DNA of 64,000 nt from Candidatus Fermentibacteraceae bacterium (GCA_016744855.1 JADGDO010000002.1:1-64000); one strand, 5' to 3'. Shown: positions 1 to 64,000, counted from the stretch's first letter. Made by a program: numbers and translations. Notes: generated from the letters alone by a model not told the origin.

Positions 1-706
1 GTGTAACACTGACTTTTTCCGCAGCTTGTCCTGTGTGAATCTTAACTTTCGCCTTCTTCAAGGCTTTCTCAATGACTGCAGCAACATCAGCATCTACTCC
101 GGGAAGTATCTTGGGAAGCATTTCCACAATGGTTACTTTTACACCGAAAGAGGTCATTATGGAAGCAAACTCGCATCCGATAACTCCCCCACCTATGATG
201 ATGAGGCTTTCGGGCAGTGTGTCCATTGCGAGAATCTCTTTACTGGAGAGAACACCTTCCTGATTCATGAATCCCGGAATCATGGGAACAGAACCCGGAG
301 AGAGCAGAATGTTATCTGCATGTACATCATTGCCGTCTACATCGATCAGATCAGCGCTCTTCAGATTTCCGTGGCCCCTGATGATTTCAATATCCAGGTG
401 TTTCAGATGGGCTTCGATGCCCTTTCTTAGTCTTGTAACTACCATATCTTTACGCTTTGCAATTGAACTGTATTCAAAATCAAGAGATCCCTGCAGTCCG
501 AATTTCTTTGCCATAGCAGCGTGTTTGTAGAGAGAAGCTGATGCAACCAGCGTTTTTGTGGGAATGCATCCGCGATTCAGACAAACTCCACCCATAGCAT
601 CTTTCTCTACAACTGCAACTTTTTTTCCAAGCTGAGCCGCTCTAATCGCAGGTACATATCCTGCTGGTCCACCACCGAGAATAACCAGATCAAATTTAGT
701 ACTCAT
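1..706 (-). CDS. lpdA: Dihydrolipoyl dehydrogenase (E3), N-terminal part, cut by window edge
   Basis: Flavoprotein that reoxidises dihydrolipoamide with NAD+ in 2-oxoacid dehydrogenase complexes or the glycine cleavage system. About 235 residues are present; the rest lies beyond base 1. Translating the minus strand shows the N-terminal FAD-binding motif VILGGGPAGY (residues 8-17), the redox-active disulfide motif CLNRGC (Cys42, Cys47) followed by IPTK, and a second Rossmann motif IIIGGGVIGCEFA for NAD. The ATG at 706 is preceded by a GAGGAG ribosome binding site. It faces away from the TPR gene at 855. The E1/E2 partners are not in the window, so the complex it serves is unknown. Family assignment is secure. 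Confidence 0.93.
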   Translation of the reverse strand, partial: MSTKFDLVILGGGPAGYVPAIRAAQLGKKVAVVEKDAMGGVCLNRGCIPTKTLVASASLYKHAAMAKKFGLQGSLDFEYSSIAKRKDMVVTRLRKGIEAHLKHLDIEIIRGHGNLKSADLIDVDGNDVHADNILLSPGSVPMIPGFMNQEGVLSSKEILAMDTLPESLIIIGGGVIGCEFASIMTSFGVKVTIVEMLPKILPGVDADVAAVIEKALKKAKVKIHTGQAAEKVSVT

Positions 707-801
707 TCTACTCTCCTCTATTCTAAAAAAATATTAATTTGATATAGACCGGAAGTCTACCCCGGAATATATCAGAGTTTAAAATTGATCGTCCTCTTCT
801 C

Positions 802-830
802 TTGTCACAACCCCTCTTCACTGGTAGAAT
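802..830 (+). promoter_or_regulatory. Sigma-70-type promoter for the TPR/tldD/tldE genes
   Basis: TTGTCA at 802-807 and TAGAAT at 825-830 are separated by exactly 17 bases; each hexamer matches the consensus at 5 of 6 positions. It ends 24 bases before the start codon at 855. Confidence 0.7.
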
Positions 831-854
831 TCACCTTGAACCAAGGAGAATAAA

Positions 855-1595
855 ATGACCAGTTTATTTCTGATAATTTCTCTTGTGCTGTCCGGGATGG
901 ATGTTGGAAACCTGAGTGCCGACCTTCACATTGAAACCGGCATGGCTTACATCAGCCAGGGCTTGCCGGACAAGGCTTTGGGAGAGTTCGTTGCAGCTCT
1001 CGAGATCAGCGAATCAGCCAGCGAAGCTCATCTTGGCCTGGCCCGTATTGCTGTAATTAATTCATCATTTACAACCGCAGAAGAAGAATACACTCTCTAC
1101 ATGTCCATGGAGCCGGACGACTACAGGGCACCGCTGGAAATGGCAGAGACATTACTTCAACTGAGCGGTAGAACATTTGATGCCCTCGAATACGCCGAAA
1201 CAGCCCTCGAGTTAGCACCGCTGAACGCAAATTGCTGGATGATCTTAGCGGGAGTTGAGGGAAAGCTGGGTAATACGGAAGAGGCCATTTCCTGGTACTC
1301 GAGAACCATTATTGAAGATCCTGAATCAGCCCTCGAGGCAAGAGTTCAAATGGGTGCTCTTCTGTTCAGTGAGGGAGATTTATACGATGCCCGAGAAGTT
1401 CTTCTGCCGGCCGCCCAGTCCGGAGTAGCCGAAGCCCATCACTTTCTCGCACTTATTTATCTGGAACAGAAAGATGACCTAAGGGCGATAGACAGCATCA
1501 ACAGATACTTGTACATCGAGCCGAATGGATTGTGGGCAGATTCCGCCCGTGAGTGTCTGGAGTTATTCTCCTCCTTCAATTCGCAGAGCAACTGA
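855..1595 (+). CDS. TPR-repeat protein, probably exported or membrane-anchored
   Basis: A 246-residue protein. The first 14 residues are hydrophobic (MTSLFLIISLVLSG) and may be a signal sequence or anchor. Residues about 25-235 are tandem helical pairs of tetratricopeptide type, with recurring A-x-x-L/A-x-x-P spacing (for example YISQGLPDKALGEFVAAL and LGNTEEAISWYSRTI). TPR proteins act as protein-binding scaffolds; the partner is unknown. The ATG has an AAGGAG ribosome binding site and a promoter at 802-830. Its stop lies 11 bases before the TTG start of tldD, so it probably shares a transcript with tldD/tldE and could help present substrates to them (inference). Confidence 0.8.
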   Translation: MTSLFLIISLVLSGMDVGNLSADLHIETGMAYISQGLPDKALGEFVAALEISESASEAHLGLARIAVINSSFTTAEEEYTLYMSMEPDDYRAPLEMAETLLQLSGRTFDALEYAETALELAPLNANCWMILAGVEGKLGNTEEAISWYSRTIIEDPESALEARVQMGALLFSEGDLYDAREVLLPAAQSGVAEAHHFLALIYLEQKDDLRAIDSINRYLYIEPNGLWADSARECLELFSSFNSQSN

Positions 1596-1606
1596 GAGGA
1601 ATCCAC

Positions 1607-2968
1607 TTGCAGAAATACAGGAACCTTGCTGAGAAAGCCATCGCCGGTTCGGAAGCCGATTATGCTGAGATTAAGCTTGTGAATACTTCCCGAACCAGAG
1701 TAATTCAGGCCGGACTCACTCATATGAATACGGGCCCAGTAGAACAGTTCACAGGTAGTGCCAGAGTCTTCATCTCTAACAAATGGGGAATGTGCGAGTT
1801 CAGTTCTCCGGAAGAGATGCAAAATGCACTGGACAGAGCAGCTGCACTGGCCATTCAGAGCAGATCAGCACCCTCTCCATTCCCTGTTCTACCCCCTGCT
1901 TGCAGAGACACTTACAGTGACAACGAAAACAGCATATCACCCTCGGATGTTCCGCTACGCGAAAAGTCTTTTCTCTGCAGGCATTACTGCGAGCTATTGG
2001 GCGCTTCTCTTTCCACAGGTTCAGCAAGAGTTATTTACGATGAGATCGTCCGCGAAAGAGTAATTGTAAATTCAAGTGGAACAAGCATAAGAGAGATAGA
2101 AAACCTTGGATCTATGAAAACCCAGGCAGTATTGCCGGGTGGTCTTATCGCCAGCGAGGAACTTGCCCTGCGGGGTTCATTCGACTTGTTCAAAGGAAGA
2201 GAAAAACAGATAACCAGAATGGGACAGGATCTTCTGGGCCGAGAAACTACAACCTGTATTGCCCCCGGAAAAGCAAGGGTAATATTGGATCCTGAACTTA
2301 CAGGAATCCTGGTGCACGAAGCATTCGGTCACCTTGTTGAAGCAGATTTCCTGGACAGCAACCCTCCCGTGGCGCATCTTCTCAGGACCGGCTCAACAGT
2401 AGGGTCTGATTGTGTGAACATTGTAGACAACTCTCTTATCTTGAATATGCCCGGAAGCATGAGATGGGATGACGAGGGAACACCAGGTGCAAAAACTCAA
2501 CTGGTTTCCTCCGGTAAAATTGTTAGCTGGCTTCATACAATGGAAACAGCAGCCAGGAATGACGCATGCCCTACAGGCAATGCAAGAATCTCAGAACCGG
2601 GAAGATCTCCAGAGGCCAGAATGACATGCACTTATATGGAGGCCGGAGAAACCTCTCTTGATAGTCTCATACATCACTTGGATAACGGTCTCTACCTGAA
2701 AGGGTTCATGGGTGGCGCAACAGATATGGACAGATTCAGTATTGCCGTACAGGAGGTCTGGACGGTTAGAAATGGTGTAATCAGCAAACCTGTTACACCG
2801 GTTGTAATTTCCGGTAAGGTAACTGATGTGCTAAAATCAATTCTGGATACCGGGGATGATCTCAGACTCTCCGGCAGCCTGTCGGGTTGCTCCAGAATGA
2901 ACAGCAGTGCCATTCCGGTGACCTACGGGGGGCCACACATATTGATTTCTGAAATGCAGGTGAGCTGA
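1607..2968 (+). CDS. tldD: TldD-family metalloprotease subunit
   Basis: TldD and TldE form a metalloprotease that degrades unfolded peptides and matures some modified peptides such as microcin B17. This 453-residue protein carries the zinc motif HEAFGH (HExxxH, residues about 237-242) in the context ILVHEAFGHLVEADFL. I place the start at the TTG at 1607, 6 bases after GAGAGGA, rather than at the in-frame GTG at 1553, which lies inside the TPR gene and lacks a ribosome binding site. The stop overlaps the tldE start (TGATGA). Having the intact zinc motif makes this the catalytic partner. Confidence 0.9.
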   Translation: MQKYRNLAEKAIAGSEADYAEIKLVNTSRTRVIQAGLTHMNTGPVEQFTGSARVFISNKWGMCEFSSPEEMQNALDRAAALAIQSRSAPSPFPVLPPACRDTYSDNENSISPSDVPLREKSFLCRHYCELLGASLSTGSARVIYDEIVRERVIVNSSGTSIREIENLGSMKTQAVLPGGLIASEELALRGSFDLFKGREKQITRMGQDLLGRETTTCIAPGKARVILDPELTGILVHEAFGHLVEADFLDSNPPVAHLLRTGSTVGSDCVNIVDNSLILNMPGSMRWDDEGTPGAKTQLVSSGKIVSWLHTMETAARNDACPTGNARISEPGRSPEARMTCTYMEAGETSLDSLIHHLDNGLYLKGFMGGATDMDRFSIAVQEVWTVRNGVISKPVTPVVISGKVTDVLKSILDTGDDLRLSGSLSGCSRMNSSAIPVTYGGPHILISEMQVS

Positions 2969-4272
2969 TGAGAAAAGAGTTCATGGAAGGTTCGGAAATT
3001 CTTGTGGCCTGTGAGAAAGTTTCTTCCGAAGCTGAGGTAACGGGAGTAAAACGCCAATACAACAGCCTTGATTACAGCCCCCTCCGCAGCACACCCGGAA
3101 CCGGGACCAGGAACGGCTGGGGTCTTAGAATGATAAGAAGCGGCAAGCTAGGCGTCTCGGGCGAATGGGGAATGATTGAACCGTTCAGACTTGTAGATAA
3201 GGCCATTGGTAGCTGCAGATATGGCTCCAAGGCTCTTTTCAGTTTTCCGGCAGACTCACCTGAAGCCGAGAATCCGATACCCGGTGATATGCACTCAATT
3301 ACACACGACTCCGTACAGGAATACCTGACTGATCTTCAGCGCAAGATACGAGATATTCATCCTCTGGCCGCACTTTCCGCTAGAATACAATGGGGGCAGG
3401 ATTCGTTTGCAATACTGAATTCCAGAGGTTTCAGCGGATTCTATTCTAAAACAACGACTTCATCGAGCTTCTCAGTCACTCTCCCGGGGAAAACAGGATT
3501 GATTCAATCGGGTTACTCTCTCAATACAACAGATTCACTACCGGTCACCAGTGATGTTCTTGACATGCTCTCTCTTCATATTCATTCCGGAGAACACAGC
3601 ACACACACGAACGCAGGTAAGAGAAATGTTGTGCTCTCCCCGGGTGCATTCTCCATTCTGCTGCAGGCCATTAGAACAGGTACCAGCGGGAAATTACTAG
3701 CCGAAGGTTCCTCTCCCCTCGCAGACATGGAGGGCAAACAAGTTTTAAGCAAGCTCCTCACAATAAGAGACCTGCCAAGACTTTCAACTGGAGCGGCTTC
3801 TGCCCCATTTGACAGTGAAGGAATAGCCACCAGAGACAAGATTCTTTTCGAAGATGGTACTTTCAATTGTTTTCTTCATGACCTGAGGACAGCTGCCGAA
3901 TGCAACACAGAGTCTACCGGAAGCAGTGGACGAAATCTCGGAGAACACTCTAAACCGGTATGCACAAATTTATCGGTTGATCCTTCAATCACTGGCTCAG
4001 TAGATACACTGCCTGAAACCGGATCGGGAATTCTTGTAACAAACATCCTCTCCGCCGGAGGAGGAAACGCAACATCAGGCAGTTTTACTCTTGATTGCGG
4101 CCGTGTTTATTTCTTCAGAAGAGGAGAGATACAGGGGTACAATGATGGATGCATCCTGACAGGAAATGTTTACGATGCTCTGCTGCAAGTTAATGCTGTA
4201 GGAAACAGACAATACAGAATAGGATCAGATCTCTTGCCCTTTGTCTCCCTAGACAACATTTCCGTGAGATGA
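2968..4272 (+). CDS. tldE: TldE/PmbA-family protein, partner of TldD
   Basis: A 434-residue protein with TldD/PmbA-type architecture. The C-terminal region has the family pattern ending ILVTNILSAGGGNATSGSF, followed by the DCGRVYFFRRGEIQGY stretch. It lacks the HExxxH zinc motif seen in its upstream neighbour, as expected for TldE. The ATG overlaps the tldD stop by one base, so translation is likely coupled and the two proteins made in step. The last 24 bases overlap the convergent flippase gene at 4249. Sequence similarity to well-studied PmbA appears moderate, but gene order makes the pairing firm. Confidence 0.85.
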   Translation: MRKEFMEGSEILVACEKVSSEAEVTGVKRQYNSLDYSPLRSTPGTGTRNGWGLRMIRSGKLGVSGEWGMIEPFRLVDKAIGSCRYGSKALFSFPADSPEAENPIPGDMHSITHDSVQEYLTDLQRKIRDIHPLAALSARIQWGQDSFAILNSRGFSGFYSKTTTSSSFSVTLPGKTGLIQSGYSLNTTDSLPVTSDVLDMLSLHIHSGEHSTHTNAGKRNVVLSPGAFSILLQAIRTGTSGKLLAEGSSPLADMEGKQVLSKLLTIRDLPRLSTGAASAPFDSEGIATRDKILFEDGTFNCFLHDLRTAAECNTESTGSSGRNLGEHSKPVCTNLSVDPSITGSVDTLPETGSGILVTNILSAGGGNATSGSFTLDCGRVYFFRRGEIQGYNDGCILTGNVYDALLQVNAVGNRQYRIGSDLLPFVSLDNISVR

Positions 4273-5238
4273 CTTTGCTCCGGAAAGAAGTGTTTTCAGA
4301 GTAGAGGGCTTAATCCCATAGACCGGAAATGATATACCGAAGGCTAATGCCTCTCCTGCAGTAATCCAGAGTCTTGCCACTATTGCAGTTAACTCAGCCA
4401 GCCCGGGTTCACAGCCCGGTAAAACAAGATGAACCAACCAAACAGTTGTAAGTTCTCTGGCACCCAACCCGCCTGGTGCAAAAATTGCAAGATATCCAAT
4501 TCCCATTGCAGCGGGGTAGATAAACACACCGGGGAAAAACGGCAGATTCATTCCGAAAGACAAACACATCAACCAGTAACTTCCTCCTAGGGTAAGAAAG
4601 ACAGCAATGTAAACGGAAAGGATTTTCAGCATTTCCATGAAACTGCAGTCTCTTATGGGCTTATCTGATTTCATGACTTTTGATATCACAGCAGCAAGTC
4701 TTCTGAAGACAACAGGGTGCAGTGAAGCCAAAAGAACAATGGCAAGCCCGATCGATAGAGTCATACCCGCTCCGACGCTGAAACCTGCATCTTTGGCTGC
4801 AACAGGAACGAGAGGGAGTGTTGTAATCAGACATCCCAGAACTATGAACACTGTTTCCAGAACAAGACCCTGTCCTGTCTGAGTGTTGGATAACCCACTG
4901 TCTCGACTGAGGGTGTATTTCCCCATGGCAGCCCATACTTTTCCGGGAACGTATTTGCCCACCTGAGAGAGAAAGTGTATCGAAAAACCCTTGCGAAACC
5001 CGAGATGCCCACCGGTTGCTCCGGTTACCAGAGTCCAGGTATAGCCTGCAAGAGTAAGGTGAGCAGCCATCAGAAATGAAGCAGCTACAAAGAGGGGAAT
5101 ATTAAAATGAAGAAGATTTTCAATGCCGCCGGCTTCTTGAACTCCCCCGATAAAAGATTTGCCTAGAAACCACATTGAGGCGATAATGAACAAAGCCCCG
5201 AATATGGCAATTATTCGACCTCTAAGCCCTTTCAGCAT
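4249..5238 (-). CDS. Flippase-like membrane protein (lysylphosphatidylglycerol synthase TM family)
   Basis: A 329-residue integral membrane protein with about eight hydrophobic segments. It has the two sequence marks shared by the MprF/AglD-type flippase domain: VGKYVPGKVWAAMGK in the first third and FAPGGLGARE near the C-terminus. These proteins move or modify lipid-linked molecules across the inner membrane; the substrate here is unknown. The window contains two relatives with the same marks (52448-53362 and the N-terminal half of 55646-57754). It is the last gene of the CarD-HflX operon: its ATG overlaps the preceding stop by one base (TAATG). Its 3' end overlaps tldE convergently. Confidence 0.8.
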   Translation of the reverse strand: MLKGLRGRIIAIFGALFIIASMWFLGKSFIGGVQEAGGIENLLHFNIPLFVAASFLMAAHLTLAGYTWTLVTGATGGHLGFRKGFSIHFLSQVGKYVPGKVWAAMGKYTLSRDSGLSNTQTGQGLVLETVFIVLGCLITTLPLVPVAAKDAGFSVGAGMTLSIGLAIVLLASLHPVVFRRLAAVISKVMKSDKPIRDCSFMEMLKILSVYIAVFLTLGGSYWLMCLSFGMNLPFFPGVFIYPAAMGIGYLAIFAPGGLGARELTTVWLVHLVLPGCEPGLAELTAIVARLWITAGEALAFGISFPVYGIKPSTLKTLLSGAKSSHGNVV

Positions 5239-5669
5239 TAATCTAAAACGCTGACCCGGCTGGGTTTCACTTCTGAGGCGACTTTCTTTTTATCGTTTGT
5301 GAGAGGAAGAAAACCAGAATAGAAAGGAAGACAGGCAAGCTGTAGCATACGGAGTATCCGTTCCTCCTGATGACTGTCCGAAGAGAGAATAGTCTGAAGT
5401 GTTTCATAAAAATTCACTTCACGCTCTTCTCTGCTCCTAGTAAAAAGATCCCTCCATGCGGAAGGGTTTTCCATACGGTTCAAAATCTTTATTGCTTTCT
5501 TATCAGACTCGATATGTGTAGAAAAGACAGTTCCGGCATCTCTTGAACTGAGAATTGATTTAAGCTGTTTTCTAAGAAGAGGCCCAGTTACAATCCCTCT
5601 TTTGAAGAGACCGTCAAGGGTAACTATTCTTTCGGAGAGCCGCTCCATGGCATTCTCTGGTGTAGACAT
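5238..5669 (-). CDS. Hypothetical protein between HflX and the flippase
   Basis: A 143-residue soluble, mostly helical, charged protein that I do not recognise. It has no signal peptide, membrane segment or cysteine cluster; a hydrophobic patch (LQLACLPFYSGFLPL) lies near residues 107-121. It starts at an ATG overlapping the hflX stop by one base and ends overlapping the flippase start by one base, so it is translationally coupled on both sides. This argues that it is a real gene. Confidence 0.65.
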   Translation of the reverse strand: MSTPENAMERLSERIVTLDGLFKRGIVTGPLLRKQLKSILSSRDAGTVFSTHIESDKKAIKILNRMENPSAWRDLFTRSREEREVNFYETLQTILSSDSHQEERILRMLQLACLPFYSGFLPLTNDKKKVASEVKPSRVSVLD

Positions 5670-6985
5670 TACTCTTCCCCCCCGGGAGCTGCACTGTTTC
5701 TAAACAATGGGTCAACACTCCACTCGGTACGCTGACTGCTCAGTTTCTTCCTGAGATGATTCAACCCGAGATACAGTCCGCATACAATCTCAACAGCACC
5801 GGTGTTTTCATCTCTGATAAAACTGTCTACTATGCTGTTGGTTCTTACCCAGTACTCAAGATCACCACTACAAATATTTATCTTAAATCTGCACCAGGCA
5901 AGTGCCTCACGCCTTTTCAACTGAATCTGCTCAACAAGCTGCTCAATACCCTCACCGGTCAGAGCTGAAACAAAAAGCTCTTCTCTTCCATTTGATTGAG
6001 TAAGATCGCACTTGTTCCAGACTGTAATTCTGTCAACTGAGTCGGCACCTATCTTGTCCAGAGTATCTGTAACTGTCTTCACTTTGGAAAGTTTATCGGG
6101 GTCAGATGTGTCGGCGACGAGTAAAATGAGATCTGCTTCAGTGACAACATCAAGAGTGGATCTGAAGCTGGAGAGAAGAGACTTTGGAAGCTTCTCGATG
6201 AATCCTACAGTGTCGCTGACGATAACAGAGCCCCCTTTGGGCAGCTCCAGCCTTCTGGAAGTAGTATCCAGAGTGGCAAACAATCTGTCTTCTGAATGAA
6301 CACCTGCATCGCATAGTTTGTTTATGAGGGTGCTTTTGCCGGCATTTGTATACCCTGCCATTGCAACAGAAAACATGCCTTCACGCCTGCTGTGCCTAAC
6401 TTTAGCACCGGCTTCAATAGCAAGAAGTTTTCGTTCAAGTGATGACATGCGCGCTCTTGCCCGTCTTCTATCGACCTCGAGCTGTGTTTCACCCGGACCT
6501 CTTGTGCCGATTCCTGCACCCAAGCGGTCAAGATGATGCCACATACCTGAAAGTCTGGGAAGCATATACCCGAGCTGAGCAAGCTCAATTCTGAGTTTGG
6601 CCTGAGGTGTTCTGGCCTGTATCGCAAAAATAGCAAGGATCAACTCTGTTCTGTCTATGATCTTGCACTTTGTCAGTTCTTCCAGTCGGTTAACCTGACC
6701 GGGACTGAGGTTGTGATTAAAAACAATGGTAAAAATACCCATGCTTTCGGCATCAGCAGCAATTTCCTGTGCTTTGCCTGTACCCACAAAAAAACCCGAA
6801 TCCGGGCCGTTTCTTCTCTGATTCATCTTGTGAACAACTTCACCGTTGGCACTCTCCACCAGACGCACCATCTCGGCAACTCCCGAAGGGTCGATTTCCT
6901 TCCCGTGAAGAGCTACGGAGACAAGCAATACCTTTTCGAGAGAATCAACTGTAACTGATCGGAAAAGAGTATCATGGTTGGACAT
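5669..6985 (-). CDS. hflX: GTPase HflX
   Basis: Ribosome-associated GTPase that splits stalled or hibernating 70S ribosomes, often under stress. The 438-residue length is typical. Motifs in order: the N-terminal HflX domain with GTGKAQEIAADAE; the coiled linker with RGPGETQLEVDRRR; G1 GYTNAGKST (residues 211-219); G3 DTVGFI; G4 NKCD; and a C-terminal domain. Its start overlaps the carD stop by one base (TGATG). Co-transcription with the CarD regulator fits a growth-state or stress role (inference). Confidence 0.95.
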   Translation of the reverse strand: MSNHDTLFRSVTVDSLEKVLLVSVALHGKEIDPSGVAEMVRLVESANGEVVHKMNQRRNGPDSGFFVGTGKAQEIAADAESMGIFTIVFNHNLSPGQVNRLEELTKCKIIDRTELILAIFAIQARTPQAKLRIELAQLGYMLPRLSGMWHHLDRLGAGIGTRGPGETQLEVDRRRARARMSSLERKLLAIEAGAKVRHSRREGMFSVAMAGYTNAGKSTLINKLCDAGVHSEDRLFATLDTTSRRLELPKGGSVIVSDTVGFIEKLPKSLLSSFRSTLDVVTEADLILLVADTSDPDKLSKVKTVTDTLDKIGADSVDRITVWNKCDLTQSNGREELFVSALTGEGIEQLVEQIQLKRREALAWCRFKINICSGDLEYWVRTNSIVDSFIRDENTGAVEIVCGLYLGLNHLRKKLSSQRTEWSVDPLFRNSAAPGGEE

Positions 6986-7482
6986 CAGGTGCCTTTTTTC
7001 TTTCCCAATACTTTTTTATGGATGAGTTTCTTTGCTTCTTCAAGAGTTACTACTCTTACTAGAGAAAGCTCTCCCGCAAAAACGATAATAGCTTCGTTAA
7101 GAACTCTCTTTTCAGAAGGGTTCATTTTAGAAATTGAAGATCGTGCAAGAACATCTCTGATAGCTGTTGCGATTATTACAGGATCACCTGAATTAACTCT
7201 TTCTTTGAGAACATCGATTCGTCTGCGCCAGTCTTTAGGAAGCTCTTCCCCTTCTGTGGAGAGAACCTTCATTGCAGTGTCGATATCCTTCTTGGATGAG
7301 ACTCTTCGAAGACCGGATTCTTTTACTGAACAAGCGGGAAGCAGAATTCCAGCCCTGCCACCGGACAAACTGATAACTACACACTCGACCATTTCACCTG
7401 AGATATCTTTCATTGTGATATCGGTGATTACGCCTGCCCCGTGGTACGGATGAACAACTTTATCATTGATCAAATACTGCAC
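6985..7482 (-). CDS. carD: CarD/CdnL-family RNA polymerase-binding regulator
   Basis: CarD-type proteins bind the RNA polymerase beta subunit and stabilise open promoter complexes, often at rRNA promoters. The 165-residue protein has the N-terminal RNA polymerase interaction fold (KVVHPYHGAGVI, then a beta-rich stretch) and a helical C-terminal domain with LPKDWRRRIDVLKERVNSGD, which resembles the family's DNA-binding helices. The start is a GTG. It is the first gene of a four-gene operon with hflX, an unknown protein and a flippase, driven by the promoter at 7518-7546. Confidence 0.88.
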   Translation of the reverse strand: MQYLINDKVVHPYHGAGVITDITMKDISGEMVECVVISLSGGRAGILLPACSVKESGLRRVSSKKDIDTAMKVLSTEGEELPKDWRRRIDVLKERVNSGDPVIIATAIRDVLARSSISKMNPSEKRVLNEAIIVFAGELSLVRVVTLEEAKKLIHKKVLGKKKGT

Positions 7483-7517
7483 TGTGACCTACACCTCTCT
7501 GATGGAAATTGAGGGCG

Positions 7518-7546
7518 AATATAGCCTTTTTTAAGCCATTTGTCAA
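7518..7546 (-). promoter_or_regulatory. Strong sigma-70-type promoter of the carD operon
   Basis: On the minus strand, a perfect TTGACA (7546-7541) and TATATT (7523-7518, 5 of 6 matches) are 17 bases apart. The TGA stop of the upstream pseudokinase gene lies inside the TTGACA, so the -35 element and the end of that gene are superimposed. Confidence 0.8.
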
Positions 7547-9210
7547 TCAGGCAACACTCTACCGATAAGAATATGAATATCGGAAATGGGAACTGTTTCT
7601 AGAGGAAACTCCGACGCGGAGGGAAGAGGTTGGAAATACTGTCTCAGTAGCGTTTCAAGAGAAGCTGCAGCAGAGTTGCTCTGGTGGAAAAGGAAAAGAG
7701 TTTCATCAAGAATCTCGGGAATCCCGATTTCCTCACTGAATTCATCTGCATCACGTATATCGCTTATGGCAATTATCCATTCCACTCCGTCGAAGTCAAA
7801 TGACTTTCCTTCAATTCTACCCGCTGTCCAGGTTGCAGCTCCGAGGCCATCGAGTGAATACTGAATTCCATGATTCACAACGTCAACAAAAAGCGTACCG
7901 GCAGGAGCAATCGGGGCATGTAGGAACTGAGCGTTAATTCCCGAATAATTCAGATCGGTACCAAGCATAATGGTCATGTCCAGTGGCATAATTGCAAAAG
8001 AAGTATCGGCTATCTGACTTACTGCCGTGCCCAGTGGGGTTTCATAAAGAGGTATTGAGGGGTCTTTTCTCCTTGCAAGAATCATAGAAGACTGACGATT
8101 TGTTGTTCCGGTAAGTGGATACACATAGGAATAGCCACTGACAGAACTTGATCGAAATTCATGTTCGAGGTCAGGAGTACCCGAGCAATTGGAAATCCAG
8201 ATTCTGGCTGAATCTACGATAGGAATCTCTGCTGTTGGTACAATGGTATCTGCGGGCTCAACAGTATCAACCCAGGGTGAAACGACCTCTACGGGTTCTT
8301 CCTGGATTTCCTCTACGGGAATTGGGTCAATCTCTTCGGAACTATCTGGTGGCAGACCTGAAGAGGAAAAGGCCCAGAATGCAAGAAGAAGAACAACAAC
8401 GGAACCGGCGATCCAATAGAGCTTTTTATAGTTTCTATCAGTTTCCGACCGCTTCTCGCGTCGGGCAAAGCCACGGGTATCGGCACTGTCAGGAACTGTA
8501 TCATCGGTGGTTTCATCTGTTTGCATCAATGTAAGATTATCCAGAATAGTTGAAACTGCCTTCAGTCCGTTCGGCCGATTAACAGGAGAAGCAACGACCA
8601 TGTCTTGAATAGCAACCTGGAGTGCAGGGCTAAGATCATGCCATATCTTCAGTTGTAGCTCTCTGTCATCTGTACCGGCAACAAGACGGAAAAGGAATGA
8701 ACCGATAGCCGAGACATCACTTCTGGGGTCGGAAGGTCTTGTCGACTGAACTTCAGGAGCTGTAAACGGAGAGATAGGAATTCCTCTTCGCCCGGCAAGC
8801 ATAAGAATTGATGAGCCGTGAGAAACAAACATCTCCGGGCCGATGTATCCTGATATCATTCCGGCTGCCTGCAGGTCGGATACTGTTTTCAGTACTTTCC
8901 GGGTAACTTCAACGGCCTTTTCCAGAGAGAAACGACCCGATTTTTTGATCGTTTCACAAAGGAATGTGCCATCGCCTATATCGAAAAGAGCGAGCTTCTG
9001 CTGGGCAGGAAGATCGCGTGCAGAGACAGGTGAGATAAGACCGTCAACAAGAGGCCACCGATGCTGATATACCCCGGAAACATCAGAGACCTCTGCAATC
9101 AGCTTTCTCCCCATGTAGTCTACCCGCGAGAGAGAATAGCCACCATCGGTAAATATCTCCGATTCAACTCGGAGGCCGCAACTGCCGAGTAGATCAGTAT
9201 CCACTGGCAT
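7543..9210 (-). CDS. Membrane-anchored pseudokinase with LytR_C-like extracytoplasmic domain
   Basis: A 555-residue protein. Residues about 20-230 follow the Ser/Thr kinase fold: a possible VAIK-like lysine in GRKLIAEV, a C-lobe with FTAPEV (APE motif, about 150-154) and DPRSDVSAIGSFLFRLVAG. The catalytic loop is replaced by ISGYIGPEMF and the DFG by LAGRRG, so catalysis is unlikely. One membrane segment follows (about 264-281), then an acidic proline-rich spacer and a region with RIWISNCSGTPDLEHEF, similar to LytR C-terminal domains. Its start overlaps the guaB end by 17 bases. A binding or sensing role is inferred; the LytR_C call is tentative. Confidence 0.65.
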   Translation of the reverse strand: MPVDTDLLGSCGLRVESEIFTDGGYSLSRVDYMGRKLIAEVSDVSGVYQHRWPLVDGLISPVSARDLPAQQKLALFDIGDGTFLCETIKKSGRFSLEKAVEVTRKVLKTVSDLQAAGMISGYIGPEMFVSHGSSILMLAGRRGIPISPFTAPEVQSTRPSDPRSDVSAIGSFLFRLVAGTDDRELQLKIWHDLSPALQVAIQDMVVASPVNRPNGLKAVSTILDNLTLMQTDETTDDTVPDSADTRGFARREKRSETDRNYKKLYWIAGSVVVLLLAFWAFSSSGLPPDSSEEIDPIPVEEIQEEPVEVVSPWVDTVEPADTIVPTAEIPIVDSARIWISNCSGTPDLEHEFRSSSVSGYSYVYPLTGTTNRQSSMILARRKDPSIPLYETPLGTAVSQIADTSFAIMPLDMTIMLGTDLNYSGINAQFLHAPIAPAGTLFVDVVNHGIQYSLDGLGAATWTAGRIEGKSFDFDGVEWIIAISDIRDADEFSEEIGIPEILDETLFLFHQSNSAAASLETLLRQYFQPLPSASEFPLETVPISDIHILIGRVLPD

Positions 9211-10669
9211 CAGATGAGTAGTTCGGTGCTTCTTTGGTCACCGTTACATCATGAGCATGGCTTTCTCTGAGACCGGCAGATGTCATTCTGACAAATTTCG
9301 CTCTCTCGAAAAGCTCTGTGATACATGAGGCTCCAACATAACCCATACCGGACCTGAGACCTCCGGTCATCTGAACCAGGTAATCACTAACAAGACCCTT
9401 AAAAGCCACCATACCTTCAATACCTTCGGGAACAAGTTTTTTCTCTACAGAAGCATCCTGGAAATAGCGGTCTGCACTTCCTTTTTTCATTGCCCCCATC
9501 GATCCCATCCCGCGATAGGTTTTAAATTTTCTTCCCTTGTAAATGATTGCTTCTCCGGGACTTTCAGTAGTTCCGGCAAAAAGACTGCCGATCATAACGC
9601 ATGAAGCTCCTGCAGCAAGGGCTTTTACTATATCTCCGGAAAACTTGATCCCGCCATCAGCGATGATTCGTTTCCCGTGTTTCGCTGCAGCTTCTGCACA
9701 GTCATAAATTGCAGTAAGCTGAGGACAACCGACCCCGGCAACAATTCTTGTTGTACAGATTGATCCCGGACCTACTCCGACCTTAACAGCGTCGGCACCT
9801 GACTTAATCAGTACTTCAGTGGCTTCGGGAGTAACAACATTTCCTGCAACAATTGCGAGGTCAGGATATTTCAACCTGATAGCCTCGAGCGTTTTAATTA
9901 CATATATGCTTTGTCCGTGGGCTGTATCAATAAAGATGCAGTCTACCCCGGCTTCAACAAGTGCATCCGCACGTGTTAAAGCAGCATCACCAACACTTAC
10001 AGCTGCTGCTGCTCTGAGCCTGCCTCTGCTGTCTTTGCATGATTCGGGATACTCCATCGCCTTCTGTGCATCTTTAAGAGTAACTAGACCGGCAAGGTGC
10101 CCGTCTGATGTTACCAGTGGAAGCTTCTCAAGACGATGTCTTCTGAGGAGAACCAGAGCCTCTTCGATACTTGTACCGACTGGGGCTGTGACAAGTTTGT
10201 CCATAGTTGTCATCAGATTGATAATGGGAGTAGAGCCGTCCAGCTCAAAATGATAATCTCTATGGGTAAGAATACCGCAAAGAATACCATTCCTGAGGAC
10301 AGGAAACCCGGAAACACCTGTTTTCTCTGCCAAGTGAAATGCATCAGAAACAAGAGCTGATTCCTTGAGGGTTATTGGCTCGTTGATAACACCGCTTTCG
10401 GCTCTTTTGACAGAGCGAACATGCTGTGCTTGTTCATCTATTGAAAGGTTTTTATGAATGATGCCCATGCCACCCTGCTGAGCAAGAGCGATTGCCATTC
10501 CAGCTTCTGTAACAGTATCCATTGCTGCACTCAAAATCGGAATATTAAGAACTATATCACGGCACAATTTAGTGTGAAGACTCACCTGTCCCGGATATAC
10601 ATCGGAAGCGGCTGGCAAAATCAGTACGTCATCAAATGTAAGCGCTTCCTGTGCTTCTCTTGGATTCAT
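9194..10669 (-). CDS. guaB: Inosine-5'-monophosphate dehydrogenase
   Basis: Oxidises IMP to XMP with NAD+, the committed step of GTP synthesis. The 491-residue protein has the N-terminal barrel start ([11 protein letters not shown]), two CBS domains (about residues 95-210), and the active-site loop [10 protein letters not shown] with the catalytic Cys at about 305. The start is the ATG at 10669, with GGAGG 6 bases upstream; a longer reading to 10723 would run into the zinc ribbon gene. It lies between a zinc ribbon gene and the pseudokinase in one operon. Confidence 0.96.
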
Positions 10670-10692
10670 TGATCCCTCCTGGAAGAGAGGCC

Positions 10693-11046
10693 TCAGTCGG
10701 CCCAGTAAATAATCCTCCCGCAAGTAGGGCAGGTGTGAACTTTCTGGTTTCTATCAGGGTTGGAACAAACAGCTGTTGGCAGCCTTGTTAAACACCCTGC
10801 GCATCTTCCCATGAGGGCTGGCACTACAGCATTACCGTAGTGTTTAGTGAGCTGATTGTACAGGCCACTCCATTTTCTGCTGATGCTCTTACAGTAATTT
10901 TCTCTTAACTCCCTCAACTCCTCCAGGGCTCCAACCGTATGAAGACCCATGTCTGTTTCGCGTTTTCTGATGTCTTTTCTATCCAGATCTGCGATCATAA
11001 CATCGAGGTCGTGAAGGCTGATTAGCTTTTCAAGTTGTTTATCCAT
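10693..11046 (-). CDS. Small coiled-coil protein with C4 zinc ribbon
   Basis: A 117-residue protein. The N-terminal two thirds is charged and helical, rich in Leu, Glu and Arg (LEELRELRENY). The C-terminal third has two CxxC pairs (CAGC and CPTC) of a zinc ribbon, followed by GRIIYWAD. This layout resembles the DUF164-type zinc ribbon proteins, although those are about twice as long. Its ATG is directly abutted by the stop of the EIIA-like gene, so the two are probably translated together. Function unknown; nucleic acid or protein binding is plausible. Confidence 0.7.
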   Translation of the reverse strand: MDKQLEKLISLHDLDVMIADLDRKDIRKRETDMGLHTVGALEELRELRENYCKSISRKWSGLYNQLTKHYGNAVVPALMGRCAGCLTRLPTAVCSNPDRNQKVHTCPTCGRIIYWAD

Positions 11047-11484
11047 CTATTCTCCCTGCTCCTCCAGTTGAAAATCTAATAGTTTGAGAAGCTCTTCCTG
11101 ACTGCCCGCTGAGGCGATTCCATCTCCGAATTTCTTTATTTTTCCAGCAATATGGCCAAGAAACTTCGAATGCTCCTGAGGAGAATTTACTTTCACAGGA
11201 GAAACAAAAAGAATTACTGTGTTTACAAGATCACTAGGCCACATAATACCGGCCTCTGATCTGCCAACAACAACAGTTAATTTGTCAACAAGAATGCTTC
11301 TGCAATGCGGAAGGGCAATATTGTTGTGAACAACTGTTGCACCTACCTGCTCTCTTACATCAAGGGCGCTGGATAACAAGCTTCTTGTTTTCTCTCCTGC
11401 TGGAAAAAGCTCCAGTAACTCGGTAATTGCTTCATGTCTGGACGTTGCGGATAACTCAAACTTTGATAAGACGGTATATTTCAA
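11047..11484 (-). CDS. PTS fructose/nitrogen-type EIIA domain protein (PtsN-like)
   Basis: A 145-residue single-domain EIIA of the mannitol/fructose/Ntr class. The phosphorylation site region NNIALPH gives the active histidine at about residue 60, preceded by the usual REQVGATVVH context. No sugar permease or EI/HPr is nearby, so a regulatory role like that of PtsN is more likely than sugar uptake (inference). The start is TTG at 11484, with GGGAG seven to eight bases upstream. It heads the operon with the zinc ribbon protein, guaB and the pseudokinase. Confidence 0.85.
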   Translation of the reverse strand: MKYTVLSKFELSATSRHEAITELLELFPAGEKTRSLLSSALDVREQVGATVVHNNIALPHCRSILVDKLTVVVGRSEAGIMWPSDLVNTVILFVSPVKVNSPQEHSKFLGHIAGKIKKFGDGIASAGSQEELLKLLDFQLEEQGE

Positions 11485-11513
11485 AATGCATCTCCCTTGC
11501 CATTTACTTGTCT

Positions 11514-11541
11514 AATATAGAATACTGTATGAGTACTGCAA
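11514..11541 (-). promoter_or_regulatory. Probable promoter of the EIIA-guaB operon
   Basis: On the minus strand, TTGCAG (11541-11536) and TATATT (11519-11514) are 16 bases apart, 30 bases before the TTG start. Confidence 0.55.
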
Positions 11542-11580
11542 GTTTCTTAGACATCAGATGTAACAACACGATTGGGTAAT

Positions 11581-14070
11581 ATGCAAAGTAATGAGAAATT
11601 TGACACATACCTCCCCGAAGACGGTTGTTGGATCACCACCAGCACCAAGTCAGGTAAAGCTCTTTGCTCCAAGCACATAGAGGGTATTTCCAGCCGCATG
11701 AATATGCAGCTAGAAACACTGGTGTCCCTACTCGAGAATTCGGAAGAGGGGAAGTGGCCGGCCCTGATCGGTGGCCATTCTTTTAAGCTGACCACCCTGG
11801 AGGTATCACCGGATGTCAGAATGCACACTCTCATACCTGCAACTTCCAGTGATATAAGAGACCTGCTAAGAGAAATCACCGGAGATGAAATATTCGTTCT
11901 TGTCACTTTTCACGGTAGAATTCTGGCAATGTCCGAAGAGGCTGTCTCTCTGTTCGGTGAAAAAGATGACCTAACATCACTGTTTGATGTTTCATCTTCA
12001 GGGGCAATACAATCCGCACTTAAAAAATGTGTACAGGATGGATCAACACCGAGCTTTCTTGTTGGAAATAACACCAAGGGAAACGGCAGGGTAAATTACT
12101 CTCTTTCCGTCAGAAAGCTTCCTTCTCCCGGAAGACTCATTTTCTGCAGGCTGGAGGTTCCCTCAGTCGCTGTTGTAACAAGATCACTCGACAGAAGAGG
12201 TTTAATAGGTGTGCTTCTGGAAGAGAGTTTCTGCCCAGCTCTGATTATAGACGAAGATGGCATGGTTGTTTCCATGAATGAGATAGCAAGAGGGGTTTGC
12301 CAACAGATGTGGGGAACAAACCCAACTGGATCAAGTCTCTTTGAGTTTGTCCATCCGAGTCACAGGAAAACCATCGAATTACGACACAAGCAGAGGAACA
12401 AGGGGTTCACAACCACATCAAGATTCTCCGTAAAAATGCTTCCTTCTCTCTCCGGCTCCGAGTTCATTATTGATATCTCAGTAGTACCAATACCCGATAC
12501 GGATCAATATGTAATCTTTGCAAGAAACAAATCCTCTTCAACTGCACGTGCTCAGGAAGGAATCGGCGGTGGAACTGTTTCTCCCGAGCTTATGAAACTG
12601 CTTCTCGCAGAAAATATTTCACCATCTGAAGTTCTTGAAACAGCAGCAGATTTTCTTCGTGCTACTTCAGCTGCATTCGTACATGAGGGAGAAATTCTGA
12701 CGGTGGGAGATTCCAGAAGTCTGGTACCCATACTTGATCCGGTTCAACTTGCAGCAAGTTCAAGCGGCTTTAGAAAAGATGGTCTACTAATCCACAGAAT
12801 TCATTCCGGCTTCAGTATATCTCACATTGTTTTCCACGGTATAGAGAAAAAAACTCTTGATCCGATCGGTCTCGCTGTTCTCCATGCAGCGTCGAGAATC
12901 CTCGGTGAGTGGGAAGCATTGTCAGCCCTTAAATCCGGTCATCGCATCCTCTCAACAGTAAAAATTCTTGCGGAAAGCTTTCTGAGAAACACAGAACCTC
13001 TCGAAGGACTTCTCTCAGATCTAGTCAAGGAATGCCGTGCAGAAACTGCTGTTGTTTTCAAGGTAAACCAAAATGGAACAGCACTAAAGGGAATCGGATC
13101 CTCCGGAGTTGTGGGAATGCTTCCAGATCTCCAAATAGAAGCTTTAAACACAGCATCTTGGGCATGCCTTCGTGGTGAAACTGCTTTCTTCGCAGAAACG
13201 CCTGAAGATGATCTGAGATTCTCTCCTGTTTTCCCCAACTCTCGCTCAGAACTTGCAGTTCCTTTTTTCAACGGGAGTACTACAGACGGTGTAATTCTTC
13301 TAGCATCAACTGAAACTGAAGCGTTCCATTATGTTGAAACTGAAATGATTCAGATAATGGCAATTCTTTTCACCTCTCCTGCAAGTTCAAATGAAAACAG
13401 TAACAGCGTAAAGTATACCGACTCAGCCACTGCATCTCTGAAAAAGAAAACAGTCGATCACATCATTCATGAGATAACAGCTCTCGCATCAGCAACTGAG
13501 ATTGCCATCAGATCAATACATGAGACCGGAGAAGAAAAACCAGACCGAACCGAACTGGCTGTCGATTCGATAATCAAACTTGGTTTTTTAAGCAGATGGA
13601 CTCTATGGTGGCTCAATATTTCAGTTCACAAAGGATCCCCTGAACACAGGTGGATTGATCCGGTTCCACTTCTAAGAAAAGTACTGAATGATTTCAGAAG
13701 AATTTCCGATCCCAGAGGGCTGATACTGACTTTCCTTCCACCGCAGAATGACATAGAGGTTTGTACGGACGGTTCATTTGTAAGCATGATAGCCTATTCC
13801 CTGCTGATGTGCATAATGGACTATTGCAGCAGTTGCAGTAAAGTGGATCTCGCAATTGAACATAGTGAAGATCACTGGACAATAAGATTAAGCACAGCGG
13901 GAGGAAGTATTCCGGGTGAATGTCTTGTAATAGGAAGATATCCGGAAAAAGAAAACATGGCCTTCTCCCTTGCCTGGAAACTTACAGAGGAACTTGGAGG
14001 AACGGTAAGCACGTTCTCCAACGAGGGGAAAGCCACAAGAGTGATTATCAGACTAAAAGTTAGTGGTTGA
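11581..14070 (+). CDS. Large PAS/GAF sensor with degenerate histidine kinase C-terminus
   Basis: About 829 residues with no membrane segment. Regions in order: a unique N-terminal part, a PAS-like stretch (ITGDEIFVLVTFHGRILAMS), a second PAS (FCPALIIDEDGMVVSMNEIA), a GAF-like region (about 480-600), then a kinase-like end. The dimerisation helix keeps HEITALASATEIAI, and the last 40 residues resemble the ATPase G2 box (FSLAWKLTEELGGTVSTFS). I cannot find a proper N box or G1 box, so it may not be an active kinase. The start is uncertain: ATG 11581 and TTG 11572 are both open and neither has a good ribosome binding site. Confidence 0.7.
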   Translation: MQSNEKFDTYLPEDGCWITTSTKSGKALCSKHIEGISSRMNMQLETLVSLLENSEEGKWPALIGGHSFKLTTLEVSPDVRMHTLIPATSSDIRDLLREITGDEIFVLVTFHGRILAMSEEAVSLFGEKDDLTSLFDVSSSGAIQSALKKCVQDGSTPSFLVGNNTKGNGRVNYSLSVRKLPSPGRLIFCRLEVPSVAVVTRSLDRRGLIGVLLEESFCPALIIDEDGMVVSMNEIARGVCQQMWGTNPTGSSLFEFVHPSHRKTIELRHKQRNKGFTTTSRFSVKMLPSLSGSEFIIDISVVPIPDTDQYVIFARNKSSSTARAQEGIGGGTVSPELMKLLLAENISPSEVLETAADFLRATSAAFVHEGEILTVGDSRSLVPILDPVQLAASSSGFRKDGLLIHRIHSGFSISHIVFHGIEKKTLDPIGLAVLHAASRILGEWEALSALKSGHRILSTVKILAESFLRNTEPLEGLLSDLVKECRAETAVVFKVNQNGTALKGIGSSGVVGMLPDLQIEALNTASWACLRGETAFFAETPEDDLRFSPVFPNSRSELAVPFFNGSTTDGVILLASTETEAFHYVETEMIQIMAILFTSPASSNENSNSVKYTDSATASLKKKTVDHIIHEITALASATEIAIRSIHETGEEKPDRTELAVDSIIKLGFLSRWTLWWLNISVHKGSPEHRWIDPVPLLRKVLNDFRRISDPRGLILTFLPPQNDIEVCTDGSFVSMIAYSLLMCIMDYCSSCSKVDLAIEHSEDHWTIRLSTAGGSIPGECLVIGRYPEKENMAFSLAWKLTEELGGTVSTFSNEGKATRVIIRLKVSG

Positions 14071-14086
14071 GGAACCTGGAGGATAA

Positions 14087-15112
14087 ATGCTGACAAAATC
14101 GGATCTCATGTACGACCTGCCTGAAGAGCTTATTGCCCAGTACCCACCGTTGGTCAGGGGAACCTGCCGACTCATGGTGGTAAACAGGAAGAAACAGACA
14201 GTTGAAGAAATGGAATTCAGCAGGATTTCTGATTTTATACATTCCGACGATACTTTGGTATTGAACAACACAAAGGTGATTCGCGCCAGGCTGAAAGGTA
14301 AGAGAGACCTCACCGGGGGATCTACAGAAATGTTCCTCCTCGAGGAAATCTCTCCCCTTAAATGGAAAACAATGGTAAAACCGGGGCGAAACTGCAAAGT
14401 GGGAAATGTTTTCTCCTTCAGTCACAATCTAAATGCAAGAGTAATAGAGAAACTGGGAAATGGTAGAGCTGTGGTTGAGTTCTTCTCAGAGGACCAAACT
14501 TCTGATCTCATCTACAAAGCTGGTTCTGTACCTATCCCACCCTACATTAAGAGGCTTCCGGACGAACTGGATAACAAGCGCTATCAGACGGTTTTCGCAG
14601 AAAAAGATGGTGCTGTTGCGGCACCCACAGCAGGGCTTCATTTCACTCCGGAAATTCTTGAGGGAATCAGAAGCTCCGGTACTTCAATAGATTATCTCAC
14701 ATTGCATGTGGGGCCGGGTACATTCCAACCCCTGAGAAATGAAATTCTTGAAGAGAACACAATGGAGGAAGAGCGTTACATTGTTTCAACAGAAACTCTT
14801 AAGTCTCTGCGTGGATGCAGAGAGAAAAAGGGCAGAATAATTGCGGTTGGAACCACTGTGACCAGAACACTTGAATCCATAGACATAAATTCAACTGAAG
14901 CTCTTTCGGAGAGTACATCAATCTTCATCCACCCTCCTTACGAATTCAGAAATGTAGATGTTCTTCTGACCAACTTTCATCTGCCGGGGAGTTCTTTGAT
15001 TTCCCTTGTAGGGAGTTTCGCAGGCCTTGATCTGATCATGAATGCTTACAAAATAGCAATCGAAAGAAAATTTAATTTTTACAGCTATGGCGATGCCATG
15101 CTGATTATCTGA
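14087..15112 (+). CDS. queA: S-adenosylmethionine:tRNA ribosyltransferase-isomerase
   Basis: Makes epoxyqueuosine in tRNA by transferring the ribosyl part of SAM to preQ1. The 341-residue length is typical. Family marks include the N-terminal YDLPEELIAQYP, the core AAPTAGLHFT with the following TLHVGPGTF, and the C-terminal TNFHLPGSSLISLVGSFAG. The ATG follows GGAGG by 5 bases and lies 16 bases after the sensor gene. The previous queuosine step (Tgt) is two genes downstream, so the pathway steps are clustered. Confidence 0.96.
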   Translation: MLTKSDLMYDLPEELIAQYPPLVRGTCRLMVVNRKKQTVEEMEFSRISDFIHSDDTLVLNNTKVIRARLKGKRDLTGGSTEMFLLEEISPLKWKTMVKPGRNCKVGNVFSFSHNLNARVIEKLGNGRAVVEFFSEDQTSDLIYKAGSVPIPPYIKRLPDELDNKRYQTVFAEKDGAVAAPTAGLHFTPEILEGIRSSGTSIDYLTLHVGPGTFQPLRNEILEENTMEEERYIVSTETLKSLRGCREKKGRIIAVGTTVTRTLESIDINSTEALSESTSIFIHPPYEFRNVDVLLTNFHLPGSSLISLVGSFAGLDLIMNAYKIAIERKFNFYSYGDAMLII

Positions 15113-15121
15113 GGAGCAATT

Positions 15122-16291
15122 TTGTCCTACCGTACACACAGACCCGCAGAGAGCAGAAAGATCCTGTTGCTGGCTCTTCAGGAATTTCTTTTTGTGATTG
15201 CCTGGGCAGCCCTAGCAGGAGCCCTGTTTCTGCCGGTAACAAATCTTTGGATTTACCTTACAATTCCAGCTGCTCTAATCGCAGTACATTTTCTGACTTC
15301 GATGGAGATATCCGATGAGACCAGTCTTCTGGTTTCACTTAGCCTAAGACAGATTTCATCCGGCGCTAAGAATACACCATCCCGAAAAGCAGTTTTTTTC
15401 AGAATTCTTCTATCTGTGCTGCTTTTTCCCGCGGCTCTTATCGGATACATCCCTCTTATGTTCGGGAAGCCTTCCCTGCCCGAATTATTAAGTGGCACAC
15501 GCCTAACTGCAATCGACATAAGATTTGACCCCAGACACCCGTCGGCGATCAACAGCATCGCAAGAAAAGCTGGTGTGCGGGTAAGAACCCTTACCATTGT
15601 TCCTCTGGCTGCAGCTGCGGCAGCTTTTATTCTGCTGCACTCTACCCCTGTTGTGTTGTCTCAGTCGACAGAAGTGGTTGAGAATGGTCTTCCTGAAAGT
15701 GAACAGGAACTTCTCACACACTACCTCTCCCTTACGGCCATTCATCCCGAAGAGCTCGAATATCATGTCAGGCTAGCCAGCCTTTATCAGAGAAACGACA
15801 TGCAGCAGGACCTTGCAAATGAACTTGAGATTATTGCGGGAATTGACTCTACGCATGCAATTATGATTCTTGCAGACACAACCGGTTTCACATTTGAAAT
15901 GCTTACACCGGCTCCGGAGGATTCCTCCACTCAAATCGAAACAACTATCGTTCCAGAAGCTCTGAACGCAGCTTCAGCTGATTCAACGAGTGCCGATTCA
16001 ACAGCTGCTGATTCAACAAGCCTGATTTTAAATGATTCTCTCGAGGTTCTGGTGGATTCAGTTGTAACCGATACTACCGTCTCCCTTTCCCCTGATACAC
16101 TGATAACGATTCCGGATACTCTTCCGGAAGTTGTACCTGATATTGAGACCGAGACTGATACTCTGCAGACAGTTCTGCCGGATACAGCTGAAGTACTCCC
16201 TCCTATGGAGGATTTCACAACACCTGCAGTAGAAGAAATTCAGGAAACAGAGGAGGAAACAGTTGGGCCTGACACCCTCGTTCAACCTTAA
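15122..16291 (+). CDS. RDD-like membrane protein with long Asp/Ser/Thr-rich tail
   Basis: A 389-residue protein. Residues about 15-170 hold three or four membrane segments; the end of the domain (SLPELLSGTRLT) resembles the C-terminal part of RDD-family membrane domains. Residues about 190-250 are helical, and the remaining 130 residues are a low-complexity tail rich in D, S, T, P and E with an ADSTS repeat. The start is TTG at 15122, 5 bases after GAGGAG. It sits between queA and tgt, and its end overlaps tgt by 29 bases. The RDD assignment is tentative and the function unknown. Confidence 0.6.
   Translation: MSYRTHRPAESRKILLLALQEFLFVIAWAALAGALFLPVTNLWIYLTIPAALIAVHFLTSMEISDETSLLVSLSLRQISSGAKNTPSRKAVFFRILLSVLLFPAALIGYIPLMFGKPSLPELLSGTRLTAIDIRFDPRHPSAINSIARKAGVRVRTLTIVPLAAAAAAFILLHSTPVVLSQSTEVVENGLPESEQELLTHYLSLTAIHPEELEYHVRLASLYQRNDMQQDLANELEIIAGIDSTHAIMILADTTGFTFEMLTPAPEDSSTQIETTIVPEALNAASADSTSADSTAADSTSLILNDSLEVLVDSVVTDTTVSLSPDTLITIPDTLPEVVPDIETETDTLQTVLPDTAEVLPPMEDFTTPAVEEIQETEEETVGPDTLVQP
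15977..16021 (+). repeat. Three tandem 15-base repeats in coding DNA
   Basis: Three consecutive copies of a 15-base unit (GCTGATTCAACGAGT and near-identical versions) encode ADSTS, ADSTA and ADSTS in the tail of the RDD-like protein. Confidence 0.8.
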
Positions 16292-17381
16292 AAATAAAAG
16301 CGGGAAAGCCCGAAGAGGAACACTGAACCTTGCACATGGTCCAGTGGAAACCCCCACATTCATGCCTGTCGGTACACAGGCGACAGTTAAGACAGTTAGG
16401 AATTCTGATCTTCAGGCTGATGGATACAAAATCATTCTGGGAAATACCTATCACCTCTACCTGAGACCGGGTCTTGAAATACTCGAAAAAGCCGGTGGAC
16501 TGCATTCTTTTATGAACTGGAAAGACAACATCCTTACGGACAGCGGTGGATTTCAGCTTTTCAGTCTCTCTTCTCTGCGAAAGGTTACAGAGGAAGGATA
16601 CAGTTTTCAATCTCACATAGATGGCAGCAAGCACATTCTAACACCGGAAAAAGTAATAAAAGCCCAGACTATTTTCGGCAGCGATGTCATGATGATTCTT
16701 GATGAGTGCCTTGAGCAACCGAGTATGGAAGGGAAAACAAAAGAGTCTGTCGAGTTGACTCTTCGCTGGGCTGAAAGAGCAAGGAAAGTCCATCCAGGTG
16801 GTGGGCAGGCCATGTTCGGAATTGTCCAGGGGGGCGGTTTTCCTGAGTTAAGGAAGTACTGTGCAGACAGACTTGTTGGTATGGATTTTGATGGTTATGC
16901 CATCGGTGGTGTTGCGGTTGGTGAAGAAAGGCCAATGATGGAACTTGCTGTGAGAAGCTGTATTGATCAACTTCCGGAGAGCAAGCCAAGGTATCTTATG
17001 GGTGTGGGCAAGCCCAAGGATCTGATAGATTTTGTGGGAATGGGAATTGACATGTTTGATTGCGTAGTTCCCACAAGAAATGCCAGGGGAGCCTGCTTTT
17101 TCATTCCGGACGGCAAGCTAAACATTCGCAATGCCAAACATCGCACTGATTTCCAGAAGATACAGGAAGATTGTGATTGTTATGTCTGCAAAAACCATAC
17201 CAGAGCTTACCTGCACCACTTGTTCAAAGCCAAAGAATGGCTCGCTCCAATTTATGCAACGCTTCACAATCTTCGTTATTTTGCCCGTCTTATGGAAGGG
17301 TTGAGAGAAGCAATTGAGGATGACAGATTTGAATCAACGTCTCAAGACCTCCTGAAAAGAATGGGATTCTTTGAAAAATAG
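16263..17381 (+). CDS. tgt: tRNA-guanine transglycosylase
   Basis: Exchanges guanine-34 for preQ1 in tRNAs with GUN anticodons, the step before QueA. The 372-residue protein shows the catalytic DSGGFQ (Asp at about 93), the nucleophile region GIDMFDCVVPTR, and the zinc site CDCYVC...HTRAYLHHL. The start is TTG at 16263, 6 bases after AGGAGG; no ATG precedes the conserved N-terminus. The start lies inside the end of the RDD-like gene. Confidence 0.97.
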   Translation: MGLTPSFNLKNKSGKARRGTLNLAHGPVETPTFMPVGTQATVKTVRNSDLQADGYKIILGNTYHLYLRPGLEILEKAGGLHSFMNWKDNILTDSGGFQLFSLSSLRKVTEEGYSFQSHIDGSKHILTPEKVIKAQTIFGSDVMMILDECLEQPSMEGKTKESVELTLRWAERARKVHPGGGQAMFGIVQGGGFPELRKYCADRLVGMDFDGYAIGGVAVGEERPMMELAVRSCIDQLPESKPRYLMGVGKPKDLIDFVGMGIDMFDCVVPTRNARGACFFIPDGKLNIRNAKHRTDFQKIQEDCDCYVCKNHTRAYLHHLFKAKEWLAPIYATLHNLRYFARLMEGLREAIEDDRFESTSQDLLKRMGFFEK

Positions 17382-18600
17382 AGAAACTGTACTAATAGAG
17401 AGCCTGGGAAACCGGGTTGGCGGAATTGGACGACCGGAGGGGTCACCTGCAATTTTTGTCAGAGGTGCTCTTCCAGGAGAACAGATTACAATTAAGAACC
17501 CGAGGAACAGGAAAAGCTTCATCGAAGCTGAACTTGATTCAATTGTGAAGCCATCACCGGACAGAGTCAAACCATTCTGCAGTTACTACGGTATCTGTGG
17601 TGGTTGCTCTTTGCAACACCTGAGCTACCAGGGGCAACTTCACTGGAAAAGGCTCTGGGTCGAAAAGGCAATGCGTGGTCTTCCAATACCGAAAATCGAT
17701 TTAACCGTACCATCTCCTGCAACAGAAGGTTACAGGAACAAAGTAACGTTCGGTATATGGGGAAACGAACTAACTCTAAATGCATTCAAAGGGGATCCTG
17801 TTCCCGTCGACACATGCCCCTTGATGAACGATTCCTGTAAATCAGCTATGCAGTCCTTTCTAAAAACAGGTTTTCCAGATGGAATCAAGAAACTGGCTGT
17901 ACGGGGAAGCGTCAACTCAAATAGTTCATTAATAGAACTCACCGGTAAGCACATGGGCACAGTACCCGCCAACTGGCCTCCTGTTGTAATCAGGAAAGAG
18001 GGAAAGTGGTGCTCTTTAAAACCCGGAGACATGTTTGAGAAAATGGGAGAACTCGTTTTTCAGATTCCATACGGTGGTTTTTTCCAGGTTAACACACAGG
18101 CAGCCGAGCAAATAGTTAGCATTGTGTTAAACCATGTTTCCAAAGAAAGCAAGAAAATTCTTGACCTCTATGGAGGAGTCGGAACCTTTGGATTACCTCT
18201 GTTGGCTGATGGTTGTGATGTAACGACTGTAGAGATGAATACGGAAGCCTCAGAAGGCTGCAGAACTGCTGCAAAATTGAACAGTATTCCAACTGGTAAG
18301 CTTCATGTAATCAATGCCAAAGACAGCACTTTCCTCAAAAAGGCTCTAAAAAAGAATAAGCAATTCGATACAATCATAACCGATCCTCCCAGAACGGGGA
18401 TGGGTCTCAATGTTACCAAGCAGTTGTTACAACTGAAACCTGAGCAGATTATCTATGTAAGCTGCAACCCATTTTCCGCAGCGAGAGACATCGCCCTTAT
18501 CATAGAAAACAACTATTTGATCAAACAAATAACCCCGGTAGACATGTTCCCACACACCGATCATGTCGAAGCGGTATTTCTTCTTGAAAGAGGTAAGTAA
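17371..18600 (+). CDS. TrmA/RumA-type RNA (uracil-5-)-methyltransferase with Fe-S cluster
   Basis: A 409-residue SAM-dependent methyltransferase, probably acting on 23S rRNA uracils. Domains: an N-terminal TRAM (IESLGNRVGGIGR), a [4Fe-4S] site with CSYYGICGGC, a SAM-binding fold with DLYGGVGTFGLPLL, then DPPRTG and the catalytic-cysteine motif YVSCNPFSAARD. The start is TTG at 17371, overlapping tgt by 11 bases; it is the only start that keeps the TRAM domain intact. The exact target uracil cannot be told from sequence, so RlmD-like and RlmCD-like are both possible. Confidence 0.92.
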   Translation: MKNRETVLIESLGNRVGGIGRPEGSPAIFVRGALPGEQITIKNPRNRKSFIEAELDSIVKPSPDRVKPFCSYYGICGGCSLQHLSYQGQLHWKRLWVEKAMRGLPIPKIDLTVPSPATEGYRNKVTFGIWGNELTLNAFKGDPVPVDTCPLMNDSCKSAMQSFLKTGFPDGIKKLAVRGSVNSNSSLIELTGKHMGTVPANWPPVVIRKEGKWCSLKPGDMFEKMGELVFQIPYGGFFQVNTQAAEQIVSIVLNHVSKESKKILDLYGGVGTFGLPLLADGCDVTTVEMNTEASEGCRTAAKLNSIPTGKLHVINAKDSTFLKKALKKNKQFDTIITDPPRTGMGLNVTKQLLQLKPEQIIYVSCNPFSAARDIALIIENNYLIKQITPVDMFPHTDHVEAVFLLERGK

Positions 18601-20000
18601 TGAAAGCGGTTATCACAATTCTTGTATTTGCTTCGCTTGCAGGTGCATCCCTCACGCTTGAAAACCCTCTGAATCTGTGGCTCTACCATTCTGAGGCAAC
18701 AGGTGATCTTCTTTCAGGAGAATTTCTTGACCAGCACACGGTATCCTTTGAACCGGGATCGCGTACAATGTGGCTTTGGCAGCTAATTCAGGATGAATCT
18801 GCAACACCTTCCACGTCAGACGAAACCATATTCGCCTCAAGAACAACCATTGCTTCAGCGATAGAGCAGAATAGTGATGATATGATCTCGAGTGGTGGGG
18901 TTCAGTTTGAGATTTTTTCCAGGCCCCTGAACTGGCTCACTATTTCGGAAAGAACATCTCTCTGGACAGGTAGTGATGGCAACCCACCTTCAGCTTTTTC
19001 TGCTTTCCACTACGGGCTTGAGCATGGAAGACATCTCTATGTTGACTGGGGATTCGTTCAGGCTGAAACGGGACCCCTGCAAGTCGCACTGGGAAGAATC
19101 CCTGTAAGATGGGGACCGGGAAGATTTACACAGCTTCTTGTTTCAGGTGAGGCTCCCTCAATGGATATGATCAAGATTGATCTAGATCTGGGTGACAAGG
19201 TCAATTTCACCGGTTTCACCGCCACAATCAGTTCCGATTCCTCCACATGGCTTTCTGCTCACCGACTGGACATCAAGCCCTATGAGAAATTGCGTATAGG
19301 ACTTTCGGAATCAATACTTTACACCGCAGGAGGGATAGATCTTGCCTATGCAAACGTGTTTATCCCGTGGTATCCGGTTCAGTGGAATGAGAGAGTTGAT
19401 GACAATGCATTTATGTGTGTTGATGCCACCTGGCAGCCTCAAAGCGGAATCGCACTGTACAGTGAATTTCTGATTGATGACATTCAGTATGAAAACGTCA
19501 ATGACGTACCGAACAAACTCGGATATACTTTCGGAATTGATTATTTCCATCCTCAAGAAGGATTTGGTGCGGTAGTTGAATACACTGCAATACAAAGATA
19601 TGTCTACAGCCAGAGGAAAATCAACAATTTCTACATGCATGACAGCAGAATCATCGGCTCACAGCTGGGTCCTGACTCCGACAGGATAACTGGTGCCCTC
19701 TCTTACGCTGGCTTCAGGGGAATTACTGCCCAGTTAAAAGGCAGTTACACCAGACATGGAGAAGGTAATGTATACGAAGGCTGGCCAGATTCTGTTCAGG
19801 CAGGGGGGGCATTTCCCTCTGGAACAGTCGAGAACTCCAGTGAAGTGTCTCTAGACCTGGGCTGGTATCCACGAAACTGGCTTGAGGTTCGAACTGAAGG
19901 TGGTATTTCATTCACAGAAAACGCCGACAACATGATCAATGTTGAGACAGATGATTCCTGGATATCTCTGGAGCTGCTTGTTCACACAAAACTGAAATAG
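18600..20000 (+). CDS. Wzi-like outer membrane beta-barrel protein
   Basis: A 466-residue protein with a signal peptide (residues 1-17, ending ASLAGAS) and many alternating hydrophobic/polar strands with aromatic ends, typical of a barrel. The segment RIPVRWGPGRFTQLLVSG resembles the signature of capsule assembly Wzi-family proteins, which bind surface polysaccharide at the outer membrane. The ATG overlaps the methyltransferase stop by one base (TAATG). It fits an outer membrane role in polysaccharide attachment, but a generic porin remains possible. Confidence 0.7.
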   Translation: MKAVITILVFASLAGASLTLENPLNLWLYHSEATGDLLSGEFLDQHTVSFEPGSRTMWLWQLIQDESATPSTSDETIFASRTTIASAIEQNSDDMISSGGVQFEIFSRPLNWLTISERTSLWTGSDGNPPSAFSAFHYGLEHGRHLYVDWGFVQAETGPLQVALGRIPVRWGPGRFTQLLVSGEAPSMDMIKIDLDLGDKVNFTGFTATISSDSSTWLSAHRLDIKPYEKLRIGLSESILYTAGGIDLAYANVFIPWYPVQWNERVDDNAFMCVDATWQPQSGIALYSEFLIDDIQYENVNDVPNKLGYTFGIDYFHPQEGFGAVVEYTAIQRYVYSQRKINNFYMHDSRIIGSQLGPDSDRITGALSYAGFRGITAQLKGSYTRHGEGNVYEGWPDSVQAGGAFPSGTVENSSEVSLDLGWYPRNWLEVRTEGGISFTENADNMINVETDDSWISLELLVHTKLK

Positions 20001-20013
20001 GAAGAAAGCAGCC

Positions 20014-20499
20014 CTACCCGCCGCACCTGTCAACTGACCCTCGCAAGACTTCAATTGCATGAGGTAGAATCGGTAGAAGAAACTCTATGCATTCTGTGAC
20101 AGCTTTAACGCTTCCGGGAAGATTAACAACCAGTGTGTTTCCCTTGATTCCCGCTGTTCCCCTACTTAACCAGGCGGCCTTTACCTTTTCACTGGAGCGA
20201 TACCTCAGCATCTCGGGTATGCCCGGAACCTTGCGATCACAGACCAATTCAGTGGCCTCAGGTGTGAAATCCCTCGGGCTGAATCCCGTACCACCTGTAG
20301 TAAGGAGAAGGTCGACACCCCGGTGGGACATCTCTCCTATGCAAATAGAGACCGGCTCTACTCCGTCCTCTGTAATCCTCGAATCAATCATCGTGTAACC
20401 AGCTTCAGCCATCAATTCTGAAATGGCAGGACCGCTTGTATCAATGCGGGTTCCTTCTTTGCAGCTATCGCTGACTGTTAGTACGCTGAAAGTAGCCAC
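20014..20499 (-). CDS. mog: Molybdopterin adenylyltransferase (MogA/MoaB family)
   Basis: Activates molybdopterin by adenylation before metal insertion by MoeA. The 161-residue protein has the MoCF fold with FSVLTVSDSCKEGTRIDTSG and LLLTTGGTGFSPRDFTPEAT, and ends in a PGSVKAVTEC stretch. I choose the GTG at 20499, four bases after AAGGAG, rather than the ATG at 20532 that would lie within moaC. It is the last gene of the cofactor cluster. MogA versus MoaB cannot be separated by sequence alone. Confidence 0.9.
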   Translation of the reverse strand: MATFSVLTVSDSCKEGTRIDTSGPAISELMAEAGYTMIDSRITEDGVEPVSICIGEMSHRGVDLLLTTGGTGFSPRDFTPEATELVCDRKVPGIPEMLRYRSSEKVKAAWLSRGTAGIKGNTLVVNLPGSVKAVTECIEFLLPILPHAIEVLRGSVDRCGG

Positions 20500-20500
20500 A

Positions 20501-20980
20501 TCACTCCTTAGTAGTGTCGATTCTGTAAACACCGGACTTACCGCCGGTTTTCTCCAACAACCGTATATCTGAAATCTCCATAGATTTATCTATTGCCTTA
20601 AGCATATCGTAAACAGTCAGCAATGCGGTGGTCACTCCTACAAGAGCTTCCATCTCGAAACCTGTTTTTGCTTCGGCGGAAACGGAGCAGACACATCTGA
20701 GAGAGCTTCCTGTGAATTCAAAATCAATATCGGCACTCTGCAGTGGAAGCGGGTGGCACATAGGTATGATGTCAGACGTTTTCTTTACACCCTGAATTCC
20801 TGCAACAATTGCCGTATTAAGAACATTGCCCTTCGGTGAGTTACCACTTGTCAGCATTTCCAATACTACATCTCCAAGTTTTATCCATCCTTCAGCAACA
20901 GCAGTTCTGTGGGAGGGTTTTTTCTCGGAAACATCGACCATTCTGGCATATCCGTCTTCATTCAAATGGGTTAGCTTCAT
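20501..20980 (-). CDS. moaC: Cyclic pyranopterin monophosphate synthase accessory enzyme
   Basis: Converts the MoaA product to cyclic pyranopterin monophosphate, the first molybdenum cofactor intermediate. The 159-residue protein shows MVDVSEK, the catalytic MCHPLPL motif, and KTGGKSGVYR at the C-terminus. The start is the ATG at 20980, 8 bases after GGAGG; it overlaps the moaA stop as ATGA, so translation of the two is coupled. The longer reading from 21013 has no ribosome binding site. Confidence 0.96.
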   Translation of the reverse strand: MKLTHLNEDGYARMVDVSEKKPSHRTAVAEGWIKLGDVVLEMLTSGNSPKGNVLNTAIVAGIQGVKKTSDIIPMCHPLPLQSADIDFEFTGSSLRCVCSVSAEAKTGFEMEALVGVTTALLTVYDMLKAIDKSMEISDIRLLEKTGGKSGVYRIDTTKE

Positions 20981-21897
20981 CCGCCTATCCTCCACATACT
21001 CACACCACCGCATGCGCCATGATGGGGTTTCTTCGCCACTAAAGCGTGAACAGCTGAGATCATCTCGGTGCTACTGTTTCCCGATCTAAGCATTTTCCCA
21101 AGATTGAGAGATTCACCACCTGCAAGGCACGGAAGCAATTCACCCTCGGCTGTCAGTCGAAGTCTGGTGCAGTTTGCACACATTCCTCCCGCAACAGGGG
21201 CAATTATTCCGAATTTGATTCCGGAGGGTGTCATATACATGTCTGCAGTACCTTCTGTAGCAATAAATTCAGCCGGAACTTCCTCCAGAATTCTATCTCT
21301 TGGTACATGGTCGCACTGTGAGTCTGTCATGGGCATGTGTTCGATAAACCTCATAACTGTACCCATGTTATGCGCCCATGTAATCAGGTCAGCGAGCTCC
21401 CCGGAATTTACTCCTTTCAGAACAACACAATTCAGCTTGACCGGATTCAGATCGTTTTCCTTGGCTGCTTGAATTGCACTTTCTACCATGCCGAGAGTTA
21501 CATCCCGTCTTGTGACCCTTCTGATTACATCATTCTTCAAGCTGTCAATGCTGATGTTTACCCTGGAAAGACCTGCTTCTTGAAGCTCTGAGGCAAACTT
21601 CGGCAGAAGAATCCCATTGGTTGTCATCGCTGTTTCCGCCAGTTGCGAGAGAGTCTTAACAAGCGAGACAATCCCTTTACGTACAAGGGGTTCACCCCCG
21701 GTAAGCCTTATCTTCCTCAGGTTCAGTGCTTCGTGTATCAAACCAACAAGCTGCTGAATTTCCTCCAACCGCAAAATACTAGAATGTTCAATATGAGGGA
21801 TGCCTGATTCGGGCATACAGTAAATACATCTCAGATTACACCTGTCAGTTACTGAAACTCGCAAATAATCGATTTGTCTGCCATAGCTGTCTCTCAT
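20977..21897 (-). CDS. moaA: GTP 3',8-cyclase
   Basis: Radical SAM enzyme that starts molybdenum cofactor synthesis from GTP. The 306-residue protein has the N-terminal cluster motif CNLRCIYC (CxxxCxxC), a second cluster site CANC with a third Cys 13 residues later (LLPC), and the conserved C-terminal Gly-Gly (MWRIGG). I choose the ATG at 21897, overlapping the moeA stop as ATGA; an ATG at 21924 is also open but lies inside moeA. Confidence 0.95.
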   Translation of the reverse strand: MRDSYGRQIDYLRVSVTDRCNLRCIYCMPESGIPHIEHSSILRLEEIQQLVGLIHEALNLRKIRLTGGEPLVRKGIVSLVKTLSQLAETAMTTNGILLPKFASELQEAGLSRVNISIDSLKNDVIRRVTRRDVTLGMVESAIQAAKENDLNPVKLNCVVLKGVNSGELADLITWAHNMGTVMRFIEHMPMTDSQCDHVPRDRILEEVPAEFIATEGTADMYMTPSGIKFGIIAPVAGGMCANCTRLRLTAEGELLPCLAGGESLNLGKMLRSGNSSTEMISAVHALVAKKPHHGACGGVSMWRIGG

Positions 21898-23105
21898 TCC
21901 CAGCAACTCTCCCCACCGGCCCATGACATCAGAGTGAAGGGAACTTGATCCCCTTCGGCTGCTCCAGTACTTTCAGGAGAAAGCCAGGTAATACTGTTTG
22001 TTCCTCCTGTGCTCATCAGGTCACCGGAGCCGGAAGACGCTGGTTTTCTGAGAGTCCATCCCTGTTGTGTCAGTTCTGCGATAGTTCGGAAATAGTTTAA
22101 ACGACCTGTTTTCTTACGAATGGTACCAGTCAACTTGCCTTTAAGCTCTGTTCTGCTGAAATTGCTGTGTCCTGAGAAGTGTCTGAGTGTTGCGAGCACA
22201 TACATTTCAAGCCCGACAAGAACACTCACAGGATTACCGGGAAGGCCGAACATCATTTTCCCACAGGGACCTGTAGCAAAAGAAAATGGTTTCCCTGGTT
22301 TTTGGGCAACGGCTCTGAAGTGGAATTTGTAGCCGATCTCTTCCATTACCGAAGGTATGTAATCATGAGTTCCCATCGAAACTCCACCCGCTGTAATAAG
22401 AATGTCGGAAACACTTAAAGCTTGAGAAGCAGCGTTTCTAAGCGACGCCGGATCATCTGCGGAATGAAAAACTTTCACAGCACCAAAACCGGCTTGAGAA
22501 AGGAATGTTGAAATCAGTATGCTGTTCGCATTTCGTACCTGCCCGGGACCGGGAACATGAACTGGAGGAATAACCTCGGTTCCGGTTGTTAGAACGCTGA
22601 TGGTCGGTTTTCTGAAAACTGAAAGAGTTTCCCGCCCTGCCATTGCAGCAATACCTGTCTCTGAGGGGGTAATCAGAATCCCTCTGTTAAGAACGGTTTG
22701 ACCTTTCGTAATGTCTTCAGCCTTAAGGCAGATATTCGCCCCGATATCAGGCATTTTGTTAATGGTGAGCAAACCATCCTTGACCGTTGTCACTTCCACC
22801 ATAACAACTCTGTCTGCACCAACGGGAACGGGAGCGCCGGTCATTATAGGTGCTGCCATACCATCCGATGGTATTGGTGGGGGATGTACCCCGGCCGGGA
22901 TCTCGTCCATCAAGCTGTACTCTTCACAAATTCCACGAACTGCAAAACCATCCATTGCACTCCGATCGAATGGAGGCATTGCGATATCACTGACGACATC
23001 CTCTGCGAGAATTCTACCTGCACACTGATCAAGGCACAATATTTCTGCCACAGGTGCAGGTGTATTACCCGCTATAAATTCCCGGGCTTCCTTAACGCTT
23101 ATCAT
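21894..23105 (-). CDS. moeA: Molybdopterin molybdenumtransferase
   Basis: Inserts molybdate into adenylylated molybdopterin. The 403-residue protein has the domain order of MoeA: PPFDRSAMDGFAV near the N-terminus, the MoCF-type core ILITAGGVSMGTHDY, and KPGKPFSFA followed by GLPGNPVSVLVGLEM. The ATG at 23105 follows the stop of the upstream regulator by one base, with GGAGG about 11 bases upstream. It could serve either molybdenum or tungsten cofactor; no dependent enzyme is in the window. Confidence 0.95.
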   Translation of the reverse strand: MISVKEAREFIAGNTPAPVAEILCLDQCAGRILAEDVVSDIAMPPFDRSAMDGFAVRGICEEYSLMDEIPAGVHPPPIPSDGMAAPIMTGAPVPVGADRVVMVEVTTVKDGLLTINKMPDIGANICLKAEDITKGQTVLNRGILITPSETGIAAMAGRETLSVFRKPTISVLTTGTEVIPPVHVPGPGQVRNANSILISTFLSQAGFGAVKVFHSADDPASLRNAASQALSVSDILITAGGVSMGTHDYIPSVMEEIGYKFHFRAVAQKPGKPFSFATGPCGKMMFGLPGNPVSVLVGLEMYVLATLRHFSGHSNFSRTELKGKLTGTIRKKTGRLNYFRTIAELTQQGWTLRKPASSGSGDLMSTGGTNSITWLSPESTGAAEGDQVPFTLMSWAGGESCWE

Positions 23106-23106
23106 T

Positions 23107-23913
23107 TTAATAATCTTCCTCCAGACACTTAGCTGCATCCGCCAGAGCACTTTCCAGGAAATGATATTTCTTCAGAAGAAGAGTTGCCACAGGAGTAAGC
23201 GAACTGCCGCCGCCCCCTGAGCCACCCCGGCTCCTTCGAATTAATTTCACACCAAGTTTTTCTTCGGTATGAGAAATAAGAGTCCATACCCGTCTGTACT
23301 GTATTCCTGCGGCCTTGGATGCAGCAAGAATTGAACCGGAATCGCGAATGGCTTCCAAAAGAGAGGCTACTCCCCTGCCGAACACAGGCTTGCCTTCGCT
23401 TTGCAGCCACAATTTCCATCCCGGACGAATAGTTGTGAACCCAGTCAGTCCTGCCACCGAAAGAGTCAGTCCTGTGATTCCGGCGGGTATCGAATCAAAG
23501 GGACCTTCCAGAATAACAGAGGCATGGTCTAGAAGCTCCGGGTTTTTGGGCTCTGCCACATCTCCATCGATATAGACAATTGTCGAGTTTTCAATCAGGA
23601 GAGCAGCGGAATTGGTTTCCCAAATGATTACATCAAATTTTTCAGGTGAACTTGGTATGAATCTTTCAATATCGTTGAATTCATTGAATTTTATAAGAGC
23701 AACTTCTGCAGCACCTGCCTGGTGAATTCTCCAGGTATCGCTTCCTTCCCTGCCAGGTCCGGAAAGGCACTCAGTAACCGGTTCTTTCTGCTTTTTCAAT
23801 TTATAGAAAGCTACAGAATATCCTTTTTCATTAAGTACTCTCACCAACTCAGTGCAGAACAAAGTCTTTCCTATTTTTCTGCCTGCTGCTGCAATTACTA
23901 TATTCGGGGTTAT
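23107..23913 (-). CDS. Fusion of a MobB-like P-loop domain and a ModE-type DNA-binding domain
   Basis: About 268 residues from the most likely start. The N-terminal half begins with IVIAAAGRKIGKT, a variant Walker A resembling MobB, which binds GTP in molybdopterin guanine dinucleotide synthesis. The C-terminal 85 residues match the ModE/LysR winged helix: SGSILAASKAAGIQYRRVW, then LIRRSRGGSGGGGSSLT. ModE represses or activates genes by molybdate status; the molybdate-binding Mop domain is absent. It heads the moeA-moaA-moaC-mog operon, so I infer a cluster regulator. The start is unresolved: a strong GGAGGTGAT lies 4 bases before ATA at 23913, while the GTG at 24021 has no ribosome binding site and overlaps the divergent gene. 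Confidence 0.75.
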   Translation of the reverse strand: MTPNIVIAAAGRKIGKTLFCTELVRVLNEKGYSVAFYKLKKQKEPVTECLSGPGREGSDTWRIHQAGAAEVALIKFNEFNDIERFIPSSPEKFDVIIWETNSAALLIENSTIVYIDGDVAEPKNPELLDHASVILEGPFDSIPAGITGLTLSVAGLTGFTTIRPGWKLWLQSEGKPVFGRGVASLLEAIRDSGSILAASKAAGIQYRRVWTLISHTEEKLGVKLIRRSRGGSGGGGSSLTPVATLLLKKYHFLESALADAAKCLEEDY

Positions 23914-24005
23914 GGAATCACCTCCAGTATTTACAATTACCAGTTCCGGTATGCCCCTCAAACATAAGGGAATACTGCCGAAATAAACCAGCGGAAGAGT
24001 TATAC

Positions 24006-26888
24006 ATGAATCAGGAATCACTTTTCAGTATTGTACGGACGGAATATATCGCTTCAGTAAGAAGCACTGTTACCAAAGCAGTTCACACTGAAAGCGGTGC
24101 AGAGTTTGTTCATGTTCATTGCGAAGAAGAACGTGAAAATTTCTTTTCAGCATGCTTCAAGACCCCACCGACGAACGATACAGGTGTACCTCACATTATC
24201 GAGCACACTGTACTTAACGGTTCGAAAAAATATCCTGTCAAAGATCCATTTATGGAAATGGTCAAAAGCAGTATGGCCACATTTATCAATGCGATGACTT
24301 ACGGAGACAGAACGCTGTATCCATGTGGCAGTCTCAATGAAAAAGACTTTCGTAACCTTGTTTCCATCTACATGGATGCAATATTCCATCCCCTTCTGAA
24401 AGAGGAGTATTTCCTGCAGGAAGGGTATCGCCTCGATTTTGAGGAACCTGGTAATGCAAAAAGTCCCCTTGTTCACAACGGTGTTGTTTACAATGAGATG
24501 AAAGGAGCCTACTCCGATCCGGACAGCTATATAGAGCGAGAAATGACTAGATTGCTCTATCCTGATGGTTCTTGCGGGAAAGATTCAGGTGGAGATCCGC
24601 TTGCGATTCCATCTCTTTCCTACGACCAGTTCAAGCAGTTCTATAATGAGCATTATCACCCATCAAACTGCTGCCTTTTCTCTCTTACCAAAATTCCATT
24701 TGCCGAAATGGCGGAGTTCCTGGGTGAAGCATTAAGCGGATTCAAAAATTCCCATAAGCCGGTAGAAACAGTTTTACAGCCCCGTCTGCAGGAACCAAGG
24801 CGTAAAAGCGTTCCCGTACCGGGAGCCGCTGACAACAAATGTACAGTTGCGAGTACCTGGATGGCTAACAGTGCAGGGAACCCAGTAGAGACTCTTGCTT
24901 TTTCTCTTCTTGAGGATGTTCTTCTGGACGATGATTCTTCCCCGGTCAAAGCAGCTCTTCTCGATTCGGAGCTCGGTACTGGGCTATCGGGTTGTGGATA
25001 TGATTCTGATCCGGTGCAGAGAAATTTCGTAATTGGATTGAAGGGTGTAGAAAAAAATGATGCCGAAACCGTTTTCAGTTTAATACGGACCACCCTCAAG
25101 GCTCTTGTCAGTGATGGATTGAGTCCTGAACTGGTAAAAAACATGTTGCACCGGAAAGAGTTGCACTTACGTGCGATCGGAGCTAGCTGGCCTTACTCTG
25201 TCATGTCTAGCGTCTGTGCGGCATGGACCCATGGTGAAGATATTTTTCAGTCTCTTGATCTGAATTTCCTTCTGAAAAGTCTTAAAGAACTCATGAATGA
25301 GAATCCCAGATTCCTAGAGGAGATGATTGAACACCACCTCTTGGAAAACACCCACCGTGTGGATTGCATTTTCTATCCTGATGAACAGCATTTCCTGGAA
25401 GAAGAGAAAAAAGTAACGGCAAAACTCGGGACCTTGAAAGAGGAGATGTCACCGGCTGAACTGAACAATCTCGCCCTCAGATCAGAGGAACTCGTAGCAT
25501 CAATGGAAGCTCCCAGCTCTAAGGCAGCCCTTGCAACCCTGCCTAAACTGAGCATTTCTGATGTATCAACAGACCCACCTGCAATTTTTCATAAAGAAAT
25601 AACGGTTAACGGAAGACTATTCCTTCCAACAGAAATACAGACAGCAGGGGTTTGCTACGCTGACCTTTGTTTCGATCTGTCAGAGTTACCGCTGGACCTA
25701 GTACCCCACCTCCCCTTCTTCACCAGTTTCCTGACTAGAACTGGTGCTGATGGAATGGATTACCTGGAAATGGCTGAAGCCGAGCTGGCCTGTTCGGGAG
25801 GTATTGGAACATCTGTAACTACAGTAGCCTCAACTGCCACTTCAATAGACCAGTACAGAGTTATCCTAAAAGCAGGTGCTCACTGTCTGGAAGAAGATCT
25901 GCCTGCGATGCTCGATATTCTCAGGAAAAGGCTCTTCGATCCGGAACTGGATAATTCTGAGAGAATTATCATGGTGGCTACAGAGCTTGCTGAGCATGCA
26001 CGAAGCTCTGTCATTCCCAGAGGGCATGTTTTCGCCTCTCTGAGGGCTCAGGCCGGTCTTTCGGCTGCGTCATACGCCAATGAGCTTCTTCACGGAATAC
26101 CAGCTTTGAAACAGGTAGCAAGCATTAACGGGAAAACGGTGAAGGCTGAGATTAAAGCCATGAAAGCTATCCATGAGTATCTCACAGAAAGGGCTCCTCA
26201 GATCCTCGCTTGGGCAGGCCCAGGGGCCAGGGAAAAGGAAGTTTCAAGCTGGCTCGAGAACCTTCCCGGATCTCACCTTGGAATAACGACACAGAAACCA
26301 CCTGAATTCCCGAGCATTCCCGATTTGACAGGGGTAACGATACAGGGAGGAACATCATTCGCTGCAGCAGCCCTGCCGGGTATCCCTTCCTCTCATCCGC
26401 TTTCAGGAGCAGGTTATGTAATGATGAGAATGCTTTCAGAGGGATATTTATGGGATGAGATTAGGGCGAAGAAAGGTGCCTACGGAGCAGGATCAAACCT
26501 TGGTGGAACTGCTGTCACCTTCTACTCGTACAGAGACCCATCTCCCTTGAGCAGCCTTGATACCTTTAAAAACGCTATTCTAAATGGAATTCATGAGGTT
26601 GATCTCAGCTCAAGAACTCTTGAGGATTCAATAATTGCCAGTGTAAAGGGTATGAACCCAGCCGTTCGGCCGCCTATGGCAAACGGTCTGGCCATATTGA
26701 GACAGCTGCGGGGCATCAGTATCGATCTCATAGCTGAACGAAGAGAACACCTTCTAAATGTAAATGCGGAGTCAATAAAGGAATTTGCTCTTCTCTTAAA
26801 GAAGAGAATCTCTGCACTGAGAGTTTGTGTAGTCGGTAACAAGGATGTCCAGGATTCAGCAGACATCTCTAACAGAATTGAGCTCTGA
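24006..26888 (+). CDS. PreP/Cym1-like M16C zinc peptidase
   Basis: A 960-residue peptidase of the presequence protease class, which degrades short unstructured peptides inside a closed chamber. The inverted zinc motif HIIEH (residues 63-67) is followed by TVLNGSKKYPVKDPF and the strongly conserved TFINAMTYGDRTLYPCGS, with the distal glutamate region NEMKGAYSDPDSY at about 165. The length fits the two-half M16C arrangement. There is no signal peptide, so it is probably cytoplasmic. A GGAAGAG site precedes the ATG. It is transcribed divergently from the molybdenum cofactor cluster. Confidence 0.93.
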   Translation: MNQESLFSIVRTEYIASVRSTVTKAVHTESGAEFVHVHCEEERENFFSACFKTPPTNDTGVPHIIEHTVLNGSKKYPVKDPFMEMVKSSMATFINAMTYGDRTLYPCGSLNEKDFRNLVSIYMDAIFHPLLKEEYFLQEGYRLDFEEPGNAKSPLVHNGVVYNEMKGAYSDPDSYIEREMTRLLYPDGSCGKDSGGDPLAIPSLSYDQFKQFYNEHYHPSNCCLFSLTKIPFAEMAEFLGEALSGFKNSHKPVETVLQPRLQEPRRKSVPVPGAADNKCTVASTWMANSAGNPVETLAFSLLEDVLLDDDSSPVKAALLDSELGTGLSGCGYDSDPVQRNFVIGLKGVEKNDAETVFSLIRTTLKALVSDGLSPELVKNMLHRKELHLRAIGASWPYSVMSSVCAAWTHGEDIFQSLDLNFLLKSLKELMNENPRFLEEMIEHHLLENTHRVDCIFYPDEQHFLEEEKKVTAKLGTLKEEMSPAELNNLALRSEELVASMEAPSSKAALATLPKLSISDVSTDPPAIFHKEITVNGRLFLPTEIQTAGVCYADLCFDLSELPLDLVPHLPFFTSFLTRTGADGMDYLEMAEAELACSGGIGTSVTTVASTATSIDQYRVILKAGAHCLEEDLPAMLDILRKRLFDPELDNSERIIMVATELAEHARSSVIPRGHVFASLRAQAGLSAASYANELLHGIPALKQVASINGKTVKAEIKAMKAIHEYLTERAPQILAWAGPGAREKEVSSWLENLPGSHLGITTQKPPEFPSIPDLTGVTIQGGTSFAAAALPGIPSSHPLSGAGYVMMRMLSEGYLWDEIRAKKGAYGAGSNLGGTAVTFYSYRDPSPLSSLDTFKNAILNGIHEVDLSSRTLEDSIIASVKGMNPAVRPPMANGLAILRQLRGISIDLIAERREHLLNVNAESIKEFALLLKKRISALRVCVVGNKDVQDSADISNRIEL

Positions 26889-26902
26889 GAGGGGAATTAA
26901 TT

Positions 26903-27172
26903 ATGGATATAGCATCTATGGTAATTGGAATAATCTCTGCACTTGTGGGACTTATCCCTTGTGTTAACTTCTTTGTAATACTACCAGCAATACTGGGTTT
27001 GATTCTTGGAATCATTTCCTTCAAGCAGAAAAAAGCAGAAGAGCTGCCGTCTGGCATTGCTCTTGCTGGTATTATTCTCAATTCTCTCCCTCTTCTTATT
27101 GGAGCTACTTTTCTTGTGTACGCCTTGTTCAGCGGTGACACGTACTCCGTAAATGAGATGACCATAAAGTAG
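26903..27172 (+). CDS. Small DUF4190-like membrane protein
   Basis: An 89-residue protein with two hydrophobic segments (about 4-38 and 52-75) separated by a charged loop (SFKQKKAEELPSG). The layout, including GIALAGIILN before the second segment, resembles the DUF4190 family of small membrane proteins of unknown function. An AGAGGGGA site precedes the ATG. It lies 14 bases after the peptidase and 14 bases before the next gene. Confidence 0.65.
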   Translation: MDIASMVIGIISALVGLIPCVNFFVILPAILGLILGIISFKQKKAEELPSGIALAGIILNSLPLLIGATFLVYALFSGDTYSVNEMTIK

Positions 27173-27186
27173 AAGCATCAAGCAAA

Positions 27187-27570
27187 ATGAGGACATACAG
27201 AATATTCAATCTGACTATAATTGGATTGCTTCTGTATGTCCTTGTTTTTTCTTTAGTTTCGCCTGTTGTAACAAGATACTTCCCGAATCTTCCAGTCTGC
27301 TACCATAAAGAGTTAACAGGAAATAATTGTCCATTCTGTGGTCTCACGAGAGATTTGAATTGTATTCTCACCGGCAACGCGGAGCAGGACAGAATTAACA
27401 GCCGGCTTCAGGTATTTCTAGCGGTCTATGCTTTGGAATGGGTAATAAGAATTACGATACTTCTAGCGACGAGAAGGTTTTCCCTTGCTGGCAAAACTCT
27501 TCCTGTTATTGATATCTCGATTCACTGTATTCTTGCGATCAGAATTTTTCAAGCCATCAGCTCCGTATAG
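27187..27570 (+). CDS. DUF2752-type membrane protein with CPFCGLTR motif
   Basis: A 127-residue protein with an N-terminal membrane segment (about 8-28), then NCPFCGLTRDLNCIL, which matches the CPxCGxTR signature of DUF2752, and further hydrophobic segments at about 78-95 and 105-122. The function is unknown; the cysteine pair could bind metal or form a disulfide. The last 108 bases overlap the convergent ygiQ gene, so its 3' coding sequence is read on both strands. Confidence 0.7.
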   Translation: MRTYRIFNLTIIGLLLYVLVFSLVSPVVTRYFPNLPVCYHKELTGNNCPFCGLTRDLNCILTGNAEQDRINSRLQVFLAVYALEWVIRITILLATRRFSLAGKTLPVIDISIHCILAIRIFQAISSV

Positions 27571-29238
27571 GATCATATCCTTCTGCTGCTGCTTTTCAGA
27601 AGGCTTTCTGGGTATTCGCAGTAGTTCACCATCAGGATACGATCTTCCTGTAAAATACATTGCTGTTGCAACAGTCATGGGTGTGGGAAGGAATATCTGC
27701 ACCTGTCGGGGAATGGCTCCCTGTTTTTCGAGGAAGGACCTTGCAGCCTGCATGTCGCCTACTGTGCTGCCGGGAAACGCTGCAATAATGTATGGAACAA
27801 TGTACTGTTTTCTTCCGGATCTTTCAGCATTCTTTTTAAATTCAGCAGCAAACTCTTCCCAAAGCTCCCTTGAAGGCTTTCGCATAAGGGTAAGCAGTTT
27901 GTCCCGGACATGCTCAGGGGCTATTCTCAAATGCCCTGAGATATTCTTCGAAGTAAGTCTGGACATGAATGCAGCATCTTTAAGTGCAACATCATATCTG
28001 ATACCGCTGGAGATAAACACATTTTTTACCTGCGGAACATCTCCGGTCCTGGAAAGAAGATCGATGTAACTGCTGTGATCTGTTTTGAAATATTTGCAAA
28101 TGGTTGGATAAAGACAGGAAGGTCTTCTGCACTTTTTCATCTGCTCCGGATTGTCGCACCCCAGCCCGTACATGTTTGCAGTTGGCCCGCCCAGGTCAGA
28201 GATAGTACCCTTGAAGGCGGCCGATGCTGAAATATCAGCTGCTTCTTTAAGCACTGACGATTGTGATCGACTAGAGATAAATTTTCCCTGATGAAGACCG
28301 ATAGCGCAGAAACTGCATCCACCGCTGCAACCTCGGACTACTGTAACAGAGTCCCTTATCATTGTATAAGCCGGTATCTCACGCTTGTATGACACATGGG
28401 GCATGCGGGTATATGGAAGACTGTAAACGGCATCCATCTCAGTTGAGGAGAGGGGTTCTGCCGGAGGCTCAATAACAACAACCCGCGAGTCGGCCCGTTG
28501 GATCAATCTCGAACCGCACCAGGGATTCTGATTGGCTTCAAGCTTTCTGGACAGCTCAAGCAATTCAGTGGAATCAGAGGTGAGGGATTCGTGGGAAGGC
28601 AACTCTACATCGCTCTCAAGCGCATTATACTTACCCTTATGTAGAGCAACAGCAGTACCCGGAATGCCTGTAAGACTCTCCCCGGCTTCGAGACGACTGG
28701 CTATCTCTACGATCTGTCGTTCCCCCATGCCATATACCAGAATTGAGGCCTTGGTGTCCAGCAAGATTGATTTCTTCAGTCGGTCGCTCCAGAAATCGTA
28801 GTGTGTCACTCTTCTGAGACTGGCCTCTATGCCACCCAGAACAATAGGAACACCCTTCATGGCTCTCTGGATACAATTCGCATATTTCAGAATAGCTCTG
28901 TCAGGTCTCTTCCCCGGCAAGCCGTCAGGGCTGTAAGCGTCATCTGAACGCAGCCTGTTATTCGATGTGTAATGATTCACCATAGAATCCATGTTACCTG
29001 ACGTTACTCCCGCAAAAAGCCTGGGTCTGCCCATCACAAGGAAGCTTTCGAGGTTCTTCCAGTCGGGTTGGGCAATTATTCCTACCCTGTACCCCCGACT
29101 CTCCAGAACTCTACCGATAATGGCAGCCCCGAAGGAGGGGTGGTCAACATAGGCATCACCTGTGACAATCAGCACATCAAGCTGATCCCACCCACGGTCA
29201 TGCATTTCCTTTGCGGTCATTGGAAGAGATTTTTTCAT
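27463..29238 (-). CDS. ygiQ: YgiQ-family (UPF0313) radical SAM protein
   Basis: A radical SAM protein of unknown reaction, about 591 residues. The family marks are present: MTAKEMHDRGWDQLDVLIVT followed by GDAYVDHPSFG at the N-terminus, and the cluster motif GCSGGCSFCAIGLHQGK (CxxxCxxC). The C-terminus ends in a basic tail (KGKPSRR). I place the start at ATG 29238 by alignment with the usual YgiQ N-terminus; longer readings up to 29508 add an unrelated leader. The upstream ribosome binding site is weak, so the start could also be the ATG six codons later. Confidence 0.9.
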   Translation of the reverse strand: MKKSLPMTAKEMHDRGWDQLDVLIVTGDAYVDHPSFGAAIIGRVLESRGYRVGIIAQPDWKNLESFLVMGRPRLFAGVTSGNMDSMVNHYTSNNRLRSDDAYSPDGLPGKRPDRAILKYANCIQRAMKGVPIVLGGIEASLRRVTHYDFWSDRLKKSILLDTKASILVYGMGERQIVEIASRLEAGESLTGIPGTAVALHKGKYNALESDVELPSHESLTSDSTELLELSRKLEANQNPWCGSRLIQRADSRVVVIEPPAEPLSSTEMDAVYSLPYTRMPHVSYKREIPAYTMIRDSVTVVRGCSGGCSFCAIGLHQGKFISSRSQSSVLKEAADISASAAFKGTISDLGGPTANMYGLGCDNPEQMKKCRRPSCLYPTICKYFKTDHSSYIDLLSRTGDVPQVKNVFISSGIRYDVALKDAAFMSRLTSKNISGHLRIAPEHVRDKLLTLMRKPSRELWEEFAAEFKKNAERSGRKQYIVPYIIAAFPGSTVGDMQAARSFLEKQGAIPRQVQIFLPTPMTVATAMYFTGRSYPDGELLRIPRKPSEKQQQKDMILYGADGLKNSDRKNTVNRDINNRKSFASKGKPSRR

Positions 29239-29434
29239 GCACCTAGTGTGACTCCTGAAAACCCATTTGTCAAGCTCAGCAGGAAAACTTGAAAAATCCG
29301 GGGAGATGAAGGTTACTGGCAGTATGTAAACACATGTTCCCCATAGAAAGGAAGCAAAACAATGACGAACAAGCGAGGTGTCGGCCACAGAGCAAACCGG
29401 CAAATCCATGTTCATATCCAAAGAGGAGACGAAA

Positions 29435-29881
29435 ATGTCTGAAGAAAGAACAACACTCAGCACTGCGAGAGTCTCTGCAGGAAGGAACAACTTCTTCATC
29501 GATGCCAAAAAGGCAAAAAATGACCACTACTACCTTTCCATCACAGATTCACGCAGACAGGATGACGGCACATTCGAGCAGAAAAAGATCATCATCTTTG
29601 AGGAATCCATCAGAGGTTTCAGAGAAAAAGTAACAGAAGCCTGTGAACTACTCGAAAAACTCTTCGACGAAAGAAGAACCGAGGAAATCACAGAGGCAAG
29701 GAAAACCAACCCCAAAGCATTCATGAAGTGGGAGCCGGAAGAAGAGGAAAAACTTGAAAAGCAGTTCAAAAAGGGAGTCGATATTGAAGCTCTCTCCAAG
29801 GCTTTCGGGCGCAGTTCCGGAGCCCTTCTTGCCCGTCTTGAAAGAATGGGCCTTATTCAGCCACAGGCTTCAGGAGAGTAG
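29435..29881 (+). CDS. PUR-domain nucleic acid-binding protein with C-terminal helix-turn-helix
   Basis: A 148-residue soluble protein. Residues about 10-70 form a PUR-alpha-like repeat (FFIDAKKAKNDHYYLSITDS, then KKIIIFEESIRGFREKV) like the DUF3276 proteins of Bacteroidota, which bind single-stranded DNA or RNA. The C-terminal 50 residues (KWEPEEEEKLEKQFKKG and GRSSGALLARLERMGLI) look like a helix-turn-helix of a kind found at the ends of other DNA-handling proteins. The ATG at 29435 follows GAGGAG by 6 bases, which decides against longer in-frame starts. Confidence 0.8.
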   Translation: MSEERTTLSTARVSAGRNNFFIDAKKAKNDHYYLSITDSRRQDDGTFEQKKIIIFEESIRGFREKVTEACELLEKLFDERRTEEITEARKTNPKAFMKWEPEEEEKLEKQFKKGVDIEALSKAFGRSSGALLARLERMGLIQPQASGE

Positions 29882-29913
29882 TACAAAGCGAGCATTCTCA
29901 GTATAGTTGGCTC

Positions 29914-30648
29914 ATGTCATACTATGCGCTACTACTTGCAGCCGGATTAATTGCCGGATTCATAAATGTAACAGCGGGAGGTGGATCCCTCATCACACTT
30001 CCGCTGTTGATACTTACTGGAATGCCTCCGGTTGTTGCCAATGGTACCAACCGGATAGCAGTACTTCTGCAGAACATCGCTGCAACAGGTAACTTCCGTC
30101 GTCACGGCAGGAAAGATCTCAGACAAGGAATTCTTCTTGGTCTTGCTGCTGTACCGGGAGCCACCGCAGGAGCTCTAACTGCACTCAATCTCTCCGATTA
30201 TGTATTCAGGTTGATTCTTGCAGGTGCAGTTGTTCTGGGGTTCTGTGTGGTGTTTTTCCACAAAAACCCCAAAGTTGAGAAAACAGAGCTGCACCGCAAA
30301 TGGCTGCATGCTGTTCTCTTTCTCTTCATAGGTTTCTACGGTGGCTTGATACAGGCAGGAACCGGTTATCTGATTGTTTTCGCTCTGACAATGGTTGGTG
30401 GTATGGGGCTTGCTAAAACAAACAGCGTGAAGGTAGTCATCATAGCTGTCTACCTGATACCCACAATTGTAATTTTTGCAGTGAACGGAAACCTCAGGAT
30501 TATACCTGGGCTGGTTCTTGCTTCGGGCAATATTATCGGGGGAATTATAGGAAGTAATTTCAGTCAGAAAGTAAACCCGAAATGGATCAAATTAGTGCTT
30601 GGAACCGCTCTTATCGGAATGACACTGAAGCTTTTCTTTTCGAACTGA
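29914..30648 (+). CDS. TauE/SafE (TSUP) family membrane transporter
   Basis: A 244-residue integral membrane protein with about seven or eight hydrophobic segments. The N-terminal repeat has GLIAGFINVTAGGGSLITLP and the NGTNRIAVLLQN motif; the second half repeats the pattern with GLIQAGTGYLI. TSUP proteins export sulfite, sulfonates or related anions. No sulfur gene is adjacent, so the substrate is open. There is only a weak ribosome binding site before the ATG. Confidence 0.85.
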   Translation: MSYYALLLAAGLIAGFINVTAGGGSLITLPLLILTGMPPVVANGTNRIAVLLQNIAATGNFRRHGRKDLRQGILLGLAAVPGATAGALTALNLSDYVFRLILAGAVVLGFCVVFFHKNPKVEKTELHRKWLHAVLFLFIGFYGGLIQAGTGYLIVFALTMVGGMGLAKTNSVKVVIIAVYLIPTIVIFAVNGNLRIIPGLVLASGNIIGGIIGSNFSQKVNPKWIKLVLGTALIGMTLKLFFSN

Positions 30649-30799
30649 ACCCATATCAAAGCCTAAAGTAGCCAGGAATTCACCATTAATTATTCGAGAC
30701 AAGACTTCATGGAAGTGAGTTCGTAGCCTCCCCCATTTGAGCGACAGTTATAAGAATGTTTTCAAAAGTCACAAATAACAATCCTGTCGTGTATTGATC

Positions 30800-31900
30800 C
30801 TACTTTGGTTCCCTGATCAGCCTGAATCCGCAACTCATACTTCGCTGTGTTTCACTAAGGCTGGTTCTGTTAGCACTTCTCAGGAACTGAGCTTGACTGC
30901 TCCAACTGCCACCCCTTTGAATCCGATAGCCCTGATTACCACCTGAAACCCAGGCACTGCCATCGGTGGGAGCTCCAGTGTAATTATCATGGCTCACATC
31001 CTCACACCATTCATAGATATTCCCTGACATGTCATACAAACCCCAGGGATTGGGTTCAAGAGAGCCTATGTTCTGCGGTGAAGCATCTGAGTTGGGATTG
31101 TACCAGCCATAAAGACCAACAGTACCGGTAGAATTATCATCACCCCAGAAAAACCAGCTATCTGTTCCAGCACGGCACGCATACTCCCACTCGGCTTCAG
31201 TTGGTAATCTGTAATTATAATCTGGATCAACCATATTTAAGTTGTCTATAAACTCCTGGCATTCAGACCAGTTCACATACTCAACAGGAAGGCTGTCACC
31301 CAAAAACGTTGAAGGGTTCTCCTCCATTACATTTTCCCAAAGCCTCTGACAGACCTCAACGCTCATTATCTCAAATGAAGAGGCAAAGGTAACGGTGTGA
31401 ACAGGAGACTCATCAGACTGATGAGCCCATTCAGTAGTATCTGAACCCATCATAAAGGAACCAGCAGGTGCCTCGACAAACTCACTTAAGTAATAACCGT
31501 CAATTGAAAACTGTGCACTGTACCCTGTATCTTCTTCCAAAGTGATTACCCTGATTCTAAAGTCATCACCCATACCACAACTCTCCGGTATCTGAAGAGA
31601 TGTTGTTTCACTTCCTATTTCGTTAAAGAACCACTCTGTCAATTCTATTGCCAGGCTATCATCCCGGAATAACTCGATCATTGCATACTTGCTCCTGGGA
31701 ATGGCCTCAAAATCGTATTCAACCAGCATGCCAGTCTGCCACAAATGCCATTCTGTGTCCTCATTGGGATAGTACACATCAAAATCACTTATCAGTTCAT
31801 CAGGTTGTGACGCTGTCGGGCTATCTCCACAGGATGCAATCAGACCAAGTGTAATGAATGCAACAAGCATCCAATACCATGTTTTATGTACAAAATTCAT
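30800..31900 (-). CDS. Lipoprotein with SUMF1/FGE-like domain, lacking the catalytic cysteines
   Basis: About 366 residues. A signal peptide ends at a lipobox (LIASC, then GDSPT), so it should be a lipoprotein. Residues about 35-145 form a beta-rich region of unknown family. Residues about 150-366 are a formylglycine-generating-enzyme-like domain: APAGSFMMGSD, RLPTEAEWEYACRAG, NPWGLYDMSGNIYEWCED and RGGSWSSQAQFLRSANR. The position where true FGE has catalytic cysteines reads SSQAQFLR, so sulfatase activation is unlikely. The ATG at 31900 follows AGGTGG. Last gene of a three-gene secreted-protein set. Confidence 0.85.
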   Translation of the reverse strand: MNFVHKTWYWMLVAFITLGLIASCGDSPTASQPDELISDFDVYYPNEDTEWHLWQTGMLVEYDFEAIPRSKYAMIELFRDDSLAIELTEWFFNEIGSETTSLQIPESCGMGDDFRIRVITLEEDTGYSAQFSIDGYYLSEFVEAPAGSFMMGSDTTEWAHQSDESPVHTVTFASSFEIMSVEVCQRLWENVMEENPSTFLGDSLPVEYVNWSECQEFIDNLNMVDPDYNYRLPTEAEWEYACRAGTDSWFFWGDDNSTGTVGLYGWYNPNSDASPQNIGSLEPNPWGLYDMSGNIYEWCEDVSHDNYTGAPTDGSAWVSGGNQGYRIQRGGSWSSQAQFLRSANRTSLSETQRSMSCGFRLIREPK

Positions 31901-31909
31901 TAGTACCAC

Positions 31910-33310
31910 CTAAGGAATGAAAACACAGTTCTTAACATAGCAACCCTCTGGAGTTGAAAGCCCCACCAGATAACACCCGGAAGATATTTCCTGCGGAATC
32001 CATACAGAAGAATGCTCTCCAGCTGGGAAGAAACCCTTTTCAATTTCAGCAATTAGTCTACCCGAGAGGTCGAAAACACTAAGTTCAACAGTTGAAGCCT
32101 CAGCAAGGTGGTACCCTATATTGAGTGTTGAAGAAAACGGGTTAGGGGTTAGTGCGGTGATCAAAGAAGCACTTACGTCTTCCCCTGCTTCAATACCTGT
32201 TTCCGGCTCGTAACGAAGAAGAGTTCCTGTACTATGTCCACCACAGGCAATGTATCCCCCTGTGGAGAGCTGTCTGACAGAATACACCTTATTACACTCG
32301 TATACATAATCGCACCAAACCTCATTTCCCTGACTATCAAATTTGAAAATTTTGCCAAGCCAAAAAGCTCTATCAGGTTCATTGCTACATGGATCGTAAT
32401 AGTCATCGTAGCCACCGTAAATGTACCCACCATCGATCGTTGTATTAATGGAGTGACCGAAAGACCATGAGGTTGGAGAATGGGGTACGTCATTATACCA
32501 TTCCAGATCACCTGAGACATCAGTTTTAGCAATTTTTACCATGAATGAAGTAATAAATGTGAATCCGCCATCTCTTGCTGAGCGGGTCAGATCACCAAGG
32601 TCATGATAGACACTTCCGAAACTGCCTGGGTAGGTATCAGCTACCCACAAAAGCTGTCCGTCATCAATTGAGTATGCTAGAATCCCGACATCCATACCTG
32701 TGTAAAAAACAATAAGTGTGTTATCGACTTGAAGAATTCGTCTCGTAGACAAATGATGTAACCCCTGATAAGTTGCAGACCAGAGTGAGTCTCCCTGTAA
32801 ATCAGTACGAATTATCCATGCTTTGTCACCTTGGTTACCGGCAATTGCAAAACCATCTTCCAAAGGAACAACACAATTGCCTCTGTCATTGGTCACTGAA
32901 TGATCAAAGGCAGTTGTCCATATCTGGTTACCCTCACTATCCGTTTTCAAGAGCATAACTGCACTTGTAGGTTCTCCGAGAAGCCCACAAGACCCTGTTG
33001 TAATCAAAGAAGTATCATCAAGTTCTTCTACCCAAAAACCAGCTTGACCTTCCCGATAACCCTCTGCCCCCGTAGTCCAAAGCGTATCGCCATCAGAAGA
33101 AAATCGGTAGAGAGAAATTGAAGCTGCCGTACCGCCCGGAAGCAAGTGCCAACCTGCAACAATGAATCCAGCATCATAGGTTTCATGGACATCATAGAAC
33201 TTCCCATAGCTATCTGTGAAGAACTTTTTCGTCCAAACAATAGAAGGAGGGTCCAGAGCAAACCCTGTTGCAAATAGAAGAAGTGGTAGAAAGATGAATA
33301 GCTTTCTCAT
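31910..33310 (-). CDS. Secreted beta-propeller-like protein with type IX-like sorting tail
   Basis: A 466-residue protein. A signal peptide (residues 1-18, LLLFATGFA) is followed by repeated blades with W-T/S and SxxGD-x-LW patterns (for example RFSSDGDTLWTT, KTDSEGNQIWTT), and then a C-terminal 80-residue domain beginning NPFSSTLNIGYHL and containing VFDLSGRLIAEI. The tail resembles the sorting domain used by the type IX secretion system. The ligand or substrate is unknown. An AGGAGAG site precedes the ATG. It lies 9 bases from each neighbour. Confidence 0.8.
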   Translation of the reverse strand: MRKLFIFLPLLLFATGFALDPPSIVWTKKFFTDSYGKFYDVHETYDAGFIVAGWHLLPGGTAASISLYRFSSDGDTLWTTGAEGYREGQAGFWVEELDDTSLITTGSCGLLGEPTSAVMLLKTDSEGNQIWTTAFDHSVTNDRGNCVVPLEDGFAIAGNQGDKAWIIRTDLQGDSLWSATYQGLHHLSTRRILQVDNTLIVFYTGMDVGILAYSIDDGQLLWVADTYPGSFGSVYHDLGDLTRSARDGGFTFITSFMVKIAKTDVSGDLEWYNDVPHSPTSWSFGHSINTTIDGGYIYGGYDDYYDPCSNEPDRAFWLGKIFKFDSQGNEVWCDYVYECNKVYSVRQLSTGGYIACGGHSTGTLLRYEPETGIEAGEDVSASLITALTPNPFSSTLNIGYHLAEASTVELSVFDLSGRLIAEIEKGFFPAGEHSSVWIPQEISSGCYLVGLSTPEGCYVKNCVFIP

Positions 33311-33319
33311 TTTACTCTC

Positions 33320-36097
33320 CTATTCAGTCAGCTTGATCCAACCAATACGGACATCAGCTGGAGCAAGTTTTGAGTTGCCGTTAAACTCAAGCCATAGCTT
33401 GATAGCATTGTCGCTAGCCCACTCCGATGAAGCACTGTCCAGGTCAAAGGGATCCATCTCTGCCCAATCGGCACCAATGGTTTCACTTAACTCAATGCTG
33501 TGGGCTGCACTGTCTTCATTCAACCAGTGTACTGTTACTGTAAGATCATCAACACAATCAGTCTTTGCAATCATGCTGAACTGATCGTACAATCCGGTTC
33601 GAACTTCATCCCCAACCCCACCTGTGTTAAGTACTAAGGAGTTGGATACATACACGTCTGAAACAGTACCTTCAAACATCCCGCTGACTGAATCAGAATA
33701 TACGGAGTTCCATCCACTTGTGGAAACAACATCATTTGTGTGCCAGGCCGGTGCGCCTGAACCTGATGCCTCTCTCATATCCCAAGAGTCCTCCAGAACA
33801 GTTCTTGCATAGTCACGGGGAGTAATCTGGAAAACCACCCGAGTACTGTTGTCATTAGTGTCTGGTTCTCCGGTTAAGGCTTCTGCTTCAATTTCAAGAA
33901 TATGAACACCAATATCAGATGAGTTGGGTTGCCATGAGAAAGTAACAGTTTGATCATCGCAAACATATCCGGTACTGTCCAACCCGCTGAAGCTTAACGT
34001 ATCGGTATCAAGAACGAGTGAATCTGTAAGATCATTAAGATGAACAATTACATTGGATGCCCCTACAGTTCCCATGTTGTAGAAAGTTGCAGATATGCTG
34101 ATTGCTGATTCTGCAGGAAAACTGTAGTCCTTGATTTTAAATGGTCTACTGGTACCGGCAACGATGTCCGGTTCTGTAATTCTGATATCTGCAGGTAGGT
34201 CTCCTCCAAAGAACTGAACCAATCTTCCCTGTCCGGCATTAAGAGTATCCCGGAAGAAGCTGTATTCGTCATCAGTGTTTTCCATTACCATCAGGAATCT
34301 TCTACTGTGATCAAGCAGTTTAGAGTTATAGGCAAAGGGAATCTTGTTCGGCCGAAGAGTTACTCCTATATGAATTGACTCGTCATAGCAATTTCTGTTC
34401 ACATAAAAAGCATAGGCATTATCATATTCGTCACTGAAAAGTCTTATTTGCGGTTCGATTCTATCATTAGGTGAATCAATTTCAAGACTGTCTGCATAGC
34501 CTTCCCACCAGTGAAGATCTGTGTACTCGGGAGCAATTGTAGCTACTTCACCAAATGTGCTTCTCATACTGTTCCAGAGTCTGCCATATGCGTCGAATTT
34601 CCACATCATGTAGTCTTCAACTGAACGGTCCCCGGATGTGTTTGGTCTCTCCGGTAAATCCCAGAGAGGATCAAAATCACCGCATACTCGGCATGAATCA
34701 GAAAAGGGAGGAAAGGAATCAGGAGGAACAACTTCGAAATCACTCCTCCATCTGTTTGTGTACACCCATTCCTCATAGGGAGCATCTAATGGCAGATTAT
34801 TCTGATCGAGATATCCCGAGGTGTATGTTGTTTCACCATCTTTTAAACTGTAATAGGTAATCATACAATAGGGTATCAATGCTCGTATATCTCTCATCAG
34901 CGCTATGTTGCAGTTCATCAAAAACTCTTCCGGTGTAGGAATTCGGTACCCATAAGAGTCGTAGTTTAAGAGAGTATCGATTGGTGGTGGTGGTGCAGTA
35001 AATCCCCACATTCTACTGCCACCACATTTCCCAAATGCCTGTGGATAGTAGAGGGATGGAATTTCTCTTTCCTGGTCAAGAGCTACTTCCCGAACAATGA
35101 TAAATGTTGAATCCATACCCTCTTCAAAATGCTCAAGAAGAACAATATCCTGTTCTCCGCTGACCTCATTGTAATAGGAAGTGTGAGAGCTCAACCAAGA
35201 TACTCCAAGCTGCCTGAATGGGTAACAATCAAAAATAAAAAGCTCAGGTCTGTTTGGAACAGCCAACGGTAAGGTTGGATTTCCATAGCCCTGATATTCC
35301 ATGTTGAGATAAGATTCAATAGAGTTTGCCTGGTCTTCAAAAGTTCCGTAATTAACTGGCTGACTACCCCAAGTAAAACTGTGAAGCAGCCCAAATGCTG
35401 ATACAACGGGTTGGGTTGAATAATCATACTCCATGCTGTGCTTTAACCAGGAAAAGACTCCCTCAGGATCGACTTCCTCAAATGTAGGAAGGGAATCATT
35501 CCCCACACTATCCCTATCTTGAGTGTACATATTTGGGATGTAGTCATCAACCTGCGATGTGTCATCAGTCATATGACTCCACTGACGCGATGGTGCTTCA
35601 TCGAAAGTACTGTAGTACCAGACCAACTCCTCGTCACCGAAAAGGCTGTCCATTATCGCAGCGCAGCTGTCCAGAGAGTAATCAAATTCTGTGGCAGACC
35701 AGAACTCGATAAGAGTATCTGATTCGAAGGTAATCGTGTCTCCTTCTATGATGATAGTGATGTCTATCCACTCAGGTCTGGCATATGCAGTGGTATCTGA
35801 AAAAGCATTATCGGACATTCTGGCAGCCCAGCCCCATGGCCAGTGACCCCATCTCTGTATCGGGGAAGGAGAAATGCAGAGATACATACCGGTTTGATTT
35901 GCCGGTCCGACAAGTTTATTGTAAACTGACTGAGCTCCATGATCGCCTGCCTGTAAAACATCAAAGTAATGCCATGAGAGCATAAGAAACGTATCAAGAT
36001 CAACCTCGCTGAAATTAGGCCTGTCAGCAACAATTGGGATGGTATTTGATGGTGGAGAACCGGCAGAAGCAATAGGAGCGAAGAGGACAACAGACAA
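33320..36097 (-). CDS. Large secreted protein with CARDB-like C-terminal domain; start region frame-disrupted by CA repeat
   Basis: About 925 residues from the TTG at 36097. Rich in Asp, Trp and Tyr, it has no family I recognise over the first 640 residues. Residues about 670-780 resemble a CARDB adhesion-type domain (ISISATFYNMGTVGASNVIV), and the end looks like a beta-sandwich. The TTG start has no ribosome binding site and would give only a shortened hydrophobic leader (SVVLFAPIASAGS). A better start, ATG 36141 with GGGAGG, lies upstream but is out of frame. Removing one CA unit from the repeat at 36124-36137 would join it to give a full signal peptide. First gene of a three-gene set. Confidence 0.75.
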   Translation of the reverse strand: MSVVLFAPIASAGSPPSNTIPIVADRPNFSEVDLDTFLMLSWHYFDVLQAGDHGAQSVYNKLVGPANQTGMYLCISPSPIQRWGHWPWGWAARMSDNAFSDTTAYARPEWIDITIIIEGDTITFESDTLIEFWSATEFDYSLDSCAAIMDSLFGDEELVWYYSTFDEAPSRQWSHMTDDTSQVDDYIPNMYTQDRDSVGNDSLPTFEEVDPEGVFSWLKHSMEYDYSTQPVVSAFGLLHSFTWGSQPVNYGTFEDQANSIESYLNMEYQGYGNPTLPLAVPNRPELFIFDCYPFRQLGVSWLSSHTSYYNEVSGEQDIVLLEHFEEGMDSTFIIVREVALDQEREIPSLYYPQAFGKCGGSRMWGFTAPPPPIDTLLNYDSYGYRIPTPEEFLMNCNIALMRDIRALIPYCMITYYSLKDGETTYTSGYLDQNNLPLDAPYEEWVYTNRWRSDFEVVPPDSFPPFSDSCRVCGDFDPLWDLPERPNTSGDRSVEDYMMWKFDAYGRLWNSMRSTFGEVATIAPEYTDLHWWEGYADSLEIDSPNDRIEPQIRLFSDEYDNAYAFYVNRNCYDESIHIGVTLRPNKIPFAYNSKLLDHSRRFLMVMENTDDEYSFFRDTLNAGQGRLVQFFGGDLPADIRITEPDIVAGTSRPFKIKDYSFPAESAISISATFYNMGTVGASNVIVHLNDLTDSLVLDTDTLSFSGLDSTGYVCDDQTVTFSWQPNSSDIGVHILEIEAEALTGEPDTNDNSTRVVFQITPRDYARTVLEDSWDMREASGSGAPAWHTNDVVSTSGWNSVYSDSVSGMFEGTVSDVYVSNSLVLNTGGVGDEVRTGLYDQFSMIAKTDCVDDLTVTVHWLNEDSAAHSIELSETIGADWAEMDPFDLDSASSEWASDNAIKLWLEFNGNSKLAPADVRIGWIKLTE

Positions 36098-36123
36098 AAC
36101 AAGAATCAGGAAACTGCTAAGTA

Positions 36124-36137
36124 TGTGTGTGTGTGTG
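36124..36137 (-). repeat. Dinucleotide CA repeat (7 units) between start codon and signal peptide
   Basis: Seven uninterrupted CA units on the minus strand, directly after the ATG at 36141-36139. In the present length the ATG frame reads MPHTHTHT then TAG. With one unit fewer it reads MPHTHTHILSSFLILVLSVV and continues into the large secreted protein. Confidence 0.85.
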
Positions 36138-36224
36138 GCATTTGGCCTCCCGTAAGTGTTTTAAGTGTTTCACATCATCCGTATTCACTAACATTCTAAA
36201 CATTATTCAGGACCTTGTCCAGGC

Positions 36225-36253
36225 ATTATATTCTATTTATCAATCACTGTATA
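36225..36253 (-). promoter_or_regulatory. Promoter of the three-gene secreted-protein set
   Basis: On the minus strand, TATACA (36253-36248, 4 of 6 matches) and a perfect TATAAT (36230-36225) are 17 bases apart. The implied leader is roughly 75 bases to the ATG at 36141. Confidence 0.65.
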
Positions 36254-36290
36254 TAGTTTAAGTTGCTGTTTCGGATGATTCACAATGACA

Positions 36291-36611
36291 TTAACGCATC
36301 TTTCGGAGTCTTCTCTCTGTCAATAGTCTTCTCTCCCAATAATCCCCCATCTCTTCGACTTCCCTGATCAGCTCCTCCGGGAGTTTCAGCAAATTCAGCA
36401 TTTGGGTAACTCGGGCTCTCGAGATTCCGAGCTTCCTGGCTAAGTCAGCTTTGCTCAAATCCTCCAGCTCCATTTCTAGGGCAGATTCCTTTGCCTGAAT
36501 GACTGGATTTCTGAAAACCTTCATTTTTCTACGCTTTACACTTGATTTTAGATTGGTATCGTACCATATTACGGTGCGCTGGGCGACACGACCGGGGCGC
36601 CAGAGCCCCAT
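36291..36611 (-). CDS. Helix-turn-helix protein, copy 1 (ParB/recombinase-associated type)
   Basis: Up to 106 residues. The core ADLARKLGISRARVTQMLNL is a helix-turn-helix of the type found next to or within ParB-like and serine recombinase genes. The start is uncertain: ATG 36611 gives a leader with WYDTNL, and ATG 36524 would give a shorter form. It is a diverged duplicate of the gene at 37328-37555; both share FRNPxxQAKE, the same helix-turn-helix and a GDYWERR end. It lies downstream of brnA, on the same strand. Confidence 0.6.
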   Translation of the reverse strand: MGLWRPGRVAQRTVIWYDTNLKSSVKRRKMKVFRNPVIQAKESALEMELEDLSKADLARKLGISRARVTQMLNLLKLPEELIREVEEMGDYWERRLLTERRLRKMR

Positions 36612-36718
36612 AAGAAATCGAGGGACTTTTTCTTTGCCTTCTTGTTATTATTACTAGAATTTAATAGTACAATCAGTAACTATAATCTTCATCTACAGCT
36701 TCACTACTGTTGTCTCTA

Positions 36719-36997
36719 TCAAGTTGCACTAATGGCTCCAAGTTCAGAATCCAATCTTTCAGCAAGGTAAACCTTCAGTAATGATTGATACGGAATATCC
36801 TTCTTGTTAGCCAGGAGCTTTAACTCTTCGATCATGGACTCTGGTAATCTGAGGGAAATTGTTTTTGTTGAAGGTTTGAGTTTAGAGAGGGTTACTCTCT
36901 CTGCACTTTTCCAGTCCAGATAGTCTGCTGAATCATGAGCCTGCCAGAACTGTCGTTCCTCTTCTTCAGTCTTAAAACTGGGTATTTCTTTCTTCAT
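36719..36997 (-). CDS. brnA: BrnA/CopG-type antitoxin
   Basis: A 92-residue antitoxin that binds DNA through a ribbon-helix-helix and neutralises the BrnT toxin. The N-terminal toxin-binding part is IPSFKTEEEERQFWQAHDS; the C-terminal part has STKTISLRLPESMIEELK and DIPYQSLLKVYLAERL, typical of this family. The ATG overlaps the brnT stop as ATGA. The complex probably represses its own promoter (family knowledge). Confidence 0.9.
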   Translation of the reverse strand: MKKEIPSFKTEEEERQFWQAHDSADYLDWKSAERVTLSKLKPSTKTISLRLPESMIEELKLLANKKDIPYQSLLKVYLAERLDSELGAISAT

Positions 36998-37296
36998 TTT
37001 TGAAACCTTCGTTCCTCTGTTTGTGTCATGTCCCTTGCCGATATGATCCTGATCAGCTGGCTTCTGATAACGAAGACAACAAAAAGCATTCTGTTCATAT
37101 CGGTCTGTCCAAGCACGTAAAATCGTGGTTCGTGTTCAGAATGAGAGCTATCCCTTTGTAAAACAAACGGACGGTTAAAGAACACCTGCTCGCATTCTGA
37201 CTGGGTAACACAATGCTTTTCCCAGTTCTTCACCGCATTGCCTTCATCCCATTCGAATCCAATGCAATCCCTGAGCATATCTCTTGGTTTTACCAT
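36994..37296 (-). CDS. brnT: BrnT-family toxin
   Basis: A 100-residue RelE-fold ribonuclease toxin. Family marks: FEWDEGNAVKNWEKH, HSEHEPRFYVLGQTD, LFVVFVIRSQLIRIISARDM. I choose the ATG at 37296; the ATG at 37278 (MLRDCIGFEWDEG), with AAGAG upstream, is nearly as good. It precedes brnA with a 4-base overlap, the usual order for this system. The pair lies between two copies of a helix-turn-helix gene. Confidence 0.88.
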   Translation of the reverse strand: MVKPRDMLRDCIGFEWDEGNAVKNWEKHCVTQSECEQVFFNRPFVLQRDSSHSEHEPRFYVLGQTDMNRMLFVVFVIRSQLIRIISARDMTQTEERRFQK

Positions 37297-37327
37297 ATTC
37301 AATGTATATTGCTATCATATACTTTTG

Positions 37328-37555
37328 TCAAGGTGACATCCTGCGATCAACAGTTCTGCGCAACATTCTCTCCGTCACATGTCTCCTCTCCCAGTAATCC
37401 CCTACCTCCTCTACTTTCCCGATTAACTCATCCGGCAGTTTCAACAAATTCAAGAGCTGAGTGACCCTTGCCCTCGACATACTCAATTTCCTGGCAAGAT
37501 CAGCCTTGTTCAAATCTTTAAACTTCATATTAAGTGCAATCTCTTTTGCCTGCAT
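37328..37555 (-). CDS. Helix-turn-helix protein, copy 2
   Basis: 75 residues from the ATG at 37555 (MQAKEIAL). The core ADLARKLSMSRARVTQLLNL and the end GDYWERRHVTERML match copy 1 at 36291-36611. The reading frame stays open upstream of the ATG for another 35 codons (NWFDTNLESTKSKKG..FRNP), also matching copy 1, but contains no start codon and ends at a TAG. This suggests that the module is cut off from a longer ancestral gene. Located 32 bases upstream of brnT. Confidence 0.55.
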   Translation of the reverse strand: MQAKEIALNMKFKDLNKADLARKLSMSRARVTQLLNLLKLPDELIGKVEEVGDYWERRHVTERMLRRTVDRRMSP

Positions 37556-37832
37556 AATCGGATTCCTAAAGGTCTTCCTCCCCTTCTTGGACTTAGTTGA
37601 TTCAAGGTTTGTGTCGAACCAGTTCGTTGGGTGTCTCTCATGCTGCGCTATAGTAAGCCACTAAATTTTTTCTCTGTTATCTTATTCTTATTGTCATTCT
37701 GAATCAGTTTTCTCATTCCTTTGTTATCATACTTCAACCAGTGCATCCACATCTATCATTGTATGCTTATCTTCGGGTAAACCGAACCTCTGCAGTATTC
37801 CGGGGTTATCCGGGTATAGCATGGAGGATTTT

Positions 37833-39074
37833 ATGATTAGAACTGAGATCGTGTCGGAAAGAGAACTTGTAGCAGCTGCACAGGCTGGTGACTTGTCTGC
37901 TTTCAATGAACTTGCAAAACGATGCAGGGCTGGAATACTCAATGAACTCACCGGGCTCACAGGTAACGGTCACGATGCCGAGGATGTGATCCAGGAAGCA
38001 CTGTTAAGAAGCTATCTTAAACTCTCGACCCTGAAAGAACCGTACAATTTTGGAGGATGGGTAAGGCTGATAGCCAGGAACATTGCCCGTAACAGATTGC
38101 GCCGCGAACAAAAATTTGTGCAGTTAAGAGAGGATTCAGTTCAAAGTCCAGTATTGAGCAACGATGATGTATCCGTGAAAACAGAGCTTGCGCTACTGGC
38201 TCTTTCCCGGTTGTCTTCGAAGCTGCGGGAAACCTCCCGTCTGACCTATCTCTCCAGCTATTCTCAAAAACAGGTTGCCATACGGCTGGGTATCCCGCTT
38301 GGCACGGTAAAGCGTCGTTTGTGGGAAAGCAGAGCTAAAATGAAGAAAGAGGTCATGAGCATGTCAAGAACTGGAATAACCCCGGAACCGCTGAATACAG
38401 TACCAGTTATTAAAATTAAAGAGCTCCCGAAGGTGTCAATGACAATACATGCAACCGGACCGGGGCTCTACTTCGGCACCATACTTGAAGAGGGCCACCG
38501 GGAAACCTGCAGGTTCTTTGACTATCCCGGTGGAATTCTTACCCAGACAGCACTCTCTCAGGTTGTACGGAAAACAAAAATACACCACAGAGATTGTTTT
38601 GAGGTTCTGATAGAACACTCGGATTGCGAACCGCAAATTCCGAATGTGCTTCAATACTTCGCAGGAACTCCGGATGGCTTTGACTGGGTAATGATTGTAA
38701 CGGCAGATGAGAGCTACCCCCAAACGCGCTTCTTCAAAGAAGGTGAGGAACTGTTTCCATCGAGTTATTCCAGTGGGGAATGGGATGAGTATTCGGCACG
38801 TGTAGTAAACCTCACCATAGGAAAAATCAACTACGGACAGTGTCTTGCTGTGTTCTGGAGCTGGGAGAACGGTACACCGGCAGAGAGTTTCTTCACCGCC
38901 TCCGGAAGACAGGTACTGCACCGCAGGTATGCAGGGCAAAAGGCACCGGAATCACAGAATTACCTGTACAAGGACCTGTCTGAAGAAAGCAGAAAAGTAT
39001 TCAAGGGAAAAGAATACCGTCTCTGGTATGACACAATTCTTATCGAATCAGAATCAACAACTACTGGAGAATAA
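37833..39074 (+). CDS. ECF-type sigma factor with long unknown C-terminal domain
   Basis: A 413-residue protein. Residues about 10-85 match sigma region 2 (LVAAAQAGDLSAFNELAKRC, then DAEDVIQEALLRSYLKLSTL), and about 120-175 match region 4 (YSQKQVAIRLGIPLGTVKRR). The remaining 230 residues are beta-rich with scattered Cys and Trp and match no domain I know. Such fusions usually put a sensory or regulatory module on the sigma factor. The ATG at 37833 follows GGAGG by 5 bases. No anti-sigma gene is adjacent. The end overlaps the convergent C45 gene by 14 bases. Confidence 0.82.
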   Translation: MIRTEIVSERELVAAAQAGDLSAFNELAKRCRAGILNELTGLTGNGHDAEDVIQEALLRSYLKLSTLKEPYNFGGWVRLIARNIARNRLRREQKFVQLREDSVQSPVLSNDDVSVKTELALLALSRLSSKLRETSRLTYLSSYSQKQVAIRLGIPLGTVKRRLWESRAKMKKEVMSMSRTGITPEPLNTVPVIKIKELPKVSMTIHATGPGLYFGTILEEGHRETCRFFDYPGGILTQTALSQVVRKTKIHHRDCFEVLIEHSDCEPQIPNVLQYFAGTPDGFDWVMIVTADESYPQTRFFKEGEELFPSSYSSGEWDEYSARVVNLTIGKINYGQCLAVFWSWENGTPAESFFTASGRQVLHRRYAGQKAPESQNYLYKDLSEESRKVFKGKEYRLWYDTILIESESTTTGE

Positions 39075-40569
39075 GAAACGAAACAGTTTCGTTTCCATGA
39101 GCCGAACTATTCACAACTAAGTAAAGACCTGATCCCAGATTGCTTACGTCAGCAGTAAACTGCTCATCGGCTCTCTGGGTAAAGGTTACATCAAGCTTTC
39201 TTCCTGTTAGGTCAAACAAAGTGAGGCAATACGGGGTTGAAACTTCACCAGTTACATAGATTGTCGAAGAAGCTGGATTGGGGTACAACTGCATATTAAC
39301 CGGTTGAACAGGGTCACTCTCAACTGACATAGGATCATGATTGGGATATATGTCCGACCACTCTATCCATTCAGGAGCTTTTTCATAAGGAGCAATTCCT
39401 GAAGAGGCGAATGCTATGCCGACTCTGCGCTGGTCCGGCTGAAAAATCATTGTTTGGATGGTTCCCCCCAAACCCGCTACCGGTACTTCTCCCACTGCAC
39501 CCATAAAATTCCAGAGACGATCAAGAGTAACATCAGTGTCAGTTGTGAGCGAGTCTAGTAGGCGCGAATACCTGTTACATGAAACAGGAGGATAAAGCAC
39601 TCTGTGATGATTTGTTAGAATCATCCTGTCTGGAGCTATAGAGGGCTCATCAGAGACATATCTGAAAGCACTTCCCAGGTGATTGTTTACCTCTGTTATC
39701 ACAGCAGGGTTACCAAGATAACCCAGCTCAGAGGGAGATGTAATATGGATGTCGTATGTGTTGGCGACATTCCACTCGGTGGAGGCTTCCATCAAATCCT
39801 GAATATCACAGGTTCCGCTACCGTCAAAATCATCGCTAGAGAGACCGAGTGCCAAGGCCATGCAAATGGGAACAAAACTGGTAGAGGTCTGAGAAGTGCC
39901 AGAATAGTTTCCCATATCGAGTGTTGCATTGAGACCTGTTTCATTCATCCCCGAGAGAGTTCCGAGAAACCCGGGAAATGTCACAGAAATCCATTCCTGT
40001 CCTGGGTCAGGGTCATGAACAACGATAATACACTGATCGAGAATGGTTTCATTTGAGTCTACATAGTAATCGAGATTCCTGGAGATGGCCGGTGATCCCT
40101 GAAGGTCTGGATCTGTTTCAGTAGCACTGCCCCAGGCACTTGTACTGGAACAAAACAGGTGTTTGAAATCGACAGCAGCAGAAAGATCGGGGACGGAACT
40201 GACAATGAGCAAATCCAGAGCATCAATATTTCTTCCATATACGGGCGAGTAAAGCGATATTGAATCGGAAGCACCAGCAATAACAGCATCTGCATAATCG
40301 CTGAATTCCTGGGGTACTGTGAAATATGTAGGAAAATATGTTCTCAGAATCTCTACGTTGGAGAGAGTACCGGCGAGCTCAAGAAAGTAGCCTTCATATA
40401 CTTCTACCAAATCAGGTCCCAGAAGATATCCGTATGCGTATCCCATTTCTTCCCAGCTACCCCAGACATTTAGAATTCTAATTTCACCTATCATCTCTAC
40501 TGAACCGTTCACGCCGAGAACCGGCATTGCAACAACTAGAATCAAAGCAGCTGTTAATAAATTCTTCAT
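39061..40569 (-). CDS. Secreted C45/phospholipase B-like Ntn-hydrolase with sorting tail
   Basis: A 502-residue protein. A signal peptide (MKNLLTAALILVVAMPVLG) precedes a region resembling autoprocessing C45 acyltransferases and phospholipase B-like hydrolases: LFCSSTSAWGSATET contains the presumed N-terminal nucleophile Cys exposed by self-cleavage, followed by AISRNLDYYV. The last 80 residues (NPASSTIYVTGEV, LFDLTGRKLDV) form a type IX-like sorting tail like that of 31910-33310. The substrate, an amide or ester, is unknown. The ATG at 40569 follows AGGAGA. Confidence 0.75.
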   Translation of the reverse strand: MKNLLTAALILVVAMPVLGVNGSVEMIGEIRILNVWGSWEEMGYAYGYLLGPDLVEVYEGYFLELAGTLSNVEILRTYFPTYFTVPQEFSDYADAVIAGASDSISLYSPVYGRNIDALDLLIVSSVPDLSAAVDFKHLFCSSTSAWGSATETDPDLQGSPAISRNLDYYVDSNETILDQCIIVVHDPDPGQEWISVTFPGFLGTLSGMNETGLNATLDMGNYSGTSQTSTSFVPICMALALGLSSDDFDGSGTCDIQDLMEASTEWNVANTYDIHITSPSELGYLGNPAVITEVNNHLGSAFRYVSDEPSIAPDRMILTNHHRVLYPPVSCNRYSRLLDSLTTDTDVTLDRLWNFMGAVGEVPVAGLGGTIQTMIFQPDQRRVGIAFASSGIAPYEKAPEWIEWSDIYPNHDPMSVESDPVQPVNMQLYPNPASSTIYVTGEVSTPYCLTLFDLTGRKLDVTFTQRADEQFTADVSNLGSGLYLVVNSSAHGNETVSFLILQ

Positions 40570-40711
40570 CAAGGGTTCTCCTTTTCTCAGCAAGTTACAA
40601 GATTCTGTCTGATTACTTGTTTAATTATAATCGTATCAAGAAGAGAAAAGAACAGAGTCAAATACCTCTTCAAGGGAAGATTCTGTATGTTAAAACTAAG
40701 AGGAGGTTGAT

Positions 40712-41899
40712 TTGAAAAAAGCAGTTGTGCTTGTTCTTGACGGAGTTGGAATCGGTGAGATGCCTGATGCTGGTGAATACGGCGACGTGGGTAGCGACAC
40801 ACTTGGTAACACCGCAAAAGCGGTTGGTGGGTTGAGTCTGCCGAACCTTCAGAAACTGGGACTCGGAAATATTCACCCTATTGAAGGAATTAGCCCTGTC
40901 ACAGCACCTTTAGCATCATGGGGTAAGCTAAGTGAGCGGTCCCACGGAAAAGATTCCACGACAGGTCACTGGGAAATGATGGGACTTGTTTCAGAAGTCG
41001 CTATGCCGACCTTCCCAACGGGATTCCCTCCCTCTTTTATAAATTCGTTTTCTGAAGCCTGCGGGCATTTAATTCTTGGTAATGAAGTTGCCTCAGGAAC
41101 AGAAATAATTCAGAGGCTGGGTGCAAAGCAGGTTCGGACTGCTGCTCTAATCACATATACCTCTGCTGACAGTGTGTTTCAAATAGCAGCCCATGAATCT
41201 GTTGTTTCTGTCAGTGAGCTATATCGCTGTTGTGAGATTGCCCGGAAAATGCTAGCTCCGCCCAAACTGGGTGTCAGCAGGGTCATAGCAAGGCCGTTTA
41301 CCGGTGAACCTGGCAACTACACAAGAACTGCAAGCCGTAAGGATTTTTCAGTCCCACCACACGGTGTCACCTTACTGGATAAACTGGTGGAGAATGATAT
41401 ACCTGTCACTGGTGTTGGTAAAATAGATGATCTTTTTAACCACAGAAATATCACAACAAGACACACTGCAGATAACTCGGAAGGCATGAACCTGCTCATT
41501 GAAAAGATTACACAATCTTCCGGAGGATTCATTTTTGCAAACTTCTGTGATTTTGATTCGAAGTGGGGACACCGGAATGACTACCGGGGATTCGCCGAAG
41601 GTCTTGGTGCTGTGGATAACTGGCTACCGTCTCTGCTGAATTCTCTGGCCAAGGAAGACCTGCTGATTATCACTGCAGATCACGGTAATGATCCTACGAC
41701 GCCAAGTACCGACCATTCCAGAGAATTTGTTCCTCTTCTAGTCTATTCTCCCGGCTCTGCAGGGGTCTCGTTGGGGGTAAGGTCAAAATTCAGTGATATT
41801 GCTTGTACTCTTGCAGATTTTTTCCGGATAGAAGCAGATTTTCCCGGAGTATCATTCCTGAAGGAGGTATTGTGTGACTTCAACAGAAATGCTCAATGA
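40712..41899 (+). CDS. deoB: Phosphopentomutase
   Basis: Interconverts ribose or deoxyribose 1- and 5-phosphates in nucleoside salvage. The 395-residue metalloenzyme shows the alkaline phosphatase-fold metal sites: VLVLDGVGIGEMPDA, GKDSTTGHWEMMG, ITADHGNDPTTPSTDHSRE. The start is TTG at 40712, 5 bases after GAGGAGG. A TATAAT lies at 40626-40631 without a convincing -35 element. It overlaps cdd by 26 bases, a logical salvage pairing. Confidence 0.96.
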   Translation: MKKAVVLVLDGVGIGEMPDAGEYGDVGSDTLGNTAKAVGGLSLPNLQKLGLGNIHPIEGISPVTAPLASWGKLSERSHGKDSTTGHWEMMGLVSEVAMPTFPTGFPPSFINSFSEACGHLILGNEVASGTEIIQRLGAKQVRTAALITYTSADSVFQIAAHESVVSVSELYRCCEIARKMLAPPKLGVSRVIARPFTGEPGNYTRTASRKDFSVPPHGVTLLDKLVENDIPVTGVGKIDDLFNHRNITTRHTADNSEGMNLLIEKITQSSGGFIFANFCDFDSKWGHRNDYRGFAEGLGAVDNWLPSLLNSLAKEDLLIITADHGNDPTTPSTDHSREFVPLLVYSPGSAGVSLGVRSKFSDIACTLADFFRIEADFPGVSFLKEVLCDFNRNAQ

Positions 41900-42254
41900 A
41901 GCAAAGATGCTCATAGCGCAAAGCTACTCTCCCTACTCTCATTTCAGGGTAGCTGCTGTGCTGGAAGACTCTGATGGGCACATCCATGGTGGAGTCAATG
42001 TCGAGAATTCTTCCTACGGTATGACAATGTGTGCAGAGAGATCAGCTCTTTTTGCAGCTGTAGCTGGCGGAGCACGCAAATTTACAAAAATAGTAATCTA
42101 CTCCCCGGATGGTCCGCCTGTTCCATGCGGAGCCTGCCGGCAAGTTCTTTGGGAATTCTGCGATGAAGATTTCAGGATAACGGTGGTATCAGATGGGGTG
42201 CCCCCCAGAGATTTCCTTCTTGGGAAGCTTCTGCCTGAAGCGTTTCAACTGTAG
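41874..42254 (+). CDS. cdd: Cytidine deaminase
   Basis: Deaminates cytidine and deoxycytidine to uridine forms. The 126-residue protein has the zinc site of the short tetrameric class: NSSYGMTMCAERSALFAAV (CAE) and PCGACRQVLWEF (PCxxC). The start is GTG at 41874, 6 bases after AAGGAGG, inside the end of deoB. The last 83 bases overlap the convergent sensor gene at 42172. Confidence 0.95.
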   Translation: MTSTEMLNEAKMLIAQSYSPYSHFRVAAVLEDSDGHIHGGVNVENSSYGMTMCAERSALFAAVAGGARKFTKIVIYSPDGPPVPCGACRQVLWEFCDEDFRITVVSDGVPPRDFLLGKLLPEAFQL

Positions 42255-44259
42255 AATCTACAATTGTATTAACGCAATAGACCAGATCGGCAGTGCGAAA
42301 AATCTCGGGAAGATAATAGATAGCCGAAGGGTGCTGTTCCCCACCGATTTGAACGATTGATACATCGCCAACTGAAGATATCAGTTCTTCGAGAGAAAAG
42401 TCAGGCATCGTATCCGAAATCACTAAAATTCCTGCATTCTCTTCATTTATTCTGCGAATAATTTCCGTAAAACTGTTTTCTTTTGCTGCAGAGAAACCTG
42501 CATGCTTTAAGGCTGCGCTAGCTCTTGCAGCATCAACACTGTCGGGCAGGGCGATTAGAACAAAAGCAGTATCGTCAGCTGTTTCTGCCTTTGGAAAAAT
42601 CAACTCAAATTCAACTTTATCATCCCAGGTTGAGTAAACTGCTCGACCTCCTACAGTTCTCAGCATCGCGTAAACAGATGCAAGCCCAGGCGGTTTAGAT
42701 TTTGCTGGAACGAAGGCTTTCTCAATAGCAGCCTGAATGCCGTTCTGCCCTGAAACTGTAACGCAGATACCGGCTCCGGATGAGCCTGTAAAGGAACGGA
42801 TATCCACCGAATTTACCAGATCTGTGCTCTTTATCACAAGTAGTAATCTTATGATAAGGTTTTCCAGGAAAGTAATGTCGATAAATCCAGCTGTTTTTGA
42901 TGTGGAGTCGGTGGTAATTTTGATTCCCGGTTCCAGCAGTTGCTTAAGCATCCCATCATTATCGGATAGGAATGTATCAAATCTGACTTTCTGTGGTAGT
43001 GCGTCTTGAAGAGCAACACTCTGATAGTTTGCCGTGAGTGTTCCGGCAATTCTGGTGGCAGCTTTGAAATCCTTCAGCTCCAGAGCATTTTCTACCAGTC
43101 TGAATCTTTCATGTAAAGAGTCAACCATATTGCAGATTGCATCCATTACGGCTGAATCACTTCCCATTCCAGAAAGACCTGAACCATTTACAGGGTAGCA
43201 GATACCAACCAGACTGTTGTTCTCAACTCTTGACCATTTGAATCTGTGATAAATCAAACCTTTGTCAGTTTTCATTCTGAAATCACAGCAACCATCCTTC
43301 TTCATTCTAATAGCACATGCGAACAAATCCTTGTCTTCGGGATGAAGAAGAGAGAGGAATACATCATCAACAGGGCCAGCGACATTATTTGAAGCCCCCC
43401 CCAGCAGTGGGCGGAATACTCCCTTATCATCGATCATCCATACAAAATAGCCAGCCATGGATGCAGCCTGTTCAGCAAATCGTCTGTCCTGTCTGAGAGC
43501 TTTGCTAAGAATTCGCTTTGCAGAAATATTCTTTGCAACAACAGAAGCATACTTTCTTCCGTTGAACTCCATCAAGTCTACTGAAAGTTCAACAGGGTAC
43601 TCTTCGTTTCCTATTCCCTTGTGCTCTGTTTCAAATTGCAGAGTTTTTCGCTGCAGTAGAGACTTCCACAAGGTATCCCACCACTCATCCTGAACAAGTG
43701 AATTCAGTTCTGAAATATGGTGTTCAGGAACTTTTTCAACCGTTGTACCCAGTCTACCGGCAACTGAGCTGTTGCCCATAACGAATTTGCCCTTGAAATC
43801 AAGAATGAAAAACTCGTCAGCTGTAGAATTGCAGTAATGCTTGAAAAAATCCAAACGACTTTCAAGTTTCTTCTCCAGGGAGAGATCAGTTAACAGTGCA
43901 ATGAAAAACCCTTGTTCCGGTGAGAAACAAAACACTTTGAGTGGAATTCTGAACTGCGGAGAGAAGAATTCCTTTTCGACTGGATCTCCGGAAAGGGCAA
44001 CTTGTGAGAATACTGCGATATCTTCTTTTACAGAGGAAAGAGAAAAAAGACCAGCGATTCTCCTGCCAATAGTTCTGTTTCTGCTGGTTGATGTAATTTC
44101 CGAAAAAGCATGGTTTACATCCTTAATGATGTAATCTTCAGGTTCACCATTGCCATTTACAATGACTTCGCCGAATAAATAACCGCAAGGCAAAGCCCCC
44201 AGTACCTGGCGCATTCTCTGTTTGCAGACACTAAGCTTCTCCAGAATCAACCTCCCCAT
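42172..44259 (-). CDS. Multi-PAS hybrid sensor with degenerate kinase and receiver-like domain
   Basis: A 695-residue soluble protein. Regions: PAS (about 15-125; GYLFGEVIVNGNGEPEDYII, NHAFSEITS), a second PAS (about 140-250; DEFFILDFKGKFVMGNSS), a third PAS-like part (265-360), a kinase-like region (370-575) with NLIIRLLLVIKS and PPGLASVYAMLRTVGGR in place of the N and G2 boxes, and a receiver-like end (ILVISDTMPDFSLEELI). Key ATPase residues look lost. The ATG at 44259 has no upstream ribosome binding site. The 3' end overlaps cdd. Confidence 0.68.
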   Translation of the reverse strand: MGRLILEKLSVCKQRMRQVLGALPCGYLFGEVIVNGNGEPEDYIIKDVNHAFSEITSTSRNRTIGRRIAGLFSLSSVKEDIAVFSQVALSGDPVEKEFFSPQFRIPLKVFCFSPEQGFFIALLTDLSLEKKLESRLDFFKHYCNSTADEFFILDFKGKFVMGNSSVAGRLGTTVEKVPEHHISELNSLVQDEWWDTLWKSLLQRKTLQFETEHKGIGNEEYPVELSVDLMEFNGRKYASVVAKNISAKRILSKALRQDRRFAEQAASMAGYFVWMIDDKGVFRPLLGGASNNVAGPVDDVFLSLLHPEDKDLFACAIRMKKDGCCDFRMKTDKGLIYHRFKWSRVENNSLVGICYPVNGSGLSGMGSDSAVMDAICNMVDSLHERFRLVENALELKDFKAATRIAGTLTANYQSVALQDALPQKVRFDTFLSDNDGMLKQLLEPGIKITTDSTSKTAGFIDITFLENLIIRLLLVIKSTDLVNSVDIRSFTGSSGAGICVTVSGQNGIQAAIEKAFVPAKSKPPGLASVYAMLRTVGGRAVYSTWDDKVEFELIFPKAETADDTAFVLIALPDSVDAARASAALKHAGFSAAKENSFTEIIRRINEENAGILVISDTMPDFSLEELISSVGDVSIVQIGGEQHPSAIYYLPEIFRTADLVYCVNTIVDSTVETLQAEASQEGNLWGAPHLIPPLS

Positions 44260-44306
44260 ATGTTAAGTTGAATATACAAATCATTTGCTGAAGAGATAAC
44301 TGACCC

Positions 44307-44334
44307 TTGACAGTATGGTTCTTCAGAATGTACT
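44307..44334 (+). promoter_or_regulatory. Promoter of the PC4-like gene
   Basis: A perfect TTGACA (44307-44312) and TGTACT (44329-44334, 4 of 6 matches) are 16 bases apart, followed by the start codon at 44365. Confidence 0.6.
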
Positions 44335-44364
44335 GTAGCCTCTTAATTCAACAGGGAGGTTCAA

Positions 44365-44601
44365 GTGGACAAGCAAATAGCTCAGTTTGAAAAGGGTGAG
44401 GATGTAGTAAGAGTTGCTTTGACGGAATTCCGTAAAAGACAGTACATAGAAATTCGCACCTACTACATGGATGATGCCGGCGAATGGAAGCCCACACGCA
44501 AAGGTATTACTCTTAATCCTGATTTGATGAAAGAAGTACACCAAGCTCTCGGGAAAGCGCTTGAAGAAATAGATAATGCAGAGGAATCTGAAATAGAATA
44601 G
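44365..44601 (+). CDS. PC4/YdbC-like single-stranded DNA-binding protein
   Basis: A 78-residue protein matching the transcriptional coactivator PC4 fold: VRVALTEFRKRQYIEIRTYY and WKPTRKGITLNPDLMKEV. Bacterial homologues bind single-stranded DNA as dimers and may affect transcription or repair. The start is GTG at 44365, 5 bases after GGGAGG. It has its own promoter and is followed by a strong hairpin, so it is probably a single-gene unit. Confidence 0.85.
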   Translation: MDKQIAQFEKGEDVVRVALTEFRKRQYIEIRTYYMDDAGEWKPTRKGITLNPDLMKEVHQALGKALEEIDNAEESEIE

Positions 44602-44624
44602 CTCAAAGAAGCTCTGCTACCAAC

Positions 44625-44655
44625 TGGCCACGCGTCATCTATGTGACCGTGGCCA
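44625..44655. terminator. Long hairpin between convergent genes, possible terminator
   Basis: TGGCCACG (44625-44632) pairs with CGTGGCCA (44648-44655), extended inward by GTCA/TGAC after a one-base bulge, with a 6-base loop. It lies between the ends of the PC4-like gene and nrdJ. There is no clear T-run, so it may stop transcription only weakly or protect 3' ends. Confidence 0.5.
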
Positions 44656-44701
44656 TTGTAACAACTGCTAAATCATCGCGTTAAGGTAGAAGCTATATCG
44701 T

Positions 44702-47074
44702 TTATCCGCATTCTGAATATCCGCATTCGAGAGCACATGAAACACAGCCGGACTCATATTTTAATGGACCTCCACAGAAAGGACATGCCCCGGCAAGGTT
44801 GTTCACTGAGGCTTCTGAACCTGAGTTCTCCTTCACAATTACGGTCACATCCGGTTCATCATCGAGCATATCTTCGGAGTCAGCACCCTCTCCGCTTTTC
44901 ATATGCCATGAAAGAGCCTTGCCCATGGCATCGGCACAGGAGAGAATTCGAGTACCATTCTGCCAAGCAAGTCGATGACAGCTAATACCCTTCAACTCAC
45001 TAACTATTTCTGATGGGTGAACATGGCTTCGCAAAGCAAGAGACACCATTCTGCTGATTGCTTCACTCTGGCTTGCAGCGCATCCTCCCGCTTTACCCAT
45101 CTGACTGAATATTTCTACAGGGCCATGCTCATCTTCATTGATGGTTACATAAAGATTTCCACAGCCGGTTCGTACTCTTCTTGTAACTCCCCGTGTAAGC
45201 TCCGGCCGGGGACGTGGACCAACAAGAACAGCATCTTCCTTTTCCTCATGTTCTTCAGGTTTTTCCGTGTTCAGATTCAGTACCTGTTTGTCTCGACTAC
45301 CATCTCTGTATACCGTTACTCCTTTGCAGCCCAACTGCCTTGCAAGGCGAAAAACCTGTGCCACATCCTCGCGCGTGGCATCAGATGGGAGGTTAACAGT
45401 TTTTGAAACAGCATTATCGGTGTACTTCTGAAAAGCAGCCTGCATTCTGACATGATAGGAAGGACTGATATCATGCGAAGTGACAAACACTTCACGTACA
45501 TCTTCGGGGACTTCCTCTACATTCTTGCAACTTCCCTTTTGTGCAACTTTAGAAATGAGTTCGGTTGTGTGAAAGTGCCGTTCCATGGCAACCCTTGCAA
45601 ACTCGGGAACAACTTCATGAAGTTCGTCACCCTCGTCTAGAAGATTTTTCCTGGTGTATGCAAGTGCAAAAACAGGTTCTATTCCACTGGAGCAACCTGC
45701 AAGAATGCTTATTGATCCAGTAGGAGCAATGGTTGTAACTGTAGCATTCCTCATTGCGGGAAGGTTTCTTGTATCAAACAAACTGCCCTTGAAGTTGGGG
45801 AATGCACCTCTCTCACGTGCCAGATCAGAACTTGCCTGTCTCCCCTTGTCAGCAATAAAACTCATAACATCCTCAGCAAGAACAAGTGCTTTCTCACTGT
45901 TGTACGGGATAGATAATCGGAAGAGCAGGTCGGCAAATCCCATGAGTCCAAGACCAATTTTCCTGTTACCTCTTACCATTTCAGCAATTTCAGGAAGTGG
46001 ATACTTATTGACCTCAATTACATCATCCAGGAATCTGACCGCATTTCGTACAGTTCTTTCAAGACGATTCCAGGCTACCTCGGGCAGGCCGTTGGCTCCC
46101 CGGCGAATCATAAGAGAGAGATTTATAGAACCAAGGTTGCATGCCTCAAATGGCAGTAGTGGTTGTTCTCCGCATGGATTTGTTGCTTCGATTTCACCTA
46201 TATGGGGAGTAGGATTTGCTTCATTCATCTTATCAATGAATATCAAACCGGGTTCTCCGCTGGCCCACGCACAATCTACAATTTTTGAAAAGATAGCTTT
46301 TGCGCTGAGTCTTTCAACAGTTTCACCGGAGCGTGGGTTAACCAGAGAGAATTCCTCACCCCTGTCTACTGCGTTCATAAATGAATCAGTTGCTCCAATG
46401 GAAAGATTGAAATTATTAAGAAGTCCCATGTCTTGTTTAACTGTTATGAACTGCTCAATATCGGGATGGTCAACACGTAGAACAGCCATATTGGCTCCAC
46501 GTCTGACTCCCCCCTGTTTTACAGTTTCCGTAGCGTGATCGAATACGGTCATGAATGAAATGGGTCCACTGGAAATGCCCTTGGTAGAATGAACATAGTC
46601 ATTGGCCGGGCGTATTTTTGAGAAAGAAAAACCGGTTCCTCCACCACTCTTGTGAATAAGAGCAGTATTCTTAACCGCAGTGAAAATGCTGTCCATGCTG
46701 TCTTCTACAGGAAGCACAAAACAAGCAGACAGCTGCCCCAATTCTTTTCCCGCATTCATTAGAGTCGGAGAGTTGGGTAAAAATTCCTTCCGAGCCATCA
46801 TGTTATAGAATACAGTTGCCCACTGGCCAGTATCCCCATCCCAGTCAAGTTCAGCATTAGCCACACAGGAAGCAACCCTCCACAACATCTCAGAAGGTGT
46901 TTCAAGTATATCACCATCACTGCTTCTGGTCAGATAACGCTTTTTTAGAACCATTTCCGCATTTGGAGTAAATGATGGAGTAACAAGATTTTCTACAAGA
47001 GGCTGCTCCCGTTCCTCTTTTTTCTCTTCTGTATTAAAAAATTCTTCAAACAGACCTGTTTTTTTTACTGACAC
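44702..47074 (-). CDS. nrdJ: Adenosylcobalamin-dependent ribonucleotide reductase (class II)
   Basis: Makes deoxyribonucleotides without oxygen dependence, using vitamin B12. About 790 residues. Marks: PNSPTLMNAGKELGQLSACF, the loop CGEQPLLPFEACNLGSINLS, RKIGLGLMGFADLLF, TIAPTGSISILAGCSSGIEP, and a C-terminal zinc ribbon (CPFCGGPLKYESGCVSC). I choose GTG 47074, about 8 bases after a G-rich ribosome binding site; ATG 47167 would add 31 residues unlike the family and take in DNA that looks regulatory. I see no cobalamin riboswitch upstream. Confidence 0.92.
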   Translation of the reverse strand: MSVKKTGLFEEFFNTEEKKEEREQPLVENLVTPSFTPNAEMVLKKRYLTRSSDGDILETPSEMLWRVASCVANAELDWDGDTGQWATVFYNMMARKEFLPNSPTLMNAGKELGQLSACFVLPVEDSMDSIFTAVKNTALIHKSGGGTGFSFSKIRPANDYVHSTKGISSGPISFMTVFDHATETVKQGGVRRGANMAVLRVDHPDIEQFITVKQDMGLLNNFNLSIGATDSFMNAVDRGEEFSLVNPRSGETVERLSAKAIFSKIVDCAWASGEPGLIFIDKMNEANPTPHIGEIEATNPCGEQPLLPFEACNLGSINLSLMIRRGANGLPEVAWNRLERTVRNAVRFLDDVIEVNKYPLPEIAEMVRGNRKIGLGLMGFADLLFRLSIPYNSEKALVLAEDVMSFIADKGRQASSDLARERGAFPNFKGSLFDTRNLPAMRNATVTTIAPTGSISILAGCSSGIEPVFALAYTRKNLLDEGDELHEVVPEFARVAMERHFHTTELISKVAQKGSCKNVEEVPEDVREVFVTSHDISPSYHVRMQAAFQKYTDNAVSKTVNLPSDATREDVAQVFRLARQLGCKGVTVYRDGSRDKQVLNLNTEKPEEHEEKEDAVLVGPRPRPELTRGVTRRVRTGCGNLYVTINEDEHGPVEIFSQMGKAGGCAASQSEAISRMVSLALRSHVHPSEIVSELKGISCHRLAWQNGTRILSCADAMGKALSWHMKSGEGADSEDMLDDEPDVTVIVKENSGSEASVNNLAGACPFCGGPLKYESGCVSCALECGYSECG

Positions 47075-47224
47075 AAAATCCCCCCTCAATAGTGTATTTC
47101 GGGTAAAATTATCAATATTTAGTGCTAGAGGCAAGTCCTCAATACCACAGGTTGTGGATATGCCCATTCTACAGACACATAGCTTTTAGGGAAAATCAAT
47201 CGATTCCCCCTGTGTCCTTCTTCA

Positions 47225-47244
47225 TGCCCTTGCCGTAAGGGGCA
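47225..47244. promoter_or_regulatory. Hairpin in the nrdJ/sigma-factor divergent intergenic region
   Basis: TGCCCTT and AAGGGGCA form a stem with one bulged base and a GCCGT loop. A second imperfect inverted repeat lies at 47189-47208 (GGGAA...TTCCC). Either could be an operator or leader structure; the role is not clear. Confidence 0.3.
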
Positions 47245-47276
47245 CCTTTTGCTAATGTTCCACATATGGAGGATTA

Positions 47277-47840
47277 ATGAATACAAAGTCTGAAAATCGT
47301 CTTGAGTTCGAAACTGAGATAATGAGCAACCTCGACAGCATGTACCGGTATGCTTACCATCTTTCCCGAAACAGGGAGGATGCCAGTGATCTGGTCCAGG
47401 AAACATGCGCGAGATCTTTAAAAGCTGCAGATAAGTTCAAACGGGGAACTAATGCCCGTGCATGGTTGTTTGCAATAATGAGAAACACATTTTTCAATCA
47501 GTATAGAGCAAAGAGTAAAGGTGAGATTCCAAGCGACTGGACAGATGAGGTCGAGTCGGGTGACCAGAGATTTACAGGTAGTATATGGCCGCAACCATTT
47601 GAGGTTTTTCTTCGTGATATGATGCGTGAAGATATTGACAAAGCGATGGATAACCTGAGTAATGATTTTCGAACGGTTGTTGCACTTTGCGATGTTGAGG
47701 GGTTTTCGTATGCAGAAGCAGCAAAATTGCTGGATATTCCAGTGGGAACTGTGCGATCCAGACTGCACAGAGCCAGAGCATCACTACAGAAGATGCTTTC
47801 TCACTGGTTCAATGAAGGGTTAGGGGTAGATGAATCCTGA
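47277..47840 (+). CDS. ECF-type sigma factor (RpoE-like), first gene of an eleven-gene operon
   Basis: A 187-residue sigma factor. Region 2 is EFETEIMSNLDSMYRYAYHL then DASDLVQETCARSLKAADKF; region 4 is GFSYAEAAKLLDIPVGTVRS followed by RLHRARASLQ. The N-terminus and size match the RpoE group. The ATG follows GGAGG by 5 bases. The downstream anti-sigma gene overlaps by 11 bases, giving the usual sigma/anti-sigma pair. Autoregulation is likely by analogy, but I could not pick out a specific ECF promoter. Confidence 0.92.
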   Translation: MNTKSENRLEFETEIMSNLDSMYRYAYHLSRNREDASDLVQETCARSLKAADKFKRGTNARAWLFAIMRNTFFNQYRAKSKGEIPSDWTDEVESGDQRFTGSIWPQPFEVFLRDMMREDIDKAMDNLSNDFRTVVALCDVEGFSYAEAAKLLDIPVGTVRSRLHRARASLQKMLSHWFNEGLGVDES

Positions 47841-48057
47841 ATGTCTTTTTGTTTTGGATCATTACAATGATTACATTTCCGGAGAGCTGACACCGGAGAA
47901 AGCAAATCGTGTGGAAGCACACATCAAGATCTGTCCAAACTGTGAAGTTTTTCTTGGTAAGGCTTTCAAAATACACGGTAGAACACTTGGGCTTCTTCGT
48001 GTTCCAGCTCCTGAAACTCTCAGAACCTCCATATCAAGTCTGTTCGACAAGGTTTGA
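47830..48057 (+). CDS. Zinc-finger anti-sigma factor (zf-HC2 type)
   Basis: A 75-residue protein with the anti-sigma zinc site HIKICPNC (HxxxCxxC) inside a helical domain (about 12-45). It has no membrane segment, so it would be a soluble anti-sigma factor, possibly redox-sensitive through its CxxC as in ZAS proteins such as RsrA (inference). It overlaps the sigma gene by 11 bases and the next gene by 4. Confidence 0.85.
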   Translation: MNPECLFVLDHYNDYISGELTPEKANRVEAHIKICPNCEVFLGKAFKIHGRTLGLLRVPAPETLRTSISSLFDKV

Positions 48058-48386
48058 GACTAAGATCTGGAATTTTTGTAACAGCTGGAGCTCTGATGAT
48101 GCTCGCACCTGCTCTTCTGTTCCGGTCACCGGCTAACACAATCAAATCGGGAAACGAGTTATCGACTCTTTCCTGGCTGCTCGCAGAAAACAAGGGAGAG
48201 GGCAGCTGGAAGCTGTATCCTTTCACTATTACTATTGAAATAGGAGAATTCGTAACATTCGCCAGTATCGAAAACTGCGGAACAACCACTCCCCCAGATT
48301 CAAGACTGCCTGAACAGATTCCATTCCCACTTGATTACACACAATCAGACCAATCGGTGTCCATTATTTTCAGTGAGGTCCCCTAA
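48054..48386 (+). CDS. Unknown small exported or membrane-anchored protein
   Basis: A 110-residue protein starting at TTG 48054, overlapping the anti-sigma stop (TTGA). The N-terminus has two basic residues and a hydrophobic stretch (GIFVTAGALMMLAPALLF), a signal peptide or anchor; the rest is beta-rich. No known family. Its position right after the anti-sigma factor suggests an envelope component of the sigma control, but this is inference. The unusual start and lack of a strong ribosome binding site imply coupled translation. Confidence 0.55.
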   Translation: MRLRSGIFVTAGALMMLAPALLFRSPANTIKSGNELSTLSWLLAENKGEGSWKLYPFTITIEIGEFVTFASIENCGTTTPPDSRLPEQIPFPLDYTQSDQSVSIIFSEVP

Positions 48387-48388
48387 AA

Positions 48389-48880
48389 ATGCTCAATAAA
48401 TTCAATCTTGTTTTACTTCTTTTGTTAGCAATCCTATCCGGTTGTCAGGAACAAGTTGATACCGTACTCCCCCCTGTTGAGATAGCTCCCCTTCTTTCCA
48501 TTCCAGGAACAATTCTTCTACCTGACACAACCGGTTTTGTAGAGATGGCAGAAGAGGAACATGATGCCGTTCTTCTCTACTGCTGGTTACCCTTCGGTGA
48601 ATACCCGGAAAGTGAAAATGATCTCATTTTTTTAACCACATTGCATGAAAGAGGAATAACGGCTGTTCCAGTTCAATTTGATGCTATTGTGCGCAATGCA
48701 TCTCAGACTCAGCTGAACAATCTCGGAATATCAATCAGCGTAGCACTGGGAGACGATGCTCTAAAAAACTTTCTCGTCGAAGACAATCTTCCCGCAGCTG
48801 CCCTCGCAATGGCTGACGGTACTGTTGTCAGAGCTTATGGATTCGGTTGTGTTGAAAGGGTACTGCGAGGCAACCAGTGA
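48389..48880 (+). CDS. Lipoprotein with possible thioredoxin-like fold
   Basis: A 163-residue protein whose signal peptide ends at a lipobox (LSGC, then QEQVD). The mature part has the alternation AVLLYCWLPFGEYPESENDL, LHERGITAVPVQFDA, and NLPAAALAMADGTVVRAYGF, which resembles thioredoxin-fold proteins without a CxxC. That resemblance is weak. It begins 2 bases after the previous gene and overlaps lpxH by 4 bases. Confidence 0.6.
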   Translation: MLNKFNLVLLLLLAILSGCQEQVDTVLPPVEIAPLLSIPGTILLPDTTGFVEMAEEEHDAVLLYCWLPFGEYPESENDLIFLTTLHERGITAVPVQFDAIVRNASQTQLNNLGISISVALGDDALKNFLVEDNLPAAALAMADGTVVRAYGFGCVERVLRGNQ

Positions 48881-49599
48881 ACCATTATTTCATTAGTGAC
48901 GTTCATCTTTACCCTATTGGGAAATTTCATCCGGGACGAGAACCGTTATGCAGATTTCTCCAAGAGCTTGCTGACAAGGAGCCGGGTAAATTCTGGATAC
49001 TGGGTGATCTTTTCGATTACTGGTATGAGTATAAGACGGTTATTCCTGCTGGATATTCACACATTCTTTCTCTTATTAAAGCACTCTCATCTAGGGGGTG
49101 GCAGGTCTTCTTTCTACCCGGAAATCATGACTGGTGGTGTGGAGAGAAACTGATGGCTGAGACAGGGATGAAAATTATTTATGATGATGTTCATACCGAA
49201 GTCATCGATGGTAGAAAAACTGTCATGTCTCACGGAGATGGATTGGGAAACGGAGATACCGGTTACAAAATGATGAGACCTGTTTTGCGATCATGGCCTG
49301 CAAAAATTCTTTTTTCAGCTCTTCATCCTACTGTAGCAACTGCTATGGCAAATTTGTTTTCCAGAACCAGCAAGAGAATACTGCGTAAGCAGGTGGATTT
49401 TATCCCTGATTACCTTACCAGTTGGGTACTGAGCCAAGCTGAATTAGATGATGTCGAGCTGGTTATTACCGGCCACACTCACTGCCCTGCAGTTTTGTAT
49501 CATGAAAGGGTAATTCATGTGTCACTTGGCGACTGGATTTCTCACTTCACATACTTGAGGGTAGGCGGAGGGGAGATAAATCTGCATGAATATAAATAA
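48877..49599 (+). CDS. lpxH: UDP-2,3-diacylglucosamine pyrophosphatase-like metallophosphatase
   Basis: LpxH cleaves UDP-2,3-diacylglucosamine to lipid X in lipid A synthesis. The 240-residue protein has the calcineurin-like metal motifs in order: SDVHL, GDLFDYW, GNHDWW, SHGDGLG and GHTHCP. The FDYW after GD and the HP-containing central region fit LpxH. It starts at GTG 48877, overlapping the lipoprotein stop as GTGA, and overlaps the next glycosyltransferase by 14 bases. Confidence 0.88.
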   Translation: MNHYFISDVHLYPIGKFHPGREPLCRFLQELADKEPGKFWILGDLFDYWYEYKTVIPAGYSHILSLIKALSSRGWQVFFLPGNHDWWCGEKLMAETGMKIIYDDVHTEVIDGRKTVMSHGDGLGNGDTGYKMMRPVLRSWPAKILFSALHPTVATAMANLFSRTSKRILRKQVDFIPDYLTSWVLSQAELDDVELVITGHTHCPAVLYHERVIHVSLGDWISHFTYLRVGGGEINLHEYK

Positions 49600-50518
49600 T
49601 GACGTGTTAATTACTGTTGTGATTCCTGCTTTTAATGAAGCTGAAAGTCTTCCTGAGCTCCTCAGGGAGATTAATGAGTCACTTGGGCAGAACAACTGGA
49701 ATGCAGTGGCTATTGACGATGGAAGCTGCGACAATACCTGGAACACCATAACAGCTCTTGCAAATCAATACCCTTTGAAAGGTTTGCGCTTCGGTTCAAA
49801 CCGTGGGAAAGCAGCGGCTTTAGCTGCAGGGTTTGATCATGCGAACGGGCAATTCATTGCTACCCTTGATGCAGATCTTCAGGATGATCCGGCAGAGCTT
49901 CTTCCAATGATAGAATTAATGAACAAAGACGGGTTGGATCTTGTAAGCGGGTGGAAAAAAGTACGGAACGATCCTGCCGGTAAACGGTTGCCATCGAAAG
50001 TCTTTAACAGAGTTGTAGGGCTGACTACCGGTATTCATCTGCATGATTTCAACTGTGGATTGAAGGTATACCGCAGCGCTGCTGCTAAAACCCTTGAACT
50101 CTATGGTGAAATGCACCGCTACACACCTGTTCTTGCCTTTAGAAACGGGTTCAAAGTTGGAGAAAAGCCTGTAAACCACCGATCAAGAAAACACGGGCAC
50201 AGCAAATACGGACTCGCCCGTTTTTTTAGAGGCTACACCGACCTGATTACAGTTCTCTTTCTAGGTCGCTATTCATACAGACCATTGCATTTCTTTGGTG
50301 GAATCGGCACTCTGCTTTCGCTGACCGGTTTTGCGATAAATGTCTATCTATCCATTCTCTGGATGAGTGGTGAATCTATAGGCAGAAGACCACTTCTTTT
50401 AATGGGTGTTTTTCTAATGCTTGCAGGCTTTCAGTTCATCTCGATGGGTCTACTGGGAGAAATGATCCTCAGGTTCAATCCTCGAAAACCCTACACAATA
50501 ACATCCCAAACAAAATGA
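49586..50518 (+). CDS. Family 2 glycosyltransferase of the polyprenyl-phosphate type
   Basis: A 310-residue enzyme. The catalytic GT-A domain has VVIPAFNEAESLPELL, AIDDGS, the DxD region TLDADLQDDP and the acceptor segment DFNCGLKVYRS. Two C-terminal membrane segments follow (about 233-260 and 272-300). This matches DPM1/ArnC/GtrB enzymes, which load a sugar onto a polyprenyl phosphate carrier at the inner membrane. The sugar is not known. Overlaps its neighbours by 14 and 4 bases. Confidence 0.9.
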   Translation: MNINNDVLITVVIPAFNEAESLPELLREINESLGQNNWNAVAIDDGSCDNTWNTITALANQYPLKGLRFGSNRGKAAALAAGFDHANGQFIATLDADLQDDPAELLPMIELMNKDGLDLVSGWKKVRNDPAGKRLPSKVFNRVVGLTTGIHLHDFNCGLKVYRSAAAKTLELYGEMHRYTPVLAFRNGFKVGEKPVNHRSRKHGHSKYGLARFFRGYTDLITVLFLGRYSYRPLHFFGGIGTLLSLTGFAINVYLSILWMSGESIGRRPLLLMGVFLMLAGFQFISMGLLGEMILRFNPRKPYTITSQTK

Positions 50519-51576
50519 AAATAGCTCTGATAAGTCCTCTTCCTCCCTTCAGAGGGGGAATTGCGCAGTTTGGCAAGATGCTCGTTTCCGCGTTGGAAAA
50601 ACAGAATTGCCTGGTTGAAGGTATCAACTATTCCCACCTTTATCCCAGTCTCATCTTTCCCGGTAAAACTCAATTTGAGAGTGGTTTCAATCGCTCAAAT
50701 GGGCTTATCCATGCATTCAACCCCTTTTCCTGGCACAAAGCAAAAAAAGCAATAGAAAACCGGAAACCTGATGTAATTATTTCCCAATGGTGGCATCCCT
50801 TCTTTGCACCATGCCTTACAGCAATAAACCCGGGTGGGATCAAGTCTGTTGCAATCTGCCACAACATCAAACCTCATGAGTCATTTCCCCTGGCAGATGC
50901 TTTCTCAAAACGATTCTTCAGCAAGCAGGACCTTCTAGCTGTCCATTCAGAACAGGCAGCAGAAGAAGCGGAACTCACAGGGAAGAAAACTGTGCAGCTG
51001 TTTCATCCAGTATACGATCAGTACTCAGCCACAGGGCTTTATAGAGAAAAAGCTAGAGCAAAACTCGGGTTGCAGTCCCACCATAAGGCACTCTTGTTTT
51101 TCGGACTGGTAAGAGACTACAAAGGATTCGACATTCTTATCGAAGCCTGTAACCTTCTCCCGGAGGAGTACAGGATAATTGCAGCGGGTGAGAACTACAC
51201 TGGTAGTGATTTTGAATCCCCGAGACTACTCTGGGAGAATTCCTTCATACCGGACTGTGATGTCGGAACATGGTTTAATGCTGCAGATATAGTTGTTCTA
51301 CCCTACAGAACCGCATCTCAGAGCGGAATTGCTCAAATTGCCCTTGCATTTAATAAACCAATGGTTGTTACAAATCGTGGTGGTCTTGCAGAAACAGTAA
51401 TCCCAGGGAAAACTGGAGCAGTTGCAGAAAATGCAACTCCGGAAGACATTGCAAAAGCGATATTGGAGTGTTCCAGTCTATTGGACAACAAACTTACTGA
51501 TGAAAGAATCGAAGCGAAAGCTTCTGAATTTTCATGGACAGCATATGCAGACAAACTTCTTGGAGCTATACAATGA
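50515..51576 (+). CDS. Family 4-like glycosyltransferase (GT-B)
   Basis: A 353-residue enzyme of the GT-B fold. The N-terminal ISPLPPFRGGIAQFGKML matches the acceptor-binding loop of family 4 glycosyltransferases. The C-terminal half holds LFFGLVRDYKGFDILIEA and the nucleotide-sugar region VVLPYRTASQSGIAQIALAF with GGLAETVIPGKTG. No membrane segment. ATGA overlaps at both ends couple it to the GT2 gene and the epimerase. Confidence 0.9.
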   Translation: MKIALISPLPPFRGGIAQFGKMLVSALEKQNCLVEGINYSHLYPSLIFPGKTQFESGFNRSNGLIHAFNPFSWHKAKKAIENRKPDVIISQWWHPFFAPCLTAINPGGIKSVAICHNIKPHESFPLADAFSKRFFSKQDLLAVHSEQAAEEAELTGKKTVQLFHPVYDQYSATGLYREKARAKLGLQSHHKALLFFGLVRDYKGFDILIEACNLLPEEYRIIAAGENYTGSDFESPRLLWENSFIPDCDVGTWFNAADIVVLPYRTASQSGIAQIALAFNKPMVVTNRGGLAETVIPGKTGAVAENATPEDIAKAILECSSLLDNKLTDERIEAKASEFSWTAYADKLLGAIQ

Positions 51577-52451
51577 AAGTATTTCTGACCGGTGCAACCG
51601 GTTTTATCGGCAGCTACATAACCAAGGCGATAGAAGAAGCAGGTCACACAGTTACCAAACACAGTTTTTCAAGCCATGGTCATTTTTCAAAGCTTCCGCC
51701 AGACATGGATATTGCAGTTAATGCTGCAGGGAGACTCGGTGGACAGGGTGCCACAACTGAAGAGTTACAAGAAGCAAATGTCCATCTCCCTCTTGTTTTA
51801 TGCAAAGAGTGCCGTGAAAAGGATATACCTTTGATTCACCTTAGCACGCCCGGAGTAACGGGTCTTGCGGCAAATGCAAAAGAAAGTGACCCGTATGACC
51901 CTATGGGTGAATATGAGGCAACGAAAGTGGAAGCAGAACAGAAGTTGCTTAAAAATTGTCCAGACATCACTATTCTAAGACCTGACTTTGTTTTTGGCCC
52001 CGGAGACATGCACAAATTTCCTCTTTTCAAACAGATTCACAAGGGGTGGATGCCTCTTGTTGGGTCGGGGTCTGCAAAAACAAGACCAACCGATGTCAGG
52101 GATGTTGCCGACGCAGTCCTTAAGAGCTTTCCAGGTCAGCCTCTGTCGAAAGGAATCTATAACATCGGAGGACCACAAGTTCTCTCAATTAAAGAGCTTG
52201 CATTAGTCATTTCGGTTGCAATGGGGAAATCAGTACAATTCTTTCCCATACCTCGTTTCATCTTCAAACTTGCTCTTATGTTTGGGCCATTCTGCCCCAA
52301 AGCACTTTCTAAAAGTAGATACAATCTTTTTGGAATGGATAGATTTTCTAATACAGACAAGTCATTTAAAAAGGGTTACAAACCAACACGTCCTTTCTCT
52401 CTGACAGCAATTGAAACCGTGATATGGTACAAAGATCAGGGGCTGATTTGA
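51573..52451 (+). CDS. NAD-dependent epimerase/dehydratase-like protein (extended SDR)
   Basis: A 292-residue Rossmann protein with LTGATGFIGSYI at residues 5-16, HLSTPGV with GEYEATKVEAE giving the Y-x-x-x-K pair, and RPDFVFGPGDMHKFPLF. It may modify a nucleotide sugar or a lipid-linked sugar. The start is ATG 51573, overlapping the preceding stop, with GGAG upstream; the longer in-frame ATG at 51534 lies inside the previous gene. Confidence 0.86.
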   Translation: MKVFLTGATGFIGSYITKAIEEAGHTVTKHSFSSHGHFSKLPPDMDIAVNAAGRLGGQGATTEELQEANVHLPLVLCKECREKDIPLIHLSTPGVTGLAANAKESDPYDPMGEYEATKVEAEQKLLKNCPDITILRPDFVFGPGDMHKFPLFKQIHKGWMPLVGSGSAKTRPTDVRDVADAVLKSFPGQPLSKGIYNIGGPQVLSIKELALVISVAMGKSVQFFPIPRFIFKLALMFGPFCPKALSKSRYNLFGMDRFSNTDKSFKKGYKPTRPFSLTAIETVIWYKDQGLI

Positions 52452-53362
52452 ACGTAAAAAAACTCGCTTTCTTATCGAAAGTATGCCTGTTTGCTCTTGC
52501 AGGAGTGGCTCTGTTCTTTGTGTGGAAAAACGGCAGTAGTTGGCTGGAAGAAGTGAGTAAGTACACTTGGCATCTGAATGCAGGTCAACTAATACTCTCT
52601 GCAATTCTACTGATTCTTTCTCTTAGCCTGACTCCCTCTGGCTGGGTGATAATATGCAGATCTATGGGTTCTAAAGTTCCAGCTAAGGAATTGTTCGCTG
52701 CATGGTACAGCAGCCAGTTAGGCAGATATATCCCGGGTAAAATCTGGCTCTTTGCCGGTAGAGCAGGATTCCTAAAAGCCCGAGGAATGAAACTGGGAAA
52801 GGCAGGAGCAACAACGGCATACGAGCTTTTCTTTACAGTAGCCTCAGTGGGTCTGATAGTAATAGTGCTTGCAATTGTCAGCCCTGACGTTTTCCTGCAT
52901 TCTGGTGGAAGAGCTGCCGCTTTCGCAGCTGCCGCTGCAATACTGCTTCTTCCGCTTCTTCATCCTGTTCAGAGTTATCTATGCAGGAAAAAGGGCATTG
53001 ATCACGCAAAACTTCCATCACCCAAAACAGCAGCAGTTATTGTTGCTATATATTCCATCCTCTGGCTACTTCGAGGGTTATCGCTTTTTCTTCTTCTCAA
53101 GGGTGCAGGTCTGACTGAGTTGAGTTTTGCGAGTTCCCTTGCCGCTGCCCCTGTTTCGTGGCTGGCTGGATATATTGTGTTCTTTGTTCCGGGCGGTATA
53201 GGTGTACGGGAAGCCACTGCCGCCGCAATAGCAGCTCCGGGGCTGATTGCTCCTGCCGCTATTGTAATTGCAGGTCAGAGAATTTTCATGGCAGTTGTAG
53301 AAGTATTGCTTGCTCTACTGAATACCGGAAAAATAAAATTAGATCATAAGCAGGAGGAATAG
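52448..53362 (+). CDS. Flippase-like membrane protein (LPG synthase TM family), paralogue
   Basis: A 304-residue membrane protein with about seven or eight hydrophobic segments. It shares LGRYIPGKIWLFAGR and FVPGGIGVRE with the protein at 4249-5238 and with the N-terminal half of 55646-57754, so it belongs to the same flippase-like family. The likely start is TTG 52448, overlapping the epimerase stop as TTGA, after an AGGGGC site; ATG 52424 is a less likely alternative. The next gene starts directly after its stop. Confidence 0.8.
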   Translation: MNVKKLAFLSKVCLFALAGVALFFVWKNGSSWLEEVSKYTWHLNAGQLILSAILLILSLSLTPSGWVIICRSMGSKVPAKELFAAWYSSQLGRYIPGKIWLFAGRAGFLKARGMKLGKAGATTAYELFFTVASVGLIVIVLAIVSPDVFLHSGGRAAAFAAAAAILLLPLLHPVQSYLCRKKGIDHAKLPSPKTAAVIVAIYSILWLLRGLSLFLLLKGAGLTELSFASSLAAAPVSWLAGYIVFFVPGGIGVREATAAAIAAPGLIAPAAIVIAGQRIFMAVVEVLLALLNTGKIKLDHKQEE

Positions 53363-55645
53363 ATGTTAAGGTTCATGTTCAGGAATGAAAAGTCGGTTCT
53401 GGGAATAGCATTGATTCTTCTTGCAGTACTCACATATTGGACAATATTCTCTTCTGCACGATTACCCGGTGGCGACATGAGCGACACTGTAAGTCAGGGG
53501 TATCCGTTTTTCTCTTATACTGAAAGCCGACTTGATCAGGGGGAACTACCGCTCTGGAATCCTTATGTCTTCTGCGGTATTCCTTTCTATGAGTCATTCA
53601 GTTCTCCTGTTTTCTATCCGCTGCGCGGTCTTCCGATGATCATTTTCGGCTCTGAGGTAGCAATTCGATTCCTTTTCCCAATGCATCTGCTTCTTGCCGG
53701 TCTTTTTGCCTGGCTCTTTTTGAAATCCATCTCGGTTTCCAGGTGGGGTTCTCTGATTGGAGCCTTTGCATATGCTTCGGGAGCGTGGGCAAATACACTG
53801 TTTTACGCTGGCCATGGAAGTAAAATTATCTGCTGGGCATGGTTACCCCTGCTCCTATGGGCAGTCGTTAGATGGTCGGATACAAGAGACTCAAGATACA
53901 TTGCAATCGGTGCGATTGCCGTTGGTATGCAGGGGCTGGCCAGTCATCCGCAGATGATTCTGTATTCTGCAGGTTGCGCTTTGATACTGGCTTTATTCGT
54001 CTCAAAAAAATCAACTGTCAAATCGGTTTCGCTAAATATTGGTGGGCTTACTGCAATACTACTTCTCGGTGGAGCTCTTGCAGCTATTCAGCTCTATCCA
54101 GGCTACAAGTTCAGCGAACACACCTCCAGGGGTGAAAATCTCTCTCTTGAAGCTGCATCAAGCTACTCGCTAGCCCCCGAAGAAACACTAACAATGTTCC
54201 TCCCTGGCATGTTCGGTCTCAGGCACGGTTTCAATGACAGCATGGTCAGCGGTGTTCCAGTTTACTTTGGAAGACTCGGTCTAAGGCTTTCGAGCGAATT
54301 TATGGGAGTTGCCTTTTTTACACTTGCGCTGATAGGTCTTTCTTACGGTACAAACCGGAAGGCCAGATTCGGGCTTCTAACTCTCGCAGTAACAGGAGCT
54401 GTAGTCTCCTGGGGTGGATACACACCGGTATTCTCTCTATTGTACAACGTAATACCGGTATTCAGGAAGCTCAGAGCACCCCACATGGCAGCTTTTGTAA
54501 CAACATCGTCTCTTGCTTTGGCATCCGGATTGGGATTTGATGCTCTTTTTGAGTCAGGATTGAACAAAGCAAAGCTAAAAAAACCTATGATTGCTCTTGC
54601 TGCAGTTTCAGGACTTTTTCTCATATTGATGGCTGCTGCAGATCCGATATCCCGCGCATTGCAGTCTTCATGGTGGACAGCTAACGGCATCTCAGATCCC
54701 TCCCCTTTCGGTGCAATCATTGCAAGGCGTTCAGCTCTTCTCTCTAAAGACTTCCTGAGAGTATTCTCAGTAACAGGGCTGATGGCTGCGATGGTATTTA
54801 TTGTCCGAAAAGGCAAGGGTTCAACAGCTATTTTTGCTCTGACACTGCTTCTTGTCTCATGTGTGGAACTTGTTCCATTCAATAGAAATTTCCAGGTTTT
54901 TCTACCCTCGACAAGCATAGAATCTATGTATCCGGATTCACCTCTATTAAGAGAGATGGCCGGAGAAGGTAGGGTTTTCCCGGGAGGGAACGAACTGGTA
55001 CCCCTTGGAATCAGGTCCGTATACGGCTACCACGCCGCCAAACCATCTGGGACAGACCAACTGATGGCACTGGTAAGAACTTCCTCGCCATGGGTCCTTA
55101 GACAGACCGCAATGACAGCTTATGCTTCAAGTGAAGGTGCAGCAGGATGGGATGACTTCAGACCTGTTCTCGCAGAAGGAGTTCCGGGATACCCGGTGGA
55201 TCCCATGCCAAGGGCATTTGTGCCCGGGGCAGTTGTTGCTGCTTCAGTTGATGAAGCATTTGACGCCATTGCAGCAGGGATTGATCCTCAGGTAAGATCA
55301 CACATTCAAGGGATATCAACAGTTTGTGAAGGAGTTACAGGTAGCGCAGTAATTACTGAAGACCTCCCGGAAAAAGTAACTATCCGTTGTGAATCTTCAG
55401 GAACAGGATACTTGATCCTTGCAGACTCATGGTACCCGGAATGGGAAGTCAGTGTGGACGGGGAACCAGCTTCACTTCTTCGTGCCAACGGATGGATGCG
55501 CGCTGTTCAGCTTTCTGCTGGTGAACATCTGGTGGAATTCTCTTACAGCAGCAGAAATGTTGTAACGGGTGGTATAATAAGTGGTGCAGCTGCACTGCTT
55601 ATACTGATATCACTTCTGTTCTCTATCTTCAGGAAAAAAGGATAA
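53363..55645 (+). CDS. YfhO-family membrane protein
   Basis: A 760-residue protein with about ten or more membrane segments and a C-terminal soluble domain. The early segment PFFSYTESRLDQGELPLWNP and the later GDM and YAPG-type loops match YfhO proteins, a GT-C-like family that in Gram-positives adds sugars to lipoteichoic acid precursors. The C-terminal part (YPEWEVSVDGEPASLLRANG) is the typical YfhO end. AGGAGG precedes the ATG by 5 bases. It abuts both neighbours. Confidence 0.88.
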   Translation: MLRFMFRNEKSVLGIALILLAVLTYWTIFSSARLPGGDMSDTVSQGYPFFSYTESRLDQGELPLWNPYVFCGIPFYESFSSPVFYPLRGLPMIIFGSEVAIRFLFPMHLLLAGLFAWLFLKSISVSRWGSLIGAFAYASGAWANTLFYAGHGSKIICWAWLPLLLWAVVRWSDTRDSRYIAIGAIAVGMQGLASHPQMILYSAGCALILALFVSKKSTVKSVSLNIGGLTAILLLGGALAAIQLYPGYKFSEHTSRGENLSLEAASSYSLAPEETLTMFLPGMFGLRHGFNDSMVSGVPVYFGRLGLRLSSEFMGVAFFTLALIGLSYGTNRKARFGLLTLAVTGAVVSWGGYTPVFSLLYNVIPVFRKLRAPHMAAFVTTSSLALASGLGFDALFESGLNKAKLKKPMIALAAVSGLFLILMAAADPISRALQSSWWTANGISDPSPFGAIIARRSALLSKDFLRVFSVTGLMAAMVFIVRKGKGSTAIFALTLLLVSCVELVPFNRNFQVFLPSTSIESMYPDSPLLREMAGEGRVFPGGNELVPLGIRSVYGYHAAKPSGTDQLMALVRTSSPWVLRQTAMTAYASSEGAAGWDDFRPVLAEGVPGYPVDPMPRAFVPGAVVAASVDEAFDAIAAGIDPQVRSHIQGISTVCEGVTGSAVITEDLPEKVTIRCESSGTGYLILADSWYPEWEVSVDGEPASLLRANGWMRAVQLSAGEHLVEFSYSSRNVVTGGIISGAAALLILISLLFSIFRKKG

Positions 55646-57754
55646 ATGCATAATAAAAATTCCAAGTTTAACAAAATTCAGACGTGGGGCGGTCTTGTTC
55701 TGCTTCTAGGTGCGGGGTACTATTTCTATTCGCAGCTTCTTCCAGACTGGCAACCAAAACTGGAAGAGTTCTGGAGTACTTCCGGACAAAACGCAAGCAG
55801 ACCACTCATGCTGCTATCTTTTGCTCTGGTTTGGCTGGGTTACTATTTCGCACCCCTTCCATGGCAAAAGATTCTCGACGCCCTGAAGATACCAAGGATT
55901 GACCGCGGTGAGTTGCGTCGGAACTGGTACATAACTCAGATGGGCAGTTATATGCCGGGAAAACTCTGGATGGTACTCGGAAGGCTAACTTTCCTGAAGG
56001 CAAATGGTACAGGAACTTTCAAGGGCGTTACTGCGCTGGTTCTTGAAAATATTTACATGCTGGTTGCACTTGGAATTCTGGCCCTCATTGCTCTCCCCTT
56101 TCTTGGATCTGATCTTCCACGGGCAGTAACAATAGCTCTCTGGATTTCTGCTGGACTTGCCATTCTCATGCTCTTCGCTCCCGGTCTGCAAAAGAAATTC
56201 GCTCGCAGGCTTGCAAAAAACTATGATGTCGATATAGAAGAACTTCCCCATATAAGTCATACCGATCAGTTCAAATTCATCGGTGCCCACATACTTTCCT
56301 GGTCATTTAGAAGCCTTGCCCTTTATGTCTGGTTCAGGGGTTTTGGTGTACCGTCCTCATCTCCTCCGTACGCAATGGTAGCCGTATGCCTTCTCGCTGC
56401 TCCAGCTTCGTGGCTTATTGCTCTTGTAATGGTTTTCATACCGGGCGGCATTGGTGTCAGAGAGTCAATCAGAGGCTTGTTTCTTGCACCATTCGTTACC
56501 GGTGGCATGGCAGTTGCAACAACAATCGCCCTTGGACAGAGAGCTGTTGTCATTATTGTGGAGATACTTTTCGCCTTCCAGGCAGTTGTCTATCAGTTCC
56601 TCCGCAAGCATTTCCCTGTGAAGATGAGCCATTTGAGTCAGTTTTCTCATCTCGCTTGGAGTGCAATGAAGGGCTGGCTTTGCAAGCACGGGCTATCAAC
56701 ACCCCCTAAACCTATCAATGTAACCTTCTCTGTTACCAGAAGATGCCAGTCCAGATGTAAAACCTGTTTCATCTGGAAGAAAAACAACCATGTTGATGAC
56801 TCCTCGGATCTTGATCTTCCAACAATAGAGAGACTGTTCAGATCCATCGGGTGGACTTACTTTTTCAATGTTTCCGGAGGTGAACCTTTTCTCCGTAAAG
56901 ACCTCTCGGAAATTGTTAGACTCGCCCTCCGACACCTCAAGCCGGCAGTAGTTCACATACCGACAAATGCAATCATGCCCGAGCGTATTGAAGAGACAAC
57001 AAGGACAATTCTTGAAGTTATAAAATCTGAAGCACCCGGCACGGTTTTGACAATCAAACCATCTTTCGATGGTATCGGAGAACAGCACAACGAAATACGC
57101 GGTATTCCCGGTAATTTTGAAAAACTACTGGATACTCTTGGAAGATTGAAAGCCCTTCAAAACGACTACGAGTATCTTCATGTTGGAGTGGGAACGGTTG
57201 TCTCCAGATTTAACCAGGACAGTCTTGATTCAATTATCGAGTATGCAGGAACTCTCGGAGTAAATACATACATCAATGAAGTTGCTGAAGAGAGAGAGGA
57301 ATTCTACAATCTGGGAAGCGGTATCACCCCTGACGAGGACAGTTACAGAAAGATAATGCTCACCTTTAAGGAAAATGTCAGAGCAGGAATGAAAGACATG
57401 AAGCTGCTTTCAAGAATAACAACTGCTATGCGAATTGTTTACTATGATCTTGCTTCAGACATTTTGCGTGAGAACAAACAGGTGATCCCCTGCTATGCAG
57501 GAATACTAAATGTCCACGTAAACTCTGATGGTGGAATTTGGCCATGTGCTGTGCTCGCCTATAATGGGCAAATGGGTACTATCCAAGATAACTCTGATTT
57601 CCTGGAAATATGGAATTCAAAGGAAGCAACAAAGATCAGGAAGAGTATCAGCAACGGCGATTGTGCTTGTCCTCTGGCTAACCAGGCTTACTCCAATATC
57701 ATAATGGACCCGCGCAGCCTTCTTAAAACTATCTGGATTGCTATAAAGGGATAA
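55646..57754 (+). CDS. Fusion: flippase-like membrane domain plus radical SAM/SPASM enzyme
   Basis: A 702-residue fusion. Residues about 15-325 are a complete flippase-like domain: MGSYMPGKLWMVLGR (99-113) and FIPGGIGVRESI (264-275) correspond to the motifs of the two stand-alone paralogues in this window. Residues about 355-690 are a radical SAM enzyme with the cluster site RRCQSRCKTC (Cys367, 371, 374), SGGEPFLRKD and a C-terminal SPASM-like set of cysteines (IPCYAG, IWPCAVL, GDCACPLANQ). A radical SAM domain fused to such a membrane domain is unusual. I infer processing of a membrane lipid or lipid-linked sugar next to its transport. Last gene of the operon. Confidence 0.85.
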   Translation: MHNKNSKFNKIQTWGGLVLLLGAGYYFYSQLLPDWQPKLEEFWSTSGQNASRPLMLLSFALVWLGYYFAPLPWQKILDALKIPRIDRGELRRNWYITQMGSYMPGKLWMVLGRLTFLKANGTGTFKGVTALVLENIYMLVALGILALIALPFLGSDLPRAVTIALWISAGLAILMLFAPGLQKKFARRLAKNYDVDIEELPHISHTDQFKFIGAHILSWSFRSLALYVWFRGFGVPSSSPPYAMVAVCLLAAPASWLIALVMVFIPGGIGVRESIRGLFLAPFVTGGMAVATTIALGQRAVVIIVEILFAFQAVVYQFLRKHFPVKMSHLSQFSHLAWSAMKGWLCKHGLSTPPKPINVTFSVTRRCQSRCKTCFIWKKNNHVDDSSDLDLPTIERLFRSIGWTYFFNVSGGEPFLRKDLSEIVRLALRHLKPAVVHIPTNAIMPERIEETTRTILEVIKSEAPGTVLTIKPSFDGIGEQHNEIRGIPGNFEKLLDTLGRLKALQNDYEYLHVGVGTVVSRFNQDSLDSIIEYAGTLGVNTYINEVAEEREEFYNLGSGITPDEDSYRKIMLTFKENVRAGMKDMKLLSRITTAMRIVYYDLASDILRENKQVIPCYAGILNVHVNSDGGIWPCAVLAYNGQMGTIQDNSDFLEIWNSKEATKIRKSISNGDCACPLANQAYSNIIMDPRSLLKTIWIAIKG

Positions 57755-57781
57755 CGTAAGAATAGATATTGATAACCAAAA

Positions 57782-57811
57782 AAAAGGCGGAGCTATTAAG
57801 CCCCGCCTTTT
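57782..57811. terminator. Strong bidirectional terminator
   Basis: GGCGG/CCGCC, continued by GCT/AGC around an ATTA loop, is flanked by A-runs on one side and TTTTC on the other. It can stop the plus operon ending at 57754 and the minus gene ending at 57828. Confidence 0.9.
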
Positions 57812-57827
57812 CTTATAAGAATCTAAT

Positions 57828-58670
57828 CTAGAAAGATGTCTTGATTCCAGCCCATGAATCGGATTCAAGAGACTGACCCGGATCGAAATCGATATCAAGC
57901 TTGTAAAGGTAATCGTTCTGTGGGTATACCCAGAGGTATTCACCATCATAGTCGATTCCACCGTTTACTGACATAGCAGCGTTCTCAAGGAAGGTGCAGG
58001 ACCATACTGGTGTTGCTCCTGGAGTACCATCGGCAGCGAGCTCATGAATGAACATGTTGTCAGCAGCTTCAGTACCGCATGCTACGAAAAGGTAGTCACC
58101 GTATACAGCGAGACCGTAAACAGACTCGTAAGTCATTTCGCCGGCCCAAGCAATCGATGTTTCTGTTCCTGTGTAAGGACCCCAGGCAAGGAAGGAATCA
58201 TTAGGGCTACCAACGTAAATATTATCATGACCAGCACCGATACCGAAAATATTCTGGTAAGCGGAAGGGCCGTCTATATTACGCAAAAAGGTACCGTCCT
58301 CAGCAAAAACGCCAAACCAGCTACCCGTGTAATCACTCATGAACCACTGAGCACCTGAACTGTAGTCACAGAATGCCTGGTCATCTGGATCGACGCCGCC
58401 GCTGATTGCCCAGGAGTTACCTGTAGCTGATCCACCGGCCATGTCGTACTCGTAATCAAGCATGTCAGTGTAGTTAAGCAACCAGATACTGTTGGCTGTA
58501 CCGTCTTTGATTGCCATACCGTAAGTCGCTGAAAGATCACCGGCGATAGTGTCCATAACATCATAGGTACCATTGCTGGACCAGGGGTTGGGCATGCCAG
58601 AGCCTCCAGTTTTTACACTAGCCGAAGCTGTGATGGCAACAATCAGAAGCACACACATGAAAAGTCGCAT
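57828..58670 (-). CDS. Secreted beta-propeller-like protein of unknown function
   Basis: A 280-residue protein with a signal peptide (MRLFMCVLLIVAITASASV). The rest is rich in G, D, W and Y with repeated short motifs such as NSIWLLNY, GYDGEYLWVYP and YGDYLFVACG, which suggests a beta-propeller. Family unknown. The ATG at 58670 follows AAGGGG. A near-consensus promoter and a 5' hairpin suggest abundant expression. Confidence 0.75.
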   Translation of the reverse strand: MRLFMCVLLIVAITASASVKTGGSGMPNPWSSNGTYDVMDTIAGDLSATYGMAIKDGTANSIWLLNYTDMLDYEYDMAGGSATGNSWAISGGVDPDDQAFCDYSSGAQWFMSDYTGSWFGVFAEDGTFLRNIDGPSAYQNIFGIGAGHDNIYVGSPNDSFLAWGPYTGTETSIAWAGEMTYESVYGLAVYGDYLFVACGTEAADNMFIHELAADGTPGATPVWSCTFLENAAMSVNGGIDYDGEYLWVYPQNDYLYKLDIDFDPGQSLESDSWAGIKTSF

Positions 58671-58690
58671 TGTTTTCCCCTTATTTGTTT

Positions 58691-58710
58691 TGTGCTCCCT
58701 AATGAGCACA
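58691..58710 (-). promoter_or_regulatory. Hairpin at the 5' end of the secreted-protein transcript
   Basis: A perfect 7-base stem, TGTGCTC/GAGCACA with a 6-base loop, begins about 2 bases from the predicted transcription start. Such 5' stem-loops can stabilise mRNA. Confidence 0.6.
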
Positions 58711-58718
58711 GCTTATTA

Positions 58719-58747
58719 ACGATACACGTACTGCAAACGATTGTCAA
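58719..58747 (-). promoter_or_regulatory. Promoter of the secreted protein gene
   Basis: On the minus strand, a perfect TTGACA (58747-58742) and TATCGT (58724-58719, 4 of 6 matches) are 17 bases apart. The rest of the 366-base gap between 58671 and 59036 shows no gene; it holds only the hairpin at 58691 and the terminator at 58979. Confidence 0.7.
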
Positions 58748-58978
58748 TTAACGAAAAATTCTACAACTGCTGAATTAAGCATTAATTGTTACTGCTTAAG
58801 TAAATAATCCATCTTCTACGCTTCGTAATACTTTTGAGAGCTAAGACTTGCAGCTTTCCTTATAAATGCTCAGTAACTTTATCTTTCATACTTTTGTAGT
58901 TTTAGCAACATGCCTTACTTCAGAGAAGAAGCTTCCAAAACCCTGCAGCACTTCAAAAACCATGACTCTAATCGAAAA

Positions 58979-59003
58979 CCGGTCCTCCCAGTAAGAGGAC
59001 CGG
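58979..59003 (-). terminator. Rho-independent terminator of the acidic lipoprotein gene
   Basis: A perfect 9-base stem CCGGTCCTC/GAGGACCGG with a 7-base loop, followed on the minus strand by TTTTCGATT, about 34 bases past the stop at 59037. Confidence 0.85.
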
Positions 59004-59036
59004 CTAATCGAAGTCGCTAGCTATTCAGTTTCCAGT

Positions 59037-60473
59037 TTATACAGCATCAAGGGAACTTGATGTACCATAACTATTTGCGAAAATCACACCGAGGAGAGAA
59101 ACTAACGACTTCAGAACATCGGGACCGGCAACTGCTGTCGCTGTGAACAACTGCTCGTCTGAGGTGACGGAGAAGTCGGCACGATCTTCAAAGATAGTTG
59201 TGATGATCTCTCTCACATCATCTTCTGCATTGATACCTTCAAGAAGAGCTTCTGGGTCAACAGATCCCCCCATGAAACCATCAGCACCAATTCCACCGTC
59301 AAAGTAATCGCCGGCGGAGATCCCTTCAATTATTTCTTCAGGATCTGTATTGAAAGTTACATAAAGCACATCATTGTCAATAAATATCCAGATGTCCTCA
59401 CCACTTTCTCTTATCCGGTAAGCTGTGAAATCATCGTATTCCTCAATCGAAGACTCCGGTATCATTGAAATCATGCTTAATGAAGACATCAGTGTTTCCG
59501 AATCAAGGAGCGAGATAGAGAACACAGCGGCCCCACCATCGACTTCACTGTTACTGTCAAGTTCTATCTCACTAACAGACAAACAGAAATCCCCCTGGAA
59601 AATCGCAATGAATTCTTCAATTGAAGAAAAACCGATAAACGGAAGACCGCCTTCAATCTCTTCAAAGTAGTCTTCACCTGTTCTTTCTTCAATTTCCTCA
59701 AACTCTTCAACAAGCCAGTTCATGTCCAGATTGTAGCGAATAGCTGCCATAGTGTTTTCTGGGAGCTTTATGTTTTCGCTAACGAGACCCTCTCCGAGAA
59801 CATCCATGTAGAGAGCTACTTGATCATCATCGGTTATTACGCAAATTTTCAGTATACTTTCGTTACTGTTGGTACTGAATGCTCCAAAAACAGGGACCTC
59901 AGCTATCTCATCTGCAAAGAAAAAACTCACACAAGCATCTTCAAGACTAACAGCCTCGTTCATCGAGATAAAATCAGGATCTGAGGAGAGTGGATCCCCA
60001 GTAAGGTCATCTTCAAGATCTTCAAGAAAATCATCATCATCCCATGCAACAACCATTACCGTATAGTCGCCGCTTGTAAAAAACTCACTGTCACCAAAAT
60101 CATTGTCTACTATGAATTCCTCCAGTGCGGCGCTGTCATCACAGGGAAGAAAGAAAGCGACAATTTCATCATCCTCGGTATTCGAGAAAACACCAATTTC
60201 TCCATCACGGAGATTAAGTGTTTCCTTGCACTCTTGCCAGTCAAACAGATCGATATCCAAGTCAGCGTCTTCTATCTGCTCAATTACATCATCCGGTAGG
60301 TTATCTTCGAGTGACACAAGGATTTCCTCGAGATCCATGGTCTCGGGATTTATTGTTATGTAAAAGTCGTAGCCTTCAGGCATCTGACCCAGCAATGCTG
60401 GAGCAGATCCGGAAAAACAGCCGGTTAACGCAAGCAGCAATGCCGCTGTTGAAAGTATCAGAAAGTGTTTCAC
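59037..60473 (-). CDS. Highly acidic lipoprotein of unknown function
   Basis: A 478-residue protein. A signal peptide ends at a lipobox (LTGC, then FSGSAP). The mature protein is very acidic, with runs such as DDDFLEDLEDDLTGD and many D/E-rich segments, and repeated hydrophobic blocks resembling DUF3352-like proteins (YITINPETMDLEE, AAIRYNLDMNWLVEEF). Family not certain. The start is GTG at 60473, four bases after AAGGAGG. It has its own terminator at 58979. Confidence 0.7.
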   Translation of the reverse strand: MKHFLILSTAALLLALTGCFSGSAPALLGQMPEGYDFYITINPETMDLEEILVSLEDNLPDDVIEQIEDADLDIDLFDWQECKETLNLRDGEIGVFSNTEDDEIVAFFLPCDDSAALEEFIVDNDFGDSEFFTSGDYTVMVVAWDDDDFLEDLEDDLTGDPLSSDPDFISMNEAVSLEDACVSFFFADEIAEVPVFGAFSTNSNESILKICVITDDDQVALYMDVLGEGLVSENIKLPENTMAAIRYNLDMNWLVEEFEEIEERTGEDYFEEIEGGLPFIGFSSIEEFIAIFQGDFCLSVSEIELDSNSEVDGGAAVFSISLLDSETLMSSLSMISMIPESSIEEYDDFTAYRIRESGEDIWIFIDNDVLYVTFNTDPEEIIEGISAGDYFDGGIGADGFMGGSVDPEALLEGINAEDDVREIITTIFEDRADFSVTSDEQLFTATAVAGPDVLKSLVSLLGVIFANSYGTSSSLDAV

Positions 60474-60524
60474 ATTTCCTCCTTAGTTAGAGTCTAGCTC
60501 AATACAAACATCTTGTGTTCAGTA

Positions 60525-61988
60525 CTACCTGTAAACAACAATATCTATTCCCTCCGGAAGGGATTTCGCGAAAGCATCGATAAGGTATTTTAAGGAATCG
60601 GCAGATGCCCAGGGAGCAGCCAGAAAATCAACACCACCGCTCACACAAACAACAAGAGGCGGTTTGATGTTCATTCTGGCGACATGTGTCCAATGCTGTA
60701 TCCCCGGTAATTCATCACGGTAAACTATTGCAGTTTTAACTCCGTGTAAGGCAGCGACTGAATCCACCCAGAGAGGGTCAGCTGCCCCGAGAATAGCATC
60801 GGGAGTTGCAAGCCCCCAAAGGTCAAGCACATACTCGTCATAGCCCATAGACACCAAACCCAGGTCATTCACGGCAACTGGCTCCTGTAACCACTCATGA
60901 ACAAATCTTCTCATCTGATACTGCTGCTGAAGGATGTTACTGGAAGCGTCGGGTATTTTAGCGTAACCGCTTAAATAATCTGCACTTAAAACAAGAATCA
61001 GTACTGCAGCGGGAATTGGATACCGGATTAACAACTTCTTATACAATTGCATTACAGCGAGAAGCGAAAAGGTCCACATGTAAACACCGTACCGGTGAAA
61101 CCATCCCGACCGCCCCGCAACAAGATGAAGCACAATGGAGAGTATTACCGAACAGGCGAAAAGCTTCTCTATCCGATTTCGTTTTTTTGAAAACAATACA
61201 GCAACGATAGGAACAAGAAGCAAGAGCTGAACCATTCCTCTAAAACTCTTCAGAGAGTTGATGAGATTACCCAGAACCGAACTCATACTGCCGGACTCAC
61301 TCACTAAAGAAGATTTTGCGTAAACAGAAGCCGGCAGAGGATCAAGACCAAGATAGATTAAAAACAGTGAAAAAGTGCAGAGAAACAGCAGGGTTAGAAA
61401 AAACAAGAGAAGCGTTTTTTTCCTCTCTCCCGAGAAAAACAGGAAAAAAAGCACCGGTAGAGTTACTGCCAAACACTCGTATCTAATCAGAGGAGCTGCG
61501 ACAAGAGCAGCACTCATCCACCAATACACTTTCCCCTTTTCCAAAAAAGCAGAAACTCCAATTGCTATAACGACAACCAGCAGAATTTGAAGACTGTGTT
61601 CCATACCCGTTAACACCAGTCCAACTAGATTGAATGCAAAGATTGAAGCAATAGTAAGAAACAATCCTTTTTCCCCGTAAAAATGGTGAAGGAGAAAAAC
61701 GGTGAGCAGAGCGAATGCAGCATTCAGAAACAATGGGACAAAAGTATAAGAGGAGAGAAAAGAAAACGGCACAAGTAAGAATGGCCAGAGAGCAGAGGAT
61801 GAAGGTGCTGTAAACTCGCTTTGATTTATCCCATAATGTCCCTCTGCAATGTTTTCAGAGAGAGCAAGGTGTATGTAGGGGTCATCAAGAGTGTAAACAA
61901 AATGCCCTTCGTTTCTTTGCATTGAGAGAACGACCGGCAGCAATAGAAGCACGATAAATACAACAACTGGAATGTATACTTTATTCAT
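60525..61988 (-). CDS. Polytopic membrane protein, possible GT-C glycosyltransferase
   Basis: A 487-residue protein with about ten membrane segments. Near the N-terminus, YTLDDPYIHLALSENIAEGH places a conserved Asp pair in the first outer loop, as in GT-C enzymes that use polyprenyl-linked sugars; the C-terminal soluble part has NDLGLVSMGYDEYVLDLWGL. No exact family is recognised, so this is a moderate inference. A GGGGGG site precedes the ATG. It is divergent from the hydG operon. Confidence 0.65.
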   Translation of the reverse strand: MNKVYIPVVVFIVLLLLPVVLSMQRNEGHFVYTLDDPYIHLALSENIAEGHYGINQSEFTAPSSSALWPFLLVPFSFLSSYTFVPLFLNAAFALLTVFLLHHFYGEKGLFLTIASIFAFNLVGLVLTGMEHSLQILLVVVIAIGVSAFLEKGKVYWWMSAALVAAPLIRYECLAVTLPVLFFLFFSGERKKTLLLFFLTLLFLCTFSLFLIYLGLDPLPASVYAKSSLVSESGSMSSVLGNLINSLKSFRGMVQLLLLVPIVAVLFSKKRNRIEKLFACSVILSIVLHLVAGRSGWFHRYGVYMWTFSLLAVMQLYKKLLIRYPIPAAVLILVLSADYLSGYAKIPDASSNILQQQYQMRRFVHEWLQEPVAVNDLGLVSMGYDEYVLDLWGLATPDAILGAADPLWVDSVAALHGVKTAIVYRDELPGIQHWTHVARMNIKPPLVVCVSGGVDFLAAPWASADSLKYLIDAFAKSLPEGIDIVVYR

Positions 61989-62046
61989 TTCCCCCCCTTG
62001 TACCAGTAAATATAGAACATTGAGTCAACCCCCTAGACTTGACTAT

Positions 62047-62064
62047 CTGTGATTTTTTTCACAG
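62047..62064. promoter_or_regulatory. Rex/CRP-type palindrome upstream of the hydG operon
   Basis: CTGTGA-TTTTTT-TCACAG is a perfect inverted repeat. It fits the Rex consensus (TTGTGAA-N4-TTCACAA with small changes) and also the CRP/FNR form TGTGA-N6-TCACA. It lies in the 211-base gap between 61988 and 62200. Confidence 0.6.
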
Positions 62065-62146
62065 GTTACACGCAGCTGAGGTAAGGGCGCGTTAGCACCT
62101 GATCCGGGGCAAATGAAATAGTTGTAGAAAGTACAATATAAATTTG

Positions 62147-62169
62147 CCCGTGTTATTTATTTACACGGG
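62147..62169 (+). promoter_or_regulatory. Hairpin or operator just upstream of the hydG operon
   Basis: CCCGTGT (62147-62153) and ACACGGG (62163-62169) form a perfect 7-base stem with a 9-base AT-rich loop, followed by TTTCTGTTTC. It may be an attenuator-like terminator or an operator downstream of a TATAAA at 62137-62142. Confidence 0.5.
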
Positions 62170-62199
62170 TTTCTGTTTCTGATGGAAGGTGTCATTTCA

Positions 62200-62493
62200 G
62201 TGGAGAAAAGACTTGGATTTATCGGCATAATAGTGGAAAATCGTTTAGAAGGAGCTTCTGAGGTAAACAGGCTTCTATCCAGATATGCCGAACTGATAAT
62301 TGCCAGAACTGGAGTACCGCAGACCCGAAGAGGTTGTGCAGTCATTAGTCTGGTTGTTGATGCAACCACCGACCAGATAGGTGAGTTGAGCGGTAAGCTC
62401 GGTTCAATTGACGGTGTATCAGTAAAATCAATGCTCTCCCGTGAAAGACAACTGACTGGAGGAGAAAATGTCACTTCCGAAAATCAATACTGA
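62200..62493 (+). CDS. TM1266-like [FeFe]-hydrogenase system regulator
   Basis: A 97-residue protein of the small ACT-like family often encoded next to hydrogenase maturases: RLGFIGIIVENRLEGASEVN, GVPQTRRGCAVISLVVDATT, LSGKLGSIDGVSVKSML. It is thought to sense or regulate the iron-only hydrogenase system, though its role is not proven. The start is GTG 62200, 8 bases after GGAAGG; ATG 62182 is the other option. Overlaps hydG by 26 bases. Confidence 0.82.
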   Translation: MEKRLGFIGIIVENRLEGASEVNRLLSRYAELIIARTGVPQTRRGCAVISLVVDATTDQIGELSGKLGSIDGVSVKSMLSRERQLTGGENVTSENQY

Positions 62494-63886
62494 GGGCTTG
62501 AGTAGTTTCATCCCTACTGACAAAATTGAAAACCTGCTTAAGTCGACAATCAATCCTGACAAATCCAGAGTCAGGGAAATCATTGCAAAATCGCTCGACA
62601 AGCAGCGCCTCGATCCTGAAGAAGTTGCTGTACTCATCAATACCAGTGATCCCACCCTTATCGAAGAGATAAAACAGGGAGCGCGTGATCTTAAAACCAA
62701 GGTATACGGCAACAGAATTGTACTGTTTGCCCCACTGTACATAGGTAACGAATGCATTAATGACTGCACCTATTGCGGATTCAGAAAGTCCAATTGTGAT
62801 GCACTCAGAAAAACGCTTACTATGGATGAGCTCGGTGCAGAAATTGAAGCACTCGAGGATCGCGGTCACAAGCGGCTAATTCTGGTGTACGGTGAGCATC
62901 CGATGTATGACGCCCAGTTCATTCATGATACCGTAAAAAAAGCATACTCCGTTCACAAGGGCAAAGGCGAGATCAGGCGGGTTAACATCAATGCTGCACC
63001 CTTGGACGAAGAAGGTTACAAGCTTGTTAAATCTGCTGGAATAGGGACCTACCAGGTATTTATGGAAACCTACCACGAACCCACATACAGGGAGGTTCAT
63101 CCATCCGGTCTCAAATCAGACTACCTCTGGAGGCTTCACGGTCTCGATAGAGCATTCAGAGCAGGAATAGATGATATAGGCATCGGAGCTCTTATGGGGC
63201 TTTACGACTGGAGATTCGAGGTAATGGGTCTTCTCTATCACACAATTCACTTTGAAGAGACTTTCGGTGTGGGACCTCACACAATCTCATTCCCCAGGAT
63301 CGAACCGGCTCAGGGCAGCGAGCTTACAGAAAACATACCATGGGAAGTCAGCGATGAGGATTTCACTAGACTCGTCGCTATTCTCAGGCTCGCAGTACCA
63401 TACACCGGACTGATTCTCACCTGTCGTGAGTCAATTGAAGTCAGAAATGAAGTGATTGCATATGGAGTAAGTCAGATCGATGCAGGTTCTGACATTGGAG
63501 TGGGAGCATACGCTACAGTCGATCCCGAATCAGCAAAGAAAAGCCAGTTCGTTCTTGCAGACGGTAGAAGCCTTGATCAGGTAATAGGTGAGCTCGCTGA
63601 CGCGGGATATCTGCCTAGTTTCTGCACAGCCTGCTACAGAGCGGGTCGAACAGGAGAACACTTCATGGAGTTTGCTGTTCCCGGTTTTGTAAAACGATAC
63701 TGCACTCCGAACGCTATTCTTACTCTGCTTGAATTTCTGGACGATTATTCCTCTCCCGAAACGAGAGAAAAGGGACTGAGGCAGATTCAGATAGAGCTTG
63801 ATGCAATGCCTGATGGAGAGAAAAAAGATTCTCTACGTAAGAAAATAGAGTCAGTGAAAAACGGAGAAAGAGATCTCTACTACTGA
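62468..63886 (+). CDS. hydG: [FeFe]-hydrogenase maturase HydG (tyrosine lyase)
   Basis: Radical SAM enzyme that cleaves tyrosine to make the CO and CN ligands of the hydrogenase H-cluster. The 472-residue length is typical. The SAM cluster motif is NECINDCTYC (CxxxCxxC); the C-terminal auxiliary cluster site is CTAC with the third Cys exactly 22 residues later (RYC), as in true HydG rather than ThiH. The ATG follows GGAGGAG by 3 bases. HydE, HydF and the hydrogenase itself are not in the window. Its presence implies hydrogen metabolism. Confidence 0.96.
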   Translation: MSLPKINTEGLSSFIPTDKIENLLKSTINPDKSRVREIIAKSLDKQRLDPEEVAVLINTSDPTLIEEIKQGARDLKTKVYGNRIVLFAPLYIGNECINDCTYCGFRKSNCDALRKTLTMDELGAEIEALEDRGHKRLILVYGEHPMYDAQFIHDTVKKAYSVHKGKGEIRRVNINAAPLDEEGYKLVKSAGIGTYQVFMETYHEPTYREVHPSGLKSDYLWRLHGLDRAFRAGIDDIGIGALMGLYDWRFEVMGLLYHTIHFEETFGVGPHTISFPRIEPAQGSELTENIPWEVSDEDFTRLVAILRLAVPYTGLILTCRESIEVRNEVIAYGVSQIDAGSDIGVGAYATVDPESAKKSQFVLADGRSLDQVIGELADAGYLPSFCTACYRAGRTGEHFMEFAVPGFVKRYCTPNAILTLLEFLDDYSSPETREKGLRQIQIELDAMPDGEKKDSLRKKIESVKNGERDLYY

Positions 63887-63898
63887 ATCTCTAGCAAT

Positions 63899-63928
63899 CC
63901 CCTGCTGCTGGATTCCCGGCAGCAGGGG
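63899..63928 (+). terminator. Hairpin after hydG, likely transcript end
   Basis: A perfect 10-base stem CCCCTGCTGC/GCAGCAGGGG with a 10-base loop, 12 bases after the hydG stop. It lacks a T-run, so it may be a weak terminator or a 3' protective structure. The last 72 bases of the window show no further feature. Confidence 0.6.
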
Positions 63929-64000
63929 AATTCATACTCGACACAGTTTGATTTTAACAGAGCATTCGTTGTCTAAGATCGGTGAATAGTCTATCCCCGA

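Follow-up and report, generated by a model that had tools for sequence, protein, structure and literature searches.

The CsbB/GtcA/YfhO systems of Gram-positive bacteria, reviewed as multi-component transmembrane glycosylation systems, combine a membrane GT2 acting on polyprenyl phosphate, a GtrA-like flippase, and a YfhO transferase of the GT-C type, and both sigmaB and sigmaX control csbB-yfhO in Bacillus subtilis (PMC8035078). Arn (aminoarabinose) modification of lipid A involves the GT2 ArnC, the GT-C enzyme ArnT, and an SDR, while the Pgf system of Streptococcus (PgfS-PgfM1-PgfE-PgfM2) has a GT2, an epimerase-type SDR, and YfhO-like transferases. SigR/RsrA is a pair made of an ECF sigma factor and a soluble, single-domain zinc anti-sigma factor; the zinc ligands of RsrA are Cys11, His37, Cys41, and Cys44 (CHCC), and RsrA is a disulfide sensor, while HHCC-type proteins are not (PMC4960319).

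An eleven-gene operon from the genome of a Candidatus Sabulitectum (Fermentibacterota), located within the 64,000-nucleotide stretch of DNA analysed here (the window), has likenesses to each of these systems. The best reading is a pathway for a sugar on a carrier lipid, broadly of a type already known, in which the UPF0104 flippases, a radical SAM step, and a link to LpxH are the new parts. Judged from sequence and models, it shares with CsbB/GtcA/YfhO a membrane-linked GT-A polyprenyl-phosphate transferase, a putative flippase, and a YfhO-type transferase of GT-C fold, and the B. subtilis version is also under alternative sigma factors; however, the flippases of the operon are UPF0104/MprF-like rather than GtrA-like (no GtrA or Wzx domain is present in the eleven genes), the envelope is Gram-negative, and a GT4, an SDR, a second flippase domain fused to radical SAM, and LpxH are added. 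In common with Arn are an ArnC-like GT2, a GT-C enzyme with ArnT among its fold matches, an SDR, and a lipid A link, but a GT4 and radical SAM are added, and the eleven genes contain no homolog or Pfam domain for the ArnA formyltransferase, ArnB, or ArnD. The Pgf system also has the GT2, epimerase-type SDR, and YfhO-like transferase, but the operon proteins score far below the Pgf cut-offs, there is a single YfhO, and flippases and radical SAM are added.

Organization and conservation of the operon

The eleven ORFs are all on the plus strand (47277-57754), and the intergenic gaps in 5' to 3' order are -11, -4, +2, -4, -14, -4, -4, -28, 0, and 0 nt, so all neighbouring pairs overlap or are at most 2 nt apart (Table 1). 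The start of the SDR gene has been corrected from 51534 to the more probable 51573, where an ATGA overlaps the stop of the GT4 gene. The sequence-only reading had described eleven overlapping or abutting plus-strand genes ending in a strong terminator, and ORFs, gaps, and hairpin all confirm this; its domain calls also hold in Pfam and NCBIfam, which give ECF sigma, zf-HC2 anti-sigma, LpxH-like, GT2, GT4, SDR, LPG_synthase_TM (UPF0104), YfhO, and UPF0104 with radical SAM and SPASM. The divergent neighbour of the operon (44702-47167) encodes a ribonucleotide reductase carrying a TSCPD domain, and an Rfam scan of 44500-60500 gave no match.

Table 1. Positions of the operon features within the window
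Feature	Positions	Strand	Evidence
Promoter-like element, TTGCCG-N17-TAATGT with TGC extended -10	47230..47259	+	Alignments; conserved in genus
ECF sigma factor (Sigma70_r2, Sigma70_r4_2)	47277..47840	+	Pfam, over cut-off
Soluble zinc anti-sigma factor, 75 aa	47830..48057	+	zf-HC2, over Pfam cut-off
o110, 110 aa, one TM segment and short outer domain, TTG start	48054..48386	+	
o163, 163 aa, predicted lipoprotein with invariant lipobox C19	48389..48880	+	Alignment of 13
LpxH-like UDP-2,3-diacylglucosamine diphosphatase	48877..49599	+	Only LpxH-like copy in genome
GT2, ArnC/GtrB/PgfS-like polyprenyl-phosphate sugar transferase, two C-terminal TM segments	49586..50518	+	
GT4 glycosyltransferase, subfamily accompanying the radical SAM family in other phyla	50515..51576	+	
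SDR (NAD-dependent epimerase/dehydratase), extended type	51573..52451	+	Epimerase, 76.7 bits
UPF0104/LPG_synthase_TM membrane protein, MprF-like flippase	52424..53362	+	50.6 bits, cut-off 33.4
YfhO-type membrane protein, GT-C fold	53363..55645	+	Model and fold matches
Fusion of MprF-like flippase domain (residues ~1-330) and radical SAM/SPASM-type domain	55646..57754	+	
Intrinsic terminator hairpin with U tract	~57782-57811	+	Fold z = -4.25; 0 of 200 shuffles equally stable

A search of related genomes for the gene order had been proposed as a check, and the same order is found phylum-wide: when the genes were searched one by one with tblastn against 40 fetched regions, it was recovered in Sabulitectum (g1) and in g2, g7, and g8, it is kept over several genera and families, and the operon adjoins the reductase gene in every fetched region long enough to reach it. 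Because the same order recurs throughout the phylum, it is beyond chance; the block is conserved and resembles a transcription unit, and its genes are probably co-transcribed. Among named sequences, the close relatives of the fusion protein, at 84-88% identity, come from Candidatus Sabulitectum and Fermentibacteraceae MAGs. Of 41 further genomes from the same taxonomic order, 39 have the fusion protein or match parts of it strongly, the exceptions being two genomes about two-thirds complete, one without any match (G030) and one whose sole match, to radical SAM, is 31% identical (G031); 18 genomes outside the order gave no match. Some g2 loci (L048, L050, and L075) have an insertion carrying a different GT4 on the opposite strand. 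The small proteins o110 and o163 match no Pfam or NCBIfam model, and o163 appears by eye to have a TlpA-like thioredoxin pattern lacking the active-site cysteine pair.

A probable carrier-lipid pathway and its candidate acceptor

Among solved structures the GT2 is closest to ArnC (E 5e-44), with a score of 162 bits against NF007986, below the cut-off of 529. Further NCBIfam matches, all far below cut-off, are PgfS (100 bits) for the GT2 and PgfM2/PgfM1 for YfhO. The YfhO-type protein is under the Pfam gathering score (19.8 vs 28.5 bits), has an invariant D41 soon after the first TM segment, and in its AF2 model (pTM 0.84) has a clear GT-C fold, matching AftD (Z 23.9), OST, PglB, and ArnT (Z ~17-21, with ArnT at Z 17), and PMT. 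Most of the GT-C transferases matched by the model are carrier-lipid dependent. The sequence-only reading of a lipid-linked glycan assembly line thus agrees with domains, folds, and conserved order, which fit an undecaprenyl-phosphate glycosylation pathway.

The LpxH-like protein aligns with LpxH 5K8K (E 5e-23) and has the metal ligands D, H, D, N, H, H, H intact, these being invariant in 10 sequences; it has His at the position of LpxH Arg80 and is under both curated cut-offs (TIGR01854, 107.0 vs 190.35 bits; NF003743, 112.7 vs 134 bits). Elsewhere in the genome lpxD, an lpxC-fabZ fusion, and lpxA are clustered (lpxD and lpxA having been identified by reading of the sequences), LpxC and LpxB family matches are present, and no LpxI was found in the Fermentibacterota genomes tested. 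With LpxA, LpxC, LpxD, and LpxB present and no other LpxH or LpxI, the LpxH-like gene of the operon fills the gap in the pathway and is the sole candidate for this lipid A step. Because the only LpxH-like enzyme of the cell is encoded in the operon, lipid A is the leading acceptor candidate. Counting against the lipid A link, one genome (G013) keeps the operon and has no detectable LpxC.

Taken together, the operon is probably the core unit of the phylum for a lipid-carrier-borne envelope sugar, with lipid A as the leading acceptor and the sigma pair dispensable. The ArnC-like GT2 would load a sugar onto undecaprenyl phosphate on the cytoplasmic side. The part of the GT4, SDR, and radical SAM/SPASM domain may be to provide this sugar, to modify it, or to attach another. 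With its domain fused to a flippase, the radical step would take place at the membrane, the site where the lipid-linked substrate is passed on. Flipping of the product would fall to the MprF-like UPF0104 proteins, and the YfhO-type GT-C enzyme would transfer the sugar periplasmically to an envelope acceptor, for which lipid A is favoured.

Since the nearest folds of the YfhO model include protein glycosylators (OST, PMT), as well as PglB, a protein acceptor is possible. The flipped sugar would then be transferred to secreted proteins as in Streptococcus PgfS/PgfM/PgfE, and LpxH would be a mere passenger; the PgfS and PgfM2/PgfM1 matches and the epimerase-type SDR are consistent with this. However, those matches are all far under cut-off, the GT2 is nearer ArnC, and the linkage of LpxH to the operon is kept in every fetched locus extending that far, so that surface-protein glycosylation, while conceivable, is doubtful.

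The sigma pair and control of the operon

The pair at the head of the operon resembles SigR/RsrA in having an ECF sigma factor and a soluble, single-domain CHCC zinc anti-sigma factor. The anti-sigma factor has no TM segment, its C5, H31, C35, and C38 (HX3CX2C) are invariant in an alignment of 9 relatives, and the ligand spacing is exactly that of RsrA C11/H37/C41/C44, which are the structural features of the RsrA-type ZAS. Unlike SigR/RsrA, the pair heads a glycan operon, and the sigma factor scores 136.1 bits against its best NCBIfam model, TIGR02947 (SigH_actino), under the cut-off of 251.55 that defines a curated SigR/SigH assignment. A soluble anti-sigma factor with an RsrA-like CHCC motif points to cytoplasmic redox sensing rather than membrane stress, and the pair may be a soluble redox- or zinc-type switch.

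The sequence-only reading would have been contradicted by relatives in which the sigma pair and the glycan genes are never together; instead, a sigma ortholog heads the operon in 19 fetched relative loci. Genus g5 differs (G016 and G018, 95% and 92% complete): the reductase gene, an o110-like gene, o163, and the later genes are contiguous, and the pair is missing. The g5 genomes have no close sigma ortholog elsewhere, the best ECF being 31-32% identical and a different ECF, near lpxC. The idea that the anti-sigma factor and o110 are one split membrane anti-sigma factor is unlikely, as g5 lacks the pair but retains o110-like genes, which in g2 are genes of their own.

Counterparts of the promoter-like element are TTGGCA-N18-TAGTTT in g2 and, without a sigma gene downstream, TTGCGR-N17-TAGTTT in g5 (spacings counted by hand). 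All of these elements are sigma70-like, and those of g1 and g2 include an extended -10. The present genome has one exact site and one site with 3 mismatches. Because g5 keeps the operon and the promoter element without the pair, control of the operon by its own sigma factor is possible but not required. The pair appears from these comparisons to travel with the operon yet to be dispensable for it, and a housekeeping-type promoter probably drives transcription.

These results bear on the earlier proposal that the sigma factor places the pathway under (envelope) stress control, in which the ECF sigma factor, released from its anti-sigma factor, would transcribe its own operon and switch on the glycan under stress. 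ECF factors are often autoregulated, the sigma gene is at the operon head in the 19 relatives, and ECF-sigma control of a GT2/YfhO pair is already known from B. subtilis, where csbB-yfhO is under sigmaX, an ECF factor. However, g5 has lost the pair and kept both the operon and its sigma70-like elements, the element is not a recognised ECF motif and has no clear second genomic site, the anti-sigma factor is soluble and RsrA-like, and the sole LpxH should be needed at all times. The regulatory reading is therefore weak, stress control is unlikely, and the proposal is not upheld.

The radical SAM fusion and its relatives

Two parts can be told apart in the model of the fusion protein (pTM 0.76): a flippase domain of the MprF fold and a radical SAM domain of SPASM type. 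Residues 12-324 align with MprF 9goe_A (Z 18.7, rmsd 4.7, 288 aligned), and in place of the C-terminal aminoacyl-phosphatidylglycerol synthase domain of MprF is the radical SAM/SPASM region. This region has the motif CX3CX2C at 367-374, conserved SPASM-type cysteines (C616, C634, C673, and C675), Pfam scores over both cut-offs (Radical_SAM 46.1 and SPASM 33.2 bits), and the partial TIM barrel of the superfamily. The fused flippase domains form one clade (96/97) in a flippase tree, in which the placement of two paralogs from the same genome was disregarded as they came from wrong (longest) ORFs. The sequence-only reading had called the layout, a sigma factor joined to a glycan assembly line with a radical SAM step, unfamiliar; the domains of the fusion are confirmed, and no description of the fusion or of the radical SAM family was found in the literature searched, which excluded most subscription journals.

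DesII, BlsE, BtrN, and AbmM are sugar or nucleotide-sugar enzymes, and the fold of the radical SAM domain is near theirs and also near that of peptide enzymes. The fold matches include SkfB (Z 20.8), BlsE (20.5), PqqE (18.7), DesII (17.6), BtrN (16.0), and GDGT-MAS (15.0). Counting against a sugar substrate, many SPASM enzymes act on peptides. The sugar enzymes share the fold but only 14-19% identity, and the operon enzyme is joined to a lipid flippase domain and belongs to a separate, uncurated family: its best NCBIfam radical SAM equivalog is TIGR03961 (57.9 vs a cut-off of 306), and none of the family members scanned reaches the cut-off of a curated NCBIfam radical SAM model. That the fusion alters a lipid tail or head group, as tetraether synthase does, and that the glycosyltransferases make a glycolipid is quite improbable, for although GDGT-MAS is the best sequence match among solved structures (E 2e-6) and MprF flippase domains handle phospholipids, by fold it is below SkfB, BlsE, PqqE, and anSME, and outside the phylum the enzyme is found in polysaccharide clusters.

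Relatives that lack the flippase domain, at 43-54% identity, span more than twelve phyla, among them the archaeal Nanoarchaeia, Woesearchaeota, and Methanophagales. These stand-alone genes are often in polysaccharide clusters, and their neighbourhoods repeatedly contain SDRs, Wzx, a pyruvyltransferase, AMP-binding proteins, and a methyltransferase-like protein. A GT4 of the operon subfamily (at least 200 bits against a profile of the operon GT4) is within 10 kb in 27 of 46 stand-alone loci; other GT4s of these loci, complete but unrelated, reach 21-122 bits, and in a control set of 18 whole genomes that lack the radical SAM protein, a GT4 reaching the threshold was present in 2. Several further loci have truncated GT4 copies at their edges. 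The fusion has a split counterpart in L113, a locus from Clostridia, where the genes for a UPF0104 protein and for the radical SAM enzyme overlap. Long apparent radical SAM or GT2 ORFs in L132, L133, L139, L150, and L152 suggested further fusions but were dismissed, since their N termini are unlikely and they look like extensions of the open frame. In the radical SAM tree, the Fermentibacterota sequences are one clade (100/100); the stand-alone protein of G013 is nested among fused ones, which indicates loss of the flippase domain, and that of G036 is near the base of the clade, at a place the tree does not fix exactly.

Tentatively, the family may be an undescribed glycan-maturation enzyme common to Bacteria and Archaea. 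Together with its partner GT4 and an SDR, it would use radical chemistry to oxidise, epimerise, or deoxygenate a sugar that is either lipid-linked or a nucleotide sugar. In Fermentibacterota it is fused to an MprF-like flippase, which would couple modification and flipping of a carrier-linked sugar. The chemistry could be probed in laboratory strains, since Lachnospiraceae and Geobacteraceae, which have cultivated members, are among the groups that contain relatives.

The radical SAM family is thus widespread, and its genomic partners suggest surface-sugar chemistry. The case also illustrates that the gene for an ECF sigma factor can stand first in an operon that has no evident need of it. For an uncultured phylum, the operon defines a candidate pathway for an envelope glycan with a link to lipid A.

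ECF pairs and lipid A genes

ECF pairs adjoin lipid A genes twice, since a second ECF sigma and anti-sigma pair follows lpxD-lpxC/fabZ-lpxA in the source genome, the anti-sigma factor having a zinc motif and a transmembrane segment, and an ECF gene is also close to lpxC in relatives (G016, G018, G036, and G039). Searches for LpxC gave no match in genomes G013 (98% complete) or G014 (88%), which would mean that lipid A has been lost or that the assembly is incomplete there; despite this, G013 retains the LpxH-like operon gene.

Coordinates of features in the window and in fetched loci
Feature	Source	Coordinates
Box pair upstream of reductase gene	Window	47110-47157
lpxD-lpxC/fabZ-lpxA and second ECF pair	L185 (source genome, C52)	2087-6389
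Radical SAM gene overlapped by UPF0104 flippase gene	L113 (Clostridia)	2153-4257

Boxes and operon variants

Two palindrome-like boxes, TATCAATATTTAGTGC and ATACCACAGGTTGTGG, spaced by ~32 bp, precede the reductase gene and are kept across genera; they resemble paired NrdR boxes in their consensus. In some species of genus g2 (L048, L050, L075), GT2 and SDR are separated by an insertion of several kb that carries a different GT4, encoded on the opposite strand. In the MAG G011 (L067), sequencing errors have probably split four genes over several frames: those for the reductase, GT2, YfhO, and the fusion protein.

Radical SAM genes elsewhere

A conserved block in LCP-89, Calditrichota, and further bacteria (L138, L145, L151, L155, L157) encodes a GT4, an SDR, a methyltransferase-like protein, a pyruvyltransferase, an AMP-binding protein, an M14 peptidase, Wzx, and the radical SAM protein; UDP-sugar epimerase and dehydrogenase genes come after it. 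The overlapping genes of the Clostridia locus L113 are the split counterpart of the Fermentibacterota flippase-radical SAM fusion.
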